A stretch of 64,000 bases of DNA from Owenia fusiformis (lineage: Eukaryota > Annelida > Polychaeta > Sabellida > Oweniidae): contig CAIIXF020000011.1 of assembly GCA_903813345.2 (NCBI GenBank), positions 28,576,166-28,640,165 of the forward strand. Direction: 5' to 3'. The position numbers and the translations under genes are program-made. Positions 1 to 64,000 of this stretch are shown here, piece after piece; within the stretch, counting starts at the first letter, position 1, and every line of letters begins with the position of its first letter. Under the pieces are notes generated by a model that saw only the letters and a list, made by a program, of their open reading frames with translations, made no database searches and was not told the origin of the DNA.

Positions 1-2951
1 ACCTCTTTGTTATATAAAATAAAGGGAACTTTTAGGAGATGTTTAGTGAAAACCTAACAAAAGTTTTATTCAACAATGCTAATATTTTATACTTTTATAA
101 TTATTTATGACACAGTATACAACACCTGATTCCTTTGAGAAAATAACAATTAATATCAAAAATCAATTAAAAAAACACTTGTTAAACTATTTCTTTTCAT
201 AAATTCCAAATTCATTCATAAAATACAATATTGGCTCTAATTTTGTATAAGGCTGCATCATGTAGGTTTTGTTTTTGCATTTAATTGTTGAAATTTATTT
301 TCTCTTGTAAACAAGAAATGGCAAAAGCAACGAAAACACCCTTCTTACAATTTTAATAACGTCATAAAGATCTGCTTTGGATGCATTTACTAAAAGTTCT
401 ACAAGAAAAAATCCAGGCAGATACTCAAAAATTTAATCAACCATATTCATATATTTATTTTATTAAATGGTGATCAAATTAAATTGAATTGTAACAATCT
501 AAACCAGATACATGTGTTTCATTGAAAAGAAAGTGATAAGATTCATCTGAAAAATACAAGGTGAACTTTCAGTGATACAGGACATAGATACCCCATAGGC
601 TAAACACCCTAATAATAGTTCACTTTCTCATGATAAATCAACAAATTTTGATATGCCTTAGGGTGGAACATTCATGTTTCAATCAACAGCATAAATGAAA
701 ACAAAACAGAATTTATTTCACAGAACATTGAGGATAGATTTCTAACAAATAGGATCGAGATGGGTAAATTTTAACCTGCTGAGTCTAAAACATAGGCACA
801 CTCTACCTGTGTATGGCATAGCATTAAATTAGCTTGAATGAATGCCAGAAGGTCAAGGTATAAATTTTAGATAAATACCAAGCATTGTCAAAAAAGTCGA
901 GATCTTGGGAAGACTGGGGTTGCCTTACACCAATACCGCACCTGTCTCATAAACATTTTACGCCACTTTTTAAAAATATTGATTAAATCTTAAAATCAAG
1001 TTCCATTTAAAGTCAAGCCCCAAAAGTGTGTCTTCAAAATGCAAGGCATTCATAAATGATACACAGAACTGTAAAGAAAATAGTTAATAGTTTTCCAGCA
1101 GTCAATAGAGGTTAAATGATTCGACTTGAAATGTAGGGAGAATCATAATTCACCTGCTCAGAGTCAATAAAGTTTATTTTAACTTTATTTACATTTGAAC
1201 AAATGTTTTATGCAAGTTTGTCTGACAACTGTAGAGGTCAACATTTCCAGTTGGAAAACACAAGAAATGTTTCAATTAAGAAGGTTAGATTGATGTTTTT
1301 CTAAGAAATGCTGATTAATTTGAGATATTTCAAAGAAATGAGAATTGATTTTATCCCTTCATTCATTATTGTTTGAGTTAATGGACTCTTGAAAATAACT
1401 TTTTTATTCCAATTCAAAAAATAATGGCATCCTTACAATAAACTATAAATACTAATTGTTTTATTGGCCCATTAAAAATTTGGAATCAACAAAAAAGAAA
1501 CATCATTTTTTATAATAAACAAAAATTTGGAATTAACAAAAAACAAACATGATTTTTTATGAAATAGGAGAAAAAACTAATAAGGAGACGGGGTATTTAA
1601 ATAAATACTCACAACAACATCTATGAGCCAATTACATATAAACTATCAAATGAATATATATAATAAATAGAATACATCTACAGTATAATTCACCTAAAAA
1701 TTAAGAACTACAAAAATTTTAAGATTTCTACTTTGTGATATACTTTAACTGAAATTTATCATAAAAGAAACCAGATATTCATAAGTGATTTTTTTCCTAA
1801 AAATTCTTTCAGTCAGCTTTTAAAACTTCTCTTAATTTTATATTTTTGAAAATTCAGCTAGCAGAAGCCACAGATGTGTTTGTGGTCTTGAAACAGAACA
1901 AACGATATAACTCCTGCAAATAGCTGCAAACATTCACCGACGCAGTCTTTCATATGACACAATCAGACATGAATTAAACACTTGAAAACCTCCTAAACGC
2001 AACTCTGGGAAAAATCCAAGATTTAACTGAATGTCGAAAAATCAAATCTCCTAATACAATCAGAGATATTACAGAAATTTGGTGGTTTAGAATTGAAGTT
2101 TTTGCCGAGAAGAGGTGATGACAAGATTGTAAGTGTTGTTAATCTAAGAACTGGGAGCACAGATGGTATTGTGGTTAGGATCTACCATCTAAAAGCAACA
2201 TCACAAAATGATCAATCGAAAAACTTGTCAAAATATGAAAGAAATTTATGAAGCATTGCGATGGCGCACGCTGTTGATTATATTCCAACCTTTGTACTAT
2301 GACTGTCTTGTATAAAAGCACTTATCTTTAGAAATAAACACAACAATCATCTGTTAAATTGTATTAAACATACAATATATACAGATGGACTGAAAGTTAT
2401 TTTCCTATAAGTTTCTACCTGAAGATATCCGTTCAAAGGCAGATAATTTGTATCATTATCTGGTTTATGTATTGCAATGGTATAATTAGTAAAAAAATAC
2501 ACCAAAAACCACGAAACATCCTGAGTATTCAGCCAGCTATAATATAAACATTTTATGTTTGCTAACCTTATTTTATCATTTCTATTATGGTTTTTGCTAA
2601 GTGATATATACTCTTTATGACCAGGTGGAGCTCATTACTATGCAAGAAATCTATCTGACATATATATTATGGTTTGAATTAATTGAAATGGTATATATCT
2701 TCTACTTTTATGTATCTATCAATGGATGATTGGTTTTATGACTTACATTTTTATATCATTTATAATATGGGAAGCTTGAAGGGCCTTTTTAAGGGACCTT
2801 TAAATAATACATTTTTTATGATTGCTCTACTGCTAAGGTCCCTTTCAGGGAACACTGCCATATTAATTCCTGAAATAGCCATATCAGTTACAGAATTTCT
2901 CACTAAAATGGCTTTAACTTTGACAAATTTTGTTCAATATGCACAAATGTA
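1..2951. other. Intergenic AT-rich DNA
   Basis: I see no coding potential, RNA gene or clear repeat here. The short ORF at 2683 runs into a transposon and an (AT)n tract and is not a gene. Confidence 0.6.
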
Positions 2952-3124
2952 CAGGGTGGTCCAAAAATGGGACACTCATATTTCAAAAATAAATATTGAT
3001 ATTATTAATGAAAATATATCATATTATATATATATATATATATATATATAATATGACATGTTTCCGTCAATAAAATCAATGTTTATTTTTAAAATACGAG
3101 TGTCCATTTTTTTGGACCACCCTG
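2952..3124. mobile_element. Short TIR element (mariner-type MITE)
   Basis: The inverted ends are CAGGGTGGTCCAAAAA and TTTTTTTGGACCACCCTG, with TA on the left and TT on the right as a probable decayed TA target duplication. An (AT)n tract lies at the centre (about 3026-3050). Confidence 0.75.
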
Positions 3125-3212
3125 TTCATGTGTATCATTGATCTATATTCATTAATGTCACCAAAGTGAAATTAAATATTGCATATTTAGAGAGTAAAAT
3201 TGCAAAAACAAG

Positions 3213-3351
3213 CAAACAAGGCATTACTGTGGAAAATGTCACCACCTGCCATTTGTTACAGATGCCAAACACCGAACACCTACCACCATCCACAAAAAGT
3301 TGGAGAGCATAACAATATACAAGAAGTATCACCGCTTTTGGTGGTGACATA
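3213..3351. repeat. TGTCACCACC-family dispersed repeat, copy 1
   Basis: It begins with AATGTCACCACCTGCCATTTG, shortened here to AATGTCACCACCTGCC, and ends GGTGGTGACATAA. The two ends are inverted repeats (TGTCACCACC / GGTGGTGACA), and the interior TTGTTACAGA and AAAGTTGGAGA recur in other copies. Confidence 0.7.
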
Positions 3352-4601
3352 AAAATGAAAAATGCTCAAGTATTATCAGGATTAAGGTAGGCCATTGGTG
3401 GTTACATTTAAACCTTTTGCTAAATCAACTAGGTCTACCTAAAGAGGAATTTGAAACATACTTCTTAAATAGAGCAGGATCCATTTACGGGTTGAATATT
3501 TGATTAACAATTGATATTATTTCCTGAAATCACAAGTTTGCGGAATATTGCGTTTTCAATCACTAATTGTAATTATTCTTAAAAATAATCTATTTACATT
3601 GCAGAAATTAGATAAAAGTAAATCAATTAATTTGAGGATATCTTTTATTCAAGACTGGCACTTAATATACAAAGTGTGGAGCCAATGGTTTTATGATAAT
3701 TGTCACCAAGTCAGACAGAAACAAAGAAGAACTTAAGTCAATTTGTCTGGAATCTACCCGCAAATCAACTCCCATATTTGAACAGGATATATTATATAAC
3801 AAAAGAGAGAAGCTCACGACACAAAGAAAAATATGTTTTTTATTTAAATGAGAGACACTAATTCCCCGTCTTATTTATACAAGAGGTTCACCAGAGAATA
3901 AAGTTCCACAATTTCCACATTTAAAACTGGGGAGTAATAACTCAAAAAGTAATGAGCTAGGTGATTTATACCCTAAATTACAAAATCAAAAAAAATCCAG
4001 TAAATCTGTGACAACTGAAGTGAGAATGGCATGACGATAACATGGTTAAGTTGACATTTTCCGTCATGTGGGGTGATGCTAGGAGGAACAGCGGTGTCAT
4101 TCAGATTCAGAATAATCAATAAAGGCAAACAGATATATTTTATTCTTACTCATGAGTGTCACTTGATTTCATAACACACACCTTAAATGAAATTGAGATT
4201 AACTATACCAATGACCTGAACTTCAATAATACTGTTTGCTAAGAGCAATCATCATTTAAGATACTTTGTGCATATGTGATTACGAACTTTCAATTTCTGA
4301 AATCTACTTTTATTGTGTACCCATCCAGCAGTTTTAGACAGCATCATATAAACATATACGGGAGATTTGATATTGATACATTTTGGGTGATATTTTCATG
4401 ATATCATTTTGTATTCTGTTCAACTATGCTACTAAAGGATATTGTCATAATATCAATGCACACCAAACTATGAAGCTTAGTTAAGGTGGGATCAGGTTCA
4501 TCAAAATGTGGGCAGTGTCTCTGAGCCAAAGGATCAGGCCCAACCGTCAGATAACATCTTTACAGAATCAAAGTAACAGTCTCAACATATTGTGCCCATA
4601 T

Positions 4602-4940
4602 CTGATGACGGCTTTGCGAACGGATGTTGACCCTTTGAATTGCCTATGGACTTCGAGACTGGATTTTATCTATCCCACATCATTTGAGACTGAATACTTT
4701 ATCTTTTATGAGTACAAGTATCTACAACTATTTTTGATGTTATGAGTATTGGCTATCAATTTTTTCAATTTTTCTTCAACATGTATTGTAATGACTTCAG
4801 TATGAATGAAATGTCCCTTGGTGTTCTGGTCCTGGATTGTGATATTGGTTCTCGATTGGAGGGGGGATGTTAGACATTGTTTCTTTTCACATTAGAATGG
4901 TTTTGGAATATATAGGGTCTACTTTTCCTATGACAGATTT
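4602..4940. repeat. Dispersed repeat, copy A (pair with 43297-43640)
   Basis: It shares GACGGCTTTGC, CGAGACTGGATTTT, ATCTACAACTATTTTTGATG and CCTTGGTGTT...GGTCCTGGATTGTGAT with the region at 43.3 kb in the same orientation. The ORF at 4506 lies in it. I recognise no protein. Confidence 0.65.
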
Positions 4941-5689
4941 ACACTTACAGTTTGCTTTTCTTGTTGGGTTTCTTTAAAGTTTTTAGTCACCGTTCCCTTT
5001 GGCATTTGTGCTTATATATTGATTACCCTGCAATCGACCTTTTTCCATTTCGGTAGGGATCATCGTAACCTTCTGATTACAAAGCTGCGGTTAGGACAAG
5101 CATGAATGATGTTGCTGAGTCTCATGATCCAGAAAGCCAACATGACATAAATATTTTATTAAACAAAACAAACTAAATACATCATATTTGGAGAATTAAC
5201 ATACGGGTTTATCAAATGAAATTGGTTAATTTATACAAGAGCTCTGTCTGAAGCTTGGTTATAAATTTTATTGAACATAATTGAATATACTGAACTACTA
5301 TAAATAGAATTGACAATCATGCAATGTAACTTAGAGAGACAACCCAAAACGTTTTTCCAATATTATCAAATGGCGAAACATTTTTATTGAAGATGGCAAT
5401 GATTGAAAGTGATTTATATGAACCATCAACCCTATCTATTTTGTATTTAAATGTGGAGAAATCTCTTCAAGGACAGCATATTTTACATTGTAACCTTCAA
5501 ATGACCTTGAACTTTATACCTGACCTTGACATTCTGTTGTTTTGTGTTACATGAAGTAAAGTGGAATAAATGAAATTACCCAGGGTTCTAGCTCTGTCAA
5601 CGAAGCAAAAGATCAGTTCCTAACATGGAATTTGGCACTTTAACTCAGTTGAATGATTTAGGAGAGGTCATGTGATACCATATCTAAAC

Positions 5690-5821
5690 AAGGCACTAAC
5701 ATGACAAAATGTTGCCACCTTGTAATTTGTTATAGACACAAACCGTCCAACGCCAAAACACATCCACCAAAAGTTGGAGACTACTAGAACAATATGTCAC
5801 CACTTCTGGTGGTAACATAAT
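5690..5821. repeat. TGTCACCACC-family dispersed repeat, copy 2
   Basis: It shares ACAAAATGTTGCCACC, TTTGTTATAGACAC, AAAAGTTGGAGACTA and ATGTCACCACTTCTGGTGGT with copy 1. It has diverged within the left end. Confidence 0.65.
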
Positions 5822-7101
5822 AATTAGCAACATCAACGATATCCTATTGCCTCTCTTGAATATAAGGCCTATCATCCAGAAACCTCATATCATTTACATG
5901 ACAGTATCCCCCCGATCTACAGTAGTTGCTAGTCTCGCCTATAGAGGGTCCCCTTTACTGTTACATAAGCATTGCTATGGAAAATAAAATACAACATAAG
6001 GTGACCCTTGTGCACCCTTCAATATAAAAATAACAACAACAAAGCCATAAATATTCCTTAATTAAAATGGGAACCTGGGACAAAACATTCTCCCATAGCT
6101 CTATACAAACCATAAACAATGCCTTAAATTAAACAACATGTAAATTGGGCGCATATTATGATAATTTTACAAGAATTATACACGAGGACAATGAACAATT
6201 AAAAATCTTGGGTACTTTCTGTCTGAATCAAGGCACACCTTTTCATATACTTCGGGATTTAGGCCCGCCACTTGTTCATATCAGTGTTATAGCACAAACA
6301 ATGCATTTGATACACAATATGGTGCATCATAAATTGAGTTCCAAAGTCACCAGGATCCTTTTTCAACACTAGTGCTGTTAAGCAGATGAACTTTCGTGAA
6401 TACATAACAAATGTCACAAAACTCACAAAAATATTTTCTTCCACAACTGATCTATTTTATTTACTATAGTAACTGTATCCATTGTAATCCTTTTCAAGGC
6501 AAGATTACTCCTAAGTTTCTAAGTTTATGAACACTAGGAAACAGAGAATGAGAGATCAAAGACTCACAAAATAAAAGTTTGCTGAAAGAAAATGTTAAAA
6601 TGTACAGGGTATTCATGAAGTTCTTCCAAAAGTACTCTAAAATTTTTGTTTTTTTACTAATTATTCAAACATTATTCTGTAGGACTGCATATTAAAACAG
6701 TTACTTCTCAGATACAACAAAATATACATGGCATATAGAATTATATATAGAATATAGAACAATAAATTTGTGAACTGTGAACACTTCATTTTAGTGAACA
6801 ATATCTCTTGTTTGAACACTTCTCTCTCTCTTGTGAACACCGTTGATCAAGTGAGAACAGTTCTTAAGTGAACACCTCATCCTTGTGATGAGTCTTTTAT
6901 TTCGTGAACACTTTACTCCAGTGAACATTAACATTTTGTGAACACTTTTCCCATTTTCTTTTATCTTGTACACATTTTTATGAAGACTGTACTGTGTGCA
7001 CAAGATGGCAGAGGGACAGTGTACAAAATAGAGAGACTTTCAAAGAAGGTAAATGTAAATTTACATTCAGATACAACAGAAATAAATAATAATAAATAAT
7101 A

Positions 7102-8197
7102 CAGGGTGGGCCAAAAAATTTTGCAACTTTTTTAAAAGGCTAGAAAAGTATCATAACATGAAGGTATTGACATAAAAATAGATTTACAGAAAGTTTAGGA
7201 TAGGCATATTTTACGATTCAAATATCTAAGATAATACTGACTTCTAATTTTTTTGTCAGATCGTTGAATATCGATGGTAAATTGTTCATGTGTCCGAGAT
7301 TTACTGTTTTTCCAAGAAAATGTGACTTTTTGTGATTTTATGTGATCAACAATAACACATCCATTATGTTCACTAAATCTGCTACGATCTCTGATAACTG
7401 TTTATTCAATATACTAGGACATTTTTATATCGGTATCTACTCACAATTGTATTATGTTATACTGTATCTATTAATTATTTATTTATCACATGTTCTTACA
7501 TCCACCTTTCACCTTCACTATCACTCCCAGCCATTGGGCAAGGGTCACTTTGGAATACCTGGAGGATGATACCTCTAGATTTATTGGTCCTTATAAATGG
7601 CTGCCTAATACACCTAATGCCAACCCCTGTGACTATCACACATGGAGGCACCTGGAGCAGTTTATTGCAGTTAATGGTAATCCCCACACACTATTGATCA
7701 ACTAAAAGAGGTTAGGAGAAGTGGAAAGAAGTACCACAAGAATTGCTGGATGGCGCCATTGCAGTTACGCCCTTGTGTCTGTGTGATAGTGAAGGTTAAA
7801 GGCGGATGCATGGAACATTTTTTACATAAATAATTAATAGATTCAGTATAAAATGATACCATAGTAGATACTTATAAAACTGTACTAGCCATTGGTTAAA
7901 CAATTAAAAGATTGTAGCAGATTTAGAGAACATAATGGATGTGTTATTGTTAATCACACAAAATCATAGAAATTCACATTTTCTATGAAAAATGGTAAAT
8001 CTTGGACACATGAACAATTTACCACTGATATTCAAAGATCTGTTAAAAAAATTTGAAGTCAGTATTAGCTTAAATTTTTGAATGGTAAAATATGCCTATC
8101 CTAAAGTTTCTGAATATGAATTTTTATGTCGATACCTTAATGTTATGATCCTTTTCAAGCCTTTTAAAAAAGTTGCAAAATTTTTTGGCCCACCCTG
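7102..8197. mobile_element. Mariner-type element with TIRs of about 420 bp and a transposase remnant
   Basis: The ends CAGGGTGGGCCAAAAAATTT and AATTTTTTGGCCCACCCTG are flanked by TA on both sides. Each arm is about 420 bp (7102-7525 and about 7780-8197), still clearly complementary with scattered changes. Only about 250 bp of unique centre remains, and it carries the transposase fragment. Confidence 0.85.
7526..7705 (+). pseudogene. Tc1/mariner transposase C-terminal fragment
   Basis: The frame ending at 7705 reads LEYLEDDTSRFIGPYKW, LPNTPNANPCDYHTWRHLE and a short tail. WLPNTPNANPCDY matches the WPPNSPDLNPLDY signature around the last catalytic Asp region of mariner-type DDE transposases. 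No N-terminal or first catalytic region is present, so the copy is internally deleted. Confidence 0.7.
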
Positions 8198-8278
8198 TAT
8201 ATAGATAGATATACATGTAATAGATTATTATGTACTTATATCTCAAATGTTACCTAACTGACTATATGATTCTTAGAC

Positions 8279-8640
8279 TAGCTAGAATATTTGCAGCCTG
8301 GGTGCCTGTGAGGCCATAACGCTATCATGAAATCCATGGGCGTAGGGCTATATTTTGAGTTAGTATGCACACTCTGGGATGCCTGATTGCGTCGCCGAAG
8401 GCCGCGCATCGCGGGGGGTACGGGGTATGCTCCCCTGCGAAATTTTTTTTCAAGGACGTTATCTGATGGAATTTAAGCGTTTTTATCAGCTTTAAATGTT
8501 GACAATGGTAAACATATAGATACGAAGCATCAATAAATTCGCAAATAAATAAATGCATTTTAACGCATTTTTAATTTTTTCAAATTCACTTGCTACGCCT
8601 GTGCGTACTTTGCGTAATAGGCGCTATGTCCATGAGGTCT
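8279..8640. repeat. GC-richer repeat remnant
   Basis: A stretch with GCGTCGCCGAAGGCCGCGC and GGGGGGTACGGGGTATGCTC stands out from its AT-rich surroundings and resembles ends of transposon remnants seen at 27.7 and 40.4 kb (GGGGGTACGGGGG). No boundaries found. Confidence 0.35.
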
Positions 8641-9585
8641 ACTATAGCCTCATCAACATATTTCCATTAATATCCTTAAGGAGAGGTCTCTATTTTCTCC
8701 CATGAACCCCTATCTCCTAATAATTTTTTTTTATGTATCTGCAATATATTCTGTATTAAGTACTTTATGATTATATTTATCAACAGTTCTTACAACTATC
8801 ACATTTATATATTAGGAATTTTATATCATTTGTTATTTGCGATGTTTTTATCCTTTTTGCTAACCAAAAAAAATTTCAAAAAGGCCTTAGTTAAGCTTTA
8901 ATGTCCTGTTTAAGAACCCATGTTCTTGCTATTGAAAATGAATTCTAGCAATAGTATCCAACAGGCGTTCTTATATGTTGCATCACACATCAAAACACAC
9001 CTTACTATGAATTTAACTTAACCCCTTTCTTTCCTAAGAATCAAATTTTACTGAGTAGCTCATTGGGATCAACGTTAACATGTTAAAATCTTGATTCCAT
9101 GTGTGACCGTATTTCTTGTCACAAACGAAGACAAGCTGATCTGTCAAAGAATTTTTCATGAAATTTGCCTTTGAACTTTGAACAATTTGAATCCAATATG
9201 TTTACTCAATTCACCAAATTGAACATTTTAAAATGCCCAAAAACTGACATAAATTGAAAAAAATACTCTGGTTTGAAACATATTTTAATATGGAAGTCAA
9301 GAAGTTAATCTTCTTTTACTGAATTAGGTTTTTAAATAAGCGTTAATTATTTCCCTAAATATTAGACATGTATATGTCCACATTGTAATGACGCTGTCAC
9401 TACATAAAATCAAAATATACAATCTTTATATTGTATTTTGCATTATGTATTTATTGTTAGGTCTCGATTGATTTAGTTGTAGGCTGTGCTTTTTTCCAAG
9501 TGATCAAAAATATACGACCAAAAATGCATCATTATCTTGAAAATGGTGCAAAACATACGATATAGAATGCTTATCATGTTATTGG
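8641..9585. other. Intergenic DNA, nothing recognised
   Basis: AT-rich with no long ORF, repeat or RNA signature that I can support. Confidence 0.5.
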
Positions 9586-9915
9586 CATATTAAAATAATA
9601 TTGTCTACATTAATTTTACCTATTAACAATAATATTGGATACAATAATTTTTACATATTAACAATAATATTGTATACAATAATTTTAAATATTAACAATA
9701 ATATTGTATACAATAATTTTACATATGAACAATAATATTGTATGCAATAATTTTACACATGAACAATACTATTGTATACAATAATTTTACATATGAACAA
9801 TAATATTGTATACAATAATTTTACATATGAACAATAATATTGTATGCAATAATTTTACACATGAACAATAATATTGTATACAATAATTTTTCACATTAAC
9901 AATAATATTGTACAT
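9586..9915. repeat. Tandem repeat of about 34 bp with palindromic core
   Basis: About nine units of the form AACAATAATATTGTATACAA followed by TAATTTTACATATG. The core ATTGTATACAAT is a perfect palindrome repeated at a regular spacing. Confidence 0.85.
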
Positions 9916-10048
9916 GTACTGTACATATTAAACTTTATCTATTGCACTCAGTCAATAGGCTTCATTTGCGAAAAGCCTGTAAAATGAACATCAGCAAAAC
10001 AGCATTGTTATAACAATATCTTTCTTCTCAGAAGCAAAACAAAAAATA

Positions 10049-10203
10049 CAAGGTATTAACATGCAAAATGTCACCACCTGCCATTTGTTACAGACATCAA
10101 ATGCTGTTACACACACAGACCACCAAACACCAACCATCGAACACCAGCCACAAAATAGTTGGAGACTATAACAATATGTCACCATTTCTGGTGGTGACAT
10201 AAT
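10049..10203. repeat. TGTCACCACC-family dispersed repeat, copy 3
   Basis: It carries AATGTCACCACCTGCC on the left, GTTGGAGACTATAACAAT inside and TCTGGTGGTGACATAA on the right, the best-preserved ends of the family. Confidence 0.72.
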
Positions 10204-10790
10204 GATGAGTATCAGAATGGGAATATGGATGCTATTAATAATAAAATATTTTCCATTTCATATATATCGAGGGACTATATTCTGACTTTACATACAAGTT
10301 TCAATGTACACATCTCTTAATATAATAAATAAATATAATGCTTTATGATTATATGTATTTTGGCGCTTTTTGGAGCATATGGCTATCTCAGAATTTTTAA
10401 TGCAAAACAACAGAAATCATAATCATTCTTCTTATTCAGATGAACATGTAGGAGGACTAGCGACGCATTTTAATGGTTTACCCTATAACAATAGGATTTC
10501 CCCCCCTCCCCACAGAAAAACAGACCTTAACCTGTAGGTCCAGTTTTGTTGTCAGTGTTATTAGGAGCATTTTATAACTTTTATTCCATAAAATTGAGTA
10601 GATGTTTTGGTAAATAGAAAAATGGATTTTCACGATTATGGAGTATACATAAAGTATGGACTGCAATATACAATGTATATAATAATATTTGATGTGTATA
10701 TGACTATACATGTATATATATTAGCTTGCGTCAAACATTTTTAAGACTCTCATTGCAAGTATGACTGTAGTATAATAATTTTGACTAGAA

Positions 10791-10813
10791 CTACACTACA
10801 CTACACTACACTA
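10791..10813. repeat. (ACTAC)n microsatellite
   Basis: Four to five uninterrupted ACTAC units within a short stretch. Confidence 0.8.
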
Positions 10814-11020
10814 AACGTAGTATATATGGAATGCTTTCTTGGATCTATAAATGCGAGTACCTTAAGCCATTGCACCATTTTAAAAGTTTCAATGACCCTA
10901 GTCAAATAATATTTATATTTAGGCATTGATTATCAACCTGCTGTTGGTTCTAAGAACTGAAAATACTGTAAAATGTCAAATTTGGTTGCTTATGATTCCC
11001 TCATATCGTTATAGCTATGT

Positions 11021-11225
11021 CAGGCCCGTAGCCAGGGGGGTTCGCAGGGTTCGGACGAACCCCCCCCTGGCCAAAAATTCTTTCAAAATCATGCAGTTTT
11101 TCACCATTTTGAGCACTTCTCAAGTGATTTTAGCCATATTTGGGCCAAAATTGTCAAATGTGAACCCCCCCCTGGAAATTTTTGAAAATTGAACCCCCCC
11201 TTGGCAAATCCTGGCTACGGGCCTG
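11021..11225. mobile_element. Non-autonomous TIR element with 5-bp target duplication
   Basis: The ends CAGGCCCGTAGCCAGG and CCTGGCTACGGGCCTG are perfect inverse complements, flanked by TATGT at 11016-11020 and again at 11226-11230. The interior has inverted C-runs and GAACCCCCCC motifs. It lies about 220 bp downstream of the ARFGEF3 stop, so may sit in the 3' UTR. Confidence 0.85.
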
Positions 11226-11447
11226 TATGTGTCCCAACTTTGTGTACAACGCCTTAGGAATGTGAGGCAATCTGATTCTAATATCCAGTGGTCTTAGGAA
11301 TGAGAGGCAAATTTGTATGCAAATCTGATGAGGCTCTGGAGTATACAGCAAATTGGTACTATGTCCAATGGGTCTCAGGAGTATACAATGTGCCCAATTA
11401 GCCTCAGATATATGCAGTAAACGGATATAAATGTGCACCAATCAGTC

Positions 11448-11666
11448 TTAGGAATGAGGGGCAAACTGGTATAAATGCCCAACTTTGTGTACCCAATGAG
11501 CAAGCATTTCCTTGAGTCTTGTGTCCTCTGCCTGGCACACTAACTGTGTGATAGAGTTGAAGATGGCTGGCAAGAGAGCTTGGTACTGGTGCTCAGGCAA
11601 CTGGTAAAGCAGTTGTAGTATGGTACATATCATCTCAGTCCAGGCCTTAAGGTGGGCTACACTGTC
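11448..11666 (-). CDS. ARFGEF3: ARFGEF3 terminal coding exon M
   Basis: The preferred acceptor is ATTTCCAG at 11667-11674, giving DSVAHLKAWTEMICTILQ; vertebrate BIG3 has a matching D-x6-AWT. An alternative AG at 11646-11647 would start the exon at AWTEM in the same frame. The exon ends LAHWVHKVGHLYQFAPHS with a TAA at 11448-11450, like the REWLGRVGRVY C-terminus of BIG3. The open frame upstream to 12158 comes from the 63-bp repeat and is not normal coding sequence. Confidence 0.92.
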   Translation of the reverse strand, partial: DSVAHLKAWTEMICTILQLLYQLPEHQYQALLPAIFNSITQLVCQAEDTRLKEMLAHWVHKVGHLYQFAPHS

Positions 11667-14600
11667 CTGGAAATATATATAAATAAGATATATATTAGGG
11701 GTTTTCACCTTAAGGTGGGCTACACTGTCCTGGAAATATATATAAATAAGATATATATTAGGGGTTTTCACCTTGAGGTGGGCTACACTGTCCTGGAAAT
11801 ATATATAAATAAGATATATATTAGGGGTTTTCACCTTAAGGTGGGCTACACTGTCCTGGAAATATATATAAATAAGATATATATTAGGGGTTTTCACCTT
11901 AAGGTGGGCTAAACTGTCCTGGAAATATATATAAATAAGATATATATTAGGGGTTGCTGCTACATTGTCCTGAAAAAATCTGATTACGGACTGTTTCCTC
12001 AAGATAAGCTGGACTGTCCTGGAAATGTATTCAAAGAATTTTTCATAGCGACACCTTAGCGATATGACATAACACAATAAACACATATATTCAACAAGTA
12101 CAGGTGTGTGTGAAGGAATCTGAATCAAAAATGTGGTAGCAAAAAGCCCAGGATTCAAACATCAGCACTTTAAGGTCAACGTGTGGCGGCTGCAACCAGA
12201 AATTCAATGAGATTATAACATAGGAAATATATATACCAAAATATTTGGTTAAAATCAACCTAAATAACCAAACTACAAATGCACTCCAATTATTGTGGGA
12301 ACAATTGACCAAAATAACCACATTTTCAACTCAAAGTAAAAAACCAATGAGGTGGTAGTAACCGAAATGACAAGATTGTATGCAATATTCTATGTGGTAA
12401 TAATTGACCAGAATCACCTCTCAATTGGTGTTGAAAATTACCACAAATAAATAATTAAAGACGTTGATTTACCTGGAAAAATGTTGTAAGTGCCAAATAA
12501 TAAAATACCACAATGGTCGCAGTTTGAGACTAATATTTAAGTGGAAAAGACTGAGAATAAGCATAAAAGCATGAAATACGCACATTACATCGGCGGGGAA
12601 AGCAGAAAACTTAACACTGGATTGGATATTAAGAGAAGGGGGAGGGGAATAAGCATAAATGGGGTGAAAGGTTAAGATTGGGTGAAGTGGGTGAAGAACT
12701 CTACAGCCAGACACTACAATGTGGTAATCCCACCTTTACACAAACTCCACAATCATCATAACATCTCATTCTTATTGTTTAACTATGAATCAATTTTCAT
12801 TTGAAATCAAAGAATCCTGCATAATTCTAAAAAGAAATCGAAGGTGTATTTTTATTGATTCAAGTCTCCATGGTTCTAGACAATGTATACATTACAGGGG
12901 TATTTTTCAAGATCACCCAATTGTGGTCGAGTATAACAATGAGGTGGAGAAAATTGGTTTACTTGCTGGAAAGGACTGGAGGTCACAGACCAAATTGGCC
13001 ACAATGTGGTTATGTTAAACAATCCATGTAATAATAGTCAACATAATATAACAGGGTAATTCACAATTCGGTTTTCAAGATGAGTGCTAGGAAAAGTTGA
13101 TGCAATATGAAAGATGCTGCAATCATAAGTGAATGCATGGGCTTTTTGAAAGCCCATAGTGAATGGTAAAACCAGAAAGCCAATGTGAATTTATGTTTTT
13201 TTTAAAAACTTGGAGATGCTTATCTTAACATGGTAGAGGAACTTGCACATTTATCAGAATAGTATAGTGGTATCACCACTCAATATTGCATTATTTTGAG
13301 TACCATACAAACAAAAAATATTCACCATTTAAAGAACAGGTTGTATTTTATTTATCTAAAATCACATTCTATCATAGATACACTTGCAGTGTTCTTCCAA
13401 ATATTGTTTCATTCAACCGGATGCCAAATTCACATTTTCACAATTCTAACCCAAAATTGGTCAAAATATGCTGATTTTCTCATTCTGAACCAGGTTAAAA
13501 TGCCAAATTCACATTTTCACAATTCTAACCCAAAATTGGTCAAAATATGCTGATTTTCACCCAGTCTGACAATCTAACCCAAATTGGTCAAAACATGGCA
13601 ATCTCTCATGATTTTGGTCATTCTCAAGCAGACTGAGAATTGGTTTTCAAGTGGGTGCTCCATAGATGGGGAGATCACAGATATCTATAAGTGAATCATG
13701 TGTAGACTTTCAATCGCCATGTATAGGTTTGCATATCAATGAAATGATGCACCAAAACATTATAGTAATTATAAGGGAAGATGAGGGGGCCACAGCTGGT
13801 GCTGAAATGTTAATGTTGTCTGTTGTTGTTCCTCTGTTCATCTTCTGCAGGTTGTCATGTAGTACAACTAACCAAATCTATCTAAAAGTGATTGTATTGT
13901 CAACATTGCTGGTGGTGGTATGATACTTTTCACCCTGTCTCTTGTTACGATGGTGTTTCAATGTCAATACATGCAGAACATGAGGGAAAGGGGCAAATGA
14001 CAAATATGACAATGTTTATATACTAATTAATGGCCCTGGAAAAGTAAGTACCCCTGTAAATCAACATTTTAGATTTTCATTATAAGAGAGAAGGAAAAGT
14101 TGACTTTGTTTTCCATAACTGTAACATGGACAGAGTCTGGTCTTTTTAATGGTATATTTCACACTAGGTACCATTCTTCAAGGTTTTAGCTGTAGCAGAG
14201 GGATGGGACTTATTTGACACCCTGTAGTAGTTTAGTTGTTTATATGTGTGTTTGTTCTTTCACTCAAGACAAAGTTCAAGTTCTTTGCCAAATCAGAGAT
14301 ATAGGTCAAAATACCAAGCAAATTTTACAACTGACCTCCCATCTTATATTACATTATAGAAAAATGAACACATAAAAATCTCAAGCATTCTGATTTTCCT
14401 GAAATAAAGTATAAACTCAGGGGGGGGGGGCTTTTTAGACAATAGATATGTTAAGGAATGACATGACCCATAAATATTCCAAAATAAAACTTATTTTCGA
14501 AATAAAACATGGTAAATGTACATCATGCTCCAAGACACATATAGTGATACTGACTGAGAATATGAGGCAAATTTAGCCTTATTGAGAATATGAGGCAAAG

Positions 14601-17600
14601 AGAGCATTAATGAGAATATGCTAATATATGCTCCATGAGTACATGAGGGTAATGTAGCCTTAGGGAGAATATAGGGCTAATATACTATGACAGCCTTTGG
14701 GATAATATGAGGCTCATTAGAATATGAGGCTTATGTAGCCTCCATAAAAAATACAAGGCTAGCTAATAGCCTTAGTGATAATATGAGGCTCATGTAGCCT
14801 TGGTGATACTATGAGGCCAATACAGTATCTGTGAGAATACGATGCTAATAAAGCATTAATGAGAATATGAGGCTTATGACTTTGATGGAATACATCCTCA
14901 TTTGTTTGACTTATTGATTCTATCTACTTTATACAGTATATTAGCATTGCAAATTATCTGTTTATTTACTAAATGGTATATTCTACTTGATAGTGAGGTC
15001 AACTCACAATGGCATTAATCACATTTACCTAAACCAGTGTTTATTGACATAGGTTTAACCAAAGTTTATTTGTAACATTTGTATTTGTACCATCAGCTGT
15101 CCATAATGTGAATTCACAGAGAAAAACACATTTACTAAAAGGTTGAAGTATAAATATGCAACAGGGGGTGGTATTTAGGTTACTATACATTGTCTCTCGT
15201 ATCCGGTTTGGTTTTGCATTTTATACCTATTACTATTTGTAGTATACCTTCTATACATATTTCGAGTGATACATTATGCATTTTCCTGTCTATTTCCATA
15301 ACTCTTAAACTCAATGTATTTTTAATATCACAATGGACCTTCCCATTACAATTTGTTTCATAAAACAATAGCCATTTCTCAAAATTGATAATATCAATCC
15401 AAATTAATGTATAAAAGATAAGAAAGTTAAAACTTATTATCATTTTGAACATATAATGAATTCTGATACATAATAATGACCCTGTAGAAAATCCAAATGT
15501 GAGCCATCTAAATTTGAAGCTTTATTTTCACATTTTTTAGGATTATTAATTATCTATACATATGCTAGTTATAGATGGCCCTGTCCTTTACACCTTGCTG
15601 ATTTTGATATCCAATGTATCACCTTAACACTTCTCTCTAGAGATTGTATCTTTTTGGTGAACACTACTCCCTTAAGAACACTTCTCTCTAATGAGCACTT
15701 CTCTCTCATGAACACCTTTTTGGAAATACCAAGCTCATTACTGAACTTCTTAAATCATTTATACCATCTTAACATTATGTTCATAAATATATTAAGACAC
15801 TAAGTGATAGTAAAGCAAAATATCACTGAGTTCAATATCCAACACTAGTAGAAACTCATTATATAACAACAAAAGAAAATCAATTCACCCTGTTTAAACA
15901 TAATATTTTTCTAGAATATAAGAGAAAATTAAATTACTTGACAAGATTAGAATTTTGTATCTCTTCATATTTCTAATTTCATGTTTAGAACAAAGAAAAA
16001 GTAGAAACTGAAAAAAGGCTTGTAAAAGTTAGCATTTGTCTTAACCACACTGTGGTTGGCATATAACATTAATACAGCTTACTAGACTTCGCGTCTGTAA
16101 TACAGTAGAAGTTTGTGGTTTTACGTAAAAGTCCCGAAATGGAATTAAAATTGAAATTCAAATTAGGTTGAGGCATGGTGGGGATGCGCTAACCACAGTT
16201 GCATCTGGGGTACTGTTTGTTATAATAACGGTGAAAAAATATCATTTGTTTTTTCGCGTCTTAAAAATGTTTTTGACGCAAATTGATCTCTTAAATAGGC
16301 TCGCTTAAGTGTAAAACTAATAACAATCGAGCTTAATAGAAAATCTGAATTATTATGAACATCTAGTTCTATTGAATTCATTCATGTTGCACCATGGTTT
16401 TCTCTTAAGAAGACAATGAGAGTTATTTTTGCAATAATTACATCTGATTTTTTCATTCCACTTGATTATAAGAAGCCTTTTTGAACTTTGGGACCTCCTT
16501 AATTTAGAAGTAAGAATTGTCAAAAAGGAATCTTTTTATCTGTCTGAAAATACCAATGCACAATAAGAAACATCTATTCAATTGAAATTTCCCCATGTGC
16601 TCACAAATTCTAAATTCAAAATGATGCCACTGTTAATGAATAGTATTACAAACTGAAGAGTGCGGTATTCAAAAATATCACCCAGAGAAAAGATGAGTGG
16701 GAGATTTCGCTTATCATACTCCTGAGCATTATATACTTTATCACAGAAGAATCCAAGCTAAACAGAAATGTGACCTGATAAATCGCAATCATGCTTAAAG
16801 TATGGAAGTACATGTCAAAGGCAATCAATAATATGTGCCAAATTCATTCGATTTTTTAGATTTTCAAGGGCACAATTGCACAAACCATCTGAAGTATAAG
16901 ATCAACTATTCTCAATGAGATTGAATTCAGAAAATAAAATATTAATCGTAATTTTGCTGATCAAATTTAACTTTTCTCAGATTTCTAATCTCTGCTAAGT
17001 ATGCTCAATAAAACAGACAAATCCTGATTAAAAAAACATAAATTTTATGGGAAATTGCACAAACTATTACCAGAGTATTTTCTTGATCCTAAGGGACAGA
17101 ATAGACCAGGGATTATCTAATTATGTACCCTCTGGATCCCTATTAATGTTGAATGAATGTTGGTTATACAAACATACTAGTGCAGTGTATATAGAATTCA
17201 AAGTAATAGTAATAGACTATAATATGTAGATAATATGTACATTATTAATGGAGGAACTGGAAACAGGTAGAAAAATAATTTCTGACTTACCGATTTTATA
17301 TTTACATAAACACACCAAAAAAATTATATATTTTAGTATAGATACAAGAAAATCAAACTCAAATACAGATTCCTTCCACCAATTTTAGTGAGATTTGACA
17401 AATATCTCATTTTGAAAAAGATTATAATTTCAATGAAGATGAACTTGCAATTTTTATTCTTTATTTTTTCCGCACAAAAATAGATTCAAAATTTATGACA
17501 ATACCAAATTGGCAAGCTCAGGGCATTTCTCCAAATCAGGACTCCTTACATTATCCACTCTGTGCTATCTAGAACCCTGGATTTGGAGGATGATCATTAG

Positions 17601-20600
17601 CCAACTTTAGGTCAAATCTCCACAGGGGATACCTTTCATTTATTTTAATTTGTGAATCTTCTTTGTTTTGTGAGTGTTTGTATTAAATACAGAAAGGCAT
17701 AGGGGGGTGATGCAAAAACAGCACATACTGTAATCAAATCAAAACTTGATTTAACATAATTGAAACCACATAATCCATAGACGTGTGAAGTCATGTGAAA
17801 GCTGGATGAATATCAGTCAAAATACTGTGAATTTATCGCACATTTATAAACCTTCCATTAAACGTCATCAAAGCATTTTTAATAATTATTTATTAATTAT
17901 ATTCTAACATGTTGGTACATATGATAAATAAAGGTTACATAAAACCATATTAAAGCTGCTTTTTTATTTTCAAAATTTTGTGGTTATTAAAAGTATACTT
18001 AAAAGTTGCATGTTTTGTGATATGATTTTATTTCAAGGGAGATAACTTTGATCGACATGGAATTATATTGTGGTAAACGCCAAATGTTACATGAAACACT
18101 GGTAAATAATTGCATGAGAAAAAATATTTAAATTATCGAACAAAAAATTAGGGATAAAGAAATATTTAAAGTGATTAGTAAAATGTCTTGTATTCTTGTA
18201 TGTATGGTAGTACTTCAGTAGATATACAATATAAAGCTATGAAAATTGATAATTGCGTAAAACTTCACTTGAAAAAATAATCACAGAATAATCAAAAACA
18301 GAAACTATTGTGCCTGAGAGTCTTCTTTTTTTATTCAATGATGCGTATGTTGAGGGTCATCTGATGTAATATGGAGTCTTCATTGCATGGTGTGAAAATA
18401 CAACATAACGTATACATGTATATTAACATCAAATGAGCCAATACGATTGCTACCAATTTGACTGTCATTAAAGATTCTTTAACTTGAAGGTACACGAAGG
18501 GCAAGACAAGAAAATATAAATACAAACAATGCAGACCCCTATAAACCATGAATAACAAATGAATTGAAAACAGTAACAATGTATGACACACACAAAGTCT
18601 ACAGAATTCACACTGATCCATAATTAAATCACATTTAAGCGTGAAACCCAAATGAGCATAAAAAATGTTTTTCTACCCCTATATGTCACTCTTTGCCACT
18701 GGTTTAACAATAATGATCTCTTTGAAATGCAATCATTTTCATGACATAATAAATCATCGATGTTTATCTTGCAAATTTTTGGCATTTAAAAATGCTACTC
18801 GGCAACTAAGTACCGTTTAATTGTATCATTCACAAAATATATGATGTGTGTAATACGAGGGATGTTCTTATTCTAATGGTATTCATCCTAGGTGTTACAT
18901 TATTGTGTATTAGTAAATTATCGAATGAATGTTCACATAAAGTGCCAAGATTTGGATGTAATCAATACCGAAAAGTGACCACCAAATTGAGTAAAATCCT
19001 TAAGTTTCAAAAATGAGCCAAGATGATAAATATGAAAAATGGTTTCTAGCTGTTACAAAAGAAAATCATCATTAAAAATGTGGTCACACCAAATGTCAGA
19101 AGGCGCACAACTTTTAACATGATACTTGCCTAAGAATAAATCATCACCATGGTGACGGCTTTGGTATGACATCAAATGGAATAGGGAGGATTGACAAGGA
19201 ATATGAGAAACAAAATAGGCAAGTGTCTGGTAGGTGAAAATATAAAAAGCTGGAACTTGTCGAGTTATAGTCTATAAACTGCCAAATAAGGAATCGTAAA
19301 ATAATGTTTTTTTTGTGTAGGAAACCTGAAAACTCTGTCAGATAATATAAGTTGTTTCATAATCACTTCATGTATTAAATATTTCTGAAATTTTTATACA
19401 AATGTATAGACTATATTTGCATGACTTGATAGCTGATACTGAATCCAGCAGTCGTCCTAAAATTGTAAAAGAAATATATTCTAAAAAAGAACAATAACTT
19501 AATTTTAGGGCTGGTTCACCGAGCCAAAGACTCAAATTAGTGGCTTTTAATGATAGGTCATTAATAAGGATTTTGAAAAGTAGTGAAATAAGGATTTTGT
19601 GTGTTTTGAAAAGATAAAAGAGATTTGATCCCTCCCCATGAATTTATTTGATAATGAAATGAATATTTTAGCAAATGAATGAAGTTTTGTTCAAAGAAAG
19701 ATGCTGCATTGAAGAATAACAATATATGCATTATAGAAAGTATACAGGTTATTGACTGGGTGTGATTCAGGGCCGTCAGATGGGGGGGTGCGATGGGTGC
19801 GACCGCACCCCCCTTTGTCACCCCCCAAAATAAATTTTTAAAAAACTGTTGAAAAAACTTTTTTTTTGAAAAATATTTTTTTTTGTAATTTTTTTTCATT
19901 GACTCATACACTTTGAGAGTGCCCAGAAAGCACCAAATAGCATCTTAAAATTGTAAAATTTTCTAGGGGTATTGGCCACCCCTCACACCCCCCACAATTC
20001 AATGGAAAAGTTCTAAATTTATTTTAGTGTTTTGTCTCAGGCACTTTTAAAGTGCCCAGACATCATCAAATAGCTCCTTGATATAGTTAGTGTTTTGGGG
20101 GACTTGCTTCCCCTCTTGCATCTTGCACTTGCATAACCCCCCCCCCCCTTTGGCGCACCCCCCTCTTGACCCCCCCCCCCCCCCCCAAAAAAAAAATTCT
20201 TTAATTGACTCATACACTTTGAAAGTGCCCAGAAAGCACCAAATAGCGTCGTAAAATTGTAAAATTTTCTAGGGGGAGTGGGCCACCCCTCACACCCCAA
20301 ACAAAACAATGGAAAAGTTCTGAATTTGTTTTATGTATTGTCTCAGACACTTATAAATTGCCCAGACATCATCAAATAGCACCTTGATAAAGTTAATGAT
20401 TCTGGAAGACTAACACTTACTCGCCCTCTGGCATCCCCACTCCACCTATCCCTCTGGCAGCCCCCCCCCCCCCCCCTAACACCCCCCACAAAAAAAAGAG
20501 AGATTTTTCAAAAAATTTTATTGACTCATACCCTTTGAAAGTGCCCAGAAAGCACCAAATAGCATTTTAAAATTGTAAAATTTTCTTGGGAAACAGGCAC

Positions 20601-23600
20601 TTTTAGGCACAGACACTTTTAAAGTGCCCAAACTTCATCGAATAGCACCTTGATATTGTAAATTTTGATATGGGGGACAAACACTTGCTCCCCCTCTGGC
20701 ACCCCAGCCCCACTTCCTCCTCTAGCACCCCCCCCCCCTTTGACACCCCAAAATTTGAAAAAAATTGTGATTGTTTTTCAATGTTTTTATTGACTAATAC
20801 ACTTTAAAAGTGCCCAGAAGCACCAAATATCATCTTTAAATTGTAAAATTTTCTAGGAGAGTTAGCCACCCCTCACATCCCCCACAAAACAAAAGAAAAT
20901 ATTCTGAATTTCATTCTCAGACATTTTTTAAGTGCCCAGACATGTTTCTGGGGGACAACCCCTTGCTCCCCTACTGGCACCCCACCCCACTTCACCCTCT
21001 CATCCTCTTTGACACCCCCAAAAGAATTTGAAAAAAAATTCACATTTTAATTCTTATTGATTCATAACGCACAGGCGTACCAGATGGTTGCTAATTCGCT
21101 CCAAATACTACCAAATTTCAAAATTTTCCTGGGGGAGAACCCCCACACCCCCCCCCCCCCCTGAATGCTTGGTTTTTTATTCACTCAACTCTTATTCCCG
21201 TGGTTGTGGCGTACTACTTCGAAACTTACACTTTGAAAGTGCCCAGAAAGCACCAAATAGCATCTCAAAACTGTAAACTTTTCTAGGGGGAGTGGACCAC
21301 TCCTCACACCCCCCCCCCACAAAACAATTGGAACGTTTGGAAGTTGCATTTGTTAATTCCAAACCAATATAGGGAGTAACTGACCCCCCCCCCCCCCTCT
21401 GTCTTACGCGATTTGATTTACGCGGCAAAAAAATGACAATTTTATATTCTCTTTCGTAAGCTAAAAACCGCACCCCCTTGGAGAAAAGTGTCTTACGGGC
21501 CTGTGATTGAATATGGGTTTTATGCAAAGATTTGTTTTGAACCAGCGGTTCACGTTCAAAATTTCCAGGAAACCAATACCAACAATTCATACCATCCAAA
21601 CTGATTTTCATCAGTCAAAAACAATATTTCCAGATATATAATACAATGTAATGTTTCCAGAGACCCGAGGGAATAAAAATCATATTTAATCCTAAACACT
21701 AATACAATTTTGAATCCAGCAGATTCATGCCTAACTGGAGAATAAAATATTACAAAAATACACCTTGGTAAGACCTCCATAGCTGCAGATTCACAGGATG
21801 GAGAATTTCTTTTGATAGACTCAATTTCATTTCTATAGAAAATTAGAAATTGAAGTCTTTTTATAGATGGCACCTGTTTACAGCACCTACTTGTAGCAAA
21901 TTATGCCAGCAAAATTCCTCCAGCGTTTAACAAAGAACAAAATCTATGAACTATTTTTGTATTATGCCCAGACACCTGAATGGATTAACAAAGTGCAAAT
22001 GAAGATTATTTCAATCAGAAACAAAGTAAAAATAGAAATATATTCAGTGTTCAGTTTTGAGCTAACTTTCAATAATTTTGAGTGAATAGATTTTTTAGAG
22101 ATATTTTTTTATATGTATTTATATTAATCAGATACTAACCTTCATGATCGAATTCTGTTGTTGTTTTTCAATCTCTCGATCTTGAGGATCTGCACTAGTT
22201 GATCTCACCATTCCCATAGAGGACTCTGACTGTGTGACCTTTGACCTCTGGGCCTTCACAAAGGTCGGCATTGAGTTCTGTTGTTTTCTTCGCTTGTATT
22301 CGGACATGAGCGTTTTTATAGTACGTCCTGAAGCGACAGTGTAGACGCGACTTTCTTGTTCCTGTTTTTCTTCCCGTTTACTGATATATCTCTGGGGACT
22401 CTCGGGGTCACCCTGGGGGTCAAGGCTACCAGGGTCATCGGCATCTTAAATACAGAGAAAATCAGAAAATTGCACTTACATTTTCTTTGTTTGGAGGGAG
22501 CAGAAATGTAATAAGAATTTACACTGATAAAGCATCGTGTGTTAAGAAATAACATAACAAAGACTCTGTCAGCATAATTACAACAGTATGTATAATTCTT
22601 GAAACCAATTGTGTTTACTATCAATAGCTTTCTTTCAATGGATCTTCATATAAGAAATAATTGTGATTAACAACACTAGTTTGTATACTCAATGACTTTG
22701 AAGTTCATACTCCATTTGTGAATTATCTTTGATGATGCACCAATGTTTTTCAAAGCACACACACGTGATGTGTTGTAAGGTAATTTTTAAAAAATCAATT
22801 TTGGTAGCTTTACATTTTTTGGGTAATTCAACCTAGTTTTTTTGCATACATATACTGTACCTTTAATAATTCATTGACTATAGCTTAATAACTTCCAAAA
22901 ATATATGTCAACATTTCTTAGTTTATAAATGATGCTATATTTTTAATATATGGCATGACATCTATATGATAAAAAAAGGTATCATATATTGTTGTTACTA
23001 GCAGCGACATCTTTAATAAAGTACATGAAACATTTGTCTCATCTTCAAGAAATGTTTCTCTATGTAAATTAACCCATTGAAAATATCTTTTATATTGACT
23101 TTTCTTTGAAAAAAATTACAATAAAACGATACTGATTTCAACAATAATATTATACCAACACCAATGTTAGAACGATTAATAATACATAAAGAGTGGTTTT
23201 AGATTGTCTGTATGAGTGTAGTTAAACTAACATGTCTAATTTGGTGGTGTTAAATCATGATCAGAAGTAGGTGGTGTTAGCCCCAAGTGGGCAGACCTAC
23301 TGTAGGTCAAAGGAGGTGGAGATTGAGTCTAGAAGCATATTATGTGGCAACAATGTGTATTTGAGTACATCCTTCAAGATTGGGATCCACTTCTATATGT
23401 AGCTAGCTATGGAAAATATTGAAATACCTTTGAACCAAGGATGATTTGAGTAGGCAGAGTTACACAAGTACATGTACATGTAGGCCTTGCTCTCTAAGGT
23501 TATCAAGTTCATACAATTAAGGCTGACATAAACATCTAGTGTATTGTATCAAACTGCAAATCACCCAAAACGATTATCCCTAAAGCCACGTAAGAATTAT

Positions 23601-26600
23601 CACATTTCATAGGCCTTCTTGGTTGATTTATTCTGGGGGAATTCTCCACTTTAAAAGTTTTTCATAAATAAGGGTTATAAAAGTTTTGCTGTACTAATAA
23701 ATGTTAATAAAGGCATAATATGACAAAATAGATTACTTAAGTACAGAAAATGATTAAACATTTGAGTAGAAAACAGAACTACGAAGTAAAGATTAAAATG
23801 AAATAAAATTAAACAATACCGTTTGAAATCAAATAATCATAAACGAATTCAAGAGGTTCGTTTTCCAAAATGTAACTCCAATGACCTGCAAAACATCATT
23901 GTATTGGATAATGGACTAAAACACGACATAGAATTAGTCAATATGAATATAATATGACACATTACATATAAGCCCATGGGGTCACTTATCTAATCATTTT
24001 AATACAATAAGTACAAAGTTGCTATTTTTGAAATGGTGACTTATAGGTTAAAAAAACTGATATTTCCGTATTGAATGAAGTTTTATTGCAAATTGAGGAA
24101 ATGATGTCATGATTATATCCACAATTCTAATTACGCATTTAGCAATGCACTTTGGTACATGTATGTTGCGGAGGTGAATTGTTCTGAAACAATGGGACTG
24201 AAATTTTAACATTTCTTAAAAAACACAATGCAATGACAGACTCACAGGTGTGTTATCAATCTACAATAATTATATGTGTACTCATCATTATTTGGTGGAT
24301 AGAATAAAAAGTAAATAAAAGTCAAAAGAAAGATGTACAAAAACATGGAATTATGATAATACTTTTCTTATAACATTGAAGTGCGCATTTGTACATGTAC
24401 CTTGTACTTGTACTGCCTCCATTCCAACTACAGTAGCACCATCCTGTTGTTTCTTCAGCTTCTCTGCAACCATGGACCCTAGTGACTTATCACGCTTTAA
24501 CTCGGTGATCTCCTCAGGTTGGGCAATTAGAAAGAACAGCGGCTGTTCCAACATTTGATCAGCACTCCTCGTTCCCTCCTTATCAAGAAGCAAATCGATG
24601 TACTTCAAACATAAATCATCGCAACCTTGTTTAAAAAGTTTTAAAAAAGCTCTGTGATTTTCATGGACTGTTTCCAGACTATGCTCAGCTTCATTGAGGT
24701 CTTTATCAACTGGTATGCTGAATTTCCTGGATCTGGCATCACCCTGACCATTTTCATCCTCTTCAGAACTAGACCCATCACCTTCTCCTAGTTTAGGAAC
24801 ATCATCGTTCAAAGTACCAGCTTTATCAACCTTGTCAGGGTCATTCTCAATGATGTTGGGTTTGAGTAATTCACGTACACTCTCAACAGTTATACTATCA
24901 ATGCTGCTACACACTTCCAATAGCGTATGAATATAGAATGTCATACTAATGCCTGCCTGCTTGTACAGGTTTGTTGCGACTGATGTTCTTGCAACTTTTT
25001 GAATAAGAAACTTTAAACCAGGTCGAGAGTCGAAGTCGCAAGAAAATTTGTAGGAAGCTTTCAATGAGTTGAGGAAATGCAGGGTTGTCCGGCATGAGAG
25101 GTAGGAGAGTAAGCCTGTAATAATAGGAGAAGTAATGCAAAACTGTGAAATAAATGTGAAAATCTGAGGTAAATGTGAAAATGTGAAGTTAATAAAATGC
25201 AAATGTGAAATTGGAAAGATAAGTGAAAAATGCCTTTTCATTTATCTATAGTTTCATTTATTTATTTAAATACATGTATAATATAGGCCCTTAAAAGTTG
25301 CCAATCACTATTTTTATTATGCACATTTCTATCTACATGTATTATTTCACTCACATTTGTTGATAAATTATTGAAAACATTATCTTACCTGGTAATTTAT
25401 TTTGCTGACCAATCATATCGTCGACTTCGAACGCTTTCTCGCCATGAGTTGGAGAGGATGGGAGTGAGGCTGGTAATAGATGGCGCTCTGATGGGGTCAT
25501 ATTGGGAGATCCCTGAAGCAAGATACTCCCAATTGTCTGTAGCAACAGCTGGTGAGACAACAGACCAATCACAAGGCTCTTGAAGGGTACCCTGGAATAT
25601 AATTTTCATTATTTTGTTACATCATTACATTACAATTTCATATTGTGTCACAATCATTGCATACAGTCTGGTTTTCAAGGGTTAGGGCTATGGAAACAAT
25701 ACAACAAATATCAAATGAAGCCATTTTGATATCTGTTTTCATTACATAGTGATAGTGCTTTGTATGCGATTTGCTTAAATTGGATATTACATATGCTTTT
25801 TGGCTCACACAGTGAGCCTATGGGATCGACCAGGTGTCCGTCCGTTGGTCCATCCGTCCGCCTATGCGCAGTCTCAAGTCTGTGGACCCTGAAGAAAGAT
25901 AAGTAACATCGCAATCAAATCAAGACAATGAAAGAAGAAAATGAATGAAGAAACCAATGCAGCAACAGCAAATGACGTCCGTCCGTTGGTCCGTCCGTCC
26001 GTCCGTCAACATTGGCCGCACAAATTAAAACTGCTATTTGGATTGAGTCATATCCACAGTCATTTTATGCATATCCATAATGCCTATTTGACCTATCATC
26101 GCCATTTCCCAAGTTCGCCCGGTTTCCAAGAAATTGCTGATTTTGACGTCAAAAAGTCAAATTTTCTGTAAATACTAGACACTTTGTTGAAGTAGAACTT
26201 TCAAATAACTTGTAGTAGTTGCTGTATATGCAACTTATGTCCTCTGAAGATTTCAAAGCTCTTTGAATTACGGTTTTTTGACAAAAAGTAGGACTTTGTC
26301 ATTTTCAGGAAACTTTCTTATGTATAAAGTCAATGGCAGGTTTTGTGATTGACAAGTTTCTCAAAGTTTGCCTTATACCTTATACTTGATCATTTCTTGC
26401 AATGAATTACATCATAACTAGATTTAAGCATTCCCTACATATTGCTCAATATATGTCAGCATCAAATTTTTACCGTTACCGATATTTGACGTCAAAAAAC
26501 AGTAAAAATAAGTTATTTTTCAACTTGCTTCAATTTGACTAATTTTTTTTTGAAAATCATCTACAAGTTACCAGGAGTTAAAATCTGACATCAGTTTTAG

Positions 26601-29600
26601 GATTTGACCTTTAGTTGACCTTCAGTGACCTTTGAAAGGTCAAAAAAGTTGATTTTTCAAATTGATTTTTGGATGTAAATTTTGGTCAGCTTAATCACAT
26701 AAGACCTTACTGAGCTCTAAATAAGTAAAATTTTCAAGGTCAAAGGTCATCAAACTAGGTCAAACAACTGTGCTGTCTAAGTTTGTCAAAGTTCGAGACT
26801 ACAAATCCAAATCAATATTTTTGTTTGAAAGTCAGGATATACATTCCTCTGAAGGTTCAAAACTGTGTGAGCACAGGACCGTGGGTCCTATTTTTAAAGA
26901 TGAACACCCCTTATCTGCTGGAGTGGTCTACATAAAGCAGATGCTTTTTGTGAAAAAATGGAGTTGAATTCAATACTACAGGGAATAAAACTCCAGTAAA
27001 AATAAATATCTGTAAAGAATTGATTTATTCACAAGGTTGTTGAATAATTACATTATCATGGTAGTTTGCCCCAGTTCAGACCTGAAATATACTGGCCAGT
27101 AATTGTCTTGGTCATTTGATACTGATTCCAATAGGGAATACAATAAATTTAGCTTGTTGGAAAAAGTAATGCTGACTTATTTGCGAGCGTGGCCTAAAAT
27201 ACAAATTGGAGGCTTCCTTCATCACAGGGTATGAACCAAATTAAGCGTGACAGTTGAATGCGTGGAGTGCAGTATAACATGAGGGTGAGAAAATGTGAGC
27301 AAACACAAGTTAACATCATTTCAGAAAGATGTGGTCTAGTTTCTACAGTAGATACTTTTATTTTACACAAACTCTGACTGTAGCAGGGTTCGTACACCTT
27401 TTTCAAAATGAATTTCCCTGACAATTCCCTGACATTTCCAGGCAAAAAAGGAAATTTCCAGATCTAATTTTCCTTGCGCGCCCTCTAAAAAGTCTCAAAC
27501 AACTGTATTATTCAAGACAAAAAGACTTATTATGAAACATTTGGGGTTTCTCCTTCAGTACCATTTCTCATGACTTAACTACTTGTACAGGCAGTCTTAT
27601 TCACCAATTTATTCCTGATACATTTTATTTTTAATATTACATATTTTACATTGCATAAGGCCAAAGGTAAACATACATGTACAGGGGCATAGCCAACAAG
27701 TATCAAGGAGGTGCATCTTTTGGGGTTTGCATCACTGCGAGCGAAGGAAAACCAGAAGGGGGTACGGGGGTTCACCCCCGGAAATTCTTCAAAATTGACA
27801 ATTGTATATGGTGCATTCTAAGCATTTCAAACTATAATTTGTTAATGTTTTGTTATGAATCCAAATGACAACTGAAACTTTAAAATTTTGATCTAAATCC
27901 TACTAGAAAAATAGCAACGCACTTGAGGGGCAATTCCCACCTAATGAAACATATTTCTATTGAATACTATCATTGTGAACATTATATGATAGCAATAACC
28001 TGGCATTACTATTGTCTTCTCCCTTTTGGGAAAATTACACCAAAACAATTGACACCATATTAGAAATTCCTTCTCAAGTAGCATCACCAGATCACGAAAA
28101 GGCTCAGGCCTATGATACCAAATCAAATAATCAGTATTTTGTGTTATCAGGAATCAAATTTCTTTAAATTATCAAAAATTTCATAAAAAAGGTGGCAATT
28201 TTGAATTCAGAGACCATCTTGAATATTTCTTCTTGAGCAGGTCCTTTGTCCCTAAGGCTACATCATACAAAATTTGAGCCAAAGTAAAATGCTGGGATCA
28301 TCTTTACAAGAAGAAAAATTTGGACCAAATTCAAAAACTGTTAATAGTACCCCACACACATTTTGGTTGCCTACTTCCATGTGCTAAGGTTTTAAAAATT
28401 GGCAAAGCCCCTGAAAGTTGAAAAGACTGACGTACGATCAGACTGTCGAACAGACAGCTTCTTAATATAAATACAATTTTACATTGTAAAGAGCTCCCAG
28501 AATTTTTTTGTTTTTCACCTCCCACCCCCCTCCCCCCCTCAGATCAACCCCTCATCAAACCATGAAATATATACAAGTAATTAACTTTGAATGGCCTAAG
28601 ACTATAAGCTTACTACATAAAAAAGCATAATTGTATTAAATCATCTATACATTATTTTTATTGTTCGGTTTCAGTGTAATGTTCACACTGTTCTTACAAA
28701 TAGACAATACCAGATCTAATGTCATTCAACCAACCCTAATGAAAAGATTTGCAATTTGTGGAAACAACTAGATGATTTTGGATTTCACTTATATCCTGTC
28801 ATAGCCCTAAAATGTATTTTGCTGGAACATTATTCTTTCAACATTGATACAAAATTCCCTGACATTTCCCTGACACATCTACTGTTTCAAAATTCCCTGA
28901 CATTTTTGGCCCTTTTTGACCCAATTTTAAAATTCCCTGACATTTCCAGCACCTGGAAAAATAAATCAATTTCCCTGACATTTCCAGGTGTGTACGAACC
29001 CTGTGTAGTATTCGTTGGATAACACGCGGTAACAGTAAGGTACAAAACAAGGAATTTGAATTTGTGTCATACCGTATCTTTCTTATGCGTTACACCGCAT
29101 ACTACATTTGGAGTTTGTGTAGGTTTAACTATGAAATTACTGTCTAGGATATTGTTACAGACATTTACATATAAAAATATCTAGAAATTAGACCAGATCT
29201 TTCTGAAACGATGAAAACATCAGTCTGCTCTAATTTCATCACCATCATGTTGTACCATACCCCACGCGTTAACTGTCAAGCTTAATTTGGTATGTACCCT
29301 GTGTTCATACAAGCTGGCAAGAATTAACTTGAATCATCAAAGAAGAGATTATCCTTTAACCTTTTAAATGCCAGTCTCTAAAATTGGTTTGATACCAGAG
29401 GATATTTCATTTTTGCAAGCTTTTGACATTTAATAACATATATGGTGATGCTCAATTTAGTGAATCATTTCTACACATTCCAATTTTTTTTTGTGTTAAC
29501 TGGATGAAAATTGTTTCACTAAAATTAGAGCGATTTTAGTGAAAAAAATTTTTGTGACAATTTATCTCGTCACTCTAGCTTTCAAGGTCATTTCTTAGGT

Positions 29601-32600
29601 GATGAGAAATCGTGTCGCCAAGGGTAGTCAAGAGGTTAACACAGATATACAAATTTTGACAAAATATTATTTTTCTGCTTGTCACCATCAGAATAATTGA
29701 GGTCAAACTATTTTTATAAGGTATTTACCTGCATTCTACTCACTCAACTTGAAGGAAGATTGAGTTAATCATGCTAAACAGCATCATAGTAAAACCTCAT
29801 GCATTTTGATGAGACTTAATGGACTGACAAAGTTCATAATGCTAATTGTATTGATGCTGCTAATAGAGGATTATTTAATACACTTAGAAAGTAATTAACA
29901 TCAATACATATTCAGCTGATATTTTACCAAATGATTCTAGTCAGTAATGCGCCATTCAAAGGTTTGAACTGTGGGACCAACACACACGGAGAGTCAGGAA
30001 TTTGACATGCAGTAATGTCATGGGGGGAGGGGGGTGGGATTATGACAAAGCACTTAGTCCAGGGGGTAAGGACTTTGAATTACATTTTCCAAATAATGTG
30101 AATTTATTCTGAAGTGTTATTGTACCGAGGGTGGGGAATTTGACTCTATTTATGAAGTGTCATTGTACCGAGGGTGGGGAATTTGACTCTTATTTCTGAA
30201 GTGTCATTGTGCTGAGGGCGGGGAATTTGACTCTATTTCTGAAGTGTCATTGTACCGAGGGCGGGGAATTTGACTCTATTTCTGAAGTGTCATTGTACTG
30301 AGGGCGGGGAATTTGACTCTTATTTCTGAAGTGTCATTGTACCGAAGGTGGGGAATTTGTCTCTATTTCTGAAGTGTCATTGTACCGAGGGTGGGGAATT
30401 TGACTCTATTTCTGAAGTGTCATTGTACCGAGGGCGGGGAATTTGACTCTATTTCTGAAGTGTCATTCTACTGAGTGCGGGGAATTTGACTCTATTTCTG
30501 AAGTGTCATTGTACTGAGGGCGGGGAATTTGATTTGACTCTATAGAGAGTGACAATCTGAGGAAACACAGTAAACAGAATTACAAAGTGGTAAAACTGTT
30601 TCATTTAATGAGTTGAAGAGTGAAAAGTTCCCAAAAAGGCCGGGAAAAATGCATAGAATGTGATAAAAACATCAGCAAAATCACAGAAAGAGAGGGAACA
30701 GTAAACTTCACCAAGATGGGATTTCTAGAGCATTTAAAGAATCCTCTGTAGAGTATATTAGCATGATTGAATAGATAATTAGTGCATACCATTTCCATCA
30801 GTCCCTATAGAAAATAAGGCAGAGATGGTCTGAGCACTCAGCTGTCAGCGAGAATGGAAGTCCATTTGTGCATGTACATATATATGTATATAGAGATTAT
30901 CCTATATGAGGTTCAGGATATTGGGATTATCCCGAGGCCAATATAGTATATCTGCCTGAGGGCTGCAGGTCCCGAGGGAAAATATATTATATTGGCCAAG
31001 GGATAATCCCAATATCCTGAACCGACTATAGGATAATATGTTTATCCCATACCAATCTTGGTCATCTGGTTCACATTGTTCAATCGTGGAAATATTTTAG
31101 AATATTCATGTCCAGTTTTGTTTTCTTGGCCGTGGGCGGATTTTCCTGTTCTGTCAAATATTCCCATATTTATTTTCTCAAATTTTTGATTGATTAAGTG
31201 GATGCTCCTTCCCTTTTTTAAACCATCAAACAGATCCTGATTGTCTGTGTTTTCTCCATTGTCGTTTACAGTCATTATGCGAATATTACAAATTATGAAC
31301 AAATATGCGAGCTGTGATTATGACGTATATCAGTTGTCCCAAAAAAAATGAGACACTTTTTGCCAAGTATTTTCTAGGCAACTGTTACACCAAATTCACT
31401 GAAAATATGTACAAAGCATCCTAAGAATATCATTAGCAAGTTGTAAAAATATAAAAAAGATCAAGTAAATATTACGTGAGTGCTAAGAAATTCAAAATAG
31501 CATGCCAAAAATCCCCATACCAGAGCTCTGTGATGAGACCTCTATAGTGTTTGTACCAGCTATCAGGTGATAGCATTTGTTAATCAGTCAAAATAGTTTG
31601 TCTGTGTTTCTACTTAATTCATTTCATTCTTCCAAAATATCCTAAATCAATTGATTCCAAAAATTCATTGGAGGTGATATTGCTAGAATAAATTCGGAAA
31701 GGTATTTTGCTAGGAAATGGATTAATAAGGGACTTTTACATTGATATTGGTTATTTTGACATTCTGTTTTCGATTCAAAATACACACATTAAATGAGGCC
31801 AATCTTTTACATATTTATAGCACTAGCAGAAGATACCCTAAAGTGCCTCAAGTAAAGTTTTCAAATAATTTGACTTATCTATTGCTGAGAAATTACTTGT
31901 CGAATTGCTTCCCATTTTTTGCACAAATGCTATGAAATTCTCATTGCATTGCTCCGGTATAGGATATTTTGACATGCTATCTTGAATTTCTTAGCAATCA
32001 CATAAAATTTACCTGATCTTTTTCATATTTCTGTACTTTGCTAACGATACTCCTGGGCTACTTTGTACAAATTTTCAAAAAATGTGGTTCATTGGCTGCC
32101 GAGAAAATACTTGTCAAAAAGTGTCTCATTTTTTGGGACACCCGATATACTATCTCTGCCCACTTGGAGAGGGACGTAAAGCTACAGTATATCTGCCTGC
32201 TGATGAATATATAAGTTTTTACATAACAAGTCCAAGTATGGGATTAAGTACTATATATTACTATAATACTATGTATGTGCCCTATAAGGGAGTTACTATA
32301 TACAATAGAGAGATTTCGCACCAAGTGAAAGTACAACTTATAACGTATACTTATACTTATAGGTAAACGTACAAGGTGTTTCATAATGTGAGCTTTTCGA
32401 CAGGAAAGATCTTCTCGGACTGTAATAAAAACAGGTCAAAGGGATGCCATTTGTACTTTCTTGAATTGTAGCATGTTTAGTTGATCCAAATGTGTTTGTT
32501 TATAGAATAAAATAGGCTAATATATAGTACATATGTTATAGACCAATCTCTTCTCAAAGTGACTTTTTGGAGATGCTCGTTATGAAACACCCTGTATGTC

Positions 32601-35600
32601 ATATGTTGAGCTACTGAATGGGTCGTTTCCAGGAATTGCTAGAACCTACTGGTTTGATTGGTGTTTCAAATTGATGGTTAAAGTATTTGATTGGATACTG
32701 TTCCCACTCAGCCAATTAATTTCAAAAAATACTTGCGGTCAATTGTTCCACACACATGTAGGCAAATCTTTATACGGAGATCCAACTGTATACGTTATCA
32801 TCTACGTAAATATGCCATTTTGTAAGTTCATTGAACTTATACTGATCATGAAAACATTGAAATAATCAACTTGTTTATGTAATGACTCACTTTAAAGAAT
32901 CATGACTCCCTTTAAAGGATCGTGTTTATAATACACTACAACTACAAGGACACGGAAGCAAGCATTTAATTATAATGTGCATAATCTACACGTGCAGATG
33001 ACAGTGCATTCATAGTCTCTAGTTGATGGAGCTTTTCTATAACGGGAATCGTTATGTTCCATTAACTACAATTTAAAATTGATTTTAGTAAATATAATAG
33101 TTCGACATGACCCTTTAAACTATACGTATACGTATAAGTTGTACTTTCACTTATGTGCGAAATCTCTCTAATAGCTGAATAAAACTGAATAAATAGATGT
33201 AAACACTTTTTTGTTTTGCTTGGGGAAGGCTGCAATAGGCTTTAATGTTAATAACTTACAATAGACACTTCATTTCATGATTTATTGAAAAGTGTTATTT
33301 GAAAGTTTAGAACTTGAATGGCATACTATAAGATGACCCTGTTCATGTACATATTGTGTTTTATCATGAAAATATTGGTTGTTGAACAAATAAATCGAGA
33401 TTTAAAGAATTTATGGAGATTTGGCTCACACTTTTTAAGAAAAGTTGAAAAGTCATAGAAGTGTTGTTAGATTATTAAAATCATTGCTTGTACATGCAAA
33501 AGTTCCCTAGTATTTGCCTTATTGCTTATTCTTCACAAGGGAAAGGGTATTACATTTTGAGAAAGGGCATATTTCAAAATGAGTAATAACAGTAAAAATG
33601 TATCAACAATTCCAAAAAATATTAGTTGATTATTGACTCTGGTCCTTTTACGAATAGTGAATTTAAATTGAATTTTTGCAGACAATGTTTTCATAACTAA
33701 TTAATATAATTGACTACTCACTACTCAAAAAAATCTACTCTAAAAAATCTATTAGCTATTATTAGACACAAAAATCAATGTTTTTCAAAACTAATAGATT
33801 TTTTAGAGTAGTGAGTAGTCAATTATATTGATTATTTATTGTCTCAGTTTGTCCTAAGGCTGCTCATATTCTTTTGGATCTATAATGTGACATAAAAGAA
33901 ATGTGTAAACATTTTTAAAAGCATGAAATGGACAATGATTCAATATAATTTACCTTGTCATCCTTTGCTCTGGGTCTGGTAGCCCAACCTGATATGGCGG
34001 GTAGAGCAGGAATACATAAGATATATCTTCTTCTAGTTCATAATCATGAGGGTTCCCTTGTCTCTGACTATCTAGTAGAAATACCTGCAAGTAAAGTGTG
34101 AAGTCTAGTTTAGAAAGATAAAAATTGAATTGACATATTTTCATGTACCTATTACAAAAAGAAACCATCAAGAGAGAAAACAGTTCTTATCAAGACATTA
34201 ACATGTAAAATGTCACCGATTCCCATTTGTTACAGACACCATTTGTTAAGGACATCAAACGCGAAAGACAATCCGCCATTAACAAAAGGTTGGAGAGTAT
34301 AACAATATCACCACTTGTATACTTTACAGGTTTAGAGTATATTTGATATTGATGTCAATGGGAAATACTAAAAGACCACCGAAGAAATATAATAAAGAGG
34401 CAAAACTAGGAAATCTGGGCTATCAGAGTATTTGGCATTGCATATCAATGACTCATTCATGCTGGTGTCAGTGCAGAGAATGAATATTCACTCCGAGTGT
34501 AACATTTATGATTCCCACAACGGGATATATATTACTTTAAATAAATATGGAGGTTAATTCATCTTGCTTCATGGATTTCTCTCATTAAAACTATAATCAG
34601 AGGAGAAAAAGGCAACCATAGCAAGTAACATTTCGTAGCAATACTGTTCATTCACACTTTTTGTAAATATTCTCAAATTATCTAGATTATCATATTAACA
34701 TGTTATCAACAAGTAAAGTTACTGTAACTTAAAGCAAGAATTAGAGATAGAGTTACAGAATTGAAAAATTTCCAACCAAGTCCTTTACTATGATGCAATT
34801 GCTTAAGTATGTGTATAACAATATCTTAGAAATCTTCCATTGCATTTATATGTTTACTATAAGTTCTGCAATATAATGTTGTCAATGGTTTTTTAGAGCA
34901 GTTGGTCACTGATTGCAGAATGTTTCTCCACCATTGTCTTACAAATTATATATGTACTCGAGGTTATGTCATCTACATTTATACTAAACCAATACTTAAC
35001 ATCAACCACTGGTCACATGAAAAATATCAAAATTATTAGTTAAATGCTGTGATACTCTATCATTGGTCAATTAAATACGAGTGTTACAGAGGGAACTTTC
35101 TACTATACCCGCCATCTGACCTGAATGAGCCACCTGGTGGTGAAACTGGTAACTACCTACTCGCATCTGCGTTATTGTATAAACATATCATACAATATAT
35201 ATAATTATCATACAAGTATTAAATGGTTTTGTACATATTGTATATAAGTACAAAATAAGCATTGTAAATAAATGAAAGTATCATTATAAGTATAAGAAGT
35301 TTCATACAACTGTCAACACCTGCCATTGGTTACAGATGCTGAAAGCTGGTAGCTGGATGGAGAACACTGTCACCAAAAGTTCGGACACCATCCATATCAA
35401 TATATCATATAAGTATCATAAAAAGTCTCACATAATTGTATATAAGTAACAAACAAGTGCTCAAAATTGTGTACAGTTGTCTTCAAAATTTTCAAGTTTC
35501 ATCCACTTGTATAAACACAAGCAAGCATAACAAGTTCCATTCAATTGTATCAATAATCATGCAAGTATAATAATGTTCAGACAATTGTATATAAGTACAT

Positions 35601-38600
35601 GTATCATACAAGTATAGCAAGATTCACAAAATCATAACAATGTATCATACATGTATTACAAGTTTTAAATAATTGTATCAATGTATAATGCAAGTATAAT
35701 AATTTTCATACAATTGTATATAAGTACATGTATCATACAAGTATAGCAAGATTCATAAAATTATATCAATGTATCATACATGTATTACAAGTTTTAAATA
35801 ATTGTATCAATGTATAATGCAAGTATAATAATTTTCATACAAATATATATAAGTACATGTATCATACAAGTATAGCAAGATTCATAAAATCATAACAATG
35901 TATCATACATGTATTACAAGTTTTAAATAATTGTATCAATGTATAATGCAAGTATAATAATTGTCAGACAAATGTATATCAGTACATGTATCATACAAGT
36001 ATAGCAAGATTCATAAAATTATATCAATGTATCATACATGTATTACAAGTTTTAAATAATTGTATCAATGTATAATGCAAGTATAATAATTTTCATACAA
36101 ATATATATAAGTACATGTATCATACAAGTATAGCAAGATTCATAAAATCATAACAATGTATCATACATGTATTACAAGTTTTAAATAATTGTATCAATGT
36201 ATAATGCAAGTATAATAATTTTCATACAATTGTATATAAGTACATGTATCATACAAGTATAGCAAGATTCATAAAATCATAACAATGTATCATACATGTA
36301 TTACAAGTTTTAAATAACTGTATCAATGTATCATGTAAGTATAACTTTCATACAATTGTATATAAGTACATGTATCATACAAGTATAGCAAGATTCATAA
36401 AATTATATCAATGTATCATACATGTATTACAAATTTTAAATAACTGTATCAATGTATCATGTAAGTATAATAATTTTCATACAATTGAAAATAAGTACAT
36501 GTGTCATCATACAAGTATTAGAACTATCAATCAAGTAGTACTTGTACAATTCAGATGGATAGAATATTCTAGATGAGATATCTCCAGACTATTGATATGC
36601 ATTGTAATTATATGTTAATGCCTTGACTTTGTGTATTTTACCATAACAAGTCCCTTGTGTTGAATTCTTATGAAAAGTAGAAGAAGTATCATCACAGAAG
36701 AGCAGAACTAACACAAACATATAATCTATTAATACGTACTAACATTTAAATCTCTCTGAAAGGTTAAGTCAACATTGGTGTGCCTCAACACAATAGGAAA
36801 AAGTAATACATCATAAAATGATTAACAAATTACTACTTTAGGGTTGTAATCATGGTGACTGTATTTAAATGGTGCACAAGAGTAACTTGTCACAAAACAC
36901 AGTGGAAAGACTAACTGACGACAAGCCTGCTCAAGAAAAATCTATTTTCATAACTCAAACTATGAAAACTGAAATGGGACTTTGCATATTTTTTACAATG
37001 GTGGCTTTTGTGACTTTTAGTAAGTAGACTTTTTGAATATTTTCTTTTCACAATCTTTATTGTTCATTTTGTTTATTATGAAATATGTAATCAACAATGA
37101 CAATAGCCAATATAAATAAATACGCTTTTTTATTGTATATACTTTTATTATACTTTTTATTAATGAGGCCGCATGTTTGGTAAATATGGGAAATTATGAG
37201 TTCATGTTTCTGCTTTGATTAACTTATTTGACTTTTTCTATTAATTATAAAATGAGATTTTTACCTTTTTATACATTATAAAAAATAATGTTTCATATCT
37301 AGAAAGCAGATACAACATTAAATACAATAAAGCCAAATGGAAAGTTTGAAGCCAAAATAGAAAACTCTTTACATCTCTTTATCTCATTATGCAAAAGAGA
37401 AAATCAAATTTACTGTCGCGCAGTCCGTAGTTACTGCTGACGTACAACCAAACAAGATACAAGTTTATATTACCCTTTATCTTCATGAAAAATTAGACAT
37501 TAAATAGTTTAATAGGTACAATACAATTAATGGACATCGTGCAATGTTTTATTCATTGTATTCTGAGTCAGAGAACAAATGGTACAATTATAACACTTCT
37601 GGAGAAAAACAAGTACTTGAAGTGATCATACATCCAAACTTCTACTAAAAATATATGAATTTATTTCATCTTGTTTGTTTAGTAAATTATCTTGTTCATT
37701 TTTTGTATTATTGAAATGTTTTTATTGGCATAATCTATTCATGTTACAATGATTTTACAAACATATACCATCCTGTCATGGTATCATAGGAATTAATAAT
37801 TGATCCAAAAAGTATAAATATTGCTCACACATTTTGGCATAGATAAAGCATTATAGTTAACGAGGCGTATAGCCTTTTTATTTTTTTGTGAAGCCACTCA
37901 ATAAAATTACAATTTCTCTGCAACCTGATGTCCAAACAAGATCATTCAAGTATCTATGTGTTCCTGACACGTTTGGGTGTCCAGGAATAACAATGTCTAC
38001 CCAAAGTTTGCACGCAAAATTGACGTAATTCATGACTGAAATAGCGAAGACAAAATTTGAGATTCACAAACAAAATTGCTTGTGAAAACTATTTACAAAA
38101 GTGTTCCAGAGACTGTAATCTACTTGGCTAAGGTTTTATTTGAAGATACATTGCCTTATTAAGCAGGTAGAGGGGCATACAGAACACGGAAGCAAGTGCT
38201 ATGTTGAAAATGTTCTATATTTCAGTTTGAACATGTTATTACATGTCACATAGGCCAGTGTTTGTATTGTCTTATTGGGGCTTTTCGAATTTAGAACGAA
38301 ACTTACCTAAATGGATTTGTGTCTTGGGAACATTTTTGTAAATAGTTATCATAAACAATTCTGAAAGAATATCACATATTTTTGTCTTCCTGATTTCAGA
38401 TCAGGAACACATAGATACTCGAATGATGTTGATTGGACATCAGGGTGCAGAGAAAACATAATTTTACTGAGTGGCTTCACGAAAAAAATAGCAAAAAATA
38501 TTTAATGTAGATGAAACCTCATCAATTTTCATCATTGAAATTTCAAATAACTTTTAAGCAATTCCTTTTAGATGCTGAATATCAACAGAGCTGTCAAGTG

Positions 38601-41600
38601 TCCCGCGAATGGCGGGATTTTCCCGCGAATTTGATCAAAATTTGGCTAATTCGCGTGTCCCGCAATGTCCCGCGAAGTCCCGCAAATGTCGGCTTTAACC
38701 TCCGCGAATTTTCAAAATTGTAACAATCCCCGAGGCTAAATAATTGTGACTATCTTGTGATATAAGAAGCTAAGTTTTTTCGCTTTTGAGGAGTAAAGTT
38801 TACCTAATATGAAAAGTGCTGCAAAACTCCTAGTGCGTCGATCATCAAAGACTGCTTTTGGAAAGGGCATACATAAAACTGTGATTTTGATCCAAATAAC
38901 ACCATAGTTGGCTTATCAAGTACCTAGTATGCCGTTATTTGGTATCAAAATAAAGAGGAAGAGAGTGCATTTCCATTTTAATTACGAAAATTGGGATGTT
39001 TGTCACGAATAGTTCCAACGTTAGCCTTTTTACTACGCGTGTCACAGCCTTCATCTCAGAATTGAGCAAATGTTAGCAAACGCGAGTTCCAATAAATGAA
39101 CAATGATATTTCGAAAAGAAACCTGACTCTCTATAATTTGATGTAGATTAATCGAACCCCTATATGAATAGGTACATTTTAATATATAACACTATGGGGG
39201 GAGGGGGGGGGGTAAATGTTTCATAGTAGGTCACGAACGCCATAAGTGCAAAGTATTGTTCAGAATTTTTGAATTTCGTGTTGGATTACGTCACACCTAA
39301 AGCGTGTTTTTTGATAGTTTAATAATATTTCTATGCGTATTGTGTAGAATTGTGTTGACGTTTATTAAAGTTAAGTGCATTATATTTGATAAATCAGTAT
39401 CTGAAAGTTGATTTGAGTACTTTTACATTAAGCCCCAATCACGCAAATCCCTTGAATGTCCTGCGGACAATTTAGGTGGATGTCCCGCAAAATCCCGCGA
39501 ATTTAGGGCACTTTGTCTTAAAAAATCTGTCCCTCTATGAAGTCTTTGGTGGTTACCCTGTTAACTGTTCAGTAATTAGCGTGCTTGTCTTTCGAATGGT
39601 CCAGCGAAATCCCGTTAATTTGATCAAAATTTGACCTATTTAGCGCAATCACGCGAATCCCTTAAATGTCCCGCGAAATCCCGCGAATTTAGGTGGATGT
39701 CCCGCAAAATCCCGCGAATTTTTGGCACTGGGTCTAAAAAATCTGTCCCGCGAGAAAATCTTTGGGGGTTGACAGTACTGTATCAATATCTAAGCAAAAG
39801 TGCCAAAGGAAATGACCATTAAAAGTTGTAATGGAACCTACACCAGTCATAAGAAAAATAAACCCCATAAGAACTGAAACAATGCCTAATATCCCCTTTC
39901 CCCCACCATTCAAGAACTAATATCATATTCCAAGACCAGAACACCAAACAACATTTTCAATACCTGATACAAGTCAAAAGACAGAGGATCAAGTCTCAAA
40001 TGATGTGGGATAAAAAAAATTCAGTCTCAAAGCCCATACAGTTTAGGTGTTTGAAGGGGCCCACATCCACTAACAAAGTCATCACCATAATCCATAAAAC
40101 ACAATAATTCACAATGGTCATCAGGAGAAATCTATGACTGGTTTCGGTAATTATAAATTGTGATCATGCTCTTAAAAGTAAATATCTAATGTCTTTAAAT
40201 ATCTAATATTTTGAGTGTATATGAAATGATTTCACAACACTGACTCTACTGTAGACCAAGTGTTACGTTGTGTGCCAATTGTGTGTGCAGTCAACACTAA
40301 ATGGCAATTGTAACAAAACTGTACTGAACTAAACAATGGTATATTGATAAACACTTACACATCTCTTCTAATCCGCTAATGTAAACCTAATACTATACAT
40401 ATCATAACACCAATGAACTCACCCTCCCACAAACCCCTGGGGTGTAGCCAATAATTCTCAAGGGGGTGTGATTGTTTGGGTTCACATCACTGCAAAAAGG
40501 GGTGTATGGGGGTGTACAGAAATTTTGAAAAAAAATTAAAATTGTATATGGTGCATTTTAAGCATTTGAAACTGTAATTTATTAATGTTTTTTCAACAGA
40601 TAGCTTTTCTCTTTTTTTGTGCCGGTGGGAAGGGGGTGTTGCAATCATGGTTACGACCATTAACCCACCTACAAATCAATCCATCACCCAATCAACCAAC
40701 CAATGATATCCAAAATTAATAAATTGATAAAGGAAACAGCATGTAGGTAATGTTTCAAGTAATTAGGGAGATATAGATGACATGTGAATGTCAAAGGAGT
40801 TGAAACTGTCAAAATGAATCAAAATTAAAGCACACAAAGTGTTTTAATTACATTTACCATCAAGTTTTAATTTTGTTCTGAGATATATTGTAAGTGCAGT
40901 TAATGTTATAATAACTGCTGAGGATAATATAAGGATGAATTAATGGAACTGGGAACAGGAAGCAAAACAATAGCTCCTCGTGGGAACTTCGGCTTGCCCA
41001 GATCACTTTATAAAAAAACAAAAATTTAGGTAATTATCTGTACATTGTGCGAACATATTCTGTTATCAATATCAGCTAAAAGTTCAAAATTAACATTGCC
41101 ATATTATGAAAGGAATCTATGATCACTTTCCCAAATGAGATGACATTATCAAAGTGAAATGGCAATTCAGATAATCATCTGAATTCCCAGAGTTCCATGG
41201 AACAACATCAAAGCTGTTCACTCTATTAACTTACAATCATGATACGTGGGGCATCTTGTATGAACAAGTTGATATCCTTATTTAAGAACATTTCAAAAAG
41301 ACAATTATAAAAGCTGATATAGGAATACATCCTCAGAATTTATAGCTCAAGTGCGAAATTAAGTTCGTTAAAGACTGCAGCTGCTATGTCTAGTTCAACA
41401 GATCACTAGGGAATATGTAGTAAATGACCAAATTACTAATATCAACTTGGCAATCATGCATCCCCACTTGATTTGATTTGAGAACTTTATTTATTTAGCA
41501 AATAAAGTACAAAAACTGGTCAAATCCAAGGGACCCAATGAGAATTTACAAATGTCAATGATCATTTTTTGTAAGATGACAAAACATATTCTTGAAAGAC

Positions 41601-44600
41601 AAAAATGAAATGAAGGTTAAGTTGATGGTTAAGTTTACTGTATGTCAACTTGTTTTCAGATAAACCTTATTTTTATAACTTCTGTGTATTCTAAGGAACA
41701 CTGTTAGTCGAGCAATGTGATCTAATTAATTAGAATATCAGAAGAGAGAAATGCTGGACTTTAAAGTGAAGGATTTATATACCTTTGTGGTTTGCTTCTT
41801 TACTAGCCTCTGTTCCATATTTTCAAAAGGAAGGAATCTAATTTCATAATATACCTCAATGCTTTTAGTGTCTCATAAACAACAAAAATGGGCAAAGGTG
41901 ATTCATTAGTCTGTGGTGTACACATTTGAAGATGAAATAGAATCTGAGCCTTATCTACCAACCATTATTTTAATAATCACCTGGACAGATGAAATGGATG
42001 GACAATCCTCTTAAATCAAACAAATTAAATTTATCAAAGTACAACCAGTTAAATTTTATTTCAAAAATATGCTTTTGTTCTCAGGTAACCTTGGTGAAAC
42101 ATATTAATGGACAAAGTGTGATTTGTAAAGTATACGCATAAATCTCAAAAATATCTCAACTAAACATAAAGGTACATCCTTTCAGACTCAATTTTAAGAT
42201 GAAACCTCCAGAGAACAAAGTTATGGTAATATGAACAAAAGGCTAACATATTTATGTCTGTACTTTATCTGTAACTAAATGTTTCTAAAATCTATTGAAT
42301 GCCCATGCTAAAATTCACATGAATTTATGAGAGGGAATCTTCTCCCCTGTGCTGAGTGTTCTCAACTGTCTTATCATAAAAGTGATAAATAATGATATAT
42401 GTGAAACAGCGATTTGATTTAAATGAAGAACACAGTCATGGGCAAGTGAGCAACTTAATATATGGAAAAATCCTATAATATGCAAATTAGTACAATTAAT
42501 ACCATAGGTGTATACAAAACAAGTTGACAAAGTACTAAATCATTTATATATGAGCCAGGCCACAGGAAAAGGGGTCTTATCACAGATTTTTTCAATATTC
42601 AGATTTTTGGTTTATCTTAAAAAGCACAAAGAAACCTTTCAAATGAGCCATGACTTATGTCCTAACAATTTTTCCTTGCATATATAGACCAAAAAGTTGG
42701 ATCTGAATTTAGCACATTTTCCTCTTAATCATGGGCACATTTTTGGCTCTGTAGCTAGTGTTGTCGCGATTAATCGATACATCGCGATATACATCGCCAA
42801 AGCTGATTCTGGCGATGCATCGATGTCTGAAACAAAACATCGATGTTTTTAAAAAAAATTTCATTTGCTAAAAATCACCCTTTCTTATCTTATTTTGACC
42901 CAAATCGCTTACCTTTCTCATGTCTTATTTCATTTTCTGATGTTTTCTGATATTCTTTCGCTTTAAAACTGTTTTAGTTAGTCGAAATGAACCATTAATC
43001 TAAAACAATTTACTTTACTTTCATTTCACCCTTACTAGCAGTTCCCGGATGTACTAGCGTACTCTTATTAATTTGTTCTGTTCGGTATTTTAGTGCATTA
43101 GCATTCAGTATTTCAGTGCAATTTTCTCAGACTTTTTCTAGATCTACATCGCGATGTGCATCGATGTTTACTACTGAAAATTGCCGATGCATCGATGTAC
43201 GATTATGGCACATCGCGACATCACTATCTGTAGCACAATTTTAATATTTGTGATAAGACCGGTTTTCCTATGGCCAGGCTCATATCCAAATGTTGCTGAC
43301 GTCGGCTTTGCAGATTGATGTGGACCATTTGATACGTTTATAGATCTTGAGACTGGATTTTGTCTGTCCCACTTCATTTGGGACTGAATGCCATATCTTG
43401 CATAGATACTATTATCTACAACTATTTTTGATGTTATAAGTATTGTTTTATCAATTCATATTTATTCTCCAACATATGTTGTTATGGCTTCTGTATGAAT
43501 GAAATGCCCCTTGGTGTTATGGTCCTGGATTGTGATAATGGAACTTGAATGGAAGGGGAGGGGAGAATTAGACATTGTTTACCTTCATTTGATTATGGTT
43601 TTGGATAGTTAGGGTTGTTTTCCTTATGATTGGTGTACATTTAGATGTTTGTCACTTGTGTGATTCTTATTAATGAATTCTGATTGCTATTTTAGTATTT
43701 TTTTTAGTAGGTTCTTCTATTAAACAATAAAAATATTACATACTTTTTTTAGTAGGTTCTTCTACTATTAAACGATAAAAAAGATTACATACTTTTTTGA
43801 TGAAATACACATATTTTTAGCTCATTTTTTACTGATATAATGATGTCTAATTCAGCTGATTGCAGGCCATACAGATCCTACCCTGTTTTCAAAAGACCAT
43901 TACGGCAAATAGATTGGGAAAGATCAACAGTACTTGATGAGGCTGAGAATGAAAAAAGGTAAGCACAATGCAACATTCAAAGATTTTCCAGAAGGTGTTT
44001 GGATTTTGACACAATGAAATTGGGCTGTCACTAGTAATTCAATTGCCACATCCATGGAGCAAGAGTTGGTCAAACATACCATATTATCTCTAAAAAATAC
44101 ATTGTGTATCCTGAAATTAACATGGAAAATGGAGAAACATTGAGAAATTCTAAAGACGGCACATAAAGAAAATGTTGGAAATAAAAAGCTGATAATAGAT
44201 GAAAATCGATACCATGTTTTAACTTCTTTTTAGCCATAACCAATATGCTTTATTTCCAAAATAAAGGTCTAGCTCCAAAATAAAAATTCTCAAAGCCCAA
44301 CTGGAAAAGGAGTAAAAATATTTATGTCAAAATCCCAGTACTAGAATGGAATAACCAATTCAATCTTGAAAGGATTACATAACAGAATATGATAAGAAAT
44401 CAGGAATATAAATATACTTTTACATTGCAGCCTTTTCAAATTTTAATTTGGTTTATAATAAGGAGGCCCTACACAAGATGGCCTCCAATTTTCTTAAGTT
44501 TCCTTATTAAATATTAATAGCATTTTTCTTGAAGGTCTATTTTTGTATCTTTTTTCATATAGGTCTTACTCTCCTTATGTGGACACCTTTGATTTCAAAC

Positions 44601-47600
44601 AACCATATCAACAATCAGAGCGGGACAGATCAACAGCTCTTAATGAACTCGTCAACCAATTAGTAATGGCTATGAAACAAAAAAGGTGAGTACTTAGGAT
44701 GAGTTAATTAAGTGGATCACTGTTCAAAAATGACCCCAAAAGTATAATATTTGTGATTGAAATCTGGTGATATTTTAGCAGGGGTTTCACTCCTTTCCTT
44801 CGATTTTATCCATCTTTCAATCTATTGAAACAGGACCTTTTGAAATGGAATCAAGTATTGCATTAAATGTAGTTATTCTCATGGGCAACATGTGGTGTCA
44901 TGCTATAGCATTGGAGCCACGATTTGATGAGTAGACATTTAACTTTGTGATATCACAATTTTAAAAATTGAGCTTCATGAATCATACCCAGTATCGGCAT
45001 TTAATGTATTCTGTTGCACTTTGGTACATAATTATCCTCTTGGTTTAAATGGCAGAAATCTGCAGTTTGTTCCTTTTTGAATCCTCAAAACCAAGCATAA
45101 AATAATTATTTATCAGAATTTTAATTAATTTGTATTGCTCGAGAAGATCAATCGAAATTTACATTTCACCTAACTTCTTTTCTTTCTTCCCTATGTGTGG
45201 TAGTTCATGATATGCTTTGCACATTTATAACTTTATTTATTTGTTCATTTTTTGGCAAGCAACATGCTCTCATATTATGAATTTGAATAAAGCTTATCTG
45301 ATTATACTTGTTACAACCTTACAAAGTGTGATGAGTGGCTTGCATATATTGCCCTTTAATAGCAAAGAACAGAGGGGGTTAAATATGGAAAACATTGGCA
45401 TATTGTGGTTATTGTTAGCGTAATGATTCTTGATAGCAAGTCGCCACTACAGTCTATGCTGTAGTGGATCACTCTTATGGCTGAATTGGTAGAGCGTCAT
45501 ACTTGTGAGCGAAGGGTCCTGGGTTCAATTCCCGTCTGAGGCATTGAATTTAGCACACTCCCTTTCTCACTAGTGTCTGGCTCGTTACACTACAGCTCCC
45601 TGGACAGACATGCTCTCAGGTTGTTACACTAGAATTTATTATATGAAATATGAGCTGAATTGAGAGTCATCAAAAACATGAATTTTAAATCTCATGGTGA
45701 TAACATATCATGGCCACATAACTGTGAAATCATGGTTTAATCAATCATAAAGCTTTCTTTTTGCTTGCAATGTTATGTTGAAACATATGCTTATCGTACT
45801 TTTTAATGTATGCGTAAAATTGTATGTTTGTTTATTTGTGTTCTCATTCATTTGTTTGTTTCTTGGATCTTCTGCTGTTTGTGACGTATTCTAAATCATT
45901 ATGCAATAGACTTATTTAAGCGTAACAATAAAAAACCACATGAGGCATTTGTTTGCATCCCACAAACTTTATATCAGGAGCACTGTTTGGAATACATATG
46001 GAACAAGGTTCAAAATGTATAAAAGTAAATGAAATCAAATAGGTTGATTTAACGCACAGAAAAATAAAATGTGGGCCTTCCCTGAATATTTGGGCTCATT
46101 TTTAGTTCAGTTTCAATGATGATACACTCTTTTTCAGAAGTTTTTAGCAAACATGAGTTGAAAATGATAAAAATACTTCATTTTGACAATGGTAAATTGG
46201 GATCAAAATGTTGAATGCATGTATACTATCGCTTAACTCTCTGGACTTCCTCATATTTCATAACTTTCAGAGATGCCAGCTGCATTGAGTGTTCTGGTAT
46301 AGCATGCTCAAGCTACTGTCTTACCACTCTCAAACGTCGAACTGCTCTTCCACTAAAGAGGCCTGCTTCTCCTGCAGTAAATAGGCAAACTGCTCTTCAA
46401 GTAGCTAGACGTAGTCCTGGTTGCGCAGGATGTTCTGGACTCGGATGTCCAACTTCTTGCTAAGGTGGGTCTTTATATCAGGTAACCCTGAGGGATATAT
46501 TTATATATTCCAAGGGAGTAAATGTACATAAATACATTTATCCTATGCTAAGTAAAATTTTATATCCCATATCCTGAGTTTGAGGTTTCCATATCCAGAA
46601 CCTCCATATCTCCCGCTCCAGGGCATATCTTCCCGCTTTGAAAAAAATGTTGAACTTTTTTTGAATCCACTGGGTATAGGATAAAGCATTTATGTATGGT
46701 CGGTCTGAATATGGGGTTTATTTGAGATATGCACATCTACCTTTGATCCATACGGTCCCTCAGATAGATATGCATATATCCCTCTGGATAAACCCAATAT
46801 CCAAAACCTCCCAATACATAACCCTTTTTTGCAGGATGCTTACATTTTTATCTAAACGTAATCCTGGTTGTGCTTGGTGTTCTGGACTCAGCTGCTCATA
46901 TTTTTGCTACAAGTAAGGTGGGTCCACATACAGTATCAGGTTCTCCAAAGGAATATATTTATTTATCCCATGGTTGCAAGGATATAGATCGAATATCACA
47001 TGAAGATATATTTGATATGTGGATCAAGATATCATATTTTAGCAAAAAATTCACAAACCATCGAATATCACTTTTAAACTATCGAATATCACGTCTTAAA
47101 AAGTGACATTCAATGGTTAGAAAAGTGATATTCGATGGTTTCGAATTTTTTCAAAAAAAATTTCTTTTTTACATTTTTTAATTATTTTCAAAAATATCTT
47201 TAAAAAATTTCAAAATTTCAAAAAAAATGTAACATTTTTTCACAATTCTTTTTAATTATTTTTTCAAATTTTTTCTCAAATTATACAGAAGCTAAGATTA
47301 CTAATACATTTCATCAAGGGTAATGTTATAAATCACATTCTTTAATACTTATTTATTTTCAGTGTTCAATCAAATAAAACCCTTTAATGCATTATAACAT
47401 TTATTGGCATCAAGTTATTGTCAATGTGTTTTAAAGCATGCTCATTTATCAATGCAAAATAGGCTAAATCATTACTATAATATAAAATGCACATCTCATA
47501 ATAAGCTACATCTGGTAAAGTATAATCATTGCATGTTTTTAATCCTCTGATGTCTTTTAGCTTTGAAGATTAATCTGCCACTATATTTGTCACATACAAA

Positions 47601-50600
47601 TTTGCCTAAATCATTTGGTAATAAATTTGTACTTGTTTCTCATGTAAATGTGTTGGAAACTTATTCGAAATGTGCACACTTTTCCAATGGACTCATTGAA
47701 GTTAGTTAACACATGGGCTCTATCAGATGGGTATGCAACGAGCCATTGAAATACAGACATACTTCAAACAATATGAAAAGTAATAGAATCAGGTTTAACA
47801 AGTGTTTTTGAGAGGATGTAATATTTACATGTGTATGACCTTTTGACCTTGTTTATCTGGCCATTTGAATTTAAATGTATTTGACTGAGAATTCAACGAA
47901 GACAATTCAAGTTTAGGCTGTGTTGTGATTTTAAAAAAATGCTGTCGCCTAACTATGATATTGGTGTTTTCAGAGGCAATGATTGCGTTACCTGTGCAGG
48001 ATGGCAATGCAGTATCTTATGTGGGAGATGATAGGACAACTTATTAACACAGACTGACACTTTTGCAAATATGCCAACATTGATTTTGAATGGAAGACAT
48101 TTCATAGTGATGACTTTCCCAAATAGAAAAAACAGAATATCATATAATAAAAATAAACAATGTAATATTTGAGCCTGTATATTGTAAAAATGAGATATTA
48201 AACCCATATGATAAAATATCATTTTGTTGATTGGGTGGGAGATCAACAAAAGGAAATATTTTATAGTTGTTAACTGAATTTAACAGTCTTGCCAAATGTA
48301 TGGGATTACTTGGTACTGGGGCTAGTTCACCTGGACTTAAATAATCAATTCACACATTCACAATTCAAAATCTCCACCAGGGGAGATCTTAATCAAAGAT
48401 GGCTGACCTACAAAAATATGAATCATCGCCCATGGTCGAAATAAATGCTTTGAAATTTATTTAAAGAAGTGTAAATAGTACATAATTAAAATGTCTTTAG
48501 AATTCTGCAGTAAATGTAGTCCTCTGTTCTGAATACTCTGTTTGATTTCATGCACAAAAACTATCACATCTGGCATAGCACCATTTATAAAACTATCTTG
48601 TTCATCAATTTTGTATGGGTACAAATGTCAAGGAAATGCTTCTGATATACTATGTGTGCAAAGTTTCTTTAATGTACTAAAATGAATAATTTGTGTAAAT
48701 ATACATTGTGAAAAAACAAAATAATCTACATCTTTCTTTTTTCACTAAATAGGGTAAAAATCTTGGCCAACCTATTCAAACTAGAAATCAACAACTCCAC
48801 AAAGTAGCAAATCCTGCATTCAAGTATGAAGATTTCTCCGATTACTGCAAATTCCAACATTGAATGGCAATTTTGGATTTTCTAAGGCTTGAATCTAAAA
48901 TATGATACAATATTTGGATCTGCTACAGGGTGGGCCAAATAATCCATTTTTCGAGTTATAGCATTTTTGAAAACTACATATATTTTAACAACATTTATGA
49001 TAGAGATATAGGAATCACTTTTGCAATTATTCATAAAATGGGATAAATAAATCTTAATAGGTTTCTGAATAAAAGATTTAAGCACAAGACTCAATGCATT
49101 GTTTGCTGAATCATACCATGAAGGTGTTGTTTCAAGACCTTCCAAACCTCTTGGGCTTAAATTCTTTTCAGACATTGCAAATTTTTTTCTACAAAATAAT
49201 CTACAGGAGAGAAATCACTAAAAGAACACATTTCCAATGCCATTTTTTGCAAGGGTCAAGTTGGCAAGTCATCAAATCCAATGTGAAAAATACATTCATC
49301 ACCATGGCAAATGTCTAACTAGTGACCTTGCATGTGTTATTGATATTCCACACACTGTTTATTATGTGAATACTCTGTTCAGATTGGCTGGAATCGGGCA
49401 CACATTGCCTATAGCTATGTGTGAATAATTAATAAATGCAAGTGGTCTATATATGAAAATATACAATTCAAAGGATAATATTCATGGCTCAAACAATAGC
49501 ACCAGACCGACATATTATTCAGCCTGGGAGTCTAATAGGACAGCATGTTCGGTATATACTGAAATTATTTCAAAAAGAAATAATCAAAAAACGGCATCAA
49601 AAAAAGGTGATTGTGAAAATCTGCCTTCTTTCACAGAGAGAACTATTCCAAGTACGTATACTATCTGTGAAGATATATCAGTTTGGTTAGTGTACAGACT
49701 GTAAAACTTGCTCTTTCAATGTTCTTTAGGACTCAGTTAAACATTTTGGCAATCTACCAGATATGACCAACAAGAATAGCACATCTGATTCACTCATGTT
49801 TCACTCAGAATTTATACTAATTAATCATACTAATTAAATTTTTCTTTATATTGAACCAGCCTATCTAATCTTCCCTATTTTTGGTCTCAATGCCATTTCA
49901 ATAATAATGTACCCTGTACATGTTTTGCAGGTTTGAAGACAAGCAACAAGATTTAACCAAGAAGGAAATCCAGAGCTACAATGGACAAAACAGCTGTGTA
50001 ACCTGTCATGCATGGCAATGTTCTATTTTTTGTTGAGAATAACTGGCGAAGAATTAACAAAACAGTATATCCAGTTTAATGTTAAAGTATGTATCATTAC
50101 ACTGCAGCGCTATTGACTCAGTAAAACAACTATTAAATCAATCTCCAGTGCCATTATATCTGGCTAAAATGTTAAACAAATGTTACATAGTTAGAAAACA
50201 CTTGCAATTGTGCTAGAATAACACATAAAGTGGAATGAAAACATTTCATTTTGTTAAGTTTTCCCAATGGTGATTTAAAAGAAATCAAGCTTCGATGTGG
50301 TGCCGCTCAAAAGAATAATTAGCATTATACATTGTATTAATTCGCATTCTCATTAACAGTATTCACAAAACTAATTATTTCTAGTGTAAGAGAAGGCACC
50401 TTCAAAAAAGTTAGTGTTTACGGAACAGTTATAGAGCTAGCAATAATTCAAAACTAATCATCATTATCATTAACAACAGCATTTTACAGTCCAAATACTG
50501 TAACATACAGGGTGACCCATAAGAAATAATAATTTTTGTAAAATACTGTAACATACTTATGTGAAACCTGTTTAAGTGGAACGGCTTTCATTTGGAGGTG

Positions 50601-53600
50601 TTTCACACACAGAGGTTCATTTTACATTAATACAATGGATAACTGGAGTGATCTATGAGATTTCAAAATTGTATGGAATGAAAAATCTCCTCGAAACTAT
50701 ACATAGAGATCTGTGAGATTTACAAATATTAAATGAGATCCCTGAGATCTCAGTCTCATGTCATGTTATGTAATTCAGCTAATTAAATCTTTTTTTTTAA
50801 ATTAAATCTTTGAAATTGTGTTTACCTGCTGGGCAAGAACTCTCAATCTTTCACACTCCATCCCTGAGCAGTCTTTCCTGACAGCGACCTTGACCTAGAA
50901 CAGATAACATACCTCATTAAATTGTTAACTCTCTGTTCGCTGCCCATTGATAATAACCTTCATTTTCAGAAATATTAAATTTCTGTAAAAATGATACCAT
51001 ATTTGACTTCTACATAAAAAATTACTGCAACAAATGACTTTGAAATTTTAATTTTATTTGAAAATATGATTCCATTTTGTAAAATCATGAAAAGTAAAAT
51101 AAACCTCTTCTTGTCTTGAACAGATAACAATTTTGAACACTTTAAGTGCCAATTAATTGTCAAAAAAGTTACATTAAAAATTGATTCACTAAATCTGTTT
51201 ATCATTTAAGTTTAGGGGAACAATTTATTTGTCTGCCATGTTATCTGACCGAAATTAGCCTGCTGGTAGTAAAATTACCTACTGATATCTAGTATAGGTA
51301 ATTGTGTGTTTTATAATAAAGCTAACCTGACCGATGTCTCCATAGAAGTTGTCAGAATTAGCGTGGAAAAGCGTCATGATTTGATTGACACTGTACAGAG
51401 AGACATCTATAGCTTTTTGCAAAGCTTCTGCTGTCAAGTACCACATTTGTTCAGACAATATCGGCCCTGAACTCAAGATAGCATGTCTGGAATAGAAGAA
51501 TGAGATGAGCAAGGTTGCAAGGTCAATCAAAGAATAATTTTGCTTTACTAATATTATTGTACCTTTTAAGAATGCAATTATGAAATCTTGAAAATAAGAG
51601 TCATTCAATAAATATTAATAAATACAAATTCTCTAACATCATGTTAATATTATAATACAAAAGTATTAAACAAGGCATCAACATGACAAAATGTCACCAC
51701 CTAGTTGCTCACAATATTATGAGTTCAATCTTAAGTCAGATTTGAATTTTTGAGAAGTCTTTGAGAAGATCATCGAAGGTGAAATCTCAAATCTAAAGTC
51801 ACATGTGAACTTCTGAGAACTTGTAGATGATTTTGAAAAGAAAATTGGTCAATTTGAATCAAGTTGAATAAAAGGCAAGACCTTGGGAATGTCATTGAAG
51901 CTCAAATCTTAAGTCAAACTCAGATGTGAACTTCTGAGAACTTGTAGATGATTTTGAGTTGAAGTTGAAAAAAGAACTTTTTGGACCTTGGAAGGGTCAC
52001 TGGAGATCAAATCTTAAATATGAAGTCAGATTTGATTAATTGAACTTCTGAAAACTTGTAGATGATTTTGAAAAAACTGAAGTCAGTCTGAACAGTATTT
52101 GTCAAGTTATTGGAAGTTGTAAGAATTTGTTACAGACACCTATCGGCGATCAACTGCCAACCACCAACCACCGCCGTCAAAAAAACGGAGACCATAAGAT
52201 ACCACTTTTTGGTGGTGGCATAATAAACGGAGACCATAAGATACCACTTTTTGGTGGTGGCATAATAAACCACTTTCATAGCTCAGAATTGCAATCATTT
52301 TAAATTTACATAATTGTTTGTAACCATACTTTAAATGTCTCACTTCGTTGAATGAATTTAGTTGACAGAAATCAAACATATACTTTGTTGTTTGTAACCA
52401 TACTTTAAATGGCTCACTTCGTTGAATGAATTTAGTTGACAGCAATCACACATATACTTTGTAAGCTTACTGACCGCAACTCCTATAGCACATTTTAACC
52501 ATGAGTTTCTCTTGAAAGCACACGATTTTAACCCATTGTCATTTGACACAAAACATACCGTATACAGGAGCACCCTAATCTGGATATGGTTTCTATTGGT
52601 TGAGCAATACATTCTATAAGTACACTGTAGAGGTTTTGTAGCATGTCTCCCATGCTAGTCTCGCAACTAGTGGTCCCTGGAAACCGCAGAAGTTTAATAA
52701 AACAGTATCCTTGGCATTTTTATGCGCACGACATTATAGTTATGATTCAATATTTTGTTGGCATGACTTAATTTCTAAGCACACAAGAGGAAATGTAAAG
52801 AAGGTTGTCATTGAAATACTTTGGAAAAGATTGGTAAAATTCAATATTTTATTTCTATATGGCCATAATCACATGTAGATCATGACAAATGAAATTCAGA
52901 AATCCCAACCAATATGATAGAACCCAGGTAAGATATCTATATTTCCCTCAGGATATATCCAATATCCATAATAACCTCCCATGAAATAACCCAAATTTAT
53001 CTGTCTAGTTTAACCATGATACTGCTCTCCACATTAAAGTTATTTGTTTTTTTCTTGAAGTAATATTTCCATTTTGATAACTACATATTGAAAAGATGTC
53101 ACTGTGTTTAGTAAGTAAACTAATGAAGAAAAGCAAAGTAATAGATGAACACCAGTTCTATTCTGATCCTTTCATACATATAGCTATACTTTTAATTTAC
53201 CTGTAAACTGGACAACATATTCCACGACTAGATCAGTACACATTCCACAGCATTGTTTGAAGTTATTGGCCATACTATCCCAGTAGCCCTTAATGGTGTT
53301 GCCATAGCGTAACCATGACTGCAGCATGGGAAGTAGCAGGTGATTGGCACAATGGATACTGAAGTCTGGACCTGTAAATATCATCAAATTCAAATATTTT
53401 CACATTTACATACATAGACATCACTTTCCTTCTTTCTTTCTCTTTAATTGATTTATTATATGAAAAATTAACGTCAGTAGGATTATTTAATTCATGTGAG
53501 CCATCTTTAAATATTAAGATAAACATTTTTGACAAAATGGGTATAAACATTCAATAGGATGTTAAGCCAAATTATGCATTGCACTAATCCCTAATGCCTC

Positions 53601-56490
53601 AGCCACATTTGATCAACGGCAACCATGCGGCAGCAGTAGCTTCCCAAATTCAAGAGAAACATTCAGCATAGAATATAGGGATAAGCAATACGATGCCGAT
53701 TTTCTATAGTGATTTTCGAGGCTTAACTTAGTAATGAAATAGAATAAAATTAAACAACTCAAACCTGGTGTGGTAGCCGCAGCTCTTAACATACTAAACA
53801 GCATCTCTAAGGTCTGTGGCTGATAATGTCTAGGAGCATTGGCCACAGTGTTAGTCAAACCATCCAGTATCAAGTACCAAACATGTAAACTCCCAGTATG
53901 GTTATCTAAATCCCCCAATGTAATAGTCTTCTTTGTGTCAAGCCTTGGTGATGACATTTCTGATTTATCAGCTGTATGGTTTGGCTCATGTTTAGTATCG
54001 GGAGATTCGTTGTTCGTTGTATATTTGGTGAAACCTTGACCAGATGTCATTTTTGAGGCAATAGACTGGGCCACTGGATGTTTCTGACTTGGGGTTGGAT
54101 TCAATTTTTGCTCAAAATTCTGTTTGAATTTATCTAAATCTGTGTTAGGTTGGAATGGGTCAGCAAATCTAGGAGGTGCTGTATATTCCCGCTTGAATTC
54201 ATCCAAGTCCATATATGGTAATACTGAATCTACGCAGTTCAACTGGGTAAGACTGGCTCTGATTCTGTAAATAGATACATGAATATAGGCAGTGATAAAC
54301 AAGGCATTAACATTAAATTTGTTACAGACACCGAGCACCAACCACTGAATGCCAACCATCGAACACTGTCCACAAAAAAATACAGCTAAACATTACACAT
54401 ACAGTCAAGTCTATCTAATCCGAATGCCATTTAGACTGGCCGAAAAAAATTCATACTTAAATGTGTTTGGGAGATGATAGGAATTAGAGAGATGTTCACA
54501 TATACATGTACAGGTTTAATATATACCTGTTTGCCCCATTGAAGACAGGACAGGCTGGCATATTCCACATGGAGGCTAGGATGGTGCAGCATTGCTCCAA
54601 GTACTTCAAGGCAGGAAGACAAAGGGCCTCTGATGTGACAGTCTCACCACATTCACTACCAGAATCTGAGTCAGAGTCACTCACTTCAAACTCAGCTGGA
54701 AATATGCATGTGTAAATGAAAATATAACACTTATTACACTATTGATATTTTAACATTTTAAAAGTCCTCTTCTTCGCTGATGTTGGGAAACATTTCCTAA
54801 AATCTGTGCAAGGAATTAAGAGCCATGGTACTGAATCAAATTTATGATATATATCATGTCATATGAGATGTACATATTACTATGACTTACATTGGCCCTT
54901 GACATACTTCAAGAGGCATAGAATACAATCTACTGCAGCATGTGCGAATACAAAGACATTGTCAGTGTTGAGGAAGACATCAAACACATCCAAGACTGCA
55001 GCAATATGTCTCTGCCTGGCATCATTCACTTCCTCATTAGTTGTGTATTCTATCTTGACTGCCCGTAATGCCCCAAATAGAGGGCGCCATCCAGATCTGA
55101 TTTCTGTTGTACAGGCCTCAACGAGTTCACAAATAGAACAAACAATCTGAAAAATCAAATTTACAAAATACATGCAAATATGTTTATCTTAATAAGTTGA
55201 CTCACTGGATGAGTTACTAAGCCATTCTTGAATGTCTTGCTCATAAACCACTAAAACATGTACTCAGGAAAGGGTTTGGGCTTTTCTAAAAATATGTTTC
55301 CTCATTAAAGGTACTTTAGTTTGTGTGTTTTTAATATCAAGAAATACATTCTTAATTAATAGACCTTGTGGTTAAAATTACATACATTTAATAACAAAAC
55401 TCAGCACATTAAGCTGATTTGATACTTCATATAATGTTGCAATTTCATCTCTTTTACAATTATCAAAGAATCCAATATCAATAGTTCTGGTTCAAGTGGG
55501 ACCTTTCACAATGGTTTACCCTATAATAGGCCCATTATTTATGGAAAAACATAAATTATAAATATTTCTTTTAGATAATTAAGAAACCTTAGTAATGGAT
55601 TTATCAATATTATAAAAGAAGTACGGGTACATTGTATACTATAGCCCAAAGGCTAGAAAAATGCTTAGATACATAAAAAGAGATAATAAGATAATGGACT
55701 TTTTTCTTTTCAATGCTGGAAACAATCAGGGAAATTTTCATCATTTGTCAAATAATGAACATAGTTTTGTAATAGTATGCCCCCCTTCTGTCTATAGTGT
55801 CTGAGCTTATTTAGTCCCAGGTTATTTGACTGGTGTATTTGCAAAAACAATTGCAATCCAATCTCATAACCCAACATTTTATATTGTGGTTTGGACAGGG
55901 ATTTATTGATCCACCTCGCAAATAACTAAATTCACAGTAGAATTACATGTGTTAGTAATTATTTAACATCAATAACAACATTGTAACTAACAATATAACA
56001 ATGGACTTCATTACTACGACAGTCTTATTAAAGAAACTGGATAATTTGGAAAAAGCAAATGAAACAGAAGTGAATTTCAATTTACCATTAATTTCAAAGG
56101 CCTGGCCCTATAATAGTATAACTTTTAAAGATAGCCCTTGGAAATGGAACTTTGCAAATTGCAAGTTAAACCAAAATTTTGAAGGACAGCCCTTTTGAAT
56201 AGAACTCCAGGAATTGCAATACATACCATAATTTTAAATGATAGCCCTTGAAAATGGACAACTAATGCTATCCCTTCTTTTATTTCTGATGTTCTTTCTG
56301 TATACTGTACCTGATCTTGTGTGTCCCCATCACAGAGCTCAAGACATAGTAGTTTCTCAAATGGTTTGCACAAAGACTCGTTGAAGTTAAAATGTGGTAG
56401 CTCCTGGTGGTACCCGAACAATGTGGTAATACATTCATGTATGCACGCAACAGCCTTATGGGAGATGTTACTGTCTTTGTGAGTGGATGC
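11448..56490 (-). CDS. ARFGEF3: ARFGEF3 (BIG3)-like protein, C-terminal half, 13 exons (3'-partial gene; 5' exons beyond the window)
   Basis: The minus-strand join is 56490-56311, 55146-54891, 54695-54527, 54264-53765, 53371-53201, 52676-52559, 51486-51327, 50894-50826, 34084-33954, 25591-25389, 25114-24401, 22444-22140, 11666-11448. The lengths sum to 3,195 nt, every junction keeps frame, and all introns are GT-AG. Conserved blocks I recognise from vertebrate BIG3, in order: ELPHFNFNESL, SGWRPLFGAL, FDVFLNTDN, LCLPALKYL, PIETISRLGCSC, LLSHQLLLQ, SRPGLKFLIQKV, TIKTLMSEYKRRKQQ, AWTEM near the C-terminus. BIG3 belongs to the BIG/Sec7 family of large Arf regulators of Golgi and secretory-granule traffic, although vertebrate BIG3 is thought not to be a standard Arf exchange factor. 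The human protein is about 2,180 residues, so roughly half is here. Orthology comes from remembered family sequence, not a search. Exon boundaries are strongly constrained by phase; mRNA support is lacking. Confidence 0.9.
11646..11960 (-). repeat. 63-bp tandem repeat carrying copies of the exon M acceptor and first 21 nt
   Basis: About five near-identical 63-bp units lie directly at the start of exon M, with starts at 11645, 11708, 11771, 11834 and 11897. On the minus strand each unit holds a TTTCCAG acceptor, 21 nt encoding DSVAHLK (DSLAHLK in the farthest copy), and then AAG|GTGAAA, which looks like a donor. The other 42 nt resembles a minimal AT-rich intron. Both 42 and 21 are multiples of three, and the unit has no stop in the gene's frame. 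Confidence 0.9.
11961..12022 (-). repeat. Degenerate older copies of the exon M acceptor unit
   Basis: Two diverged relatives lie beyond the regular array. One is TTTTTCAG followed by GACAATGTAGCAGCA; the other is ATTTCCAG followed by a 21-nt copy encoding DSPAYLE at 11998-12018. The second copy lacks the GT donor (GAG|GAAAC). They suggest that duplication of this acceptor is older than the uniform 63-bp array. Confidence 0.6.
13420..13560. repeat. Local tandem duplication
   Basis: The stretch beginning ATGCCAAATTCACATTTTCA occurs at 13421 and again about 79 bp later, nearly identical over about 58 bp. A third decayed half-copy follows. Confidence 0.8.
14545..14880. repeat. Irregular minisatellite of GAGAATATGAGGC motifs
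   Basis: About ten imperfect copies of a motif related to TGAGAATATGAGGCTAATGT, spaced irregularly at 20-40 bp. Confidence 0.6.
19770..21490. repeat. Degenerate tandem array of about 300-bp units with C/G homopolymers
   Basis: The block ACTTTGAAAGTGCCCAGAAA followed by GCACCAAATAGC recurs near 19910, 20216, 20535, 20800 and 21228, each followed by AATTGTAAAATTTTCTAGGG and a C-rich stretch (up to about 20 Cs). ORFs across it with Gly or Pro runs are artefacts of the homopolymers. Length of the C tracts may be unreliable. Confidence 0.75.
22140..22444 (-). CDS. ARFGEF3: ARFGEF3 exon L
   Basis: The acceptor is TATTTAAG and the donor is AAG|GTTAGT, giving 101 codons plus a split Asp. It encodes VASGRTIKTLMSEYKRRKQQ, a close match to the KTISKLMTEYKKRKQQ block of vertebrate BIG3, followed by a Gln/Ser-rich tail ending NSIMK. 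This frame has no initiating Met of its own, so it is easy to miss. Confidence 0.9.
22445..24400 (-). other. ARFGEF3 intron K-L
   Basis: AT-rich intron. I see no nested gene or clear repeat. Confidence 0.6.
24401..25114 (-). CDS. ARFGEF3: ARFGEF3 exon K (largest exon)
   Basis: The acceptor is TTATTACAG and the donor is CAAG|GTACAT; the exon is 714 nt. It encodes GLLSYLSCRTTLHFLNSL, FDSRPGLKFLIQKVA and ATNLYKQAGISMTFYIH, all collinear with BIG3. An acidic disordered stretch follows (EGDGSSSEEDENGQGD), and then a helical segment ending near MEAVQVQ. An in-frame Met upstream of the acceptor lies in the intron and is not the start. Confidence 0.92.
25389..25591 (-). CDS. ARFGEF3: ARFGEF3 exon J
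   Basis: The acceptor is TATTCCAG and the donor is CCAG|GTAAGA. It encodes VPFKSLVIGLLSHQLLLQ and a Pro/Ser-rich stretch. The I/J junction Arg codon gives R-VPFKSLV, matching VSFREIVVSLLSHQVLLQ of BIG3. A 70-aa ORF on the opposite strand is a shadow. Confidence 0.9.
25797..26900. mobile_element. Possible TIR element with (GTCC)n tract
   Basis: The left edge has TTTTGGCTCACACAGTGAGC followed by GTCCGTCC-type repeats. The right side has CTGTGTGAGCACAGGACC in the opposite sense. The interior is full of TTTGACCTTTAGTTGACC-type motifs. Boundaries are guesses. Confidence 0.45.
25841..26008. repeat. (GTCC)n-rich microsatellite blocks
   Basis: Two GTCCGTCC blocks (about 25838-25862 and 25977-26006) separated by about 115 bp of unique sequence that may be a later insertion into one tract. 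Confidence 0.65.
27384..29003. mobile_element. Nested TIR element with 5-bp target duplication
   Basis: The ends are CAGGGTTCGTACACC and GTGTACGAACCCTG, flanked by TGTAG at 27379-27383 and 29004-29008. Subterminal AATTCCCTGACATTTCC motifs occur at both ends (twice at left, several at right). No transposase seen, so non-autonomous. Confidence 0.8.
27675..27850. repeat. Dispersed repeat, copy A (pair with 40437-40600)
   Basis: It shares CATAGCCAACAAG, GGGGTTTGCATCACTGC and AATTGTATATGGTGCATT CTAAGCATTT with the 40.4-kb copy, in the same orientation. Confidence 0.65.
30111..30543. repeat. 43-bp minisatellite, about ten units
   Basis: The unit contains GAAGTGTCATTGTACCGAGG followed by GCGGGGAATTTGACTCTATTTCT. 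Copies vary mainly at CCGAGGGTG/CTGAGGGCG positions. Confidence 0.88.
30895..31038. mobile_element. Foldback element (long hairpin)
   Basis: The left arm ATCCTATATGAGGTTCAGGA and following bases pair with the right arm ending TCCTGAACCGACTATAGGAT. The loop side carries CCTGAGGGCTGCAGGTCCCG. Near-complete palindrome about 144 bp long. Confidence 0.75.
31331..32144. mobile_element. TIR element, about 230-bp arms
   Basis: The ends CAGTTGTCCCAAAAAAAATG and CATTTTTTGGGACACCCG are inverted repeats, continuing inward through AGACACTTTTT, GCTAAGAAATTCAA and ATAGCATG blocks on both arms. No transposase recognised. Confidence 0.7.
32304..33175. mobile_element. Foldback element with nested MITE
   Basis: The outer arms are TAGAGAGATTTCGCACCAAG... 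and its inverse ...CTTATGTGCGAAATCTCTCTA, about 50 bp each and both containing AAGTGAAAGTACAACTTATA. The element at 32372-32594 is inserted inside. Confidence 0.65.
32372..32594. mobile_element. MITE with TA target duplication
   Basis: The ends CAAGGTGTTTCATAATG and TTATGAAACACCCTG form inverted repeats flanked by TA on both sides, a mariner-type pattern. Confidence 0.75.
33703..33829. repeat. Inverted repeat (hairpin)
   Basis: AATATAATTGACTACTCACT on the left pairs with AGTGAGTAGTCAATTATATT on the right. The left arm has a short internal duplication of its AAAAAATCTACTC segment. Confidence 0.8.
33954..34084 (-). CDS. ARFGEF3: ARFGEF3 exon I
   Basis: The acceptor is TTGCAG and the donor is AAG|GTAAAT. 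It encodes VFLLDSQRQGNPHDYELEED and VFLLYPPYQVGLPDPEQR. VFLLDSQ corresponds to VFMLDTQ of vertebrate BIG3; the remainder is lineage-specific. Confidence 0.9.
34192..34325. repeat. TGTCACCACC-family dispersed repeat, copy 4
   Basis: It has AAAATGTCACCGATTCCC, TTTGTTACAGACACC and AAAGGTTGGAGAGTATAAC. The right end is truncated. Confidence 0.6.
35515..36505. repeat. 129-bp tandem repeat, about seven to eight units
   Basis: Units share AAGTACATGTATCATACAAG, TATAGCAAGATTCATAAAAT and ATGTATTACAAGTTTTAAAT. Start points at 35593 and 35722 give the period. Looser relatives extend leftwards to about 35160. It lies about 450 bp upstream of the peptide gene's first exon. Confidence 0.85.
36862..36869 (+). 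promoter_or_regulatory. Possible TATA box of the nested peptide gene
   Basis: TATTTAAA lies 93 bp upstream of the signal-peptide ATG, a spacing compatible with a short 5' UTR. In AT-rich DNA this could be chance. Confidence 0.25.
36962..37019 (+). CDS. Peptide precursor exon 1: signal peptide
   Basis: ATG at 36962 opens 19 codons. Charged residues (Lys2, Glu4) are followed by a hydrophobic core GLCIFFTMVAFVTF, and the exon ends at a consensus donor A|GTAAGT (phase 1). The frame stops right after the donor, as expected for a true exon. Cleavage would fall close to the exon junction. Confidence 0.7.
36962..50036 (+). CDS. Secreted cysteine-peptide precursor with four alternative terminal exons, nested antisense in an ARFGEF3 intron
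   Basis: Shared exons are 36962-37019, 43856-43958 and 44563-44685. They can join any of 46271-46463, 46835-46916, 47974-48031 or 49931-50036, giving precursors of 158, 121, 113 or 129 residues. Exon 1 is a signal peptide. Exons 2 and 3 are hydrophilic propeptide with Lys-Arg sites. Each terminal exon carries a Cys-x2-Cys-x4-Cys-x3-Cys peptide and its own stop. The layout (signal, propeptide, dibasic cleavage, small disulfide peptide) is that of a neuropeptide or other secreted signalling precursor; a defensive or venom-type role cannot be excluded. I do not recognise the family. All junctions are GT-AG and in phase. The exon 1 to exon 2 link spans 6.8 kb and is the weakest join. Whether the ends are mutually exclusive needs transcripts. 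Confidence 0.72.
38591..39775. mobile_element. TIR element with TCCCGCGAA repeats
   Basis: The ends are CTGTCAAGTGTCCCGCGAAT and ...TCCCGCGAG...TTGACAG. Subterminal repeats of TCCCGCAAAATCCCGCGAAT occur on the right in two near-identical blocks (about 39425-39560 and 39590-39775). There is no coding capacity. A poly-G tract lies near 39196. Confidence 0.6.
40437..40600. repeat. Dispersed repeat, copy B (pair with 27675-27850)
   Basis: It shares TGTAGCCAATAATTCTCAAG, TTCACATCACTGC and AATTGTATATGGTGCATTTT with the 27.7-kb copy. It lies within intron 1 of the peptide gene. Confidence 0.65.
42548..43285. mobile_element. Outer foldback element interrupted by a hAT insertion
   Basis: The left arm ATATGAGCCAGGCCACAGGA leads to GGTCTTATCACA. 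The right arm is its inverse, TGTGATAAGACC to CCTATGGCCAGGCTCATAT. About 190 bp of its own sequence lies left of the insert and about 25 bp right of it. Confidence 0.75.
42756..43226. mobile_element. Non-autonomous hAT element with perfect 8-bp target duplication
   Basis: The ends are TAGTGTTGTCGCGAT and ATCGCGACATCACTA, flanked by TCTGTAGC at 42748-42755 and 43227-43234. Subterminal ATCGATGT/ACATCGAT motifs are abundant in both arms. At 471 bp it has no transposase. Confidence 0.9.
43297..43640. repeat. Dispersed repeat, copy B (pair with 4602-4940)
   Basis: Same-orientation partner of the 4.6-kb copy. It abuts the outer foldback element at 42548-43285, so the composite may be one larger element interrupted by insertions. 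Confidence 0.65.
43856..43958 (+). CDS. Peptide precursor exon 2: propeptide
   Basis: The acceptor is TCTAATTCAG and the donor AAAAAAG|GTAAGC, so the exon enters at phase 1 and leaves at phase 2. It begins DCRPYRSYPVFKRPL, contains one Lys-Arg, and ends NEK plus AG, so the junction codon completes a second Lys-Arg. An AG ten bases downstream (GATTGCAG) would shift the frame from exon 1 into a stop within about 15 codons, so the upstream AG is chosen. Confidence 0.7.
44563..44685 (+). CDS. Peptide precursor exon 3: propeptide cassette
   Basis: The acceptor is TTCATATAG and the donor AAAAG|GTGAGT, phase 2 at both ends, 123 nt. Skipping it would keep frame. It encodes SYSPYVDTFDFKQPY, an acidic and basic linker, and LNELVNQLVMAMKQK plus a split Arg, giving a Lys-Arg at its end. 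The LNELVNQLVMAM segment could form an amphipathic helix. Confidence 0.75.
45470..45630 (+). repeat. tRNA-derived SINE-like element
   Basis: It contains an A-box-like TGGCTGAATTGG and a B-box GGGTTCAATTCCC with about the spacing of a tRNA, followed by non-tRNA sequence with two GTTACACTA motifs. It lies between exons 3 and 4 of the peptide gene. The acceptor stem does not pair well, so it is a SINE head and not a functional tRNA. Confidence 0.6.
46271..46463 (+). CDS. Alternative terminal exon 4: two cysteine peptides
   Basis: The acceptor is AACTTTCAG (phase 2) and the stop TAA is at 46461-46463. The first peptide, DASCIECSGIACSSYC, follows the Lys-Arg made at the junction and is closed by a LKR site. 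Spacers with LKR and ARR follow, and the last peptide is SPGCAGCSGLGCPTSC. Both have the C-x2-C-x4-C-x3-C spacing. A donor-like AAG|GTGGGT directly after the stop is shared with exon 5. Confidence 0.75.
46490..46830. repeat. Foldback-like repeat between exons 4 and 5
   Basis: AAATACATTTATCCTATGC and GTATAGGATAAAGCATTTAT are rough inverse copies. The right part (GATATGCATATATCCCTCTG ... CAATATCC) resembles 52930-52992 in the ARFGEF3 intron, so it is a dispersed element. Confidence 0.5.
46835..46916 (+). CDS. Alternative terminal exon 5: one cysteine peptide
   Basis: The acceptor is TTTTTTGCAG (phase 2). It encodes MLTFLSKR and then NPGCAWCSGLSCSYFCYK before TAA. The cysteine peptide is closest to the last peptide of exon 4 (PGCAxCSGLxC). 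The sequence after the stop (TAAGGTGGGTC and the AT-rich text beyond) also resembles that after exon 4, so the two arose by tandem duplication. Confidence 0.72.
47055..47143. repeat. Hairpin with repeated ATCGAATATCAC
   Basis: AACCATCGAATATCACTTTT on the left pairs with AAAAGTGATATTCGATGGTT on the right. The motif ATCGAATATCAC also occurs an extra time on the left arm and once just outside it (near 46988). Confidence 0.75.
47974..48031 (+). CDS. Alternative terminal exon 6: amidated-type cysteine peptide
   Basis: The acceptor is GTGTTTTCAG (phase 2). It encodes 18 residues, GNDCVTCAGWQCSILCGR, then TGA. Peptide sequence starts right at the junction Arg. The final Gly-Arg predicts a C-terminal amide on the fourth Cys, unlike the other three exons. 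Confidence 0.72.
48925..49100. mobile_element. Solo end of a mariner-type element
   Basis: ACAGGGTGGGCCAAATAATC resembles the ends of the 7.1-kb and 2.9-kb elements. No opposite end found. Confidence 0.4.
49931..50036 (+). CDS. Alternative terminal exon 7: cysteine peptide with spacer
   Basis: The acceptor is TGTTTTGCAG (phase 2) and the stop is TGA. After a hydrophilic spacer with a Lys-Lys (DLTKKEIQ), it encodes NSCVTCHAWQCSIFC at the very C-terminus. It is the sister of exon 6 (CVTCxxWQCSIxC) but lacks the amidation Gly. Confidence 0.72.
50506..50560. mobile_element. Possible solo TIR end
   Basis: TACAGGGTGACCCATAAGAA has the shape of a mariner-type terminus. No partner found before exon H. 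Confidence 0.3.
50826..50894 (-). CDS. ARFGEF3: ARFGEF3 exon H (69-nt exon)
   Basis: This small exon is phase 0 at both ends, with acceptor TTCTAG and donor CAG|GTAAAC. It encodes 23 residues starting VKVAVRKDC and ending RLRVLAQQ, which leads into VFLLDSQ in the next exon. The next intron is 16.7 kb and hosts the antisense peptide gene. Confidence 0.88.
51327..51486 (-). CDS. ARFGEF3: ARFGEF3 exon G
   Basis: The acceptor is CTATTCCAG and the donor is CAG|GTTAGC. It encodes SSGPILSEQMWYLTAEALQK and MTLFHANSDNFYGDIGQ, matching the AGPVFTEEMW and FHSG-type segments of BIG3. Confidence 0.9.
51670..52268. repeat. TGTCACCACC-family repeat, interrupted copy
   Basis: The left end AAAATGTCACCACCTAG lies at about 51690. 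The interior and right end (TTTGTTACAGACACC, CACTTTTTGGTGGTGGCATA) resume near 52128 and the right end is duplicated. The roughly 400 bp between carries internal repeats of ACTTGTAGATGATTTTGA (three copies) and looks like an insertion or expansion. Confidence 0.55.
52559..52676 (-). CDS. ARFGEF3: ARFGEF3 exon F
   Basis: The acceptor is TTTCCAG and the donor is CG|GTATGT. It encodes MGDMLQNLYSVLIECIAQ and then PIETISRLGCSCI, a near match to the PTETISRVGCSCI signature of BIG3. It has no start codon at its 5' end and is found only by splice logic and homology. Confidence 0.9.
53201..53371 (-). CDS. ARFGEF3: ARFGEF3 exon E
   Basis: The acceptor is TATTTACAG and the donor is ACAG|GTAAAT. It encodes HLLLPMLQSWLR, YWDSMANNFKQCCG and DLVVEYVVQF, collinear with the HLLLPVM and YWDMASANFK block of vertebrate BIG3. 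The split Gly codon at the D/E junction restores TPGPDF. Confidence 0.9.
53765..54264 (-). CDS. ARFGEF3: ARFGEF3 exon D
   Basis: This 500-nt exon has acceptor TTTACAG and donor CCAG|GTTTGA. The first two thirds is low-complexity and hydrophilic with Pro, Lys, Thr and Ser, and contains two related motifs, YMDLDEFKREY and NTDLDKFKQNF. The last part, LHVWYLILDGLTNTVANAPR and PQTLEMLFSMLRAAATTPG, matches the conserved VWIILLEQL and TLDLLFELLR stretch of BIG3. Confidence 0.9.
54297..54380. repeat. TGTCACCACC-family repeat, truncated copy
   Basis: AAGGCATTAACATTAAATTT, TTGTTACAGACACCGAGCAC and CCACAAAAAAATA align with the middle of the other copies. Both ends are lost. It lies just upstream of exon D. 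Confidence 0.5.
54527..54695 (-). CDS. ARFGEF3: ARFGEF3 exon C
   Basis: The acceptor is TTTCCAG and the donor is CAG|GTATAT. The exon opens with an acidic Ser/Asp run (SDSDSDSGSE) that looks disordered. It then encodes ALCLPALKYLEQC and WNMPACPVF, corresponding to the LCLPALDYL region of vertebrate BIG3. Confidence 0.88.
54891..55146 (-). CDS. ARFGEF3: ARFGEF3 exon B (SGWRPLF block)
   Basis: The acceptor is TTTTTCAG and the donor is AAT|GTAAGT (phase 1). It encodes ICELVEACTTEIRSGWRPLF and then VLDVFDVFLNTDNVFVFAHA. The SGW(R/K)-x2-F motif is a hallmark of the helical repeats that follow Sec7 in BIG proteins. The exon ends at KYVKGQ, as in vertebrate BIG3. Confidence 0.92.
56311..56490 (-). 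CDS. ARFGEF3: ARFGEF3 exon A (most upstream exon seen)
   Basis: The acceptor is TATTTTAAG at 56491-56499 and the donor is CAG|GTACAG. The exon is phase 0 at both ends and encodes 60 residues, including VACIHECITTLFGYHQELPH and the ending CDGDTQDQ. These match the BIG3 segment just before the SGWRPLF block. The intron upstream contains the 66-bp satellite. Confidence 0.9.
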
Positions 56491-57639
56491 CTTAAAATAC
56501 ACAAAAATAAATGGTTAGTTGATATAGTATACAGTAGGTCATATATACAGATACTGTACTTGTCCAAAAAACATGTAGTGTGGATATATTGTATACATGT
56601 TGCAGGAAGTTTTATTTTCATTTTTAATATATTCAACGATGTGAAATTTCTAATAATCTTATTTAGTATGTTTAATTTTTAATTTGTCCATGTGATATCA
56701 ACATAACCTGTATTCCAAGATATTGCCTCCAGAGTAAAAATTTAGAAAAAACTCTATTATTACTTTGTCTATTTGTCGACCATACAAGGTAATGATAGAG
56801 TCTTTTCGTCTTATGTACGATGCAATGATGAAGTCTATATGTCGACCATACAAGGTAATGATAGAGTCTTTTCGTCTTATGTACGATGCAATGATGAAGT
56901 CTATATGTCGACCATACAAGGTAATGATAGAGTCTTTTCGTCTTATGTACAATGCAATGATGAAGTCTATTTGTCGACCATACAAGGTAATGATAGAGTC
57001 TTTTCGTCTTATGTACGATGCAATGATGAAGTCTATATGTCGACCATACAAGGTAATGATAGAGTCTTTTCGTCTTATGTACGATGCAATGATGAAGTCT
57101 ATATGTCGACCATACAAGGTAATGATAGAGTCTTTTCGTCTTATGTACAATGCAATGATGAAGTCTATTTGTCGACCATACAAGGTAATGATAGAGTCTT
57201 TTCGTCTTATGTACAATGCAATGATGAAGTCTATATGTCGACCATACAAGGTAATGATAGAGTCTTTTCATCTTATGTACGATGCAATGATGAAGTCTAT
57301 ATGTCGACCATACAAGGAAATGATAGAGTCTTTTCATCTTATGTACGATGCAATGATGAAGTCTATATGTCGACCATACAAGGTAATAATAGAGTCTTTT
57401 CATCTTATGTACGATGCAATGATGAAGTCTATATGTCGACCATACAAGGTAATGATAGAGTCTTTTCGTCTTATGTACAATGCAATGATGAAGTCTATAT
57501 GTCGACCATACAAGGTAATGATAGAGTCTTTTCGTCTTATGTAGAATGCAATGATGAAGTCTATTTGTCGACCATACAAGGTAATAATAGAGTCTTTTTG
57601 TCTTATGTACAATGCAATGATGAAGTCTATTTGTCGACC

Positions 57640-60130
57640 ATACAAGGTAATGATAGAGTCTTTTCGTCTTATGTACAATGCAATGATGAAGTCTATATGT
57701 CGACCATACAAGGTAATGATAGAGTCTTTTCGTCTTATGTACAATGCAATGATGAAGTCTATTTGTCGACCATACAAGGTAATAATAGAGTCTTTTCGTC
57801 TTATGTACAATGCAATGATGAAGTCTATTTGTCGACCATACAAGGTAATGATAGAGTTATTTCGTCTTATGTACAATGCAATGATGAAGTCTATATGTCG
57901 ACCATACAAGGTAATGATAGAGTCTTTTCGTCTTATGTACGATGCAATGATGAAGTCTATATGTCGACCATACAAGGTAATAATAGAGTCTTTTCATCTT
58001 ATGTACGATGCAATGATGAAGTCTATATGTCGACCATACAAGGTAATGATAGAGTCTTTTCGTCTTATGTACGATGCAATGATGAAGTCTATTTGTCGAC
58101 CATACAAGGTAATGATAGAGTCTTTTCGTCTTATGTACAATGCAATGATGAAGTCTATATGTCGACCATACAAGGTAATGATAGAGTCTTTTTGTCTTAT
58201 GTACAATGCAATGATGAAGTCTATTTGTCGACCATACAAGGTAATGATAGAGTCTTTTCGTCTTATGTACGATGCAATGATGAAGTCTATATGTCGACCA
58301 TACAAGGTAATGATAGAGTCTTTTCGTCTTATGTACGATGCAATGATGAAGTCTATATGTCGACCATACAAGGTAATGATAGAGTCTTTTCGTCTTATGT
58401 ACGATGCAATGATGAAGTCTATATGTCGACCATACAAGGTAATAATAGAGTCTTTTCGTCTTATGTACGATGCAATGATGAAGTCTATATGTCGACCATA
58501 CAAGGTAATAATAGAGTCTTTTCGTCTTATGTACGATGCAATGATGAAGTCTATATGTCGACCATACAAGGTAATGATAGAGTCTTTTCGTCTTATGTAC
58601 GATGCAATGATGAAGTCTATTTGTCGACCATACAAGGTAATGATAGAGTCTTTTCGTCTTATGTACAATGCAATGATGAAGTCTATATGTCGACCATACA
58701 AGGTAATAATAGAGTCTTTTCGTCTTATGTACGATGCAATGATGAAGTCTATATGTCGACCATACAAGGTAATGATAGAGTCTTTTCGTCTTATGTACGA
58801 TGCAATGATGAAGTCTATATGTCGACCATACAAGGTAATAATAGAGTCTTTTCGTCTTATGTACGATGCAATGATGAAGTCTATATGTCGACCATACAAG
58901 GTAATGATAGAGTCTTTTCGTCTTATGTACAATGCAATGATGAAGTCTATTTGTCGACCATACAAGGTAATGATAGAGTCTTTTCGTCTTATGAACAATG
59001 CAATGATGAAGTCTATTTGTCGACCATACAAGGTAATGATAGAGTCTTTTCGTCTTATGTACGATCCAATGATGAAGTCTATATGTCGACCATACAAGGT
59101 AATGATAGAGTCTTTTCGTCTTATGTACGATGCAATGATGAAGTCTATATGTAGACCATACAAGGTAATGATAGAGTCTTTTCGTCTTATGTACGATGCA
59201 ATGATGAAGTCTATATGTCGACCATACAAGGTAATAATAGAGTCTTTTCGTCTTATGTACGATGCAATGATGAAGTCTATTTGTCGACCATACAAGGTAA
59301 TAATAGAGTATTTTCGTCTTATGTACAATGCAATGATGAAGTCTATATGTCGACCATACAAGGTAATGATAGAGTCTTTTCGTCTTATGTACAATGCAAT
59401 GATGAAGTCTATATGTCGACCATACAAGGTAATGATAGAGTCTTTTCTTCTTATGTACAATGCAATGATGAAGTCTATTTGTCGACCATACAAGGTAATA
59501 ATAGAGTCTTTTCGTCTTATGTACAATGCAATGATGAAGTCTATATGTCGACCATACAAGGTAATGATAGAGTCTTTTCGTCTTATGTACAATGCAATGA
59601 TGAAGTCTATATGTCGACCATACAAGGTAATAATAGAGTCTTTTCGTCTTATGTACGATGCAATGATGAAGTCTATATGTCGACCATACAAGGTAATAAT
59701 AGAGTCTTTTCGTCTTATGTACGATGCAATGATGAAGTCTATATGTCGACCATACATGGTAATGATAGAGTCTTTTCGTCTTATGTACAATGCAATGATG
59801 AAGTCTATATGTCGACCATACAAGGTAACGATAGAGTCTTTTCGTCTTATGTACGACGCAATGATGAAGTCTATATGTCGACCATACAAGGTAATGATAG
59901 AGTCTTTTCATCTTATGTATGATACAATGATGAAGTCTATATGTCGACCATACAAGGTAATGATAGAGTCTTTTCGTCTTATGTACGATGCAATGATGAA
60001 GTCTATTTGTCGACCATACAAGGTAATGATAGAGTCTTTTCGTCTTATGTACGATGCAATGATGAAGTCTATATGTCGACCATACAAGGTAATGATAGAG
60101 TCTTTTCGTCTTATGTACAATGCAATGATG
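57640..60130. repeat. Higher-order segment of the satellite, first copy
   Basis: Rare variants recur exactly 2,640 bp (40 units) later: GAGTTATTTCG at 57856/60496, GATCCAATG at 59066/61706, and the TAGACC change at 59152/61792. The left limit is set by loss of variant matching before about 57640. Confidence 0.8.
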
Positions 60131-60279
60131 AAGTCTATATGTCGACCATACAAGGTAATAATAGAGTTTTTTCGTCTTATGTACGATGCAATGATGAAGT
60201 CTATATGTCGACCATACAAGGTAATGATAGAGTCTTTTCGTCTTATGTACGATGCAATGATGAAGTCTATTTGTCGACC

Positions 60280-62769
60280 ATACAAGGTAATGATAGAGTC
60301 TTTTCGTCTTATGTACAATGCAATGATGAAGTCTATATGTCGACCATACAAGGTAATGATAGAGTCTTTTCGTCTTATGTACAATGCAATGATGAAGTCT
60401 ATTTGTCGACCATACAAGGTAATAATAGAGTCTTTTCGTCTTATGTACAATGCAATGATGAAGTCTATTTGTCGACCATACAAGGTAATGATAGAGTTAT
60501 TTCGTCTTATGTACAATGCAATGATGAAGTCTATATGTCGACCATACAAGGTAATGATAGAGTCTTTTCGTCTTATGTACGATGCAATGATGAAGTCTAT
60601 ATGTCGACCATACAAGGTAATAATAGAGTCTTTTCATCTTATGTACGATGCAATGATGAAGTCTATATGTCGACCATACAAGGTAATGATAGAGTCTTTT
60701 CGTCTTATGTACGATGCAATGATGAAGTCTATTTGTCGACCATACAAGGTAATGATAGAGTCTTTTCGTCTTATGTACAATGCAATGATGAAGTCTATAT
60801 GTCGACCATACAAGGTAATGATAGAGTCTTTTTGTCTTATGTACAATGCAATGATGAAGTCTATTTGTCGACCATACAAGGTAATGATAGAGTCTTTTCG
60901 TCTTATGTACGATGCAATGATGAAGTCTATATGTCGACCATACAAGGTAATGATAGAGTCTTTTCGTCTTATGTACGATGCAATGATGAAGTCTATATGT
61001 CGACCATACAAGGTAATGATAGAGTCTTTTCGTCTTATGTACGATGCAATGATGAAGTCTATATGTCGACCATACAAGGTAATAATAGAGTCTTTTCGTC
61101 TTATGTACGATGCAATGATGAAGTCTATATGTCGACCATACAAGGTAATAATAGAGTCTTTTCGTCTTATGTACGATGCAATGATGAAGTCTATATGTCG
61201 ACCATACAAGGTAATGATAGAGTCTTTTCGTCTTATGTACGATGCAATGATGAAGTCTATTTGTCGACCATACAAGGTAATGATAGAGTCTTTTCGTCTT
61301 ATGTACAATGCAATGATGAAGTCTATATGTCGACCATACAAGGTAATAATAGAGTCTTTTCGTCTTATGTACGATGCAATGATGAAGTCTATATGTCGAC
61401 CATACAAGGTAATGATAGAGTCTTTTCGTCTTATGTACGATGCAATGATGAAGTCTATATGTCGACCATACAAGGTAATAATAGAGTCTTTTCGTCTTAT
61501 GTACGATGCAATGATGAAGTCTATATGTCGACCATACAAGGTAATGATAGAGTCTTTTCGTCTTATGTACAATGCAATGATGAAGTCTATTTGTCGACCA
61601 TACAAGGTAATGATAGAGTCTTTTCGTCTTATGTACAATGCAATGATGAAGTCTATTTGTCGACCATACAAGGTAATGATAGAGTCTTTTCGTCTTATGT
61701 ACGATCCAATGATGAAGTCTATATGTCGACCATACAAGGTAATGATAGAGTCTTTTCGTCTTATGTACGATGCAATGATGAAGTCTATATGTAGACCATA
61801 CAAGGTAATGATAGAGTCTTTTCGTCTTATGTACGATGCAATGATGAAGTCTATATGTCGACCATACAAGGTAATAATAGAGTCTTTTCGTCTTATGTAC
61901 GATGCAATGATGAAGTCTATTTGTCGACCATACAAGGTAATAATAGAGTATTTTCGTCTTATGTACAATGCAATGATGAAGTCTATATGTCGACCATACA
62001 AGGTAATGATAGAGTCTTTTCGTCTTATGTACAATGCAATGATGAAGTCTATATGTCGACCATACAAGGTAATGATAGAGTCTTTTCGTCTTATGTACAA
62101 TGCAATGATGAAGTCTATTTGTCGACCATACAAGGTAATAATAGAGTCTTTTCGTCTTATGTACAATGCAATGATGAAGTCTATATGTCGACCATACAAG
62201 GTAATGATAGAGTCTTTTAGTCTTATGTACAATGCAATGATGAAGTCATATGTCGACCATACAAGGTAATAATAGAGTCTTTTCGTCTTATGTACGATGC
62301 AATGATGAAGTCTATATGTCGACCATACAAGGTAATAATAGAGTCTTTTCGTCTTATGTACGATGCAATGATGAAGTCTATATGTCGACCATACATGGTA
62401 ATGATAGAGTCTTTTCGTCTTATGTACAATGCAATGATGAAGTCTATATGTCGACCATACAAGGTAACGATAGAGTCTTTTCGTCTTATGTACAACGCAA
62501 TGATGAAGTCTATATGTCGACCATACAAGGTAATGATAGAGTCTTTTCATCTTATGTATGATACAATGATGAAGTCTATATGTCGACCATACAAGGTAAT
62601 GATAGAGTCTTTTCGTCTTATGTACGATGCAATGATGAAGTCTATTTGTCGACCATACAAGGTAATGATAGAGTCTTTTCGTCTTATGTACGATGCAATG
62701 ATGAAGTCTATATGTCGACCATACAAGGTAATGATAGAGTCTTTTCGTCTTATGTACAATGCAATGATG
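60280..62769. repeat. Higher-order segment of the satellite, second copy
   Basis: Second copy of the 40-unit offset block. It differs by a handful of substitutions (for example TTTTAG at 62219 where copy 1 has TTTTCG, and GTACAATG at 61634 where copy 1 has GAACAATG) and by one deleted base at about 62247 (GAAGTCATATG), which shifts all downstream frames. Confidence 0.8.
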
Positions 62770-64000
62770 AAGTCTATTTGTCGACCATACAAGGTAATGA
62801 TAGAGTCTTTTCGTCTTATGTACGATGCAATGATGAAGTCTATATGTCGACCATACAAGGTAATGATAGAGTCTTTTCGTCTTATGTACAATGCAATGAT
62901 GAAGTCTATATGTCGACCATACAAGGTAATGATAGAGTCTTTTCGTCTTATGTACAATGCAATGATGAAGTCTATATGTCGACCATACAAGGTAATGATA
63001 GAGTCTTTTCGTCTTATGTACAATGCAATGATGAAGTCTATATGTCGACCATACAAGGTAATGATAGAGTCTTTTCGTCTTATGTACAATGCAATGATGA
63101 AGTCTATTTGTCGACCATACAAGGTAATGATAGAGTCTTTTCGTCTTATGTACGATGCAATGATGAAGTCTATATGTCGACCATACAAGGTAATGATAGA
63201 GTCTTTTCGTCTTATGTACAATGCAATGATGAAGTCTATATGTCGACCATACAAGGTAATGATAGAGTCTTTTCGTCTTATGTACAATGCAATGATGAAG
63301 TCTATATGTCGACCATACAAGGTAATGATAGAGTCTTTTCGTCTTATGTACAATGCAATGATGAAGTCTATATGTCGACCATACAAGGTAATGATAGAGT
63401 CTTTTCGTCTTATGTACGATGCAATGATGAAGTCTATATGTCGACCATACAAGGTAATGATAGAGTCTTTTCGTCTTATGTACAATGCAATGATGAAGTC
63501 TATTTGTCGACCATACAAGGTAATGATAGAGTCTTTTCGTCTTATGTACGATGCAATGATGAAGTCTATTTGTCGACCATACAAGGTAATAATAGAGTCT
63601 TTTCGTCTCATGTACAATGCAATGATGAAGTCTATATGTCGACCATACAAGGTAATGATAGAGTCTTTTCGTCTTATGTACAATGCAATGATGAAGTCTA
63701 TATGTCGACCATACAAGGTAATGATAGAGTCTTTTCGTCTTATGTACAATGCAATGATGAAGTCTATTTGTCGACCATACAAGGTAATAATAGAGTCTTT
63801 TCGTCTTATGTACAATGCAATGATGAAGTCTATATGTCGACCATACAAGGTAATGATAGAGTCTTTTTGTCTTATGTACAATGCAATGATGAAGTCTATA
63901 TGTCGACCATACAAGGTAATAATAGAGTCTTTTCGTCTTATGTACGATGCAATGATGAAGTCTATATGTCGACCATACAAGGTAATAATAGAGTCTTTTC

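Follow-up and report, generated by a model that had tools for sequence, protein, structure and literature searches.

A secreted-peptide gene of Owenia fusiformis with four homologous and putatively alternative peptide exons behind a split Lys-Arg site

The exchange of one peptide for another by splicing is already known from calcitonin/CGRP (PMC12638048) and from the FMRFamide gene of Lymnaea (PMC4208409). In calcitonin/CGRP, as well as in the calcitonin-type genes of sea cucumbers and brittle stars, splicing changes which peptides are made and how many of them, one or two (PMC12638048), and in Lymnaea a common first exon is joined to different peptide exons, giving two mRNAs in different neurons (PMC4208409). 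The CCWamide/agatoxin-like peptides have at least seven cysteines and an amidated aromatic end; their genes carry the signal peptide in the first exon and the peptide in the last, with the cleavage site split by a phase-2 intron (PMC8557429). Trissin, with six cysteines (C-x2-C-x3-C-x3-C-x6-CC), lies directly after the signal peptide and is not amidated (PMC7179676), and for the molluscan relatives of its receptor the ligand was not known in 2021 (PMC8557429). Moreover, the oyster gene Cragi-CCCGS gives two Cys-rich secreted peptides from alternatively spliced transcripts, with eight cysteines in 42 residues and no relative beyond the oyster reported in the part of the paper cited here (PMC8398477).

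The locus considered here lies on the + strand of a 64-kb window (the whole stretch of DNA analysed) of the annelid Owenia fusiformis. Like the calcitonin-type genes, it would vary both the identity and the number (one or two) of the peptides released, but the calcitonin type involves unrelated peptides with two N-terminal cysteines and, in many taxa, a Pro-amide, which are not found here, and section 13 of PMC12638048 describes at most two peptides per gene, against five in Owenia. The Lymnaea gene shares the common first exon, but its two transcripts encode FMRFamide-related peptides and not four paralogous single exons. The form of the Owenia gene ending in exon 6 has the whole exon layout of the CCWamide/agatoxin-like genes; the peptides, in contrast, have four cysteines and that of exon 6 would end in Cys-amide, which sets them apart from the family, and alternative last exons in an array do not feature in the consulted sections of PMC8557429. 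As in trissin, the Owenia peptides start with C-x2-C and show C-x3-C later on. Membership was nevertheless rejected, their framework being C-x2-C-x4-C-x3-C without CC, and they are placed C-terminally instead of directly after the signal peptide. The 4/3 loop spacing of the alpha-conotoxins also resembles the x4/x3 spacing of these peptides, a resemblance that was treated as chance.

The precursor head is formed by three exons (all features below are on the + strand unless otherwise indicated). The coding part of exon 1 (36962..37019) encodes the signal peptide MKTEMGLCIFFTMVAFVTF, predicted from hydrophobicity alone, and leaves in phase 1 through a GTAAGT donor. Exon 2 (43856..43958) ends in GAA AAA AG, in phase 2, and exon 3 (44563..44685, 123 nt), to which exon 2 is partly paralogous on sequence comparison, has phase 2 at both ends and closes with CAA AAA AG. 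Exon 1 came from a looser listing (from 29000), in which 36962-37019 is followed by a donor in phase 1; the acceptor at 43856 was matched to it by reading frame. When the donor was required to be in phase 2, no convincing signal-peptide exon emerged in 20000-43860 (one candidate) or in 1-43865 (21 candidates), and an additional middle exon turning phase 1 into phase 2, for which four weak candidates were found, was rejected. On a simple splice-site matrix, with frequencies taken from general knowledge, the donors of exons 2 and 3 are both strong (11.29 and 12.41; a score of at least 10.75 is reached by 8 of the 3489 + strand GT sites in the window).

The model consisting of exons 1, 2, 3 and 6 was fixed from the sequence before being compared with a public O. 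fusiformis protein, P0001, which it matched letter for letter, apart from 31 further N-terminal residues in P0001. The acceptor of exon 2 is poor (-2.5 on the matrix), yet it is used in this protein. The extra residues correspond to an in-frame stretch contiguous in the window (36869..36961), which, since the signal peptide starts at the later Met, we infer to be more likely 5' leader than coding. P0001 presumably stems from the annotation of the Owenia genome paper, where RNA-seq support is given for 31,678 of 31,903 transcripts (PMC9977687).

An earlier note on this DNA had observed that AAA AG closes both exon 2 and exon 3, and that four downstream acceptors complete an Arg codon. Both points are borne out: AAA AG stands before a strong donor at 43958 and at 44685, and the first base past the acceptor is A at 46271, G at 46835, A at 47974 and G at 49931, giving AGA or AGG in 4/4 joins; G likewise follows the acceptor of exon 3. 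The four acceptors have phase 2 in common, and the observation, with its junctions, phases, frames and coordinates, is confirmed. The further claim that every peptide exon is placed immediately after the junction Lys-Arg does not extend to the Cys peptides of exons 5 and 7, before which LSKR and LTKK, respectively, intervene. Taken alone, the Arg coincidence is weak evidence, because A or G follows 55.6% of the YAG triplets in bases 1-56000, so that 4/4 has a chance of 0.095 (0.556^4), or of 0.32 if real acceptors prefer A or G at an assumed 75%. The Lys-Arg arithmetic is equally unremarkable, since the phase-2 splice consensus favours Lys-Arg and the same arrangement has been published for the CCWamide/agatoxin-like genes (PMC8557429).

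Each of the four peptide exons has an open frame and, as had been described, its own stop. Exon 4 (46271..46463; TAA at 46461-46463) encodes two four-Cys peptides, CIECSGIACSSYC and CAGCSGLGCPTSC; exon 5 (46835..46916; TAA at 46914-46916) encodes MLTFLSKR-NPGCAWCSGLSCSYFCYK; exon 6 (47974..48031; TGA at 48029-48031), the exon of the public gene model, encodes GNDCVTCAGWQCSILCGR, whose C-terminal Gly-Arg predicts an amidated peptide ending in Cys-amide; and exon 7 (49931..50036; TGA at 50034-50036) encodes FEDKQQDLTKKEIQSYNGQNSCVTCHAWQCSIFC. There are thus five such peptides in four exons, where one per exon had previously been read. The pattern C-x2-C-x4-C-x3-C occurs five times in the six frames of the window, always in exons 4-7 and in the right frame, and these five frameworks are not due to chance, because 100 single-base shuffles gave a mean of 0.03 matches and a maximum of 1. 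Relaxing the Cys pattern added four places in the window (+ strand: 40467 and 56685; - strand: 38186 and 18533), none of them with the same spacing.

As homologous neighbours of compatible phase, exons 4-7 have the arrangement that characterises mutually exclusive tandem exons. Over 61 nt, exon 5 matches the end of exon 4 at 77% of the bases, and the core of exon 7 is 72% identical to exon 6. All 20 of the 20 cysteines are retained in peptide cores sharing on average just 56% of their bases (P = 5e-8 under a simple neutral star model). In the pairs 4b-5 and 6-7, picked for being the closest, about 9 of 16 synonymous sites differ against 13 of 62 non-synonymous ones (rounded counts; Fisher p = 0.011), and in 2 of the 10 pairs (4a-6 and 4b-7) synonymous change is hardly in excess.

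The junction from exon 3 to exon 6 (44685 to 47974) is the one downstream of exon 3 that has outside support, via P0001. In a protein database search with a query holding exons 4-7, none of the proteins returned contained exon 4, 5 or 7, and these three may therefore be rarely or never used; their use at all is putative. It could be that exon 6 alone is used and that the other three exons are remnants left by tandem duplication, either unspliced or in decay, as would agree with the exon 6 form being the sole one returned. The 4b/5 duplicate is also compatible with relics, its intron piece (74 of 100 aligned bases the same) being as similar as its coding piece (45 of 59), so that the coding part does not stand out clearly as the better conserved. 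This explanation is nonetheless judged unlikely, for exons 4, 5 and 7 show no frame break and retain 16/16 cysteines, the acceptors of exons 5 and 7 are strong (5.29 and 5.14, against 4.5 for the 99th percentile of AG sites), and strong donors follow the exon 4 and exon 5 stops. Mediocre scores were obtained for the acceptors of exon 4 (1.3) and exon 6 (0.34). The earlier claim that swapping the last exon swaps the peptide finds support in the shared head, the four homologous exons and the join of 44685 to 47974, but for exons 4, 5 and 7 it is still inferential, and the interpretation as alternative terminal exons is partly supported.

That the four exons belong to one gene, without separate signal peptides, agrees with the search of 44686-49930, where none of the 15 hydrophobic ATG frames listed has a phase-2 donor above 2.7. 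The phase 2 that all four acceptors share with the exon 3 donor also speaks against four separate genes, one signal peptide to each; no support was found for them, the nearest approach being exon 4, whose open frame reaches upstream to an ATG at 46215 with a leader, MHVYYRLTLWTSSYFITFR, that makes no convincing signal peptide. They are considered extremely improbable.

The four exons had also been taken to be all terminal. This stands for exons 6 and 7, which look terminal from the signals that follow them: two AATAAA lie after exon 6 (48146..48157, the first 115 bases past the stop), and ATTAAA, a candidate poly(A) signal, lies after exon 7 (50132..50137, 96 bases past the stop). It is not supported for exons 4 and 5, which are more likely stop-bearing cassette exons, because a very strong donor begins one base beyond the stop. 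In exon 4, the last base G (46464) is followed by GTGGGT (46464..46470, score 10.76). Exon 5 has tandem donors five bases apart (46913..46923): the upstream one, after 46912 (CAA|GTAAGG, 8.51), is in frame, removes the stop and leaves phase 2, and the downstream one, after 46917 (TAAG|GTGGGT, 10.76), keeps the stop. Of 4218 stop triplets on the + strand, only 2 have a donor of at least 10.7 within 0-5 bases, one in exon 4 and the other in exon 5, though the two exons are duplicates and these donors count as one event. Neither AATAAA nor ATTAAA occurs in the 400 bases downstream of exons 4 and 5; the weaker variant AGTAAA is found 54 and 88 bases beyond exon 4.

The strong donors past the stops, together with the ability of exon 5 to splice in frame to exon 6 or 7, would also suit a gene in which exons 4-7 are normally spliced in series, the first stop setting the product and the remainder serving as 3' UTR or decay bait. 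In P0001, however, exon 3 is spliced straight to exon 6, and in a 4-5-6 chain the stop of exon 4 would lie about 80 bases upstream of the last junction, a position that usually acts as a decay signal. Serial splicing is accordingly regarded as quite improbable.

The explanation preferred here, with reasonable confidence, is a single secreted-peptide gene in which exons 4-7 are alternatives, exons 6 and 7 terminal and exons 4 and 5 stop-bearing cassettes, and in which exon 5 may toggle. Exon 1 would supply the signal peptide, and a spacer with Lys as its last residue would come from exons 2 and 3. Splicing onto any of the four paralogous exons would finish a Lys-Arg convertase site and add one or two four-Cys peptides, so that the disulfide peptides released along with the same precursor head would vary with the choice of exon. 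Exons 6 and 7 would each use their own poly(A) signal, and exons 4 and 5 would be spliced, from the donor past the stop, to exon 6 or 7, which would then become 3' UTR. Such mRNAs should escape nonsense-mediated decay, because the stop is only one base upstream of the last junction. Use of the upstream donor of exon 5 would instead drop the stop and may give a precursor with two tandem peptides.

As regards function, the gene has the features of a secreted neuropeptide precursor, i.e. a signal peptide (by hydrophobicity) and dibasic sites flanking short peptides, and is probably a neuropeptide gene. The protein database search gave no relative outside Owenia. With the product of exons 1-2-3-4, Pfam and PDB searches gave no meaningful match (best E values of 0.021 and 0.065, to unrelated proteins), and Rfam showed none in the window at gathering scores. 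A literature search found no description of the peptides; several Cys-bearing annelid peptides are named in a Platynereis neuropeptide paper and stand outside this comparison. Independently of the splicing question, it is conceivable, if doubtful, that the products are secreted defence, mucus or other non-signalling peptides: they are Cys-rich and diversified, and no relative was found outside Owenia, which fits fast-evolving defence peptides too. Short peptides flanked by dibasic sites and the amidation signal of exon 6 are, on the other hand, features of neuropeptide genes, in which a precursor split at the cleavage site also has a precedent (PMC8557429).

The full description, a four-exon swapping array for five four-Cys peptides of a family for which the searches yielded no description, with two stop-bearing cassettes and a donor choice in exon 5 between a stop and a second peptide, is put forward tentatively. 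If true, the array would diversify a signal in unusually little space, with four homologous peptide exons giving five disulfide peptides behind a single split cleavage site. Owenia is part of a lineage considered to be early branching among annelids, and the array would therefore lend itself to following how the duplication of exons makes several ligands out of one. Open to test are the use of each exon in different cells, whether the variants address different receptors, and whether stop-bearing cassettes are general as a means of adding peptide choices.

Finally, a strong RNA hairpin is predicted in the intron between exons 5 and 6 (47045..47151), the folding of 47040-47156 giving -48.1 kcal/mol with z = -13.0.

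Direct reading of positions 40000-51500 confirmed the junction bases and phases that the earlier note had claimed. Exon 2, which ends at 43958, and exon 3 (44563-44685), the spacer exons of a plus-strand secreted-peptide gene, both close with AAA AG and are directly followed by a strong donor, and the first base after the acceptors of exons 4, 5, 6 and 7 is A (46271), G (46835), A (47974) and G (49931), respectively, so that Lys-Arg is formed at every join. The frame set by this join stays open to a stop in each of the four exons, the plus-strand products after Lys-Arg being DASCIECSGIACSSYCLTTLKRR...ARRSPGCAGCSGLGCPTSC for exon 4 (acceptor 46271), MLTFLSKRNPGCAWCSGLSCSYFCYK for exon 5 (46835), GNDCVTCAGWQCSILCGR for exon 6 (47974) and FEDKQQDLTKKEIQSYNGQNSCVTCHAWQCSIFC for exon 7 (49931). 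The Arg coincidence is modest by itself: in phase 2, joining AG on the donor side to an exon that starts with A or G always yields an Arg codon, and the next base is A or G in 55.6% of the YAG triplets in bases 1-56000, which gives 0.095 for four out of four, or about 0.32 if acceptors prefer A or G at an assumed 75%.

The cysteine framework C-x2-C-x4-C-x3-C, found five times in the six frames of the 64 kb, falls in all five cases within exons 4-7 and in frame (twice in exon 4, as cores 4a and 4b, and once in each of the others); this is far from chance, 100 single-base shuffles giving 0.03 matches on average and at most 1. Pairwise base identity of the five cores is 46-72% (mean 56%), and all 20 Cys are kept, with a probability of 5e-8 under a simple neutral star model. 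Two groups can be recognised by eye: a CSG motif unites exons 4 and 5, and CVTC..WQCSI unites exons 6 and 7. The two closest pairs, picked for being closest, differ at about 9 of 16 synonymous vs 13 of 62 non-synonymous sites (p = 0.011, rounded counts), but 4a-6 and 4b-7, two of the ten pairs, have almost no synonymous excess. Since the intron of the 4b/5 duplicate (74 of 100 aligned bases identical) is as similar as its coding part (45 of 59), duplication alone accounts for much of the 4b/5 likeness. Exon 2 is in part a paralogue of exon 3, too (74% over 57 bases, E 0.004).

The signal-peptide exon 1 was proposed at 36962-37019 of the plus strand (MKTEMGLCIFFTMVAFVTF, donor GTAAGT) and the exon 2 acceptor at 43856, this model and the four products having been fixed before the public protein P0001 was found. 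When the joined peptides were searched against a protein database, P0001, an unnamed Owenia fusiformis protein, was the only one of 17 candidates to pass the E limit of 1 (E = 9.1e-3), and it is letter-for-letter identical to exons 1, 2, 3 and 6. It begins 31 residues upstream of the proposed start, at the in-frame ATG 36869, probably through a longest-frame choice of start site; the extension which the public model thus places ahead of the signal peptide covers 36869-36961. As a public gene model, P0001 supports the join 44685-47974 (exon 3 to exon 6), the one present in this protein among the four joins from 44685 for which the earlier note had proposed to look. We infer that it belongs to the annotation of the Owenia genome paper, the available part of which gives RNA-seq support for 31,678 of 31,903 transcripts (PMC9977687). 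The protein database is clustered at 90% and the cluster of P0001 has two member sequences, and P0001 may thus mask another isoform of similar sequence. A search with the four-isoform alignment, which had 1669 candidates and an E limit of 10, returned P0001 alone, and no relatives outside Owenia were found by word-based protein searches, which would miss distant ones. The earlier note had also named a reading opposed to its own, in which exons 4-7 are genes of their own, each with a signal-peptide exon; no such exon was found among the 15 hydrophobic ATG frames listed in 44686-49930, none of which has a phase-2 donor above 2.7.

Swappable peptide exons are likely in this gene; as to the four terminal exons first claimed, 6 and 7 are retained as such and 4 and 5 are not. 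The latter bear a stop with a strong donor immediately 3' of it (TAAG/GTGGGT at 46464 in exon 4, and at 46917 in exon 5; both score 10.76), and AATAAA and ATTAAA are absent within 400 bases past both stops. All donor and acceptor scores given here are from simple matrices with generic base frequencies that were not fitted to Owenia. These donors are the strongest on the plus strand of 36-51 kb behind those of exons 3 and 2, and a donor of at least 10.7 at 0-5 bases past a stop occurs at 2 of 4218 plus-strand stop triplets, namely in exons 4 and 5, which, being duplicates, count as one event and not two. Past the stop, exon 4 has the variant AGTAAA at 54 and 88 bases, exon 6 AATAAA at 115 and exon 7 ATTAAA at 96; with AATAAA at a density of 1.5 per kb in 34-51 kb, the poly(A)-signal pattern of exons 6 and 7 vs 4 and 5 is suggestive only. 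Judged from these donors and signals, exons 6 and 7 have the appearance of terminal exons, and 4 and 5 resemble cassettes that supply a stop. Furthermore, use of a second exon 5 donor five bases upstream (CAA/GTAAGG, score 8.51; 35 of 3489 GT sites score at least 8.5) would leave out the stop and continue the frame into exon 6 or 7.

Exons 4 and 5 are separated by a short intron (46464-46834) in which complementary sequences lie close to the two ends (20-base arms, 85%); of 100 shuffled versions, 1 folds equally well (z = -2.8). Between exons 5 and 6, the intron contains an inverted-repeat hairpin at 47045-47151 (-48.1 kcal/mol, z = -13), a candidate mobile-element relic or splicing structure. 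A tRNA-like stretch recognised by eye at 45480-45545 resembles a SINE head, for which it is a candidate.

Peptide swapping by splicing is a known principle, of which the Owenia array would be a variant. Alternative splicing changes the peptide in calcitonin/CGRP and in sea cucumber and brittle star calcitonin-type genes (PMC12638048), as well as in Lymnaea FMRFamide (PMC4208409). The Owenia peptides fit none of these as described in the accessible parts of the sources, nor the trissin framework given there, C-x2-C-x3-C-x3-C-x6-CC (PMC7179676), in contrast to C-x2-C-x4-C-x3-C. Within the accessible literature, no paper naming them was found with the exact strings CVTCAGWQCSI and CSGLSCSYFC; Cys-bearing annelid peptides have been named in Platynereis (PMC3890597, in the part available).

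On the minus strand, 24354-25241 matches Pfam BIG2_C (27.9 bits vs a cutoff of 27), and open pieces flanked by splice sites occupy 33954-34084 and 51327-51486, with another recognised by eye at 50806-50897; the two of these that were tested had no Pfam match. In view of these pieces, the peptide gene may, as a guess, be nested inside an intron of an ARFGEF-type gene. Finally, 56767-64000 is occupied by a tandem array of a 66-base unit, probably satellite DNA, with about 110 copies up to the window end, 97% matches and several frames open.
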